From Deltaproteobacteria bacterium (GTDB lineage: Bacteria; Myxococcota; B64-G9), in contig JAFGRB010000448.1 of the NCBI GenBank assembly GCA_016935365.1, positions 1 to 37,966 on the forward strand: DNA of 37,966 bases. The letters run 5' to 3'. The position numbers and the translations under genes were made by a program. Below, one piece after another: positions 1 through 37,966 of this stretch (positions are counted from its first letter, which is position 1; each line of letters begins with the position of its first letter). A model generated the notes under the pieces. The model ran no database searches. It had not been told where the DNA came from and was given only the letters and a program-made list of their open reading frames with translations.

Positions 1-117
1 CCGTGGGATCCGTGCGAGCCGTGGGATCCGTGCGAGCCGTGGGATCCGTGCGAGCCGTGGGATCCGTGCGAGCCGTGGGATCCGTGCGAGCCGTGCGAGC
101 CGTGAGAGCAGTGAGAT
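1..117 (-). repeat. 18-bp tandem repeat encoding Gly-Ser-His units
   Basis: Five perfect copies of CCGTGGGATCCGTGCGAG fill 1-90, followed by a half unit (91-99) and two diverged 9-bp units (100-117). Read on the minus strand each 9-bp half is one Gly-Ser-His codon triplet, alternating TCC and TCG for Ser. The array therefore is the tail of the peptide gene and not an intergenic repeat. Near-perfect DNA identity suggests recent expansion by slippage or unequal crossing over. The left end lies outside the window. Confidence 0.9.
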
Positions 118-335
118 AGCTCATTGCGGTCGGGCAGCGAGGATTTCACGCCGGGGTGCGATGGCTTTCTCTGAGCAGCCGAAGCGCGACCCGGCACCGC
201 CGAAAGCGCCGCTCCAGCCACGAGCAGGAGCGTCGAGCTGGACGTCAGCACATCTCTGCGCGTGAGCTTGCGCTCTTCAGGCGTGAGGAATGCGGCCGGT
301 TCCTTCTTCGCCTCGGGATACCTGTCCCTGGACAT
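1..335 (-). CDS. His-Xaa-Ser-type repeat peptide with Tat-like leader (partial)
   Basis: Small gene running off the left window edge after 111 full codons; the stop is not seen. The ATG at 333-335 has a GGAGG (344-348) 8 nt upstream. Residues 1-23 are hydrophilic, 24-30 read LTRRDVL (twin-arginine-like), 35-47 are hydrophobic, and RASA at 50-53 could be a cleavage site. After a short spacer, from residue 74 the chain reads SHC and then SHG again and again, with 13 His before the edge. In the other register this is His-Xaa-Ser, the repeat of the Hxs peptides that are known partners of radical SAM maturases. It lies 51 nt downstream of a radical SAM/methyltransferase gene on the same strand, so a modified-peptide precursor is the leading idea. 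A simple metal-binding, His-rich Tat-exported protein is the main alternative. The reading frame is clear; the function is inferred. Confidence 0.75.
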   Translation of the reverse strand, partial: MSRDRYPEAKKEPAAFLTPEERKLTRRDVLTSSSTLLLVAGAALSAVPGRASAAQRKPSHPGVKSSLPDRNELSHCSHGSHGSHGSHGSHGSHGSHGSHGSHGSHGSHGSH

Positions 336-360
336 GGCATCATCCTCCAAGCGTGTATTA

Positions 361-390
361 ATTCTATCTTTCGCACCCTCAGCTTGTCAA
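361..390 (-). promoter_or_regulatory. Near-consensus -35/-10 promoter of the repeat-peptide gene
   Basis: On the minus strand TTGACA (390-385) is followed by an 18-nt spacer and TAGAAT (366-361), with the GGAGG and ATG of the peptide gene just downstream. The -35 overlaps the stop codon of the upstream radical SAM gene (389-387). This is the best match to a housekeeping promoter in the window and would let the peptide be expressed above its presumed maturase. Confidence 0.6.
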
Positions 391-2156
391 GCGCACCTTT
401 CATACGATTCGAAGGAGGCGATCCACATCGGGCTCGAGGTCTCCCCGGCCGCAGCCCCGCCTGTGCTCTTCAGACCGAGCTCGTTGGCCAAAACAGCGAT
501 CTCCTCGTGCGTGGAGCTGCGCCAGTGCTCGAAAGACGCTCTGCCTTCTCGACCTGCTTCCGCCACTACGCCGAAGACCTCATCGTCCGCCAGCAGCAGC
601 CGCCCGCCAGGCCGGAGCAGATCGAGCATCTTCTCCAGAGCCGCTCGGAGGCCGGGCAGATGGTTGAGGCTCCTCAAGGCCATGACGCAGTCGAAGGCCT
701 TGCTGTCCCAGCAGAGATCCTCGAAGGAGGTCTGCAACCAGCGCGCGTTCGGAGCCGAGGCGGTACCGCGCTCGGGATCGACGCCTATGTAACTGAGCTC
801 TCCGCGCTGCATGGCTGGCAGCAGGCTATCGAGGTACGGAGCGGCGCCGCAGCCCACGTCCAGGACCAGGCCGCGCAGCGCGCCGAGCTCGAGGTCCAGC
901 ATCGCCTTGGCCCGGGCGAAACCACAGGGCTCGCGGGGTGTCCAGATGCCGCTGCACATCCTGCGAAGCGAGCAGTCGGCGCAGGCCGGGACGAGCTCCA
1001 GGCTCTGCAGCCTCTCCACCAGATCGCCCTGATCGCTGTGCGCGAGGTAGACCTGGCCTTGCGCCTTGCACCGCGCCAGGGTCTGGTCCGAGAAGTCCCG
1101 GGTCCCGGCCGTGAAACGCTGGATGCCCCCTGGCATGGCGACCATCAGGCCCCGGACCGGATCCTGAGCAGGCTGCTCGCCGGCTTGGATGGGGCAGGGG
1201 TCGAAGCAGATGGCCTCGGTGGCGGAATCGGCAATAAAAATGAAGGAGTTCGATACTGTTTCTCGAGCTGGTATCAGCTCCCCATCCCCCCTTCTGTCCA
1301 GGTATACCCGAAAGACCCCCCTGCAGCGGCGCCTGAGGCTGCACTCGGGGCAGGGCTTGCCGAAGGACTTGTGCAGCTCGTCGACCGGGTACCAGCCCTG
1401 CTCGAAGGCCTCGGACATGGCGAAGAAGGAGTCCTCCCTAAGGCCGGAGTCCAGATGAGCGAGCTCGCCCAGAGCGCACAGGGGCAAGCCGTCCACAAGC
1501 AGCTCGAGGTCGGGCCAGCGATCGCTTGCATAGTCGACCGCCTCGCGAATGCGGGTAGCCGCTTCTGCGATCAGGGGCACGAGCCCCTCGAAGTCGCACA
1601 GGGCATTGCCCTCGGGCTCGACCATGGAGAGCTTGAGGCGAAGAGGGCCCCTGCGAGACAGATAGCCGATCCGCTCCACCGCGTCCAGGACCCGGCCGAG
1701 CACCGCCCGGGTGAGGACCAGGTTGACAGTCAGATCCGGCACCTTTCCGATGACTTGGACGAGACCCTTCCAGGTCTGCTCGAATGCGCCGCGCGAGCGC
1801 ACCAGCCGGTCGTGCAGCTCTGGAGAGGCCGAGCACACGGAACAGTACACGTACTCGAGTCCGCGCTCGAGAAGATCCCGCACCAGGCTGGAGTAGGCCA
1901 GCATGCGTCCATTCGTGACCAGGCCGATGCGCATGCCCGCAGCTTGGATCGCATCGGCCAGATTCATCAGGTCGGGCCGGATGGTCGGCTCTCCACCTGA
2001 CAGCACCACGCAACGGGCGCCGAGCTGCCTGGCCTCGAGTATCTTTGCCTGGAGCTGTTCGAAGCGCGCCTCGATACCGCGGTGGGGGGCTGCGTGGCAG
2101 AAGACGCAGTTGTTGTTGCAGCGGTAGCCGGTCTTGAGCAGCACTCGGGTGTCCAT
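387..2156 (-). CDS. Radical SAM protein fused to a SAM-dependent methyltransferase
   Basis: 589 residues. The radical SAM motif CNNNCVFC has C13, C17 and C20 ligating the [4Fe-4S] cluster that cleaves SAM; SGGEPT follows. A LPLC motif and CPECSLRRRCRG form the auxiliary-cluster signature shared by most radical SAM proteins of this window; a second CADCSLRRMCSG lies near residue 395. From about residue 431 a class I methyltransferase begins with VLDVGCG, followed by a YIGVDPE acidic loop. The ATG has an AGAGGG site and follows the secreted Cys-rich gene by 12 nt, so the two are co-transcribed. The repeat-peptide gene lies directly downstream, making this the best candidate for its modifying enzyme. 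Fold assignments are secure; substrate is inferred. Confidence 0.9.
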   Translation of the reverse strand: MDTRVLLKTGYRCNNNCVFCHAAPHRGIEARFEQLQAKILEARQLGARCVVLSGGEPTIRPDLMNLADAIQAAGMRIGLVTNGRMLAYSSLVRDLLERGLEYVYCSVCSASPELHDRLVRSRGAFEQTWKGLVQVIGKVPDLTVNLVLTRAVLGRVLDAVERIGYLSRRGPLRLKLSMVEPEGNALCDFEGLVPLIAEAATRIREAVDYASDRWPDLELLVDGLPLCALGELAHLDSGLREDSFFAMSEAFEQGWYPVDELHKSFGKPCPECSLRRRCRGVFRVYLDRRGDGELIPARETVSNSFIFIADSATEAICFDPCPIQAGEQPAQDPVRGLMVAMPGGIQRFTAGTRDFSDQTLARCKAQGQVYLAHSDQGDLVERLQSLELVPACADCSLRRMCSGIWTPREPCGFARAKAMLDLELGALRGLVLDVGCGAAPYLDSLLPAMQRGELSYIGVDPERGTASAPNARWLQTSFEDLCWDSKAFDCVMALRSLNHLPGLRAALEKMLDLLRPGGRLLLADDEVFGVVAEAGREGRASFEHWRSSTHEEIAVLANELGLKSTGGAAAGETSSPMWIASFESYERCA

Positions 2157-2168
2157 CGCAGGCCCTCT

Positions 2169-3077
2169 TCAGGGCATCAGCAGATCCGGGAGCTGGAAGA
2201 CCTCCCGGGCCGCCTGGTCGTAGAGCTGCAAGGCGCGCAGCGAGCAGTCGCCCGCCCGGCCTCGGGCTGCCAAGCGGGCTGCCTGCTCCACCTCGGTCAG
2301 CCTGCCCAGCGTCGCATCCGGCCCGAAGAAGTAGTCTACGTTCTTCTCGCAGATGGCATTGCCTCGACAGGACCTCGCGTCCCGGTTGGCCAGGGCCGTG
2401 CACAGCATGCGGGCAGAGTCAGGCTCCAGTCCCTTGCAGCCTTCCTCGCGCTGGTCCCGAATCGCCTCGCAGAGCCGGGACATCTGCTCGACCTGGGCCC
2501 CGAAGACCTCGGCTGCAGCTCGGCTGGCTTGCAGATCACAGCGCTGCTGGATGAGCAGCAGTGCCAGGGCCGCATAGTGGCGGCACTTGCGCCAGTCGTC
2601 TTCCTGGCCCAGCCCGCGGAGCCCGTCGCAGAGCGCAATCTGGCCGGCCGCGGCCGCCTCGCAGAGATGGAGGGCCGCCCATACGGAGCGCAGTGTCCGC
2701 TCGATCAAAGCGCTCTCCGGCTCGCCGGCTTCCTTTCCGAGTATCTGCTCCCGGATCTGGCAGGCGAGCGCCCAGCGCTTTTCGATCTCGTCGACGGGTA
2801 TCTCGCCCCCGGTTCTCAAGGCCTGGATCAGGCTCATCCTGCAATCGGCGTGCAGCTGCCAGAGCGCGACCAGGGAGGCTCGTTCGGCAAGCCAGGTGTA
2901 CCAGACCGGCGCTTCGAGCCGGATCCGTTCCGCCAGCAAGTGGAGCTGGAAGGCAGCCGCCTCCACCAGGTGCTCGAGCCTCGCCATGTCTCCATGACAG
3001 TAGCGGGCATGCAGCTGAGGAGCGGGCAGGAGCACGGCGAGTGCGATCACGCAAGCTATCGTCCTGGATACCTTCAC
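2169..3077 (-). CDS. Cys-rich secreted protein of unknown function
   Basis: 302 residues from a GTG start. Residues 1-24 form a signal peptide (MKV, a hydrophobic stretch, LHA). The mature part is probably mainly helical and has about 13 cysteines, five of them close together between roughly residues 200 and 250, which suggests disulfides or metal binding in the periplasm or outside the cell. I recognise no family. It is the first gene of the unit that continues into the radical SAM/methyltransferase gene 12 nt later, so it may be an export partner or a further substrate. The GTG sits 7 nt after a TATCAT box, with no Shine-Dalgarno sequence. Confidence 0.7.
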   Translation of the reverse strand: MKVSRTIACVIALAVLLPAPQLHARYCHGDMARLEHLVEAAAFQLHLLAERIRLEAPVWYTWLAERASLVALWQLHADCRMSLIQALRTGGEIPVDEIEKRWALACQIREQILGKEAGEPESALIERTLRSVWAALHLCEAAAAGQIALCDGLRGLGQEDDWRKCRHYAALALLLIQQRCDLQASRAAAEVFGAQVEQMSRLCEAIRDQREEGCKGLEPDSARMLCTALANRDARSCRGNAICEKNVDYFFGPDATLGRLTEVEQAARLAARGRAGDCSLRALQLYDQAAREVFQLPDLLMP

Positions 3078-3084
3078 GGGATCG

Positions 3085-3090
3085 ATGATA
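3085..3090 (-). promoter_or_regulatory. -10-like box TATCAT, leaderless arrangement
   Basis: TATCAT on the minus strand ends 7 nt before the GTG start of the Cys-rich secreted protein, leaving no room for a Shine-Dalgarno sequence. No clear -35 is seen. It shares the divergent spacer 3078-3153 with the plus-strand radical SAM gene. Confidence 0.4.
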
Positions 3091-3137
3091 CCACAGCGCC
3101 AGTGTGTTGGAAGCGCTTCGCTTTAACCAGGCTGGCC

Positions 3138-3146
3138 TGCTAGGCT
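3138..3146 (+). promoter_or_regulatory. Extended -10 box TGC-TAGGCT, leaderless arrangement
   Basis: GCCTGCTAGGCT is followed by 7 nt and the GTG at 3154. Nearly the same string (GCCTGCTAGACT, 7 nt, ATG) precedes the NifH-like gene at 24710, and GTGCTAGACT precedes the start at 9705. The repetition supports a real promoter element and supports GTG 3154 as the start. Confidence 0.45.
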
Positions 3147-3153
3147 CAGTATC

Positions 3154-4329
3154 GTGGAGGAGGATATCAAGATCTGGACCCGGCGCCTGACCGGGGTGCT
3201 GGCCCGCCTGGACGATCCGCCGGCCCGGGTCGAGGCGAGGCTGGAGAATGGCGGGCTCGAGGTCTCGCTGTGGCCGGAGAGCGGAGCGGGACTGGTCCTG
3301 CACTTCGGATCGGACTCGATGCAGTACCGCGGTTCAGAGCTGGACGAGCGGGGCGCTTGTTGGATTGAGGCGATCGAGCGCTCGCTGGAACGCACGCGGA
3401 GGCTCCCGGGCTGGCGGGACTTTCTCACATGCGGATCGGTGCACACGGACCCGGTATCCTCGGGCGACTGGTGGCTGATCCGTCTGACCGAACGCTGCAA
3501 TGCAACCTGCGCGTTCTGCAGCGCGGTCGGCACGACGCCCGACCTTGCCACGAGCCGCGTGCGGATCGAGCGACGCCTGGAGCTGGGCCGCAGCCGTGGG
3601 CAACTCAAGCTGTCCATCACCGGTGGAGAGCCCACGCTGCTCAGGCGTCTGCCGGCCTGGATCGAGCGCGCCCGCGAGCTCGGCTACCGCGAGGTGGATC
3701 TCCAGACCAACGGGCTCTTGCTCGACGATCCGGGGCGGTTAGATCAGCTCTCACGCGCAGGCCTGAGCTCGGTCTTCCTGTCCCTGCACAGCCACCGTCC
3801 AGAGGTGCACGACGCGATGCTGAGCGTGGACGGCGCCTTCGATCGGGCGTTCGCCTGCGCGCGGTACACGCAGCGATCAGGCCTGATGCTCGGTATCAAC
3901 GTCGTGCTGACCCGGTATAACAAAGACGATCTCCACGGCCTGATCTCACTCATCGCCGCTCGGCTCGACCCGGCCCGCTGCCACGTCAACCTCAGCTACT
4001 GCTCCCCCCAGGGCCGGGCCCTGGAGCACCTCGACCTGCTGGTGCCACTTTTCGATCTGGCCCCCCGTCTGGAGGCGGCCCTAGACGAGGGAGCGGGGCT
4101 CGGGCTGGACATGCACGTGCCAGGCATCTGCGGCGTGCCCATGTGCAGCCTGCCCGCACACCTGAAGTACTTTGACGAGTTCCACGCCAAGTCCCCGGCC
4201 CATCAGCCGGAACGAATTTACCCGGAGCTGTGCAGCGGCTGTGGGCTCCGGGCTCGCTGCTCGGGCTTCTGGCGGGTCTATCTGGAGCGCTTCGGCCCGG
4301 CCGGGCTGGGCGCCCAGCGGCTGGTGTGA
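3154..4329 (+). CDS. Radical SAM protein with auxiliary-cluster domain
   Basis: 391 residues from a GTG start. Residues 1 to about 105 form an N-terminal domain I do not recognise. The radical SAM motif CNATCAFC (C115, C119, C122) is followed by TGGEPT and a LQTNG strand typical of the TIM-barrel core. Near the C-terminus GVPMC and then CSGCGLRARCSGFW followed by VYLERFG form the auxiliary iron-sulfur (twitch/SPASM-like) signature shared with other radical SAM proteins here. It is first in a two-gene plus-strand unit with the double radical SAM gene 3 nt downstream, and diverges from the Cys-rich/radical SAM/peptide unit. Probable peptide or small-molecule modification; the substrate cannot be read from sequence. 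Confidence 0.88.
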   Translation: MEEDIKIWTRRLTGVLARLDDPPARVEARLENGGLEVSLWPESGAGLVLHFGSDSMQYRGSELDERGACWIEAIERSLERTRRLPGWRDFLTCGSVHTDPVSSGDWWLIRLTERCNATCAFCSAVGTTPDLATSRVRIERRLELGRSRGQLKLSITGGEPTLLRRLPAWIERARELGYREVDLQTNGLLLDDPGRLDQLSRAGLSSVFLSLHSHRPEVHDAMLSVDGAFDRAFACARYTQRSGLMLGINVVLTRYNKDDLHGLISLIAARLDPARCHVNLSYCSPQGRALEHLDLLVPLFDLAPRLEAALDEGAGLGLDMHVPGICGVPMCSLPAHLKYFDEFHAKSPAHQPERIYPELCSGCGLRARCSGFWRVYLERFGPAGLGAQRLV

Positions 4330-4332
4330 GAC

Positions 4333-6441
4333 GTGCAGCGACTCCACTACATCCGCCTGAGCACCGGCTGTAACCAGAACTGCCTGTTCTGCAACGTGCG
4401 GGGCAGCCAGCCGGTCTTGGCCGAGCCCAGACCGGAGATCCTCTCCGAGCTCAGCGCCGATCTGGACGCCGTGGTGCTCACCGGCGGCGAGCCGCTCATG
4501 GCGCGCAGCCTGGCCGGTTTTTTGCGCACCGCTTCCGAGCTCGGCCTGGCGGTCGAGATCCAGACCAACGGGACGCTGCTGGCCGCGGGCAGCTCACTGG
4601 ATCTCCTGGATCGCTTTCCGCCGCGCTATCTGGTGATCTCGCTCAACGCGCACGAGCCCGCGCTATACCAAAGGCTGTGCCGGACCGACTATTTCGAGCA
4701 TGCCGTCGAGGGGATACGCCGTGCAGTGGCCCACGGGCACAGGGTCCGGCTGGAGCACCTGCTCTGCGGGCTCAACTACGAGCGGGCAGGGGACTTCGCC
4801 CGGCTGGTGATCGAGCGCCTTCAGGGTGTGGAGTCGGTGGGCTTTCTCAGTTTGATCCCCGCTGGCCAGGCACTGGAAAGAGAAGAGCTCTTCGTGCGAC
4901 ACAGCCAGGTGATGCGCTCGCTGGAACCGGCCGTGGACACGCTCATCCAGGCCGGCCAGGACGTGTCCTTGGCGGGTCCGTACGGCTTTCCACTCTGTCT
5001 GGTCCCCGAGCGGCATCGAGCGCTCTCGGAGTGTATGCAGCACCTCCATCCCAATCCCTGCGGGGTGGAGATCGGAGACGAGCGCTGCTGGGCCGAGGAG
5101 TGCCGGGATTGCCACTTCCGCCCTATATGCGCCGGCCTGTGGAAGGGCTACGCGAGCCGGTTCGGACTCGGGGAGCTCGCGCCTCGATCCAGCACGATCC
5201 GAGCGCTGCCGCGGATCGACTGCGCCATCGATCCCCAGCGCATCGGGCCGTATCGCGAAGCCATGCAGATGCGCGAGTCTCTCGAGACAAGCCGGGGGCA
5301 GTACTTCGTCTGGGCGCTGACCGCGGAGTGCAACACGCACTGCCGCTTCTGCGATCAGCGCCAGTACTTCCGCCCGGGCGACCATGGCGCGCTGAGTCGT
5401 GAGCGCTGCCTGGCGCTGGCCGACGATCTCGCTCGCTGGCGCTTCGACGATGTGCTGCTATGCGGAGGAGAGCCCACGCTGCATCCCCACCTGGACGAGA
5501 TCCTGGATGCGCTGCACGCCCGGGGCTTGCGCACTTCATTGAACACAAACGGGATCTTGCTCGATCCGGGGCGCATCCAGCGCCTGGCTGAGAGCGGTCT
5601 CGAAAACCTGATCGTGTCCCTGGACGCCGATAGGGCCGCGGTGCACGATGACCTGCGCCGAAGGCCGGGTCTCTTCGATCACCTGATCGAGACGCTGGAG
5701 GCAGTCCGCGATGAGCCCTGGCGGCCCTCGATCCGCCTGCACGCGATCGTCAGCGCCGCGAACTTCAGCCATCTACTCGGGCTCGTGGAGCTCGCCGCCC
5801 AGCTCGGACTCGAGAGCGTGGACATGACCCTCTTCATGGACATCATCAAGCAGGAGCCGGCCTTCAAGCTCTCCCGGGCTCAGATCCTTCGATTTTACAA
5901 ACAGATCCTGCCCGAGATGGCCCGTAGTGCGAGCGGGCTTCACATCAAGCTGCACCTCAACCCGACGCCGCTTCGCTGGGCGAGCCGCCTTTCGCGGATG
6001 CGGCCCGAAGACCTCCAGGAGCTCGAGAACCTAAAGCTCGAAGACAGGCTGCTCGATGCCTGGGCGGAGTGCCGCTACAACGTCGAGCTCAACCAGTCCT
6101 ATGTCTGCCTCTCCTCCTGGTTCGACAAGTACATGGATCCCTACGGCGAGCTCTACCCCTGCTCTCAGTCATCCATCTTCCAGTCGGAGTACAGGATGGG
6201 AAACATCCAGGCGAAGCCCTTCGACGAGCTGATGAACTCAAAGGCCATTCGAGAGTTCCGGCGCCGGGTGCCCGATCACGGAGCCTGCCAGCGCTGCTTT
6301 GCCGCGTCGGTGGCGCACGCCGAGCTCATCAAGTTCCTGCCGAGCCACGAGGACGTGATCGATGCACGAGCCTACTTCGAGGACAACCTGAACGAGTGGA
6401 GCTTCGCAGCTCTGGGTCAGAGACCCAGCGAGGCGAGGTAG
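4333..6441 (+). CDS. Tandem double radical SAM protein
   Basis: 702 residues, GTG start 3 nt after the previous stop. Module 1 has CNQNCLFC (C13, C17, C20), TGGEPL, FPLC and CRDCHFRPICAG followed by WKGYASRFG, the signature shared across this window. Module 2 starts near residue 325 with CNTHCRFC (C333, C337, C340) and CGGEPT, and ends with a longer SPASM-like region (CLSSW, YPCSQ, CQRCF). Two complete cores in one chain could perform two steps on one substrate, or one may serve binding. The 3' end overlaps the convergent propeller lipoprotein gene by 25 bp. Fold certain, role unknown. Confidence 0.9.
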   Translation: MQRLHYIRLSTGCNQNCLFCNVRGSQPVLAEPRPEILSELSADLDAVVLTGGEPLMARSLAGFLRTASELGLAVEIQTNGTLLAAGSSLDLLDRFPPRYLVISLNAHEPALYQRLCRTDYFEHAVEGIRRAVAHGHRVRLEHLLCGLNYERAGDFARLVIERLQGVESVGFLSLIPAGQALEREELFVRHSQVMRSLEPAVDTLIQAGQDVSLAGPYGFPLCLVPERHRALSECMQHLHPNPCGVEIGDERCWAEECRDCHFRPICAGLWKGYASRFGLGELAPRSSTIRALPRIDCAIDPQRIGPYREAMQMRESLETSRGQYFVWALTAECNTHCRFCDQRQYFRPGDHGALSRERCLALADDLARWRFDDVLLCGGEPTLHPHLDEILDALHARGLRTSLNTNGILLDPGRIQRLAESGLENLIVSLDADRAAVHDDLRRRPGLFDHLIETLEAVRDEPWRPSIRLHAIVSAANFSHLLGLVELAAQLGLESVDMTLFMDIIKQEPAFKLSRAQILRFYKQILPEMARSASGLHIKLHLNPTPLRWASRLSRMRPEDLQELENLKLEDRLLDAWAECRYNVELNQSYVCLSSWFDKYMDPYGELYPCSQSSIFQSEYRMGNIQAKPFDELMNSKAIREFRRRVPDHGACQRCFAASVAHAELIKFLPSHEDVIDARAYFEDNLNEWSFAALGQRPSEAR

Positions 6442-7928
6442 AAGGTCCACTCGCCCCAGGAGGGCAGCAGCGTCTCGAACTCCTCCCCCGGACCGAATGT
6501 GGCTGCGGCGCTCAGTCCTCCCGTATGGAAGCAGCGCTCCTGGCTGGCGGCGATCTCGTTCGGCAGATCCATGCCCACGCCGCCCGCCCGTTTGGCCCAG
6601 ATCGGTTCACCGGAGGCGTCGTAGCGCAGGATCAGGATATCCGCCTGTCCGCTGGAATCCAGGCGCTGGGAGCCGATCTCGATCGAGTCGAAGAACTTGG
6701 TAGCCAGGAGGCAGGATCCGCCCTCGAGGTCGGCCATGCCGTATGACCTCGCGTACCCGCCGAGCTGTCGCGCCCATTCGAGATCGCCCCGGGCATCGTA
6801 GCGCGCGAGGAACACGTCGTGCTCCCGGGAGGTACTCAGCTCGGTACGCGAGGCGCCCTGGCCGAAAGCAGCCGTGGCCGAGAAGTCTCCGCTTGTCAGC
6901 ACAGACCCGTCGGGCAGCAGGCCCACGCTGCTGCACCAGTCCCAGAGCGCGGAGGCCCCGCCCGCAGTTCGCACCCACAGGAGTGAGCCGTCCTCCGCGT
7001 AGCGGGCTGCGAAGGCGTCCGACGAACCGGCCGAGAGGACCTCGATCTCCTCGGCGTCTCTGCCGAAGCGGCTCGTGGCGCTGAAGCCCCCACAGACCGC
7101 ACAGCCGATCCCTGGCTCGGCGTCCACGGCCAGGGCAAAGGTCTGCCCGCTGCCGCCGGCCGAGATGGCCAGCAGGAGCGCTCCGGCCGCATCGTAGCGG
7201 GCCAGGAACATGTCCTGCTCGCCCCGGGCCTCGATCTGCGTCTCGGCCGCTGTGCCAGGGCCGAGCACGATGACGCCCTCGAAGCGCCCGCCGAGCCAGC
7301 AGGAGCCGTCCGAGAGCGCGCTGAGCTCGAGCGGGGATTGGCCAGGCTGCAACGTCTCGAAGGTCTGCATGTCGATTGCAGCCACCTGCCGGATCCACGA
7401 CAGGTGGCCATCCGTGTATCTCGCCAGGAAAACGGCAGAATCTTCCGCTTCCAGCATCTCGAACTCCGCTCGTCCAGTCTCGAAGCGGACCGTGCCCGTA
7501 ATGTAGCCGGCCACGAGCGCGTCTCCGCTCGGTAGGCAGGCGACGCTGGCCCCCAAGTCCACACCGGCGCCACCGCCGCCCAGGGCCCAGACGAGCCGAC
7601 CCTGGCCGTCGTAGAGCGCCGAGAAGGCATCCCAGTCCCCTTGGGAGCTCAGGCTGCGTCTCGACTCGCCCTGGCCGAGCGTGAGCGTCTCGGTGAAGGC
7701 GCCGGTCACCAGGCTCTCCCGGTCGTCACGGGCAGCCACGCCAAAGCCCCAGGCCATGCCAGAGCTGGAGTTGGAGCGCACCCAGGCGAGCTGGCCCGGC
7801 CTCAGATCGGCCTCGTGATCCGCAGCGTCACAGGCGTCGAGAAGTCCCGCATCTGGCGAACTCCCCGAGCCCGTGCAGGCCGCGAGCGTGATCGCGAGGA
7901 TCGCGGATAGCGGTATGCTGTCAGCCAC
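6417..7928 (-). CDS. Lipoprotein with propeller-like repeats
   Basis: 503 residues if GTG 7928 is the start; TTG 7934 is an alternative adding two residues. A hydrophobic stretch ends in the lipobox LAAC with C18, followed by a Gly/Ser/Asp-rich linker. The body repeats units with VFLARYD or MFLARYDAAG, a tryptophan strand (SWIRQ, LLWVRTAGG, LEWARQLGG) and a phrase such as GSVLTSGDFSATAAFG, typical of SBBP/beta-propeller-type surface proteins. It follows the B12-type radical SAM gene on the same strand, and TATGAT lies 6 nt before GTG 7928, so it may have its own promoter. Likely surface or periplasmic; no catalytic residues are evident. Confidence 0.8.
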   Translation of the reverse strand: MADSIPLSAILAITLAACTGSGSSPDAGLLDACDAADHEADLRPGQLAWVRSNSSSGMAWGFGVAARDDRESLVTGAFTETLTLGQGESRRSLSSQGDWDAFSALYDGQGRLVWALGGGGAGVDLGASVACLPSGDALVAGYITGTVRFETGRAEFEMLEAEDSAVFLARYTDGHLSWIRQVAAIDMQTFETLQPGQSPLELSALSDGSCWLGGRFEGVIVLGPGTAAETQIEARGEQDMFLARYDAAGALLLAISAGGSGQTFALAVDAEPGIGCAVCGGFSATSRFGRDAEEIEVLSAGSSDAFAARYAEDGSLLWVRTAGGASALWDWCSSVGLLPDGSVLTSGDFSATAAFGQGASRTELSTSREHDVFLARYDARGDLEWARQLGGYARSYGMADLEGGSCLLATKFFDSIEIGSQRLDSSGQADILILRYDASGEPIWAKRAGGVGMDLPNEIAASQERCFHTGGLSAAATFGPGEEFETLLPSWGEWTFYLASLGL

Positions 7929-7934
7929 GATCAA

Positions 7935-7940
7935 ATCATA
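7935..7940 (-). promoter_or_regulatory. -10-like box TATGAT, leaderless arrangement
   Basis: TATGAT on the minus strand overlaps the stop of the upstream radical SAM gene and ends 6 nt before the GTG at 7928. The same geometry recurs at other transcription-unit starts in this window and favours GTG 7928 over TTG 7934. Confidence 0.35.
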
Positions 7941-9705
7941 GCCCGCGAGCGCCCGTCTTGACCACCAGGAACCGATGTCTGCGGCTTGCCTCTTGTAGCC
8001 AGCCCTGATCGGGCTCGCGCCCTGCGAGCTGCGCGAGCATCTCTCGCGCGTGCGGGTTCAGCGGGATGAGCTCCTGGCTGCGCCCATCGAAACCTGCCTG
8101 CGCGTCGAGCAGTCTGGCGCCGCCAAGAACCTGGGCGGCCAGGAAGGCCAGTTTCTCGTCTCCGTCTCCCAGACCGGGCGGATCGAAAAACGCGCCGCAG
8201 TCGATCCGGAACAGGCCGGCCGAGACGCGCTCGAGCAGCTCGCGCTTGAGCTCGAGGGCACGCGCGTGGTCGATCCCGCTCTCGACGCGGTACGGTCGAG
8301 ATCCGCTGCCGGCCGTCTGGATGGGCTCGACGCCGTACTCCTCGGGATGGGCGTAGACCCGGCTGCCCTGCTCCAGGACGAAGGGGTTGATCCGGTTGTA
8401 GGCGATCGAGGCGTGGTTGCGCTCCCAGAAGCCGAGCGTGGCTTGCCAGTCGTCCTCGGTCTCGCCGGGAAAGCCGACCATGAAGAAGCACAGGTTCGTG
8501 ATCCCGCAGGCCGCGGCCGTGCGCAGCACCCGCTCTGCCGTGGGCGGGGAGGTGCCCTTGCGCATGCGCCTGAGCAACCTGGCCGAGCCCGACTCGATCC
8601 CCCAGAAGACGACCTTGAAACCGGCTCGGGCCATCAGCTCGAGGGTCGCCTCGTCGAAGCCCCGCTCGGGTCGCGCTCCGGCAAAGAAGGAAAGACCCGT
8701 CGTTCCGCCTGACTCGGCGAGCAGGGCCCGGCAGAACGCGCGCGCCTGGCGAGGCGCCAGGGCCTCGTCGGAAAGGGAAAAGGAGCAGCAGTCGAAGCGA
8801 TCGGCGAGGGTGGCTAGCTGCCGGGCGATCGATCGGGCCGGCAGGTGACGGCAGCCGAGCCCGGCCACATCCCGCCGGCAGAAAGCGCATCGCCGCCAGT
8901 AGCATCCGTGGCTGAGCTGCACGGGCAGAACGCGCTGCGGGAAGTAGAATCGATCGAGGTCGAGCAGGTCGAAGGCCGGGAGGAGGTCCTCGACCTCCGG
9001 GTAGCGCTGCTCCTCCAGTACGACGGCGCGCGGTGGGCTGCCCGCCTCGAGCAGCTCGGATAACGGCCTCTCGCCCGGCCCGACCACCAGGGCCCTGGCA
9101 CCCAGCTCATCCAGGATCCGCTCGCGCTCGGCTTGCGACATGCAAGCCGTGGTGCTGCCGCCGACCACCACGGGCCAGCGCCGGGCAAGGCGTCGGATCA
9201 GGGCCTCGACGAGCGGATCTCCGACCCGGCCCATGGACACGCCGATCCAGTCGGCCGCGGCGCGCTCGGCCTGCAGCTCGGCCGAATCGAGAAAGGGGTG
9301 ATCCGCACATGAGGCATCGCGGCTCGCGGTGGTGAGCAGGTCTGCCAGCAGGCGGGACAGCCCGGCTGCATGAGGTCCGTAGATGAAGCGCTCGAGCGCC
9401 GGCCCAAAGGCGAGATGGGCCGTGTCGGCGATCTTCTTGCAGGCCCAGCTTTGCTCGCGGGCCTGCATGCCGAGAAGGGTAGGGGTGGCCGCATCAGCGC
9501 GCTCCAGAAGCCAGCGCTGGCCTTCTGGAGACAGGGCCAGGCTGTCCAGGAGGGTGGAGAAAAAGGGCAGCAGCGAGACCGCATGGCCCCGGCTCCGGCA
9601 CCAGGCTGCCAGTCGGGCCGTGCCCAGGTTGCACCACGAGGGGGGCAAGCTCGCATCCTGGCCGAGGTGCAGGTTGGGCTCGGTGAAAAGCAGAAGCCGT
9701 GCCAT
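7936..9705 (-). CDS. B12-type radical SAM protein with unusual CX4CX2C motif
   Basis: 589 residues from ATG 9705. The N-terminal ~230 residues resemble a cobalamin-binding Rossmann domain of class B radical SAM enzymes (MARLLLFTEPNL start, VVVGGSTT, GPGE), although no DxHxxG motif is visible, so B12 binding is unproven. The cluster motif is GCYWRRCAFC with C268, C273 and C276, that is CX4CX2C instead of CX3CX2C. The core continues with FFAGARPE, VFWGIESGS and MVGFPGETEDD, typical of the MiaB/BchE-like group. The C-terminus (PLNPHAREMLAQLAG) resembles a PqqD-type peptide-recognition helix, a weak hint of a peptide substrate. It diverges from the gene at 9753 with a 47-bp spacer. Confidence 0.85.
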   Translation of the reverse strand: MARLLLFTEPNLHLGQDASLPPSWCNLGTARLAAWCRSRGHAVSLLPFFSTLLDSLALSPEGQRWLLERADAATPTLLGMQAREQSWACKKIADTAHLAFGPALERFIYGPHAAGLSRLLADLLTTASRDASCADHPFLDSAELQAERAAADWIGVSMGRVGDPLVEALIRRLARRWPVVVGGSTTACMSQAERERILDELGARALVVGPGERPLSELLEAGSPPRAVVLEEQRYPEVEDLLPAFDLLDLDRFYFPQRVLPVQLSHGCYWRRCAFCRRDVAGLGCRHLPARSIARQLATLADRFDCCSFSLSDEALAPRQARAFCRALLAESGGTTGLSFFAGARPERGFDEATLELMARAGFKVVFWGIESGSARLLRRMRKGTSPPTAERVLRTAAACGITNLCFFMVGFPGETEDDWQATLGFWERNHASIAYNRINPFVLEQGSRVYAHPEEYGVEPIQTAGSGSRPYRVESGIDHARALELKRELLERVSAGLFRIDCGAFFDPPGLGDGDEKLAFLAAQVLGGARLLDAQAGFDGRSQELIPLNPHAREMLAQLAGREPDQGWLQEASRRHRFLVVKTGARGL

Positions 9706-9713
9706 GGCTTGCC

Positions 9714-9722
9714 AGTCTAGCA
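9714..9722 (-). promoter_or_regulatory. Extended -10 box TGC-TAGACT, leaderless arrangement
   Basis: On the minus strand TGCTAGACT is followed by 8 nt and the ATG at 9705. TGCTAGACTGGC also occurs before the NifH-like gene (24694-24705). It lies in the 47-bp spacer facing the opposing box at 9741. Confidence 0.45.
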
Positions 9723-9740
9723 CGCCTGGGCGCTGGGCAG

Positions 9741-9746
9741 TATCAT
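9741..9746 (+). promoter_or_regulatory. -10-like box TATCAT, leaderless arrangement
   Basis: TATCAT is followed by 6 nt and ATG 9753, with no Shine-Dalgarno sequence. Same hexamer as before the GTG at 3077. It favours ATG 9753 over the earlier in-frame ATG at 9699, which would overlap the divergent gene. Confidence 0.4.
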
Positions 9747-9752
9747 GGGTCC

Positions 9753-12302
9753 ATGGCCGTGCTCCTTTTGGACTTCGCGCTGCAGCGCTCCTTCCAGTCG
9801 GGCCTGCTCATGCCATACCTGCAAGGCTGGCTTCGCGAGCAGGACATGGATGCACACCTGCTGCGCTTCGTCATCGAGCAAAGCTGCCTCGACCAAGCAG
9901 GCTGCGTGGGGCTGGTGCCGGATGACCTGCGCGGGCTGGCCGAGCGGATCGAGGCCTCGAGGCCCGAGTGCGTGGTCTTCTCCCATCCGCCGGCCGAATC
10001 GCTGCGCGCGCTCGTCAAAGACGCCGAGATGCAGTGCTTCGACAGTGCGCCCATCCCGGACGCCGGCTGGGTGGAGCGCAAGTGGGGCATGAGCCTTCGC
10101 GATCTCCTCGCCTGCGTGCCCGAATTCTCCTGCCAGCCCGGCAATCCGGCCGCGGCTGCCATGCGGCCCCTGCCCATGCTCGTGCTGGGCCCGGAGTGCA
10201 GCTACACGAGGAGCGTGCGCGAGTCATCCGATTTTTCCGATCTCGAGCTGCCCCCGGGCACGTTGAGCCGAGGCTGCAGCTTCTGCGACTTCGAGCCGGG
10301 CTCGGTGGTCCGCTTGCCCGACTCGGCGATAGAGAGCCACCTGCAGGCGGCCATGCAGGGCTGCGACTGGGGCCCGCACCGCCGGCGGATCAGGCTGATG
10401 GGCAGCCACCTGCTAGGAGATCTGGACCCGGTCATCGAGGCGCTGGGAGATCAACACGACCTCGGGGTCGACATCCTGCTGAGCGGGCGCGCTGATCAGA
10501 TCCTGGCGCACGAGGCGTCGATCCTCGAAAGCCTGGAGCGCCTGGCGCCCACCCGCAGCCGGCTTCAGCTCTGCCTGGTCGGGGTCGAGAGCTTCTCGGG
10601 CCGGGAGCTCGAGCGCTACAACAAGGGTATCTCGATCCGCCAGGTCCTGGATCTGCTCCTGCTCTTGCGGAGGTTTGCAGGGCGCTATCCCCGGCACTTC
10701 GACTTCGACGAGCACGGTGGACTGAGCCTGATCCTCTACAGCCCCTGGACCCGGATCGAGGACCTGCTCTATAACTACCGCCTGGTGCGATTGGCCAGGC
10801 TCGAGCCCTGGTGCTCCAAGCTCTTCACGTCGCGGCTCAGGCTGCATCCAGGCCTGCCCCTGTACCACCTAGCCGCGCGGGATGGGCTCTTGGCCGAGTC
10901 CTGGCCACAGCCGGAGCGCGCCCCAAAGGGACTCTACCCGCCGGAGACACCTTGGAGATTCCGGGATCCGCGCGTGGCCCGCATCGCCGAGGCCATCGCC
11001 CGTATGGAGGACGAGCCACTGGATGCGGCCATCGACCTGCTTGCGAGGCTGAGGGATGAGCCTGCTTTAGTGGATGCACCCACCAGCTCGAACCTGGCGG
11101 CAGAGAGGATGCTGGGCCGAAGCTGGGCAGCCGAGGAGCGTCTCTTCGCGTCGGGGCGCAGGCGAGCCGGCAAGCTGGAGTGGCCTGGAGGCCCGGAACG
11201 AGGTCAGGACGCCCTGCGGGAGGTCCAGACGCGCTTTGACGCCGTGGAGCTCGCCGAGCACCCCGCGGGCGGCTGCGAGCTGTTCTATGCGCACGAAGCG
11301 GCGTCGCTCGATGCCCTGCGGCAGGCCTCGGAGCGCTTCGGCCAGGCCCGCGAGGACGCGGCCATCGCCGAGGAAGCCGAGCGAGCAGGTCGGCTGCTCG
11401 GATACCCGGCTTGCTGCGTGGAGGCCTTTGCGCGCGATCGGCTCTTCCACGTTCCCCACCACTACCTGGACTGGCTAATCCGCCGCTACCAAGACCCGGG
11501 CCCCATTCCCGAGCCGATCCATCCCTTCTTCTCGGGTCTGGCCCACGTGCCGTGCTCGTGCCGCTGCCCGGCCTGCCTTGACCTGGCCTCCGAGATCGCA
11601 TCGGACGTAGAGCGGAGCGAGCTCTGCGGACTGCCGGTGATCTTCTTGCTTCCGGATCCGGGCGGCCGCTGGAGCGAGGGCCCTGACTCGAGAAAGCTGG
11701 TCGTGATCGAGCCCGCTGGCGAGCCGTGCGAGGACGGCTTTGGCTACCGGGCCGTGCACAGGGAGGGCGTCGACAGCCGGCTGGATCGGATCGAGCAGTG
11801 CGATCAGCTCCGATTTCGAGACGGCTGGATGGTCCTGTCCGCTGGCGGAAGGGGAGTATACAGCCTCTGCCTCGAGGCCCAGATCTGGTACCCGCAGAGA
11901 GCCCTGGACGCGAGCTTCTGGCGGCCATTGCTGGCCTGCGCGGCCTACCGCCGCATGGACGCGGGCCGCAAGATGCCCGGCTCATCGCACGCCGCGCCCC
12001 GGCTCCAGCAGCGCGCGCTGCTCGAGGCGGTCCAGAGCGCGCTTCAGGGGAGAGCCTTCGAGGGCCTACGGGCCGAGCGGATCGAATCCACGGCCGATGG
12101 GACGCAGGTGCGCTTCTCGGCTCCAGCTCAGGGCAGTGTGCGCCTGCTCATCCAGTGGCGCGAGGACGCGCGCGATCGCTTCCTGGATGGCCGGCGCGCG
12201 GCCCTGTGCGTCGTCGATCCGGGCCGTTTGAGCTCGGAGCGCCTACGGGAGCTTGTGAGCTGGGTTCTCGATCGCGTGGATCGAAAGGCGGGCGAGGACT
12301 GA
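9753..12302 (+). CDS. Degenerate B12-type radical SAM-like protein with GYPxCCV module
   Basis: 849 residues. Residues 1 to about 430 look like a class B radical SAM protein (N-terminal Rossmann-like part, then GTLSRGCSFCDFEPG), but only C175 and C178 remain; the position of the first cluster cysteine is L171. Later core features such as LCLVGVESFSGRELERYNKG persist. The C-terminal half contains GYPACCVEAF (residues 550-559) and a cysteine knot CSCRCPAC (C601, C603, C605, C608); GYPxCC is reminiscent of DUF483-type proteins, an uncertain assignment. The protein may be a pseudoenzyme, use a different cluster geometry, or act as a partner of the divergent radical SAM protein. Start chosen from the TATCAT spacing. 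Confidence 0.8.
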   Translation: MAVLLLDFALQRSFQSGLLMPYLQGWLREQDMDAHLLRFVIEQSCLDQAGCVGLVPDDLRGLAERIEASRPECVVFSHPPAESLRALVKDAEMQCFDSAPIPDAGWVERKWGMSLRDLLACVPEFSCQPGNPAAAAMRPLPMLVLGPECSYTRSVRESSDFSDLELPPGTLSRGCSFCDFEPGSVVRLPDSAIESHLQAAMQGCDWGPHRRRIRLMGSHLLGDLDPVIEALGDQHDLGVDILLSGRADQILAHEASILESLERLAPTRSRLQLCLVGVESFSGRELERYNKGISIRQVLDLLLLLRRFAGRYPRHFDFDEHGGLSLILYSPWTRIEDLLYNYRLVRLARLEPWCSKLFTSRLRLHPGLPLYHLAARDGLLAESWPQPERAPKGLYPPETPWRFRDPRVARIAEAIARMEDEPLDAAIDLLARLRDEPALVDAPTSSNLAAERMLGRSWAAEERLFASGRRRAGKLEWPGGPERGQDALREVQTRFDAVELAEHPAGGCELFYAHEAASLDALRQASERFGQAREDAAIAEEAERAGRLLGYPACCVEAFARDRLFHVPHHYLDWLIRRYQDPGPIPEPIHPFFSGLAHVPCSCRCPACLDLASEIASDVERSELCGLPVIFLLPDPGGRWSEGPDSRKLVVIEPAGEPCEDGFGYRAVHREGVDSRLDRIEQCDQLRFRDGWMVLSAGGRGVYSLCLEAQIWYPQRALDASFWRPLLACAAYRRMDAGRKMPGSSHAAPRLQQRALLEAVQSALQGRAFEGLRAERIESTADGTQVRFSAPAQGSVRLLIQWREDARDRFLDGRRAALCVVDPGRLSSERLRELVSWVLDRVDRKAGED

Positions 12303-12312
12303 CGACAGCCGC

Positions 12313-12318
12313 TATACT
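12313..12318 (+). promoter_or_regulatory. -10-like box TATACT before the apiosidase-like gene
   Basis: TATACT lies 16 nt before ATG 12335, and GGAGGGAG sits between them as a Shine-Dalgarno site, so this unit would have a normal leader. No convincing -35 was seen. The spacer from the previous gene is only 32 bp. Confidence 0.35.
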
Positions 12319-12334
12319 CGGGGTGGAGGGAGCC

Positions 12335-13942
12335 ATGAGCCGAGCACTCGTCGTGTGGATGGCCGTGATGCTGTCGATCGCCGGCTGCGGAGATGCGGCC
12401 ACCATGGGGCGGGACGGAGACGCGGGCGAGGGGGACGCCGGCGTCGGTGACGGGGATGCGGCCGAGCTGGGAGACGACGGTGGAGCGGGGGCAGACGACG
12501 GGGACCCGGGCGGCGGGGATGAATGCACACCCGAGACATGCGAGTCCCTGGGGCTCGAGTGCGGCCAATGGAGCGACGGCTGCGGGGGCATGCTCGCGTG
12601 CGGTGGGTGCCCCCAGGGGCAGGCATGCGACGAGCACGGACACTGCCAGTCCAGCTGCGACGGACACTGCGACAATGGAAGCCAGGACTGCGGAGAGACT
12701 GCCGTCGACTGCGGCGGGGACTGTCTGCCCTGTGAGCTGTGTGTCTATCCGGACAATCCGCGCTACTTCTCCTACGCCGGCAAGCCGATCTACTTGGTCG
12801 GCGGCGGCCAGGACTCGGTGCCGAATGCGGCCAACATGGACATCCTCAAGGCGGCTGGCGCCAACGAGTATCGCTCGGTGGTGGCCACCTACACCAGCCA
12901 TGCCAACTTCATGCCCTACGTCTACGGCAATCCCGGCACGGACAGCGTGGACAACAACTGGGGCGGCTGGAAGGAGAGCTACTGGAACGGTCTGCAGGCG
13001 GAGGTTCAGCGTGCCAAGGCGCGGGACGTGATCATTTTCCCGCTCATCTTCGGCACCCCGATGCTGGAGTGCCAGAACGGAGATCCGGAGTGCGATGACT
13101 ATCGCTGGGCCTTCAACCTGTGGAGCGTTCGCAACGGAGGTCCGATCGACGCGGGCACCTCTGCGGGCAAGCCTTACTTCTACACCCTCCACGACGATGA
13201 CCACTTCATCTTCGGCAACGAGACCTACAGCGCCGGCTGGTCCTGGCAGAAGAAGAACCAGTACCGCCAGGAGGAGCTTCTGGCCGAGGTCATGGCGAGG
13301 CTGCCCGAAGACACGTACCTCAACGTGGGCATCCTGCTCATGTGGGAGATCGACGACGGCTGGCCGCAGGGAGCCGAGGCCTGGGCGCGCCACATGGTCG
13401 CCTTCCTGAAGTCGCTACGCACCTCCTGCCGGCCGATCGCGATCTGCACAGCTCGCGGCGACCGCGTCCAGCTGGTGGGGGCCGACTTCGGCCTGCACGA
13501 GGGGCATAACATCGTCTTCCAGCCCTACACGCCGCCCGCAAACGTCCCGATCATCTACGAGGGCTACAATCCCCGAGACGACTGCTACGATCCCGGTGAC
13601 ACCCATCCCGGCTGCCAGTGCTTCGACGGGGATCCGGAGCCCGGTCGCTGCACTGGCTATTCCGATGACGAGGAGTGCAACGCCGCCATCTCGAAGCAGG
13701 TCATGCGCAAGGCCATCCTCGACGGCATGAACTCCAGCTTTCCCTTCCGCTCCTATTGGTGGCAGCGATCCAGCTCGATCTACAACGATTGCTACCCGGA
13801 TGCCTGGGACTACAACATCGAGAACGTGAAGCATGAGCTGCTCGACTACGGCACGAGGCTGCAGGCGGTGCTGGACTCGGTCGAGACCTGGGAAGACGAG
13901 CCCGGAGACGAGCTGATTCCGGCGACCGTGCCCGAGAGCTGA
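12335..13942 (+). CDS. Secreted lipoprotein, apiosidase-like (DUF4038-type) glycoside hydrolase candidate
   Basis: 535 residues from ATG 12335 with GGAGGGAG upstream. A lipoprotein signal ends at C18 (SIAGC) and is followed by an Asp/Gly/Ala-rich linker typical of Myxococcota. Residues about 65-130 are Cys-rich short repeats (CTPETC, CGQWSDGCGG, CGGCPQGQACD). The main domain opens with RYFSYAGKPIYLVGGGQDS, the opening strand of DUF4038/apiosidase-like TIM barrels, and has MWEIDDGW, a plausible catalytic acid region. It converges with the beta-helix gene, 21 bp apart. Probable surface-anchored polysaccharide hydrolase; the family is moderately sure, the substrate unknown. Confidence 0.75.
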   Translation: MSRALVVWMAVMLSIAGCGDAATMGRDGDAGEGDAGVGDGDAAELGDDGGAGADDGDPGGGDECTPETCESLGLECGQWSDGCGGMLACGGCPQGQACDEHGHCQSSCDGHCDNGSQDCGETAVDCGGDCLPCELCVYPDNPRYFSYAGKPIYLVGGGQDSVPNAANMDILKAAGANEYRSVVATYTSHANFMPYVYGNPGTDSVDNNWGGWKESYWNGLQAEVQRAKARDVIIFPLIFGTPMLECQNGDPECDDYRWAFNLWSVRNGGPIDAGTSAGKPYFYTLHDDDHFIFGNETYSAGWSWQKKNQYRQEELLAEVMARLPEDTYLNVGILLMWEIDDGWPQGAEAWARHMVAFLKSLRTSCRPIAICTARGDRVQLVGADFGLHEGHNIVFQPYTPPANVPIIYEGYNPRDDCYDPGDTHPGCQCFDGDPEPGRCTGYSDDEECNAAISKQVMRKAILDGMNSSFPFRSYWWQRSSSIYNDCYPDAWDYNIENVKHELLDYGTRLQAVLDSVETWEDEPGDELIPATVPES

Positions 13943-13963
13943 GCGCCTATCTCAATATGGCTC

Positions 13964-15358
13964 CTATCGGGTTGCCGGCTTCGGCTTGCATGCGGGCAGC
14001 CGCTCAGGCGCATCAGGCCCGCCGAAGACGCCGATATCGCTGCGGCTGCCATCAGCGTCTCTGATCTCCGGATCTCCGTTGTCGATGGCGGGCGAGCCAG
14101 GCCGAGGGCGGTGGTCGTCTGTGAGCTCCGGATCGCGGTGCAGGTTGCCGTCGATGCCGTCGAAGACGATCGGCTGGCAGGTCTGGCTGCCGGGAATGCC
14201 GCCCCGACAGACGTCCTGGTCGCGGTTGTCGTAGACCAAGTTATAGGCAAACTTGAACTTCTCTCGGGGGGCGTTGAGCCAGACGCCGGTCTTCTTTCCC
14301 ACCCACTCCTTGTCCGCTACTCCGTTTCCGATCACGATGTTGTTGATGAAGGAGCCTCTCACGCCCGCGTTCCAGGCTGCCATTCCCGTGGTGCCATTGT
14401 GGATCACCAGGTTGTTGTGCGCGTGCATGATCGACTGTTCAGAGGCGATGATGCCCCAGCCGCGCTGGTCCCGGACCACGTTGTTGTAAGCCCGAACCTC
14501 GGCGTGGCCGAACGAGCCGATCCCTTTCCAGTAACCGTGGATCAGATTGCCCCTGGCCACGAGCTCGGCATCCCAGGTGACCCCGATCCCGGCTCCGCGG
14601 CCGCCCTGGGGGCTCCACGTACGCCCGATCCTGCAGCCCTCGACATGCGCCACGGGCCCGGTTCCTCTCTTGCCAGGGATACCGCGGTAGAGGGCGATCC
14701 CGTCCCAGGAGTTGTCCTCGATCCGGCAGTCCACCACCTTGAGCCGGCTCTCCTCGCGACCGAAGATCCCGCCGATGCCCACGACCGGATCCTGCCCGGG
14801 GCCGCTGTAGAGATCGAAGTTGTCCGACACGGACACCTGACTGACGAACAGGCTCGTGTGCCGGACGACGATCCCGGCGTCGGTGGCCCTGCCGTCCGCG
14901 TCCCGATGGCCGCCGGTCACCTTGAGGCGCTTCACGCTCGAGCTCCCGGCGTCCTCGAAGAGCAGGCCGTAACCCGACCCCGTCACCAACACCGTGCGCC
15001 CTGGCCCCCTGCCCATCAGGTGCAGGGCCTTGCCCCTGACCACGAAGCCCACCGTGGCGTCGGCTCCCAGCTTGTAGTCTTCGTCGCTGCAGTTGCCGCA
15101 GCTCGGATCCCGGTATGGCCTGGGCCGGGCCTCGTACCGGCCGCTCTCGATCAGCAACAGCGCACCGCTCTCGGCCCGGTCGATGGCCAGCTGGAGGTCC
15201 CGATAGGGGTCGAGAGACGTGCCGCTGCCGACCTGACCGTCGTTCAGGTCGTCCACGTGGATCATTTCCGAGACGCCCTGCCGTGCATGAACATGCTGGG
15301 CGCCCAGGACGAAGAGGATGTCGAAGGCCACCCAGAGCGCCGGCTTGCTTCTGCCCAT
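13964..15358 (-). CDS. Secreted right-handed beta-helix protein
   Basis: 464 residues from ATG 15358, which lies 1 nt after the stop of the heparinase-like gene; GAGGAA inside that gene's end serves as ribosome binding site, so the genes are co-translated. A signal peptide (to about QHVHA) is followed by PYRDLQLAIDRAESG and repeated strands such as VEGCRIGRTW, RAYNNVVRDQRGWGI and AHNNLVIHNGTTG, the parallel beta-helix (PbH1) repeats of polysaccharide lyases and epimerases. The C-terminal DPELTDDHRPRPGSPAIDNG is a common cap of such proteins. Likely extracellular and acting with the heparinase-like enzyme; exact reaction unknown. Confidence 0.82.
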   Translation of the reverse strand: MGRSKPALWVAFDILFVLGAQHVHARQGVSEMIHVDDLNDGQVGSGTSLDPYRDLQLAIDRAESGALLLIESGRYEARPRPYRDPSCGNCSDEDYKLGADATVGFVVRGKALHLMGRGPGRTVLVTGSGYGLLFEDAGSSSVKRLKVTGGHRDADGRATDAGIVVRHTSLFVSQVSVSDNFDLYSGPGQDPVVGIGGIFGREESRLKVVDCRIEDNSWDGIALYRGIPGKRGTGPVAHVEGCRIGRTWSPQGGRGAGIGVTWDAELVARGNLIHGYWKGIGSFGHAEVRAYNNVVRDQRGWGIIASEQSIMHAHNNLVIHNGTTGMAAWNAGVRGSFINNIVIGNGVADKEWVGKKTGVWLNAPREKFKFAYNLVYDNRDQDVCRGGIPGSQTCQPIVFDGIDGNLHRDPELTDDHRPRPGSPAIDNGDPEIRDADGSRSDIGVFGGPDAPERLPACKPKPATR

Positions 15359-15359
15359 C

Positions 15360-18300
15360 TCAGTTCCTCGTTCGCCGTAGCGCCGGGAAGAGCAGCATCG
15401 GCAGCAGGAGCAGCCAGATGAAAGAGGCCGGGGCCGAACCGCAGCCGCAGCCGCCCTGGACATCGCCCGATCGATCACCGTCCCGATCACCTGCTTCAGT
15501 GCCGGCATCGAGTCCGGCGTCGGCGCCCGGATCGGATCCCGCGTCGGATCCGGCGTCCATACCGGCATCCATGCCGCCGTCCTGCGTGTGCTCGGGGTTG
15601 AGCACCACATAATCCCCGTCGGCCACCCAGTCGACCGGGCCGCTGTTCAGGCTGACATCGGTCACGCCCGGTGCGAGGATCCGGACGGTGGCATCTCGCG
15701 GCTCTCCGACCAGCAGCAGCCGATCGGATTCGCGATCCGCCTTGAGCGCTGAAAGCCGCGCCGTGCTATCCACGAGCGGCCGCTCGGCGTCGGAGAACGA
15801 GCTCGTCTCGGCCACTGCCAGCACGAGCGGTTGCCCGGTGAGCTCTCGCCGCGCATAGCAGAGCAGCCCGTCGCAAGACCGTCCAGAGGCGCTACGGCTC
15901 TGTCCGGCCGCACCCTCGCCCACCAGAAGAATGGTATCCTCCCAGCCGGCCGCCTGGACACGGAACGCAAAGGCCTGGTCGTCCCGGGCTGCATCCACAC
16001 CGAGCGACTCGAACTGCGTCACCTGCCGCTCGGCGCCGTGGGGCTCCAGCATGGATACAAAGGTCGTCGCGCTCGCCTGGCGGCGGGCCATGGCAAAGGG
16101 TACCGGCACCCGCAGGTCCGGGCCGAGCCCCTCGCCAACCACCAGGGTCGTGCCCTCACCGGGTGCCATCTGCCAGCTGAGCGCCCGGTAGGGCCTGTCG
16201 AAGTCGGCCACCAGGCTCTCTCCAGCCGCTGGATAGCGAAGGACGATCGAGTCGACGAAGAGATCACCCGCCACCGGACCGCCGGCCTGGGAGTGGATGG
16301 CGATCACCACCGCGCTCAGCGGGGTGTCCACTTCGCCGTCGTCGTTGCCCAGGTAGTGGCTCCAGCTGGCGATGTCACCGGCGCTCAAGCTGCGCCAGCC
16401 GGTCCAGTCGACCGGCCCGATGGTGGTCACGAAGCGCTCGTCGGTCGCGTCCATCACCCGGAGGCGAAGCTCGTGGCCGCTTCCATCTCCGTAGACGTCC
16501 ATGCGCAGCTCGGCCGGAACCTCGCCGATCGGAGGCGGCGATTCTGTCGAGTAGAGGATATAACCCTGGGCAGCGCTGAAGTCGTAGTGCAGCCGGCCCG
16601 ACCCGCTGCCCGCTGCCGACTGTGCGCGCGTCTGAGTGAAGCTGGCCTCGATGCCCGGCTCGCTGGGCCAGACACTCCCGTAATCCAGTTCGTCACCGCC
16701 TTCCAGGTCGAAGGTGACCGAAAACCCGCTGTCGGCCGCGGCTGCCCGGCAGGCCTGGAGATGCTGGTAGCCATTCTCATCGCCGAAGGCGCTGTAGTCC
16801 TCGAGTGCGAGATCCGCGCTCGCGCCTCCGGCGTTGTGGTAGACGAGATCGATCTGGTGGCTCGCCCCATCGGTCGAGTCGACCTGGAAGACGTCCAGGG
16901 CATAGTCGGGAAGGAGCGCCAGCGTGCGCACCAGCCTCGCGCTGTCAGGGTAGACCGGCCCGGCGTCCGCGCGGGCGAAGCCGACGTCCGGCAGCAGGAC
17001 GCTGCGGATCAGCACGCCGGTGGCCTCGGCCTGGCTGTGCTCGTCGATCACCACCGTGTTGTGGGCCACGGTCTGCTTGTCCCAGGTCTCGTGCGTCGGC
17101 GCGGCGTAGGACTGGGTGCCCGGATCGAGCCCCATGACCTCGCCTCGGGCGAAGGACACGAAGCCGAGCTTGTCGAAGTGGCCGTGCCAGCCACCGTGAG
17201 GGCCATAGTCGAGCGCCAGGTAGTGGGCGCGCTCCGATCCGCCGGCACGGAGCACCGCATAACCCGCGTCGGCAAAGATCAGGCTACCCAGCGCCCGAGC
17301 GCTGATCCCGGGAAGCTGCTCCAACCCCCAGAAGAGCGCCTCCCGCCCTCGGGCTTCATCTACGAGCGGCACAACCAGCTCGTCCTCCAGGTAGCGGGCA
17401 TAGGCCACCTCGTAGAGATCCCGCTCGGCGGACAAGTTCTGGCGCCCGCTGTCATTGAAGGGCGGCAGGCTCAGATCGGGCATCGAGAAGCGCACCGCGG
17501 AGGCGAACATGTCGTGCAGGCCGGGCTCGGCGAAGAGGTCGAGGCCGGCCATCTCGGCCATCAGCGCGGTCTGCACGAGCGGGCTGAGGGCGAAGAAGTG
17601 ATAGCCCCAGGAGCCCTCGTACCAGAATCCGTCCGCGCTCACGCTGTGCGCCATCTGGAAGAGAAAGCCGCTCTGGCCGTACAGGGCCTCCGCGGCTAGA
17701 CGAGCGTCCTCGAGGCCGAAGCCAACCGCGGCCACGGCAGCGTTGTGCCAGCTCTGCCAGTTGCTCTCGCCTGCGTCGTTGCGCCGAATGACGGCCACCG
17801 CCGCCCGCAGCAGATCGTGCTCGATGTGCGCCCGATCCGCGTCGCCCAGAGCCGGGCTATCCGCGATCAAGTCATAGGCCCAGGCGAGCGGGATCAGCCA
17901 GGACGACTCGTCCAGGGTCTGGGCGCTCGCCCGGGCGCCGGAGCTGCCCTGGCCGCCCTGGACGTCGTGGAGCGGATAGCCGAGGTAGGCATCGGCGTAG
18001 GCCAGCAGGATGGCCGCGGCCTCGTCCGCATACGCGATCTCGCCGGTGAGCCGATAGGCCAGTCCGAGATCCTGGGCCGCGCGGGCGGCGTCCGAGTGAC
18101 GCCAGGCGTAGATCACCTGGTCGTAGGGCCAGCCGGTGAGGTTGCGGCCGCAGACCGGGCAGACGTTGCGGCCGGGGCCCTCGTAGACGAGCGAGACCCC
18201 GCAGTCGGGACAGACGTACCACAGCGTCCACTGGCCTCCCTCGGGCGGCAGCTCCCAGCTCGAGAGCCCGTAGCGGGCGTTGTGATCCTCGGGCCAGCCG

Positions 18301-19256
18301 TCGGCCCGGGCGCGGATCCCGGCCAGCTCCGCCTCGGCCCATGAGTGGCTCGTGGCCCATGCTTGCACGCGGTTGAAGTCGTCCGCGTCGAGCAGCAGCC
18401 GGGGGGATGTCCGTTGCGGCAGTGGAACGCAAGCCGAGAGCTCGAGGCTGTCGTGCTCGAGGCCGTCGACCAGGACCGCGAAGCGGGCCGTGTCGGACTC
18501 CAGGTAGTGCTCGGGCTGGATCTGGGCCGCCGGGATCAGCAGGCCGACCGTCACCTCGTCTGCCTGGCCCGGGCCGAGCACGAGCTGCGCTGGCTCGACA
18601 GATGCCTGCCAGACAGAGCCCGCCTCCAGCTCGACCGCCAGGTCGGCCGTCAGACCCACACCCGCTTTTTCCGAGAGGGCCACCCGGTAGGTGTAGAGAT
18701 AATCGCCCGCACTGTAGCCGTAGTCTACCTGCAGGCCGTCCACCAGCGCTGTGCAGAGGCGCATGTCATCGAGGTGCAGCAGCGTGTCGGGAAACGCCTC
18801 GTGGCTCCAGCCGCTTGCTGACAGCTGCACGTAGTTCAGCTCGTGCCAGCCCGCAGGCTGTCGGGAGACGATGAAATCGGAGAGCGGGATCCACAAGTGC
18901 CGCCAGCCGGTCCATTCCACGCGAAAGGGGTAGCGGTAGTAGTCCCAGCCGTCGGAGCCTTCGTTCTCCGAGTCGAAGATCAGCTCGATCTGGGCGCCGT
19001 TGGCAACAGCCGAGTGGATCCAGACGCTGAGGCTGTCCTCGGCGCTGGCATCCAGGGGCGTCGAGAAGCGCTTGGAGATGCTCGTCTGGCCTGGATGATC
19101 GTCCCAGCGACCCGAAGCGCTGCCCTCGACCGCCAGGCCTGCATCCCGGTCCAGGCCCGACCAGTCGGAGACGTCCTCGAAGTCGTCGATCCCGATCTCG
19201 GCCCGGGCGCTCCAGGCCAGTAGCAGGCAAGCAAACACGATCTGTGCTCTGTGCAT
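15360..19256 (-). CDS. Heparinase II/III-like polysaccharide lyase with zinc ribbon and MYXO-CTERM-like tail
   Basis: 1298 residues. Signal peptide 1-19; residues 20 to about 170 form a carbohydrate-binding-like beta domain; from about 285 an alpha/alpha-toroid lyase domain starts. Inside it CPDCG and CPVCG (C349, C352, C366, C369) make a zinc ribbon. The heparinase II/III beta-sandwich follows with HGHFDKLGF, DPGTQSYAAPTHETW and AHNTVVID, which hold the catalytic His/Tyr region. A second binding-like domain (SEPGIEASF, DWTGWRSL) comes next. The C-terminus has a DAG-rich linker, GGCGCG, a hydrophobic segment and RRTRN, a MYXO-CTERM-like surface sorting tag. Likely degrades an acidic polysaccharide at the cell surface. 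Confidence 0.88.
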   Translation of the reverse strand: MHRAQIVFACLLLAWSARAEIGIDDFEDVSDWSGLDRDAGLAVEGSASGRWDDHPGQTSISKRFSTPLDASAEDSLSVWIHSAVANGAQIELIFDSENEGSDGWDYYRYPFRVEWTGWRHLWIPLSDFIVSRQPAGWHELNYVQLSASGWSHEAFPDTLLHLDDMRLCTALVDGLQVDYGYSAGDYLYTYRVALSEKAGVGLTADLAVELEAGSVWQASVEPAQLVLGPGQADEVTVGLLIPAAQIQPEHYLESDTARFAVLVDGLEHDSLELSACVPLPQRTSPRLLLDADDFNRVQAWATSHSWAEAELAGIRARADGWPEDHNARYGLSSWELPPEGGQWTLWYVCPDCGVSLVYEGPGRNVCPVCGRNLTGWPYDQVIYAWRHSDAARAAQDLGLAYRLTGEIAYADEAAAILLAYADAYLGYPLHDVQGGQGSSGARASAQTLDESSWLIPLAWAYDLIADSPALGDADRAHIEHDLLRAAVAVIRRNDAGESNWQSWHNAAVAAVGFGLEDARLAAEALYGQSGFLFQMAHSVSADGFWYEGSWGYHFFALSPLVQTALMAEMAGLDLFAEPGLHDMFASAVRFSMPDLSLPPFNDSGRQNLSAERDLYEVAYARYLEDELVVPLVDEARGREALFWGLEQLPGISARALGSLIFADAGYAVLRAGGSERAHYLALDYGPHGGWHGHFDKLGFVSFARGEVMGLDPGTQSYAAPTHETWDKQTVAHNTVVIDEHSQAEATGVLIRSVLLPDVGFARADAGPVYPDSARLVRTLALLPDYALDVFQVDSTDGASHQIDLVYHNAGGASADLALEDYSAFGDENGYQHLQACRAAAADSGFSVTFDLEGGDELDYGSVWPSEPGIEASFTQTRAQSAAGSGSGRLHYDFSAAQGYILYSTESPPPIGEVPAELRMDVYGDGSGHELRLRVMDATDERFVTTIGPVDWTGWRSLSAGDIASWSHYLGNDDGEVDTPLSAVVIAIHSQAGGPVAGDLFVDSIVLRYPAAGESLVADFDRPYRALSWQMAPGEGTTLVVGEGLGPDLRVPVPFAMARRQASATTFVSMLEPHGAERQVTQFESLGVDAARDDQAFAFRVQAAGWEDTILLVGEGAAGQSRSASGRSCDGLLCYARRELTGQPLVLAVAETSSFSDAERPLVDSTARLSALKADRESDRLLLVGEPRDATVRILAPGVTDVSLNSGPVDWVADGDYVVLNPEHTQDGGMDAGMDAGSDAGSDPGADAGLDAGTEAGDRDGDRSGDVQGGCGCGSAPASFIWLLLLPMLLFPALRRTRN

Positions 19257-19262
19257 GGAACG

Positions 19263-19268
19263 AGTCTA
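19263..19268 (-). promoter_or_regulatory. -10-like box TAGACT, leaderless arrangement
   Basis: TAGACT on the minus strand is followed by 6 nt and the ATG at 19256 of the heparinase-like gene, with no Shine-Dalgarno sequence. The same hexamer occurs at 9714-9719 and 24697-24702. Confidence 0.45.
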
Positions 19269-19314
19269 TGCCAATCGGTGCGATGGGTACAGCGGCTTGG
19301 AGTTGACAGGCGCG

Positions 19315-21375
19315 ATGGGCTGCGACGACCATGGGAAGGTGAGCCCTCTCGACCCCCACGATGCGCGACGGGTGCTCCTGGCCCTGGCCGGGCGGATCGA
19401 CTCCGCGCTCGATACACGCGTGCGCTGTCTGCGGGCGGTGCCTCGGATCGATGGCAGCCTGTATTTCGATCTCGAGATTCGGGCTGGGGGTACGGAACGA
19501 ATCGATCAGCTCGCGAGCGCTGAGCTCCGCTCTCTTGGTCCTCGTGGAGAGGCGCTCCGCGAGCGCATCTCGGCTGCGCTGAGCGCGTGCCTCGCGCAAC
19601 CTGAATTCGCCTTGCTGTCTTTCTGCAACCGCGATCGCAGCCGGATCGCCTTCGACGACACTGTGGTCGACGTCTTGCTGGCCGGACGCTTCGCGCCCGG
19701 GCGGACGCGCTGGTTCGACTACGTCTTCGAGGGCGCCTTCCAGGAGATCCCGGAGCGCTTCGATCTCCGCTTCCTGGGGCCGAGCGGTGAGATCGTGTTC
19801 TGCGTGCATAGCGCGGGAAGCGCAGTGCGCGAGGGCGGCCAGCGTGTGATGGCGAACCATGTCCTGATGCTCGAGATCGCAGCCGATCCGCGGCCGGCCG
19901 GTCTCCGGAGCTCGCTGGCCCACCAAGTCGAGCGTTTCCTGGGCTTCACCCTCAGCCGGGCGGTCCACCCGGGGCTGCGGCTCGAGGCAGCCGCGCAGCG
20001 AAGCAGCGCCCGGGTGAACCGAGAGGGCGAAGCGAGCGCTGAGCCCACGATGCCCGACGATGGCGAGCCGATCTCGACCACCCGCTGGGGAAATCCCCAT
20101 CAGTGGTTCCAGTTCTTCTCCGACTTCGAGCAGGAGCGCTCCAACCTCTGCGCGGTCGAGATCAGCGATCCGGTCGCCTGCGTGATCCACGGCGAGGCCG
20201 AGTGCGGCTGCATCGAACCCTTCACCTTCACGCCCACCGTGGAGTGGGTCCAGCCGCCCTGGCCGCGCCGCCGCGGGCTGAGCGCGCCCGGCTCTTCGAC
20301 CCACCTGACGGCTCTGGGCGAGACCGAGGCGGTCCTCGGAGGACACGAGAAGCTGGAGCGCGCCCTCGAGGAAGCGCGCTCCAATCGCCAGGCCCGGCTC
20401 GTGCTGCTCAACGACACCTGCTTACCCAAGATCATCGGCGACGACGTGGACTCAGCGCTGGCGAGACACCGGCGACAGAGCCCGGTGCCCATCGTGCGCA
20501 TGAACACCGACCTGTCCAGCCCCGACTCGATCTTCGGCGACCTGTTGCGACAGGTGCTCGAGCAGGGCAGGCACATCGAGCGCAGCAACGGGCTCGGGCT
20601 GGTCGGCTTTCCTGCCGGGAGGGGTCGGGAGGAGCTCATCGGGTTGCTCACTCGGCTGGGCGTCGAGCGCTGCGCCTGCCTGCTGCCCGAGTTCGGCCAG
20701 AGCTGCTCGAAGCCTTTTCTGGGTTGCACGGCCGGTGTGGTCTACCCCTTCGGCCTGTATGTCGACCTGGCCGAGCACTTGCTGGCCTCTGGCGAAGGTC
20801 CAGCGCTGTGCGTCCTGCCCGCACCTTACGGCATTCGCCGCAGCCTGGAGTGGCTGGACGCGATCCGCGAGCTGCTCGGGCTGCCGGTCGAGCCTTTGGG
20901 TTGGCTCGGGCCTGTGCTCGAGCGCTGGGCACAGCTCTCTGCGCAGGCGGCCGAGCACGCCCTGGCCGTGGTGGTGGACGCGAGCCAGCGCGAACGTCTG
21001 TACGAGCCTCGAAGGCTCTACGGCTTCGAGCTGCTGCCCCTGCTCGAAGAGATGGGCTTTGCACTGCGCGTGCTGGTTCGCGGCCCAGAGGATTCCTGTG
21101 TCTTGTCTCGCTTGGCCGAGCCCGATCGGCACGAGTGCTTCTTCTTCCAGTCGACCGAGGAGCTGGACGGGCTGATGTCCAGAGGCGACTTCGATGCGGT
21201 CTACTCGGATCTGTCCTTCGACAGCCGGTTGACCCGAAAAGGCAAGCCTCCGTTTCATCTTGGATTTTTAGAGCTCGGTCCGGCCGGTGGCCTGCGCGGA
21301 CTCGAGAGGCTGCTCTCGCTCTGCCGCTGGCCTTTCTTTCGGAGATACAGCCGCCATCTCGGGAGGGCCACTTGA
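19315..21375 (+). CDS. Nitrogenase component-1-like subunit (NifD-like role) with N-terminal extension
   Basis: 686 residues from ATG 19315; the start is uncertain (an ATG at 19255 overlaps the divergent gene's start codon; GTG 19339 is possible). Residues 1 to about 260 are a domain I do not recognise. From about 265 on the chain follows the oxidoreductase/nitrogenase component 1 pattern: C279, the GP-C-like turn ISDPVACVIHG (C289, with C297 and C299 nearby), THLTALGETEAVLGGHEKL, NDTCLPKIIGDD (C369, matching the Cys of NifD ECPxxLIGDD), then VPIVRMNTDL. These cysteines could bind a P-cluster-like or [4Fe-4S] cluster. The stop overlaps the start of the partner subunit by 4 bp, implying a complex. 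Substrate unknown; not a true nitrogenase. Confidence 0.85.
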   Translation: MGCDDHGKVSPLDPHDARRVLLALAGRIDSALDTRVRCLRAVPRIDGSLYFDLEIRAGGTERIDQLASAELRSLGPRGEALRERISAALSACLAQPEFALLSFCNRDRSRIAFDDTVVDVLLAGRFAPGRTRWFDYVFEGAFQEIPERFDLRFLGPSGEIVFCVHSAGSAVREGGQRVMANHVLMLEIAADPRPAGLRSSLAHQVERFLGFTLSRAVHPGLRLEAAAQRSSARVNREGEASAEPTMPDDGEPISTTRWGNPHQWFQFFSDFEQERSNLCAVEISDPVACVIHGEAECGCIEPFTFTPTVEWVQPPWPRRRGLSAPGSSTHLTALGETEAVLGGHEKLERALEEARSNRQARLVLLNDTCLPKIIGDDVDSALARHRRQSPVPIVRMNTDLSSPDSIFGDLLRQVLEQGRHIERSNGLGLVGFPAGRGREELIGLLTRLGVERCACLLPEFGQSCSKPFLGCTAGVVYPFGLYVDLAEHLLASGEGPALCVLPAPYGIRRSLEWLDAIRELLGLPVEPLGWLGPVLERWAQLSAQAAEHALAVVVDASQRERLYEPRRLYGFELLPLLEEMGFALRVLVRGPEDSCVLSRLAEPDRHECFFFQSTEELDGLMSRGDFDAVYSDLSFDSRLTRKGKPPFHLGFLELGPAGGLRGLERLLSLCRWPFFRRYSRHLGRAT

Positions 21376-22658
21376 ACACCTACCTGACCGGGGTGCAGCT
21401 GGCGATCAACGCCATCGCCGATGCCTACCTCGTCGTGGACGGGCCGAACTGCGCCATTTTCCGCTGCAGCCAGATCCAGGGCAACCACGACTGGCACTCG
21501 ACCTTGCTGTCCGCAGACGGCCAGCACCGGGTGGCCGACACGGACGCCACGCCGGACCGCATCGCGGCGGGCGACGACCGGCTCCTGCGGGAGCGATTGA
21601 AGCGCATCGCCGATCTGCCTGCCTGTGGCGTACTGCTGCTGGTGGCCATGTCGCCGGTGGCCGTGACCGGGCGCCAGCACGACAGGATCCTCGCCGATCT
21701 GGGCCTGGGAGATCGCGTGATCCATATCCCTTCGGGCTCGCTCGATGGGGATCACCTCGATGGGTATGCGCGGACCCTGGCCTCGCTGGCCGCCGGGCTG
21801 CCGCTCGCAGCTTCGGGCCCCGAGCCTGCCAAGGTGGCCATGGTCGGACATCTCCATGACCGCAACGAGGCTGATCGCCACGCGGACGCAGCCCAGATCC
21901 GGCACCTGCTCGAAGGCTGCGGGCTCGAGCTGATCAGTTGCTGGCTCGACGGCTCGGGCGCGGCTTCGCTCTGTCGCATAAGCGAGGCGGGACTGATCGT
22001 CTCGCTGCCCTATGCCCGCGAGGCCGCGCGGATCCTGGCCGGGCGGACCGGTGCCGAGCTCGTCGAGTGCGGGCTGCCCATCGGACTGGAGGGCACGAGC
22101 CGCTTCATAAGAGAGATCGCGAAATGCACGGGTCGCGAGGCGCAGGCCGAGGCCTTCATCTCATCCGAGCTCGACCGCATCGTGCCCAGGCTCGAGTGGG
22201 TGCTGCTGCACCGGCTGCAGGGCAAGCGACTGGCCGTGATCGCGGACTGCCACCTGGCCTGTGCCCTGGCGGAGGCCTGCCAGGAGCTCGGCTGCCGGGT
22301 GCTGCTGCGCTGCGACTGGTCGTCTCCGTCCCACATCGAGCCCCGCGAGCACACGGGTCCAGGAACGCGAGTCGAGGGGTTCGATCCGGGCCTCGGCGGG
22401 GTCCTGGCCGGCCTGGCGTCCGAAGGCCTGGACCTGCTGCTCACGAACGCCCACGCCCTGATCACCGCCGGCCTGCCCGGGGGTGTGGCCGAGGTCGAGA
22501 TCGGCTTTCCGAGCTATCACCATCACGCGCTGTTCGAGCGGCCCTTGCTGGGCTACGATGGCGCGGCCGGTCTCGCCGAGCGGCTGATCAACGCCCTGGC
22601 CGCAGAGGCGGTCCGGCAGGGCCAGCGAGGCGCTGGGGCCCTAGACACGAGCGACTAA
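21372..22658 (+). CDS. Nitrogenase component-1-like subunit (NifK-like role)
   Basis: 428 residues from TTG 21372, whose TTGA overlaps the preceding stop; GGGAGGG is 4 nt upstream. The N-terminus GVQLAINAIADAYLVVDGPN with C27 and C32 matches the GP-C loop that holds a cluster ligand in component-1 proteins. The segment corresponding to the TCxxxIGDD loop is VAMSPVAVTG and has no cysteine, so cluster ligation would be asymmetric. Later parts (AKVAMVGHLHDRNEAD; KRLAVIADCHLACALAEACQELG; SEGLDLLLTNAH; EIGFPSYHHHALF) match the three Rossmann-like domains of the family. No C-terminal metallocofactor His/Cys set is recognised. It is the obligate partner of the upstream subunit and converges with the radical SAM gene at 22655. 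Confidence 0.85.
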   Translation: MNTYLTGVQLAINAIADAYLVVDGPNCAIFRCSQIQGNHDWHSTLLSADGQHRVADTDATPDRIAAGDDRLLRERLKRIADLPACGVLLLVAMSPVAVTGRQHDRILADLGLGDRVIHIPSGSLDGDHLDGYARTLASLAAGLPLAASGPEPAKVAMVGHLHDRNEADRHADAAQIRHLLEGCGLELISCWLDGSGAASLCRISEAGLIVSLPYAREAARILAGRTGAELVECGLPIGLEGTSRFIREIAKCTGREAQAEAFISSELDRIVPRLEWVLLHRLQGKRLAVIADCHLACALAEACQELGCRVLLRCDWSSPSHIEPREHTGPGTRVEGFDPGLGGVLAGLASEGLDLLLTNAHALITAGLPGGVAEVEIGFPSYHHHALFERPLLGYDGAAGLAERLINALAAEAVRQGQRGAGALDTSD

Positions 22659-23632
22659 GAGCCGAGGGCGGCCCGCACGCGAGCTGGCCCTTGCTCGATC
22701 TCCGATTCGCCGTAGATGTCGAGGTAGGCTCTCCAGACGCCCTCGCAGCGTTCGACGAGCGGGCAAGCGGCACAGCCTTCGAGCAGGCGCTTGAGCTTGC
22801 TCGTGCGCTGCTCCTTCCAGTCGAAGCGCTCCATGGGGAGGTCGGAGTTGTAGAGGCTGACCCGGGTGCTGAGGTCGATCTCCTCGCCAGCGTATCGAGC
22901 GCACAGGGCAGGGCTTGCAAGCAGCTCCCAGGGCCAGAAGCACCAGGGCACGTCGGCGAAGCTCAGATCCATCTTCCACTCGGCCTCATTGCGCGCCGCG
23001 AGCTCGCGCATGGGGACTGTCAGGTCCCCGAGCGCGGGCACCCACTCTCGGCTGCCCACGGCCTCGTGCTCGGGCCGGATGAAGTTGAGCCGGATGTCGC
23101 CAAGTCCCCGGCGGTTGAAAAAGGTGACGAACTCCAAAAGCTTGCCCAGGATCTTCGCGTGCAGAACGGAGTTGAACGAAAGCCCGTGCTCGAGCCGGCC
23201 CGCGTCTCGGGCCCCGACCAGCTGATCGAGTGCCCGCAGCTTCTCGTCGAAGGAACCCGGCCTGCGCGTGATGGCGTCCTCCAGCGATGCTCGATGGGCG
23301 TGGATCGAGAAGGCCACTCGGTTCAGGCCTGACTCCAACAGGCGCTCGAGGCGGTCGGGATCGGCAAGCCGTGATCCGTTCGTGCAGATGGCCACCCGTC
23401 GGTAGCCCAGCTGCCGGGCGTGCGCGATGGCCCGCTCGAGCTCGGGATAGAGCGTGGGCTCGCCTCCCAGGAAGCAGACCGACTCCCATCCAGAAGCGCG
23501 CTGCGTCTCGAGCTCCCGCTCCACATCCCGGATGCCCATCCAGCCCTTGGGCCGCAGGCGGACATCCCCGTTGGAGCAGAACAGGCAGCGGTTGTTGCAG
23601 GCCCGGCCGAGGTTGATGTCGAGATTTCTCAC
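22655..23632 (-). CDS. Radical SAM protein, nitrogenase-like cluster (paralogue 1)
   Basis: 325 residues from GTG 23632; GTGA overlaps the stop of the upstream radical SAM gene by 3 nt. CNNRCLFC (C12, C16, C19) is the SAM-cleaving cluster site, GGEPT and ICTNG follow. DVPWCFWPWELLA and CAACPLVERCEGVW then YLDIYG form the shared auxiliary signature. It aligns along its length with the next gene upstream (identical INLG start, NFIRP versus NLIRP, PWELLA versus PWEVLA), so the pair arose by tandem duplication. It converges with the nitrogenase-like subunit genes with a 4-bp overlap. Likely acts on the same substrate pathway as the reductase. Confidence 0.9.
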   Translation of the reverse strand: MRNLDINLGRACNNRCLFCSNGDVRLRPKGWMGIRDVERELETQRASGWESVCFLGGEPTLYPELERAIAHARQLGYRRVAICTNGSRLADPDRLERLLESGLNRVAFSIHAHRASLEDAITRRPGSFDEKLRALDQLVGARDAGRLEHGLSFNSVLHAKILGKLLEFVTFFNRRGLGDIRLNFIRPEHEAVGSREWVPALGDLTVPMRELAARNEAEWKMDLSFADVPWCFWPWELLASPALCARYAGEEIDLSTRVSLYNSDLPMERFDWKEQRTSKLKRLLEGCAACPLVERCEGVWRAYLDIYGESEIEQGPARVRAALGS

Positions 23633-24594
23633 GCCCGCCCCCCGCTCAGGCAGGCCTCCACGAAGGCCGGGGCCGTGTCGAACTCTCGCTCGCCGAAGAG
23701 CGCGAGGTAGCCGTTCCAGATGCCCTCGCAGGAGCCGTTCAGCCGACAGTCTCGGCAGGCGGCCGCCTTGGACTTCAAGGTCGAGATCCGCTCGGTTCTC
23801 CAGGGCGCGCGCTGGGGGCCCTGCTCGTAAAACTGTGTGATCTCGCGCTCGTAGGCGTGACCTCGATAGCGTCGCTCGAGCTCTCCGTCGGCCAGGACCT
23901 CCCAGGGAAAGCAGCACGGCGGCACGTCCAGGAATGCGAAGTTTGCATGCCATTCGAGCTCGTTGCAAGCCGCAGCCCGGCGAATGGCCCGCCTGAGCTC
24001 CTCGACTCTCGGCACGTAGGCCGCGAGTCCGGAACCCATCTCCGGCACGGGCCGGATCAAATTGAATCCCTGCACCGGTACGCCTCTGCGATGCATGCCT
24101 TCGATGGCCGCCTCGAGGCCCGAAAGCAGCTTGCGGTGCAGGACCCACTTCACCTTCAGGCCGCCGGGGAGCCGGTCCTGGACGCGTAGCAGGTTGTCGA
24201 GCGCGGCCTGCTTGCGCCCGAAGGCGCCAGCCTGTCCGGCGATCCGATCCTCCATGGCCGCATCGGAGCCGTTGAAGGAGATGCCCACCCGGGTCAGGCC
24301 TGCATCGATCAGGGCTGCGAGCCGATCCGCATCCTCCAGCAGGAGGCCGTTCGTGCTGATGCCCACCGCGCAGCCTAGATTCCGGCAACGAGCCACCAGG
24401 GATTCGAAGTCGGGAAAGGCGGTCGGCTCGCCTCCGGAGAACGAGATCTCCTCGATACCCCGGGAAGCTGCGCGCTCGATCTCGGCCACGACTTCATCTC
24501 GCGGGGCAAAGCGGCGCTCGGGCTCGGGCATCGAGGGGCAGTAGAGGCAGCGGCAGTTGCAGGCCAGACCCAGGTTGATCTCCACGCTGTCCAC
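23629..24594 (-). CDS. Radical SAM protein, nitrogenase-like cluster (paralogue 2)
   Basis: 321 residues if GTG 24594 is the start. This gives a first nine residues (MDSVEINLG) that align with the neighbour's MRNLDINLG without gaps; an open frame extends to a TTG at 24690 but would fill the divergent promoter region, and GTG 24606 is a further option. CNCRCLYC (C12, C16, C19), SGGEPT and ISTNG mark the core; DVPPCCF and CRDCRLNGSCEGIW with YLALFG the auxiliary signature. An extra Cys sits inside the main motif (C14). It is first in a two-gene minus unit and diverges from the NifH-like gene. Confidence 0.88.
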   Translation of the reverse strand: MDSVEINLGLACNCRCLYCPSMPEPERRFAPRDEVVAEIERAASRGIEEISFSGGEPTAFPDFESLVARCRNLGCAVGISTNGLLLEDADRLAALIDAGLTRVGISFNGSDAAMEDRIAGQAGAFGRKQAALDNLLRVQDRLPGGLKVKWVLHRKLLSGLEAAIEGMHRRGVPVQGFNLIRPVPEMGSGLAAYVPRVEELRRAIRRAAACNELEWHANFAFLDVPPCCFPWEVLADGELERRYRGHAYEREITQFYEQGPQRAPWRTERISTLKSKAAACRDCRLNGSCEGIWNGYLALFGEREFDTAPAFVEACLSGGRA

Positions 24595-24633
24595 CTGCCC
24601 ATCCACGCACGAACACCCACAGCTGTCAACTCG

Positions 24634-24648
24634 ACGGGAGATTCCCGT
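24634..24648. promoter_or_regulatory. Palindrome in the divergent spacer of radical SAM and NifH-like genes
   Basis: ACGGGA-GAT-TCCCGT is a perfect 6-3-6 inverted repeat in the 115-bp spacer between the divergent starts 24594 and 24710. A GGGG/CCCC pair around a T-tract (24672-24688) lies next to it. It could be an operator acting on both units. If the radical SAM gene really started at 24690 it would be coding. Confidence 0.3.
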
Positions 24649-24693
24649 TCCATCTGAGGTAGATGTGAAGCGGGGTGTTTTTTTCCCCAAGCC

Positions 24694-24702
24694 TGCTAGA
24701 CT
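24694..24702 (+). promoter_or_regulatory. Extended -10 box TGC-TAGACT of the NifH-like gene
   Basis: GCCTGCTAGACTGG is followed directly by the start: 7 nt separate the hexamer (24697-24702) from ATG 24710. It nearly repeats the element before 3154 and the one before 9705. A T-tract (24678-24684) lies about where a -35 would be. Confidence 0.5.
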
Positions 24703-24709
24703 GGCCCGA

Positions 24710-25540
24710 ATGGAGCGGATCGCCTTCTACGGCAAGGGAGGGATCGGCAAGTCGACCATCGCGGCCGGGGTGAGCATGGCCCTGGCCCGCTCGGGAAAGC
24801 GCGTGCTACACGTGGGCTGCGATCCCAAGCACGACTCCTGCCTGAGCCTGCTGCCCGCGGGCACCCGCTGCGCGACGGTCATCGATGCGCTGCACTCGAC
24901 CCCCGCAGGCAGCTTGTTGGCTCGAGACTTCGTCCACCCGGGCAAGGACGGGATCGACTGCGTCGAGTCGGGCGGCCCCCAGAGCGGCGTGGGCTGCGGC
25001 GGCCGGGCCGTCTCGCGCATGTTCGATCTCTTCGATCAGCTCGGCTTGCTGGACCAGACGCGCTACGACGCCGTCGTCTTCGACGTGCTCGGTGACGTGG
25101 TCTGCGGAGGCTTCGCCGCCCCGCTCCGGGCCCGCGTGGCCCCCAAGGTCGCAATCGTGCTCAGCGAGGAGATGATGGCCGCCTACGCGGCCTGCATGGT
25201 GAGCCGGGCTGTGCTGCACTACCTCGACAACGGCGTCTGCCTGGCCGGTCTGGTGGTCAATCGCCGAGACAACCGGGCGAGCCTGGCGCCCGTGAACCGC
25301 CTGGCAGAGGCGCTGGACACGCGCATCCTGGTCGAGATCCCGCGCAGCCGCGATGTGCTCGAGGCCGAGCTCGACGGGCGCAGCGTGATCGAGACCGCTC
25401 CCCGCTGCAATGCAGCCCGCGCCTTGCAATCCCTGGCCCAGGAGCTCTTCGACCTCGACCCTTCTGCTTGTCGACCTCCCGGCCAGGTGGATCTGGAGAC
25501 GCTGCGCGCGCTGATGCGGACCAGGGCAGGGGAGACCTAG
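24710..25540 (+). CDS. NifH/BchL-like ATP-dependent iron-sulfur reductase
   Basis: 276 residues from ATG 24710, close to the length of NifH/BchL-type proteins. The P-loop GKGGIGKST (8-16), GCDPKHDSC (36-44), SGVGCGGR with C96 and FDVLGDVVCGG with C132 are all present; C96 and C132 correspond to the two cysteines per subunit that hold the [4Fe-4S] cluster between monomers. It therefore should hydrolyse ATP and pass electrons to a component-1-like partner, here probably the pair encoded at 19315-22658. It is followed 2 nt later by a radical SAM gene. The chain lacks long extensions. It is not proposed to fix nitrogen, because no biosynthetic nif genes are near. Confidence 0.93.
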   Translation: MERIAFYGKGGIGKSTIAAGVSMALARSGKRVLHVGCDPKHDSCLSLLPAGTRCATVIDALHSTPAGSLLARDFVHPGKDGIDCVESGGPQSGVGCGGRAVSRMFDLFDQLGLLDQTRYDAVVFDVLGDVVCGGFAAPLRARVAPKVAIVLSEEMMAAYAACMVSRAVLHYLDNGVCLAGLVVNRRDNRASLAPVNRLAEALDTRILVEIPRSRDVLEAELDGRSVIETAPRCNAARALQSLAQELFDLDPSACRPPGQVDLETLRALMRTRAGET

Positions 25541-25542
25541 GG

Positions 25543-26463
25543 ATGGAATCCGCACTCCCGGCTGTGGCCGACCGGCTGGATGTCAAGGTCGGCTTCGCCT
25601 GTAACAACCGCTGCCGCTTCTGTGTCCAGGGCCGAAAGCGGGAGCGCTATCCCCGGCGCTCCTTCGATCAGGTCGCCGATTTCCTGAAGCGGCATGCGCG
25701 ATCATACCGCGGCGTGGTCTTCACCGGCGGCGAGCCCTGCCTGCACCCCGACCTGCTGAGGCTGGTGGCGCACGCTCGCGAGCTCGGCTTCGAGTCGATC
25801 CAGATCCAGACCAACGGCCGCATGCTGGCCTACGCGCGCCTGTGCCGAGACCTGATCGCGGCCGGGGTGAGCGAGTTCTCTCCCGCGCTGCACGGCCATA
25901 GCGCCGCCTGCCATGACTACCACACCCGCTCGCCCGGCTCCTTCGAGCAGACCGTGCGCGGCATCCGCAATCTGGTGAACCTGGGACAGAAGGTGGTGAG
26001 CAACACGGTCGTGACCCGCTCGAACTTCCGCCACCTGCCGGCGCTCGCCGAGCTGCTGGCCGGGCTGGGCGTGGCCCAGCTCCAGTTCGCTTTTGTCCAC
26101 CCGGTGGGCACGGCCGGCAGGGAAGCGCTCTTCGACTCGGTGGTGCCCAGGCTGGAGCTCGTGGCGCCATGGCTTCACCGCGGGCTGGAAAGAGCAGAGC
26201 AGGCTGGCCTGCGCGCGATGAGCGAGGCGGTTCCATACTGCTTCATGGTCGAATACGAGCGATTCGTGGGTGAGCGGATCATGCCGCGGACGCGCATTCT
26301 GGACGCCGAGGGCGAGATCGCAGACTACCGGGCCTACCGCCTGGAGGAGGGCAAGGCCAAGGGGGAGCCATGCTCGAGCTGTCGATTGCAAGGACAGTGC
26401 GAGGGACCGTGGCGCGAGTACGTGGAGCGCTTCGGCTGGGGGGAGTTCGAGGCAATAAGTTGA
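25543..26463 (+). CDS. Radical SAM protein downstream of the NifH-like reductase
   Basis: 306 residues from ATG 25543, 2 nt after the NifH-like stop, with GGGGAG upstream. CNNRCRFC (C20, C24, C27), TGGEPC and IQTNG mark the core; the usual T of GGEPT is C here. AVPYCFM and CSSCRLQGQCEGPW followed by YVERFGWGEFE give the auxiliary-cluster signature. Tight spacing makes co-expression with the reductase very likely. It may mature the reductase complex's cofactor or act before or after it in a pathway; sequence does not decide this. Confidence 0.9.
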   Translation: MESALPAVADRLDVKVGFACNNRCRFCVQGRKRERYPRRSFDQVADFLKRHARSYRGVVFTGGEPCLHPDLLRLVAHARELGFESIQIQTNGRMLAYARLCRDLIAAGVSEFSPALHGHSAACHDYHTRSPGSFEQTVRGIRNLVNLGQKVVSNTVVTRSNFRHLPALAELLAGLGVAQLQFAFVHPVGTAGREALFDSVVPRLELVAPWLHRGLERAEQAGLRAMSEAVPYCFMVEYERFVGERIMPRTRILDAEGEIADYRAYRLEEGKAKGEPCSSCRLQGQCEGPWREYVERFGWGEFEAIS

Positions 26464-26484
26464 CATAAACCACATTATGGTAAC
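26459..26484. promoter_or_regulatory. AT-rich imperfect inverted repeat between radical SAM genes
   Basis: GTTGACATAA, a 6-nt gap and TTATGGTAAC match in 8 of 10 arm positions. It overlaps the stop of the gene ending at 26463 and ends 2 nt before the next ATG. TATGGT (26476-26481) stands 5 nt before that ATG. An operator or a separate promoter for the last gene is possible. Confidence 0.3.
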
Positions 26485-26486
26485 TC

Positions 26487-27419
26487 ATGGCCCTGCTCGG
26501 ATACATCCAGGTCACGCGCATCTGCAACCAGCGCTGCCTCTTCTGCTCCAATCCGGACAACGATCGAGTCCTCTCCGTGGAAGAGGCGCTCCGCGGCGCT
26601 CGAGAGCTGGCCGCGTCCGGCTACGACGGGGTCATCCTGACGGGCGGCGAGCCCACGCTCCACCCGCAGCTCGCTCGCATCATCGCCGGCGTGCGCGAGA
26701 TCGGCATCCACGTCCGGCTGATCACCAACGGCCAGCTGAGCGCGGACCTCGGCTACCTGGGTGAGCTGAAGGCAGCCGGCCTGCAGCACGTCCACGTGTC
26801 GCTTCACACGGCGAGGGCCGAGCTGCAGGCTTCGATCACCGGCAAGCCCGACTCCTTTGCCTGCATCGATGCGACCCTTTCCAACCTCGGCGAGCTCGAC
26901 CTGGCCTGCGACCTGAACACCGTCATCTGCGCCCAGAACGCGGACCATCTCGACCAGACTGCAGCCGAGATCATCGAGCGCCACCCGCATGTGAGGCACT
27001 TCGTGTGGAACAACATCGATCCGCGCATGAACCGGGTAGCGCAGAACCCCCAAACCGTGGCCAGGCTGGCCGACATGGAGCTCGCGCTGCACAGGGCAGC
27101 GCGCTTGTGCGATTCGAGCGGCCGGAGCTTCCGGATCGAGCGGGTGCCGCTTTGCTACATGGCCGACTTCGCCCACGCCTCGACAGAGACCCGCAAGATC
27201 GTCAAAGGGGAGGAGCGCCGGGTGCTCTTCCTGGACGAGAAGGGTGAGGTGCGACAGACCGACTTCTTCCACCAGAAGGCAGAGGTCTGCAAGACCTGCA
27301 GCCTGGATCCGATCTGCGCGGGCCTGTACGACCTGGGCGGGGCCTATGACCCGTCCGAGCTCCACGCCCTGTTCATCGATCCCGAGCCGATCCGGGCGCG
27401 GATCCTGAGAGTCCCTTGA
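26487..27419 (+). CDS. Radical SAM protein, last gene of the nitrogenase-like cluster
   Basis: 310 residues. CNQRCLFC (C13, C17, C20), TGGEPT and LITNG define the core; RVPLCYM and CKTCSLDPICAGLYD the auxiliary signature, with the final aromatic stretch shorter and changed from the WxxYxxxFG of its paralogues. The first 20 residues resemble module 1 of the double radical SAM protein (CNQNCLFC). It follows its neighbour by 23 bp on the same strand and overlaps the convergent membrane-protein gene by 47 bp, marking the right border of the cluster. Confidence 0.88.
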   Translation: MALLGYIQVTRICNQRCLFCSNPDNDRVLSVEEALRGARELAASGYDGVILTGGEPTLHPQLARIIAGVREIGIHVRLITNGQLSADLGYLGELKAAGLQHVHVSLHTARAELQASITGKPDSFACIDATLSNLGELDLACDLNTVICAQNADHLDQTAAEIIERHPHVRHFVWNNIDPRMNRVAQNPQTVARLADMELALHRAARLCDSSGRSFRIERVPLCYMADFAHASTETRKIVKGEERRVLFLDEKGEVRQTDFFHQKAEVCKTCSLDPICAGLYDLGGAYDPSELHALFIDPEPIRARILRVP

Positions 27420-29478
27420 CCCGAAAGAAGCCCACCTCGACCCTGTCTGACAGGTAATCCTGGAGGTAATCAGGCTCGGCTGGCAAGCGGCGAACGAAGA
27501 CCGGCTCCAGTTCGAGACGGAACTCGATCCCAGCGCATATCTCGGCCCCGCGCTCCTTCTGCGAGCAGGTCGCTGGGCGGTAATAGTAGATACAACGGGC
27601 TCTGGACATCAGGTCCTCGGGCACCTGTGAGACGATGCTGGCCCAGCTGAGCTGCTTTCCCTGCTCGAGGGCCAGGTAGTAGGGAAGCGGGTTGATCGGC
27701 CCGTTTGGATGGGGAGGCCAGATCACCAAGCATCCAGACTCGAGCTGTGTAAGACCCTCAGCAAAGGCATCTCGCTCCATCTGCGGTGTGAAGCGCATTC
27801 CAGACATTCCTGGCCAAGCAACCAGCAGTACGAGAAGAACTGAAGACAAGGCCAGATCTTGCGCGAACTTCCTCCAACGGATGTGGCGCTTGAGCCACGC
27901 CATCACACATCCAAGGCCCGCACCTGCCAGCAGCGCATAGAAGGGCTGTGCTGGGAGCTGCAGCCTGGCCGTGTTGGTTCGGCCGTCCATCAGGCCCGGT
28001 ATGGTCAACAAGAAGGCACACAAGAGCACCAACAGCGCCTTCCGACCTTGGCTCGAGATGCCTACCGCAGCGGCCAACGGAAGGAGCGGAGACGTGAAGA
28101 AAAGATTGAGAAATATATTCCCATGCCATTGAACTTCAAGACGATATCCAGGCGTGAGTACATGATAGAACTCCCCCAGCACCCCTAAGAAATCCGGCCC
28201 GAAGACCCCCTGGCCCGTACACACGAGGTAGAGCATCCAGAGAGCAGAAGGCGCACACAGCATCACGAGCAGCCCAGCCGAGATCCAGGTCCAACCGCGA
28301 TTCAGAAGCCCGGGACTTGCAGCCAGCAGCAGGACGAGGAGTATCACCGGCATGAGCAGGTAGAAGGGGTAGAACTGGGCGCTGATAGCGCCGAGCAGGG
28401 CAGCCGCAATCAGGGCGAGACCATGCGGTCGCCGATCGTCCCTCCAGGCCCTGCATGCCAGACCCAGGGCTGCCAGGCTCGCGAGCATGAAGAGGTTGCC
28501 AGGAACCTGATGCACCTCGCTGCTCGCGAAGAAGCACACCGACGGCATCGCAGCGTAGCTGGCCGCGGACCACCGCGCCGAGACGGGATCGCCCCATATC
28601 TGCAAGGCCACGAAGTAGAGGAGCGGAATGGAGAGCAAGGTCGATGCGATCTGGATGCAGACCACCGTCATCTCGCGCCCTGGAAGGGCTAGCTGGATCA
28701 GGCCGTGAAAGGCAATGAATCCCATTCCGTGGGGATCCGGCGATGTGGGCGGGTCGAGCAGCACATCCCTGAGCAGCTCGTAACCGTGGCCGTTGATCCA
28801 GCCGGGCACCCGGCTCGCGCCCCAGAGAGCAAGACCGCAGGTGATGAGGCTGCAAGCGGCGAGGAAGCCGAGGTCGAATGCCGAGGTGCCCAATAGGGCT
28901 TGCTTTATCCGGCCATGACACAGCACCAAAAGGAGCGAAGAGAGCAACATACACGACCGGATAGCCCAGATGATGATCGCGTTCAGCCCGGATAGACTCT
29001 GGCGATGGGCCGGGTGGTACAAGAGGGATCCATCGCGAGCCTGCAAGGTATCCGATTTCGTCCGATCGGGTCTATGCGCTACCAGATTCGTCGCCGCCCG
29101 AATCCAGGGGTCTTTGCCCGTGTCTCGCTCGCCGATCAGCATCGAGAGCTGATCGAGAAGCGCTGCTCTATCGAGACCGCATTGACCCTCGATGTGCATC
29201 TCGAAGTTCTTGCTCCGGTGGCACGTGGAGCCCACTGGCGGCCGCAGCACCAGCGTGCACGAGCGATCCTCGCGCTGGAGCGCGTATCGAGCCTCGTTGT
29301 GCTGGATGGAGATATCGCCGAGTTGCCAGCCTCTGGTCTCGAGCGCCTGCGGGGGCAGGAGTGACTCGAACATCTGCTCGAGTCCGGGAGGCAGTACGAG
29401 CTCGTTATCGGTTGCATTGCAGGGAGCGGAGGCGAGCAGGACGAGGGAAAACGGCAGCCATTTCAAAAGCAATTGCAT
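27373..29478 (-). CDS. Polytopic membrane protein, GT-C glycosyltransferase-like
   Basis: 701 residues, ATG 29478 with AGGA 5 nt upstream. A signal-like hydrophobic start is followed by about 140 residues probably outside the cytoplasm with cysteines near 73, 85 and 100. From about residue 170 on there are roughly ten hydrophobic segments, and the last ~120 residues are soluble. The pattern of short loops and long membrane part resembles dolichol-phosphate-mannose-type glycosyltransferases (GT39/ArnT-like), but I see no diagnostic acidic pair, so this is only a resemblance. Base composition looks a little lower in GC than the cluster next to it. Confidence 0.65.
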   Translation of the reverse strand: MQLLLKWLPFSLVLLASAPCNATDNELVLPPGLEQMFESLLPPQALETRGWQLGDISIQHNEARYALQREDRSCTLVLRPPVGSTCHRSKNFEMHIEGQCGLDRAALLDQLSMLIGERDTGKDPWIRAATNLVAHRPDRTKSDTLQARDGSLLYHPAHRQSLSGLNAIIIWAIRSCMLLSSLLLVLCHGRIKQALLGTSAFDLGFLAACSLITCGLALWGASRVPGWINGHGYELLRDVLLDPPTSPDPHGMGFIAFHGLIQLALPGREMTVVCIQIASTLLSIPLLYFVALQIWGDPVSARWSAASYAAMPSVCFFASSEVHQVPGNLFMLASLAALGLACRAWRDDRRPHGLALIAAALLGAISAQFYPFYLLMPVILLVLLLAASPGLLNRGWTWISAGLLVMLCAPSALWMLYLVCTGQGVFGPDFLGVLGEFYHVLTPGYRLEVQWHGNIFLNLFFTSPLLPLAAAVGISSQGRKALLVLLCAFLLTIPGLMDGRTNTARLQLPAQPFYALLAGAGLGCVMAWLKRHIRWRKFAQDLALSSVLLVLLVAWPGMSGMRFTPQMERDAFAEGLTQLESGCLVIWPPHPNGPINPLPYYLALEQGKQLSWASIVSQVPEDLMSRARCIYYYRPATCSQKERGAEICAGIEFRLELEPVFVRRLPAEPDYLQDYLSDRVEVGFFRVKGLSGSAPGSARDR

Positions 29479-29532
29479 GCCGATCCTAAGTTTACATAAT
29501 ATATCTTATCGGACCTTTATCCTGGGTCCCGG
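29479..29532. other. Short AT-rich spacer, probable promoter of the membrane-protein gene
   Basis: The 54 bp between the Nudix stop and the membrane-protein start are AT-rich; on the minus strand GATATATTATG gives possible -10 boxes (TATATT or TATTAT) about 20 nt before the start codon. GGACC and GGTCC at the Nudix side could pair but lack a T-tract. Confidence 0.3.
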
Positions 29533-29931
29533 CTACTCTCCGATCAGCCTCTCGATGGTCGGCTGATCCGCTGGCGGGAACTCGTGCTCCTCCAAGTCCT
29601 CTATCGGGACCCACTTCATGTCGTGAACGGCGAGGCAGCGCGGCTTTCCCCCTACGATGCAGCACCTGTACACGTTGAAGTCCACGTCGAAGTCCGGATA
29701 GCTGTGGACCAGCCCCATGAAAAGCTCACCTACTTCGATCTCGATGCCGAGTTCCTCTGCCAGCTCACGGCAAAGCGCCTGCTGGTCGCTCTCGCCGGGC
29801 TCCACCTTGCCACCCGGGAACTCCCACTTGAGCGGCATGAAGGCCTGAGGTCGACGCTGGGTGATCAGCACGGCACCATCGGCGCGTCCGATCAGGGCTG
29901 CCACCACCCGGACCGCCCGTCTCGCGCTCAT
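29533..29931 (-). CDS. Nudix hydrolase, MutT-like
   Basis: 132 residues. The Nudix box GGKVEPGES...RELAEELG (residues 40-62) has the full GX5EX7REUXEEXGU pattern that binds Mg2+ and cleaves nucleoside diphosphate-X substrates. FMPLKWEFPGG and the length match MutT-type 8-oxo-dGTP diphosphatases, a sanitising role, but other small Nudix substrates cannot be excluded. ATGA overlap with the upstream BamB-like gene shows translational coupling in the YfgM-like/BamB-like/Nudix unit. Confidence 0.9.
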   Translation of the reverse strand: MSARRAVRVVAALIGRADGAVLITQRRPQAFMPLKWEFPGGKVEPGESDQQALCRELAEELGIEIEVGELFMGLVHSYPDFDVDFNVYRCCIVGGKPRCLAVHDMKWVPIEDLEEHEFPPADQPTIERLIGE

Positions 29932-31091
29932 CGCACCAGCCCCATCGCGTATAGCACCTGCCCGTTCGAGACCCAGTAGACCCTGTCTCGCAGATATGCG
30001 GGTGCTCCGCTTGCGCCTTTGCCAGGATTGAAGATCTGGAGCAGCTTTCCGGTCGTCCTATCCAGCACGAGCAGCGACTGCTCCACGGATGAGACCAGCA
30101 GCCAGTCACGGGCGATCACCGGCCTGCTCAGGCCCTGCTCGCCGGACTCGAACCTCCACTGTGGCTTGGCCGAGCCGAGATGGAGAGCTTCCACCTTCGA
30201 CCCGTAACAGTAGTATGCCATGCCGCCCGCCACCGTAAGTGGCGAGACGCCGTCTGCTGAATGGACCCAGCGCTCCTCCAGGCTGCGGTTCAAAGCAATC
30301 ACGCCCCTCGAGAACAGCGTCACCAGCAGCATACCGTCGACCAGGACAGGCGTGCTGTCCATATCCGTAAATCTGTCGCCTTTTTCGGCAATCCGCCTCA
30401 CGACCTGTACGCTGCCGTCTTCCAGGTTCAGCTTGGCCATGTAGCCATCCGAGAAACCGACGTAGACCGCATCGTCTACCAGAGGGCTGCAGGCTCCCTT
30501 GATCTGAAACCTCCCCGGCGGCACCTCGCGCTTGTAGCTCCAGCGCCATTGGCCGGTCTGTGCGTCGAGGCAGATCAGCGCATTCGTATCCGTCATGACC
30601 AGCAACTGGTCCCTTGCCACGACAGGCCGGCTTTCGACAGAGGCCCTCGCCTGGTACTTCCAGATCAGCGACCCATCCGTCTCTCGCAGTGCCAGTATCT
30701 GTCCGCGCGACGAGCCGACGTAGACGATTCCGTCATGCACGAGCGGCTCGCCGTCGAACTGCTCTTCGAAGACCTTGCGCCACAGCACCTTGCCGCAGCT
30801 CGAGTCCACGCAGTAGAAGGCACCGTTGTGGGCTCCGACGTAGACCCTCCGGCCGTCCTCGCTGATCGCGGGAGTCCCGTGATGATGAAAGTCCACCGGA
30901 CCCGCATCGGGAGACATCAGCGGGACTCTCCAGAGCACGGTCAGCACGTTGTGCTGCTCAAGCCGCGCCTGATACTCAGGCACCACGCCCCGCTCGGGCG
31001 GTATCAAGATGTCCCGATCCTGCAGGACCGAACAAGATGTCCCGAATGCAAGAATCGCCATCCAGCAGAGGATGAGTCTGAGCGCGGTCAA
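29928..31091 (-). CDS. PQQ-type beta-propeller lipoprotein, BamB-like
   Basis: 387 residues from TTG 31091 whose TTGA overlaps the previous stop. The lipobox FGTSC gives C20. Repeated blades read GKVLWRKVF, GSLIWKYQA and GQWRWSYKR with VYVGSSRGQILAL and similar strands, the PQQ-like repeat of BamB. In E. coli BamB is the lipoprotein of the outer-membrane protein assembly machine and its gene lies next to yfgM and der; here the upstream neighbour is YfgM-like and der is about 2.4 kb away, which supports the assignment. Confidence 0.8.
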   Translation of the reverse strand: MTALRLILCWMAILAFGTSCSVLQDRDILIPPERGVVPEYQARLEQHNVLTVLWRVPLMSPDAGPVDFHHHGTPAISEDGRRVYVGAHNGAFYCVDSSCGKVLWRKVFEEQFDGEPLVHDGIVYVGSSRGQILALRETDGSLIWKYQARASVESRPVVARDQLLVMTDTNALICLDAQTGQWRWSYKREVPPGRFQIKGACSPLVDDAVYVGFSDGYMAKLNLEDGSVQVVRRIAEKGDRFTDMDSTPVLVDGMLLVTLFSRGVIALNRSLEERWVHSADGVSPLTVAGGMAYYCYGSKVEALHLGSAKPQWRFESGEQGLSRPVIARDWLLVSSVEQSLLVLDRTTGKLLQIFNPGKGASGAPAYLRDRVYWVSNGQVLYAMGLVR

Positions 31092-31873
31092 TTCTTCTCG
31101 GTCTCCTCGATCGCTTCCGGGGCCTTTGCGACCTCCGGCACCTCGGGAAGCATGGAAAGCCTGTCCTGGACGTCTTGCAGCAAGGGAGAGTCAGGGTGCT
31201 TCTGAAGAATCTCTGCAAAGAGCGCAGCCGCCTTTTGGCCATTGCCGGACTTCTGTTCCAGGCGCGCCAGGTGGTACAGGCCGCGATCGTCGTTGTGCTC
31301 GAATGGCTTCTCGGTGAGACGTCTATAGTGCTTCCGGGCCTTGTCCAGCTCTCCCTGCGACTCCAGGGTGGCACCGATGCCCTCGATCGCAAAAGGTGCC
31401 AGAGGCGCCTTGGGGCCTTCCTCCCGCAAGTAGGCCTCGAAGCTCTCGACAGCCTCGGCGTGCATTCCGAGCCGACGCTGGCATTCGGCGATGAAGTAGG
31501 TGGCCAGCGAGGATGTCTTGCTGCCGGAATGGAGCTTGCGCACCCCCTCGAACGCATCCAGGGCGGCCCTGTACTTGGCTTCCTCGGACGGGTAGGTGCC
31601 ATCCGCCTGGGTGGCGCTCTCGTCCGCCTCCGGATTTGGAGTCACCTTGGCCGTGTAGATTTTATGGGCGGACATGAAAGCCATAGAGGCTTTCTCCTCG
31701 GCCGCCTCGAAGTACCATCGAAAGCCGAAAACGCCCACGACCACCAGCGCGCAAGCCAGCACCAGCGTGGTGACCAGGATCTTGTTCTCATCCAGCCAGG
31801 TCACCGAACGCTGGAAGAAGGAGACGAACTCATCCGGCTGCTTGAGCTGCTTGCGGGTCATCTTGTCGGCCAC
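31088..31873 (-). CDS. YfgM-like membrane-anchored TPR protein
   Basis: 261 residues from GTG 31873 with GGGAGGAG upstream. A cytoplasmic start (about 30 residues) is followed by one membrane segment (about 33-55), then tetratricopeptide-like helical repeats (AECQRRLGMHAEAVESFEAYL, split here at residue pairs; LYHLARLEQKSGNGQKAAALF). This is the layout of YfgM, a periplasmic chaperone ancillary to the Sec translocon. It heads the three-gene unit with overlapping stop/start codons. Confidence 0.78.
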   Translation of the reverse strand: MADKMTRKQLKQPDEFVSFFQRSVTWLDENKILVTTLVLACALVVVGVFGFRWYFEAAEEKASMAFMSAHKIYTAKVTPNPEADESATQADGTYPSEEAKYRAALDAFEGVRKLHSGSKTSSLATYFIAECQRRLGMHAEAVESFEAYLREEGPKAPLAPFAIEGIGATLESQGELDKARKHYRRLTEKPFEHNDDRGLYHLARLEQKSGNGQKAAALFAEILQKHPDSPLLQDVQDRLSMLPEVPEVAKAPEAIEETEKN

Positions 31874-31926
31874 GGTCTCCTCCCGGCACCTGAAAGCTCG
31901 TGGTACCCACGCAAAATCGAGGCAGT

Positions 31927-31956
31927 ACGTTAGAACACGCCCAGCCTGCTTGTCAA
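31927..31956 (-). promoter_or_regulatory. Candidate promoter of the YfgM-like operon
   Basis: TTGACA (31956-31951), an 18-nt spacer and TAACGT (31932-31927) on the minus strand lie about 54 nt before the GTG start. The -35 is perfect, the -10 weak. Confidence 0.4.
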
Positions 31957-31973
31957 CAGCTAAGCGCGCGGAT

Positions 31974-31979
31974 TAGGAT
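31974..31979 (+). promoter_or_regulatory. -10-like box TAGGAT, leaderless arrangement
   Basis: TAGGAT is followed by 7 nt and ATG 31987. The same element could also serve as AGGA ribosome site for that ATG, so the call is ambiguous. Confidence 0.3.
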
Positions 31980-31986
31980 GTCTCGC

Positions 31987-32511
31987 ATGAGCGGAAGTAC
32001 ACGACTCGGCTCCGTGCTCATGTGCGGCTTCCTGCTCGCCAGCCCCTCGTCCGCCTGGGCCGAGCTCGGCGATATCAGCCTGAACTTCGGACCGCTGTTC
32101 GGCACCGAGTTCGACTCGCAGCGCAAGGACGGGCTCGGTGCACAGCTCACCTTCGATGTCGGATTGAGCGAGTTCTTTTCCTTCACTGCCGGTGCTGGCT
32201 ATGTCAGACACTTCATCGGCGGCGGAGAGGCATACCAGCTCATCCACGCCGGTGCCGGCTTGGTGTACAAGCTGGACATCCTGATCGTGGTCCCCTTTCT
32301 GTCCGTCCGGCTGGGCTTCTTGCACCTGGCTTTCGACGAGCAGTCTCGCTCGGGAGTCGGATTCTCGGCGGCAATCGGAGTGGACTACCTGTGGTCAGAG
32401 TCCTTCTCGGCTGGACTCTCGCTGGGCTACCACGGCATGCTCAGCGATCTGGAAGGCTTTCCATCGTACCTGGCAGTCGACGCCCGGTTCGGATTTCTCT
32501 TGCCTTATTGA
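31987..32511 (+). CDS. Small outer-membrane beta-barrel-like protein
   Basis: 174 residues from ATG 31987; ATG 31978 would add three. A signal peptide ends at SSAWA. The rest alternates polar and hydrophobic residues with aromatic and glycine strand ends (ISLNFGPLFGTEF, FSFTAGAGYVRHF, FSAGLSLGYHGML) and finishes in FGFLLPY, with the terminal aromatic residue common to outer-membrane barrels. About eight strands are likely. No specific family recognised. It is transcribed away from the YfgM-like unit and toward the BrkB-like gene, ending 6 bp from it. Confidence 0.72.
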   Translation: MSGSTRLGSVLMCGFLLASPSSAWAELGDISLNFGPLFGTEFDSQRKDGLGAQLTFDVGLSEFFSFTAGAGYVRHFIGGGEAYQLIHAGAGLVYKLDILIVVPFLSVRLGFLHLAFDEQSRSGVGFSAAIGVDYLWSESFSAGLSLGYHGMLSDLEGFPSYLAVDARFGFLLPY

Positions 32512-32517
32512 GCTTTT

Positions 32518-33477
32518 TTACTCTTCCCGCGGCCCTGAGCGATCATCGGTTGACCCTGAATCGAGGGGCCAGAAGCGGTTCTGCAGCGAGCAGGAGAACT
32601 CGGTGCACAGCAGTAAAATGAGCGCGGAGTAGAAGATCCAGACCACGATGACCGCCAGGGTGGCCAGCGAGCCGTAGAGCATGCTGAACCGCGCAATGTG
32701 GTTGAGATAGTAAGCAAAAGCCTTGCTGGCCACGATCCACAGAAGGGCGAAGAGCAGACCGCCGAGCAGGGCTGCGCGGGTGCGAACGCGCTCTCTCGAA
32801 AAGTACTTGAGCAGCACGGCGAAGACGACGGTCCCGAAGAAGATCGTCATCGCGAAGCGCACCAGGGCATAGTCGGTGACCAGATCGGTGAACGGTGTGC
32901 TGGGCGCCGAAAAGAGCGAGCTTGCGATCGTGCCGAGGTAGTGGACTCCGAGCAGGATCAGTCCCACGGCCAGCACGAAGGCCATGAAGACGAGTTGGTA
33001 GGACACCAGCGAGCGGCGGCGGGTCTTGAAGATCCGGCTGAAGGCCAGCTCCAGCGTTCTGAACACCAGCCCGGCGGTGACCACCAGCACGCCGAGACCG
33101 GTCAGGCCGTATGCGCCTCTATTGGCTGTGATGCTCCGCAGCCGTTCCAAGAAGTCCTCCACGGCAAATGGCAACACGGCTCGCACATAGGAGGCGATGT
33201 GCTCGAAGAGGTCTTCTCGGCTGGCGTAGTCCTGTCCCAGGTATTCCAGCAGGTATCCGGAACAGGAAAGCAGCAGCATGATGAAAGGGATCAGGCTCAG
33301 CATGGCGTAGAATGCGATCGCGGCTGCCATGATGTGACAGTCGTCCTTGACAAAGGAGCGTACGGTCCTGCCGCTCAGAGAAAGAACGCCGTGGAGCCCG
33401 GGCAAGTGGTAGATCCAAAGACCTCTCTCTCGAAGCCAGGCAAGGGCTGTCTGCCAGTAGCGGCGCAGTCGACTCAT
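32518..33477 (-). CDS. YihY/BrkB-family inner-membrane protein
   Basis: 319 residues, six hydrophobic segments. The family hallmark is seen at AAAIAFYAMLSLIPFIMLL after a basic start, then a central amphipathic part and YGSLATLAVIVVWIFYSALILL near the end. This family was once called RNase BN by mistake; its real role (possibly transport) is unsettled. ATGA overlaps the der stop by 4 bp, placing it at the end of the mtaB-rnc-era-der unit. Confidence 0.9.
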   Translation of the reverse strand: MSRLRRYWQTALAWLRERGLWIYHLPGLHGVLSLSGRTVRSFVKDDCHIMAAAIAFYAMLSLIPFIMLLLSCSGYLLEYLGQDYASREDLFEHIASYVRAVLPFAVEDFLERLRSITANRGAYGLTGLGVLVVTAGLVFRTLELAFSRIFKTRRRSLVSYQLVFMAFVLAVGLILLGVHYLGTIASSLFSAPSTPFTDLVTDYALVRFAMTIFFGTVVFAVLLKYFSRERVRTRAALLGGLLFALLWIVASKAFAYYLNHIARFSMLYGSLATLAVIVVWIFYSALILLLCTEFSCSLQNRFWPLDSGSTDDRSGPREE

Positions 33478-34835
33478 CGCCCACCCCGCTTTCGCCTGCG
33501 GCTGGCAGAGCGGGACGTGCTCCGCTTCTGCTCCCTCTTGCGGAAGATCCAGCGCAGCGGTACTCCCTCGAATGGATGTTGCTCCCGGAGCCTGTTCTCG
33601 AGATAGCGGCGATAGTGCTCTGGAAGCCGCGAGGGATCGCTGACCCAGGCGATGAAGGTCGGAGGCTGCTGACCGGCCTGGGTGATGTAATAGATACGAG
33701 CCCTGCGACCGCGCACGACCGGAGGCTGCATTCGCTCCTGCGCCTGGATCGCGAAGCGATTCAGCTCGCCGGTCGGCACGTGAAGGCCGGTGTTTCGTTT
33801 CACTCGCAGCACGGTCGGCACCAAGCTATCCACACCTACTCCGGTCCGGGCGGACATGCACAACACGGGTGCGTATGAGACGAAACGCATCCCGTGCGAC
33901 AGCTCGTCGAGAAAAGCATGGCGCGTCTTCTCGGACTCCCAGAGATCGACCTTGTTGACCGCGACCACGAGTCCCCTGCCCCGGTCGTGAACCAGTCGCA
34001 GCAGACGCGCGTCCTGATCGGAGAGGGTCTCGGACGCATCCAAGATCACGACAGACAGCTCGGCACGTTCCAGCGAGCGAATGGCAGCCAGGACGCTGAG
34101 CTTCTCCAGCTTCTTCGCGATGCTCCGTCGGCGTCGAAGGCCTGGCGTGTCCACCAACAGACAGCTCTTGCCGTCGCGCTCGAAGCGGATGTCGACCGCA
34201 TCGCGGGTCGTGCCCGGGATCTCGCTCACGAGCTGGCGATGGCTGCCGGCAAGGGCGTTGGCCAGAGAGCTCTTGCCGACATTGGGACGCCCCAGCAGGC
34301 AGATCGTCGCATCCACCGCCTTTTCCGGCCCCGCGTCCAACGGCTCGGGCAGCAACGCCGAGGCTTGCTCGGCGAGCTGATCGAGCCCGACTCCGTGCGC
34401 TGCCGATATTAACAACGGCTCCAACCCGAGCTCGAAGAACTCGAGGGCCTGCCGAAACCCGGCGCCCGGATCGCATTTGTTGACAGCGCAGACAAATGGC
34501 TTACCGCTCCTGCGGAGCACGTCCGCGACCTCGCGATCGAGTGGCATCAATCCATCGCGGCCATCGCACAAGAAAACGATCAGATCGGAATCCGCGACAG
34601 CCTCGCGGGCCAGCTCCACGGCAGCCCTGGCGAGCTCGTCAGATGGGTGGAGATCGAAGCCCCCCGTGTCCACCAGCACGACATCGTGCCGCCCGAGCCG
34701 CGTCTCCACGAAAAGCCTGTCTCGGGTCACGCCGGGCTCGTCCTCCACGACCGCCACCTGGCGCCCGGCAAGGCGATTGAGCAGGGTCGACTTGCCCACA
34801 TTCGGCCGACCCACGATGGACACGATCGGCTTCAC
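33474..34835 (-). CDS. der: Ribosome-assembly GTPase Der (EngA)
   Basis: 453 residues from GTG 34835, whose GTGA overlaps the era stop by 3 nt. Two GTPase domains in tandem are unique to Der: P-loops GRPNVGKST (9-17) and GRPNVGKSS (182-190), NKCD (119-122) in place of the usual NKxD's middle residue, DTGG and DTPG switch II motifs, then a KH-like C-terminal domain and a very basic tail. It acts in 50S subunit maturation. Full length. Confidence 0.97.
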   Translation of the reverse strand: MKPIVSIVGRPNVGKSTLLNRLAGRQVAVVEDEPGVTRDRLFVETRLGRHDVVLVDTGGFDLHPSDELARAAVELAREAVADSDLIVFLCDGRDGLMPLDREVADVLRRSGKPFVCAVNKCDPGAGFRQALEFFELGLEPLLISAAHGVGLDQLAEQASALLPEPLDAGPEKAVDATICLLGRPNVGKSSLANALAGSHRQLVSEIPGTTRDAVDIRFERDGKSCLLVDTPGLRRRRSIAKKLEKLSVLAAIRSLERAELSVVILDASETLSDQDARLLRLVHDRGRGLVVAVNKVDLWESEKTRHAFLDELSHGMRFVSYAPVLCMSARTGVGVDSLVPTVLRVKRNTGLHVPTGELNRFAIQAQERMQPPVVRGRRARIYYITQAGQQPPTFIAWVSDPSRLPEHYRRYLENRLREQHPFEGVPLRWIFRKREQKRSTSRSASRRRKRGGR

Positions 34836-35758
34836 CGCTTGCGATATCCCACCCGATCCAGGCCTGCGCTGCTGTGCGACCAGCGCGCGGCCACCTTGAC
34901 CTGGAGTTGGAGATAGATCCGACAGCCGAGCAGCCTCTCGATCGACTTCCGCGACTCGCTGCCGATGGACTTCAGCATCCGGCCGCCCTTGCCGATCAAG
35001 ATGCCTTTCTGACTCTTGCGCTCCACGTACAACAAGGCGAGGATGCGCACCAGATCGCATTCTTCCTCAAAGGCCTCCACTTCCACGGCGACGCTGTAAG
35101 GTACCTCTGCAGCCGCCAGGAGGAAGACCTGCTGGCGGATCAACTCCGCCACCATCTGCCGCTCCGATTGATCGGTGTAGATGTCGGGCGGAAAGAGACG
35201 CGGCCCTTTGGGCAAGCGGGACTCGATGGCGACGAGCAGATCGTCCAGCCCCTCCTGTTCCTTTGCAGAAACAGGCAAGAGCTCGTCGAATAGGCCCGTG
35301 CGGTCATATGCCTGGAGGATTGGCAGTAGCTCTGCCTTGTTCTTCAGCAAGTCGATCTTGTTCACGGCCAGCAGAGCAGGACATGCTGCCCGCCCGATGA
35401 TATCGAGCGCCAGTCGGTCCTCCTCTTCGGAGTCCGGCTGCCTGCCCCGCCCCGTCGCCTCCACCAGCAAGACCGCCAGGTCCACTTCTCCAATCACGCT
35501 TCGCGCCTCATCGAGCATGAACCGGTTGATGGCCCGATCACAGTCGTGAATACCGGGCGTATCCACGAAGACGATCTGGCTGGTCGGCCGGTTGACGATC
35601 CCGCGTACCCGACTCCTGGTGGTCTGGGGCCGATGCGTACAGATCGCCACCGCTTCGCCGACCAGAGCATTGAGCAAGGTGGACTTGCCGACGTTCGGGC
35701 GTCCGGCCAGTGCCGCGAAGCCAGACCGGAAGCCCTCGGGCAGCATCTCGTCGTTCAT
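34832..35758 (-). CDS. era: GTPase Era
   Basis: 308 residues. GTPase domain with GRPNVGKST (19-27), DTPGIH and NKID, then the KH domain with GILIGKGGRMLKSIG that binds the 3' end of 16S rRNA. Era helps 30S maturation and couples it to growth. ATGA overlap with rnc and GTGA overlap with der give a translationally coupled rnc-era-der string, a common bacterial arrangement. A short extra C-terminal tail (after KVAARW) is present. Confidence 0.97.
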   Translation of the reverse strand: MNDEMLPEGFRSGFAALAGRPNVGKSTLLNALVGEAVAICTHRPQTTRSRVRGIVNRPTSQIVFVDTPGIHDCDRAINRFMLDEARSVIGEVDLAVLLVEATGRGRQPDSEEEDRLALDIIGRAACPALLAVNKIDLLKNKAELLPILQAYDRTGLFDELLPVSAKEQEGLDDLLVAIESRLPKGPRLFPPDIYTDQSERQMVAELIRQQVFLLAAAEVPYSVAVEVEAFEEECDLVRILALLYVERKSQKGILIGKGGRMLKSIGSESRKSIERLLGCRIYLQLQVKVAARWSHSSAGLDRVGYRKR

Positions 35759-36453
35759 GACTTCAGCCTCAGAAGGGCATCGCTGGCGGCCGCCTGCTCT
35801 GCCGCCTTCTTGCTGCGGCCGCTGCCCCGACCTATCTCCTCGTCGGCCAGGTGGGCTGATACCGTGAACATCCGGTAGTGATCGGGCCCGTCGACCTCCA
35901 GCAAGGAGTAGCTCGGCGAGCCGAGTCCGCGGCTCTGGAGCACCTCCTGAAGATGGCTCTTGGGATCAGGCTCAGGCTTCTCGCAGGCGAACTCTTCCAA
36001 CCGCTCGCCCAGCGCATCGCGGACCATCCTCCTCGCCGCCTCTATGCCACCATCGAGAAAGACAGCTCCCAACATGGCCTCGAAGAGATCGGCCAGGATG
36101 GATGTCTTCTGGCGTCCGCCCGAACGATCCTCGCCTTTCCCGAGACGTGCGAAGCGACCCAGGTCGAGCGAGGCCGCTGTCGATGCGAGCTCCCCCTTGT
36201 TGACCAAGAAAGCCCGCATGTGTGACATCTCGCCTTCCTGGGCCTTCGGGCAGCCAGCGATGAGCATCTCGCTGATGACGAGGTTGAGCACCGCATCACC
36301 CAAAAACTCCAATCTCTCGTTGTGGCAGACCTCGTCCGCTTCTGGCGCCTCGTTGGCGAAGGAAGAATGTGTCAGCGCCTGCTCCGCCAGAGTGGGCTCT
36401 TTGAAACAGTAGCCGATGATCTCTTCGAGTGCCTGTCTCGTCTTCGAGTCCAT
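35755..36453 (-). CDS. rnc: Ribonuclease III
   Basis: 232 residues, the usual length. The signature NERLEFLGDAVL (45-56) and DLFEAMLGAVFLDGG carry the acidic residues that bind Mg2+ for double-stranded RNA cleavage; DPKSHLQEVLQ opens the C-terminal double-stranded RNA-binding domain ending in KKAAEQAAA. It processes rRNA precursors. It starts 7 nt after the mtaB stop. Confidence 0.97.
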   Translation of the reverse strand: MDSKTRQALEEIIGYCFKEPTLAEQALTHSSFANEAPEADEVCHNERLEFLGDAVLNLVISEMLIAGCPKAQEGEMSHMRAFLVNKGELASTAASLDLGRFARLGKGEDRSGGRQKTSILADLFEAMLGAVFLDGGIEAARRMVRDALGERLEEFACEKPEPDPKSHLQEVLQSRGLGSPSYSLLEVDGPDHYRMFTVSAHLADEEIGRGSGRSKKAAEQAAASDALLRLKS

Positions 36454-36460
36454 ACCCGGC

Positions 36461-37753
36461 TCAGCTCCGAGCTCGGAGTTCCTCCGGGGAGATTACACCC
36501 TCTAGGGTTGTGCCCGCCAGCTTCTCGGCCACGACCGCATGCATTTGCCCAGGTCGTGATTGCCGAGCAGTCCTTGCGCGCATGCGCGCATAGCTGCCGA
36601 TGCGGCCTTCGACATATCCGTTCCGGCAGACCTCCACCAAGAGCCGGTGCTCGCGATCCAGCATCGTGCGCAAGAAGCCGATCCACTTCTGCTGGCCGGC
36701 CGCGCGAAGGAGCCTGGCACGATCTCTGACACGTCCCGATGCCGGTCTCTCGAGCGCGGCAGCCCGAGTTCGTGGACGTGGAGAGAACGTGAAGACATGC
36801 AGGTACGAAAGGGGCAACGAGAGAATCAGCTGGTGCGTCCGCGCTGCCTGCTGCTCCCCCTCGCCCGGATGCCCGACCAGGACGTCGGCACCGATGGCAG
36901 AGTGTGGAAAGCGCTCGGCGAGGCCGTGGATCACAGCCTCGTACTGCGCGGCGCAGTACGGTCGACCCATCCCGGCCAACAATCCATCGTCTCCGCTCTG
37001 TAAAGGCACATGAAAGTGCCGGCAGATCCACTCCCGAGCCGCTATCGCTTCGATCAGCGATTCGCTCCACTCCAACGGTTCGATCGAGCTGAGCCGAAGC
37101 CTGGCCGCCGGATTCATCTCGAAGACTGGCGAGAGAAGCTCGATGAGCGTGGCCAGATCGCATCGATCTTCCAGATCCTGGCCGTAGCGCCCGAGGTGGA
37201 TGCCCGTGAGCACGACCTCGAGATGGCCTCGAGACAGGTACGCATCGACCCGATCGCGGACCTCTGTCGGGGGCAGGGAGCGAGACCGGCCCCGGAGATG
37301 GGGAATGACGCAGTAGCTGCAGCGCGAGTCGCAACCGTCCTGGACCTTGACGAATGCCCTGACCCGGCCGAGCCTCCAGAACGCTTCCGGTCCGCTTGGA
37401 AGGCGCCGGATTGCACCCCCGAGAGCGACCGCGCAGCGCTCTGGCTGCCCTGCTTCGGGGACGATCAGGTAGAGGGAGGGGAAGGCACGCGCCAGCCGAT
37501 CGGCGTGCAGTACTGCTCCACAACCCGCGACCACGATGGAAAGATCCGGGCAGGTCCGGTGTAGGCGGCCGAGGATCTTGCGGACATCCCGGTCCGCCTT
37601 GTGGGTCACGGCGCAGGTCTGCAAGAGGCCGAGTTCGGCCCGCTCGGGTCGTGACACGATCTCGAACTCTGCCGGATCGAGCCGCTGCACGACCTCTGCC
37701 GAGTCTGCCAGATTGACCTTGCAGCCGAGCGTGTGGATCCAGACCCGCTTCAC
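36461..37753 (-). CDS. mtaB: tRNA methylthiotransferase MtaB-like
   Basis: 430 residues from GTG 37753, giving the canonical start MKRVWIHTLGCKVN. The N-terminal domain has the three auxiliary-cluster cysteines in GCKVN, TCAVTHKAD and VAGCGAV; CDSRCSYC is the radical SAM motif, and a TRAM-like domain closes the chain. TCAVT favours MtaB (2-methylthiolation of t6A37 in tRNA) over MiaB. It opens the mtaB-rnc-era-der-brkB unit. TAGCAT 7 nt before the GTG supports the start; an earlier in-frame ATG at 37789 is less likely. Confidence 0.9.
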   Translation of the reverse strand: MKRVWIHTLGCKVNLADSAEVVQRLDPAEFEIVSRPERAELGLLQTCAVTHKADRDVRKILGRLHRTCPDLSIVVAGCGAVLHADRLARAFPSLYLIVPEAGQPERCAVALGGAIRRLPSGPEAFWRLGRVRAFVKVQDGCDSRCSYCVIPHLRGRSRSLPPTEVRDRVDAYLSRGHLEVVLTGIHLGRYGQDLEDRCDLATLIELLSPVFEMNPAARLRLSSIEPLEWSESLIEAIAAREWICRHFHVPLQSGDDGLLAGMGRPYCAAQYEAVIHGLAERFPHSAIGADVLVGHPGEGEQQAARTHQLILSLPLSYLHVFTFSPRPRTRAAALERPASGRVRDRARLLRAAGQQKWIGFLRTMLDREHRLLVEVCRNGYVEGRIGSYARMRARTARQSRPGQMHAVVAEKLAGTTLEGVISPEELRARS

Positions 37754-37760
37754 GACACGA

Positions 37761-37766
37761 ATGCTA
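37761..37766 (-). promoter_or_regulatory. -10-like box TAGCAT, leaderless arrangement
   Basis: TAGCAT on the minus strand is followed by 7 nt and the GTG at 37753 of mtaB. It is the housekeeping example of the geometry seen at the radical SAM and NifH-like genes. Confidence 0.35.
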
Positions 37767-37966
37767 CCCCAATGCGGAGGGAGTGACATGAAAAAAACCG
37801 GGCCTCTCGATTTCCCGTAATGTAGCGGGTTCGCGCTGATTGCCTCGTCTGGATGCGCCTGTCGAGGCACTCCGCGCCGCACACAGTCAGAGTGAATTAT
37901 CTGGTCCTCTCGATCTCCGCAACCGATGTCCGATGGGTCAAAGCCCCAACGGGGCGAGATATGAAA
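37767..37966. other. Non-coding right edge with small hairpins
   Basis: No gene is supported here. A 10-codon plus-strand frame (ATG 37788, GGAGG upstream) is too short to trust. GCCCC-AAC-GGGGC at 37943-37955 is a perfect 5-bp hairpin near the window end. Two similar strings, GGGCCTCTCGATTTCCCG (37800-37817) and a version beginning GGTCCTCTCGATCTCC near 37902, form an imperfect direct repeat. Confidence 0.4.
37791..37817 (-). terminator. Weak intrinsic terminator candidate
   Basis: On the minus strand CGGG, an 11-nt loop and CCCG are followed by G and seven T. The stem is only 4 bp. It would end a same-strand gene lying outside the window, upstream of mtaB. Confidence 0.2.

Follow-up and report, generated by a model that had tools for sequence, protein, structure and literature searches.

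The DNA analysed here, called the window (37,966 nucleotides, the entire contig C127 of a 7.7-Mb assembly in 481 contigs), begins with a tandem repeat that encodes the end of a small peptide of exported appearance. The peptide is of the HxsA4 class, which is known but uncharacterised and on which radical SAM enzymes would be expected to act. We interpret the gene as part of a variant Hxs peptide pathway that makes use, in this branch, of a nitrogenase-like reductase; the role of the reductase is one that we infer, and we put the explanation as a whole at roughly 70%.

Hxs peptide systems were reportedly named by Haft and Basu, and the peptides are said to have carried that name for over a decade. 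We found no open paper describing the function or product of Hxs peptides, nothing published on HxsB chemistry and, in the literature searched (including for nitrogenase-like enzymes together with RiPPs), no earlier report linking a nitrogenase-like enzyme to such peptides.

A complete hxsA4-type precursor gene

An 18-bp array occupies the left edge of the window (6.5 copies, TRF score 199), and a minus-strand ATG at 335 opens a frame that runs through it up to the edge, reading ...LSHCSHGSHG... The features at this edge are:

1-335, minus strand: hxsA4-type precursor, 5' part, 111 residues (NF038313 66 bits, cut-off 55), completed on contig C38, bases 84-138, as ...SHGSHGSW-stop
1-117, minus strand: Ser-His-Gly core repeat, first unit Ser-His-Cys (TRF; synonymous-biased variation)
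344-348, minus strand: ribosome-binding site GGAGG, 8 nt before the ATG

An earlier note on this DNA had taken the repeat for the coding tail of a small gene with its own ribosome site, encoding a His-Xaa-Ser-type peptide beside radical SAM genes, and each of these points holds. The leftward extension that it called for is supplied by C38 of the same genome, which starts inside the same repeat, shares an exact 83-bp overlap with C127 and carries the frame onward to ...SHGSHGSHGSW-stop; genome-wide, the repeat occurs at high identity only at these two contig ends. The hxsA4 gene is complete and intact across the two contigs, with no frameshift or stop interrupting its frame at the join. The joined precursor has 129 residues and about 18 Ser-His-Gly units, a number that belongs to the largest-overlap join and is uncertain because the assembly broke within the repeat. 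Compared with the HxsA family models, as the note had proposed, both the window part and the joined protein (106 bits) exceed the curated cut-off of the HxsA4 model from NCBIfam.

The DNA repeats every 18 bp and the protein every 3 residues because synonymous codons alternate. Compared with their consensus, the units of this gene carry 18 synonymous codons and 1 non-synonymous codon; across 15 related genes, 200 synonymous codons and 17 non-synonymous ones depart from the consensus of the gene concerned, and each of the 17 is either a Gly-to-Ala change or the Cys of the first unit. This bias argues that the peptide itself is selected—that is, the codon pattern places the SHG repeat under protein-level selection—and it rules out a chance microsatellite or an artefact.

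The (Ser-His-Gly)n core is entered by [LV]xHCSHG and, in every precursor found, closed by SHGSW; the Cys at its start is invariant within the signal-bearing precursor group. The window precursor has a Tat-like leader, LTRRDVLTSSSTLLLVAGAALSAVPGRASA, which scores 13.6 bits against the NCBIfam Tat model TIGR01409 (cut-off 16.7). In closer relatives, the leader of the precursor combines a TRR or TRG motif with a hydrophobic stretch: TRR occurs in seven precursors (the window and six other loci), while in three others the second Arg is replaced by Gly. Five precursors of other Myxococcota (L098, L099, L102, L105, L112) have the same core without a signal sequence, so the twin-arginine-like leader described in the earlier note is a plausible Tat signal for the window's branch only. 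These signal-less relatives, together with a canonical HxsA of the same phylum that has a signal-like leader, mean that export alone makes no new class.

Neighbouring Hxs and radical SAM genes

The earlier note saw no obvious HxsB/HxsC pair. HxsB seemed to be missing because of the contig edge; it lies just beyond, on C38, 30 bp past the precursor stop (TIGR03978 494 bits, cut-off 370), with HxsD adjoining it at C38:2013-2276 (TIGR03976 58.2 bits, cut-off 50). The other half of the statement stands: the best scores among the proteins scanned are 118 bits for HxsC (TIGR03977, cut-off 267.9) and 169 bits for HxsC4 (NF038332, cut-off 500), no protein of the genome exceeds either cut-off, and a canonical HxsC or HxsC4 is rejected accordingly. 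The same models find a canonical HxsC beside HxsB in G047 of the same phylum (390 bits, cut-off 268). In the window genome, the place of HxsC/HxsC4 is taken by a radical SAM-methyltransferase fusion—the next gene upstream, as the note had it—and an HxsC4-like enzyme (rS331), listed here with the other radical SAM genes:

387-2156, minus strand: radical SAM-methyltransferase fusion, with an N half that spans the HxsC model from end to end, a class I methyltransferase as its C half and two additional invariant Cys triads; also kept next to the SHG peptide in other genera
3154-4329, plus strand: HxsC-like radical SAM protein, 391 aa (TIGR03977 91 bits, below cut-off)
4333-6441, plus strand: double radical SAM protein, 702 aa, SPASM in the second half
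7936-9723, minus strand: B12-type radical SAM protein (TIGR03975 77 bits, below cut-off)
22655-23640, minus strand: HxsC4-like radical SAM protein, 5' limit approximate (NF038332 123 bits, below cut-off)
23629-24690, minus strand: HxsC4-like radical SAM protein (NF038332 83 bits, below cut-off)
25468-26463, plus strand: rS331, the genome's best HxsC4-like radical SAM protein (NF038332 169 bits, cut-off 500)
26487-27419, plus strand: rS310, radical SAM protein, conserved partner of rS331

The radical SAM domain of the fusion covers the whole HxsC model at 90 bits; its AlphaFold model is of low confidence (pLDDT 66). Six versions of the protein have in common the CxxxCxxC motif, another two triads of Cys and the methyltransferase motif. 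The fusion is conserved in more than 15 Myxococcota genomes, with relatives spread widely through the phylum, among them Polyangium and Nannocystis exedens DSM 71; a cultured Polyangium genome holds the SHG peptide, HxsB and the fusion together and lacks the reductase. It flanks the SHG peptide in G001, G003, G006, G007, G008 and G020; six relatives from two families have hxsB, hxsA4 and the fusion side by side, and in a third family (G013, G026) a double radical SAM protein replaces the fusion beside the peptide genes. HxsB or the fusion adjoins the precursor at every precursor-bearing locus inspected.

The orientation of hxsA4 varies. In the window genome the gene is flipped in place: hxsB and hxsA4 stand tail to tail (window 1-387 and L020:1-168), with the fusion upstream of hxsA4 on its own strand. 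In G001, G003, G006 and G007, hxsB precedes hxsA4 on a shared strand, and the pair meets the fusion tail to tail. Read by eye, the flanks of hxsA4 (52 and 30 bp) hold no obvious inverted repeat of the kind that a candidate invertible switch would have.

Like other HxsA4 systems, this one has a precursor, HxsB and HxsD above their cut-offs and a Ser-His-Gly core; unlike them, it has the fusion in place of an HxsC or HxsC4 that reaches its cut-off, and linked nitrogenase-like genes. The canonical HxsABC system of G047 shares HxsB, a His-Xaa-Ser core and a signal-like leader, and differs in its HxsC and in its HRSHSSHRSHSS core.

Several further genes lie in these neighbourhoods. Within the radical SAM island, window 15360-19256 encodes a large heparinase/alginate-lyase-like secreted protein of 1298 aa. 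Upstream of hxsD is a 1213-residue lipoprotein-like protein with HYDIN/ASH Ig-like domains (L020:2405-6046; kept in G001 and G008), and the same locus carries a further HxsC4-like radical SAM protein (L020:6066-7685; kept in G001, G003 and other relatives) and a run of NAD biosynthesis genes, namely NAD synthase, nicotinate phosphoribosyltransferase and an adenylyltransferase/NAD kinase fusion (L020:7710-12547).

Linkage to a divergent nitrogenase-like gene set

The window also holds a complete divergent nitrogenase-like set (19255-25540), whose NifE-like and NifK-like genes are the only component-1 genes of the genome; the earlier reading made no connection between it and the peptide:

19255-21375, plus strand: nitrogenase component-1-like subunit (NifE/D-like) with a 270-residue N-terminal extension (PF00148 56 bits; fold match)
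21363-22658, plus strand: nitrogenase component-1-like subunit, NifK-like (PF00148 139 bits, full length)
24710-25540, plus strand: NifH-like ATP-dependent reductase, P-loop and both cluster Cys kept (PF00142 251 bits; alignment)

All three exceed the gathering scores of their Pfam families, and the NifH-like protein lies below every named NifH, BchL, BchX and CfbC cut-off in NCBIfam. A true N2-fixing nitrogenase is ruled out by the NifH/NifD/NifK equivalog cut-offs: the NifH-like protein reaches 245 of 394 bits, and the NifE-like subunit falls far below. The AlphaFold model of the NifE-like protein, of low confidence (pLDDT 59), matches the folds of NifEN, NifDK and Mar. Two invariant Cys are kept in the NifE-like and one in the NifK-like subunit, which may indicate one Fe-S relay, as in DPOR. 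The set resembles Group IV (Mar, Isr, Nfa, Cfb) and Group V (DPOR/COR) enzymes in its NifH-like protein with both cluster Cys, its two component-1-fold subunits and its adjoining radical SAM gene—Group IV enzymes can come with a dedicated radical SAM partner (PMC11423573). It differs from them in a NifH-like protein that scores below all named NCBIfam cut-offs, in the extension of the NifE-like subunit, in the single invariant Cys of the NifK-like subunit and in its linkage to a peptide pathway.

A second, different component-1-like pair, which may be a scaffold pair like NifEN, is found in G020 (L047:12024-14619), G001 (L180:16189-20000), G008 (L189:507-3457), G006 (L191:1361-4185) and G007 (L190:4658-6016, where a single subunit was seen); it is absent from the window genome.

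Across 58 genomes scanned for all three families, PF00148 occurs in all ten genomes with HxsB of this type (G000, G001, G003, G005-G008, G013, G020, G026) and in 4 of the 48 others (Fisher p = 2e-8, and p = 0.001 outside the window's family alone, both ignoring relatedness). Two of these four have the scores of true nitrogenases, a third belongs to the same family and is 70% complete, and the fourth is intermediate in score; the canonical-HxsB genomes G015, G032 and G047 have no component-1 genes. The linkage of the nitrogenase-like set falls on a single contig in six of the ten genomes. In G008 the set stands between hxsB and hxsA4, in the order HxsD-HxsB-NifH-NifE-NifK-HxsA4-fusion-rS331-rS310, and NifE-NifK-NifH-rS331-rS310 recurs in G001 and in G005, which gave no peptide hit. 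Orthologues of rS331 are found next to NifH in some genomes and next to HxsB in others (G091, G189, G209), and G091 and G189 also hold the same nitrogenase-like lineage.

No SHG peptide was found beside HxsB in G091 and G189, and no His-rich or SHG small ORF beside HxsB in G091, G189 and G202. At L223:7856-10289 and L224:8681-11095, an rS331-type radical SAM gene lies immediately beside HxsB and no HxS peptide is recognisable; these loci may use a different type of precursor.

The peptide pathway and the nitrogenase-like enzyme may nevertheless be independent and merely share one radical-SAM-rich island, the radical SAM genes by NifH serving only the metal cofactor of the reductase, as is thought for MarB, NfaB and IsrB. 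We regard this as a real possibility, although not as the favoured one. Operons for Group IV nitrogenase-like enzymes usually include a dedicated radical SAM gene (PMC11423573), the two gene sets are 19 kb apart in the window and on separate contigs in G013 and G026, and at least 11 genomes reached through the fusion have HxsB and no component-1 gene. Against independence stand the contiguous order in G008 and G020, co-presence across five families with co-absence in G004, and the shared partner rS331, which adjoins either NifH or HxsB. The genomes that have the fusion and HxsB without a component-1 gene therefore make the reductase a feature of this branch, not a need of every such system.

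A proposed pathway and its meaning

In the variant Hxs pathway that we favour, hxsA4 would encode the precursor of a ribosomally made, modified peptide, with a signal-like leader followed by the (Ser-His-Gly)n core. HxsB, probably with HxsD, would install a radical-SAM modification on each Ser-His-Gly unit, and the HxsC-like fusion would add a second change and a methyl group, after which the modified product would be exported. Unit-by-unit modification of a repeat precursor is the working model, a point shared with TvgB and other repeat-peptide radical SAM maturases (PMC9062424); the enzyme family differs, and the TvgB core motif is TVGG. In this branch, the divergent two-component reductase (NifH-like protein and two component-1 subunits) and companion HxsC4-like radical SAM proteins would join the pathway, with the reductase using ATP to reduce either the peptide or a cofactor connected with it. 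We infer the chemistry, the order of the steps, the export route and any direct action of the reductase. In its most specific form—the reductase acting directly in maturation by reducing the radical-SAM-modified Ser-His-Gly repeats—the proposal is tentative and somewhat unlikely.

The SHG repeat could instead be a metal-binding carrier and not a free peptide product: once modified, it would hold a metal or cofactor that the nitrogenase-like enzyme needs, or export it from the cell. The regular spacing of His, the invariant Cys at the core start in the signal-bearing group, a Tat-like signal of the kind typical for cofactor-loaded cargo and the link to a metalloenzyme all fit this idea. We consider it distinctly improbable, as the same core occurs without a signal sequence and without the reductase, and the few invariant Cys of the component-1 subunits favour a simple Fe-S cluster over a complex cofactor. 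An ordinary collagen-like or low-complexity secreted structural protein with coincidental radical SAM neighbours is scarcely credible: the Pfam Collagen match is weak (24.7 bits, below the cut-off of 27.2, on which a collagen-like adhesin was rejected), whereas the HxsA4 score is well over its cut-off and HxsB or the fusion is a constant neighbour.

Under the variant-pathway reading, a branch that combines a methyltransferase-fused HxsC-like enzyme with a linked nitrogenase-like reductase gives a concrete handle on the low-potential chemistry of Hxs peptides, and the association offers a possible function for a nitrogenase-like lineage without an assigned role. The cultured Polyangium makes the peptide side directly testable. 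Direct action of the reductase, if true, would make it a tailoring enzyme of a new kind and would extend the nitrogenase superfamily to a new class of substrate.
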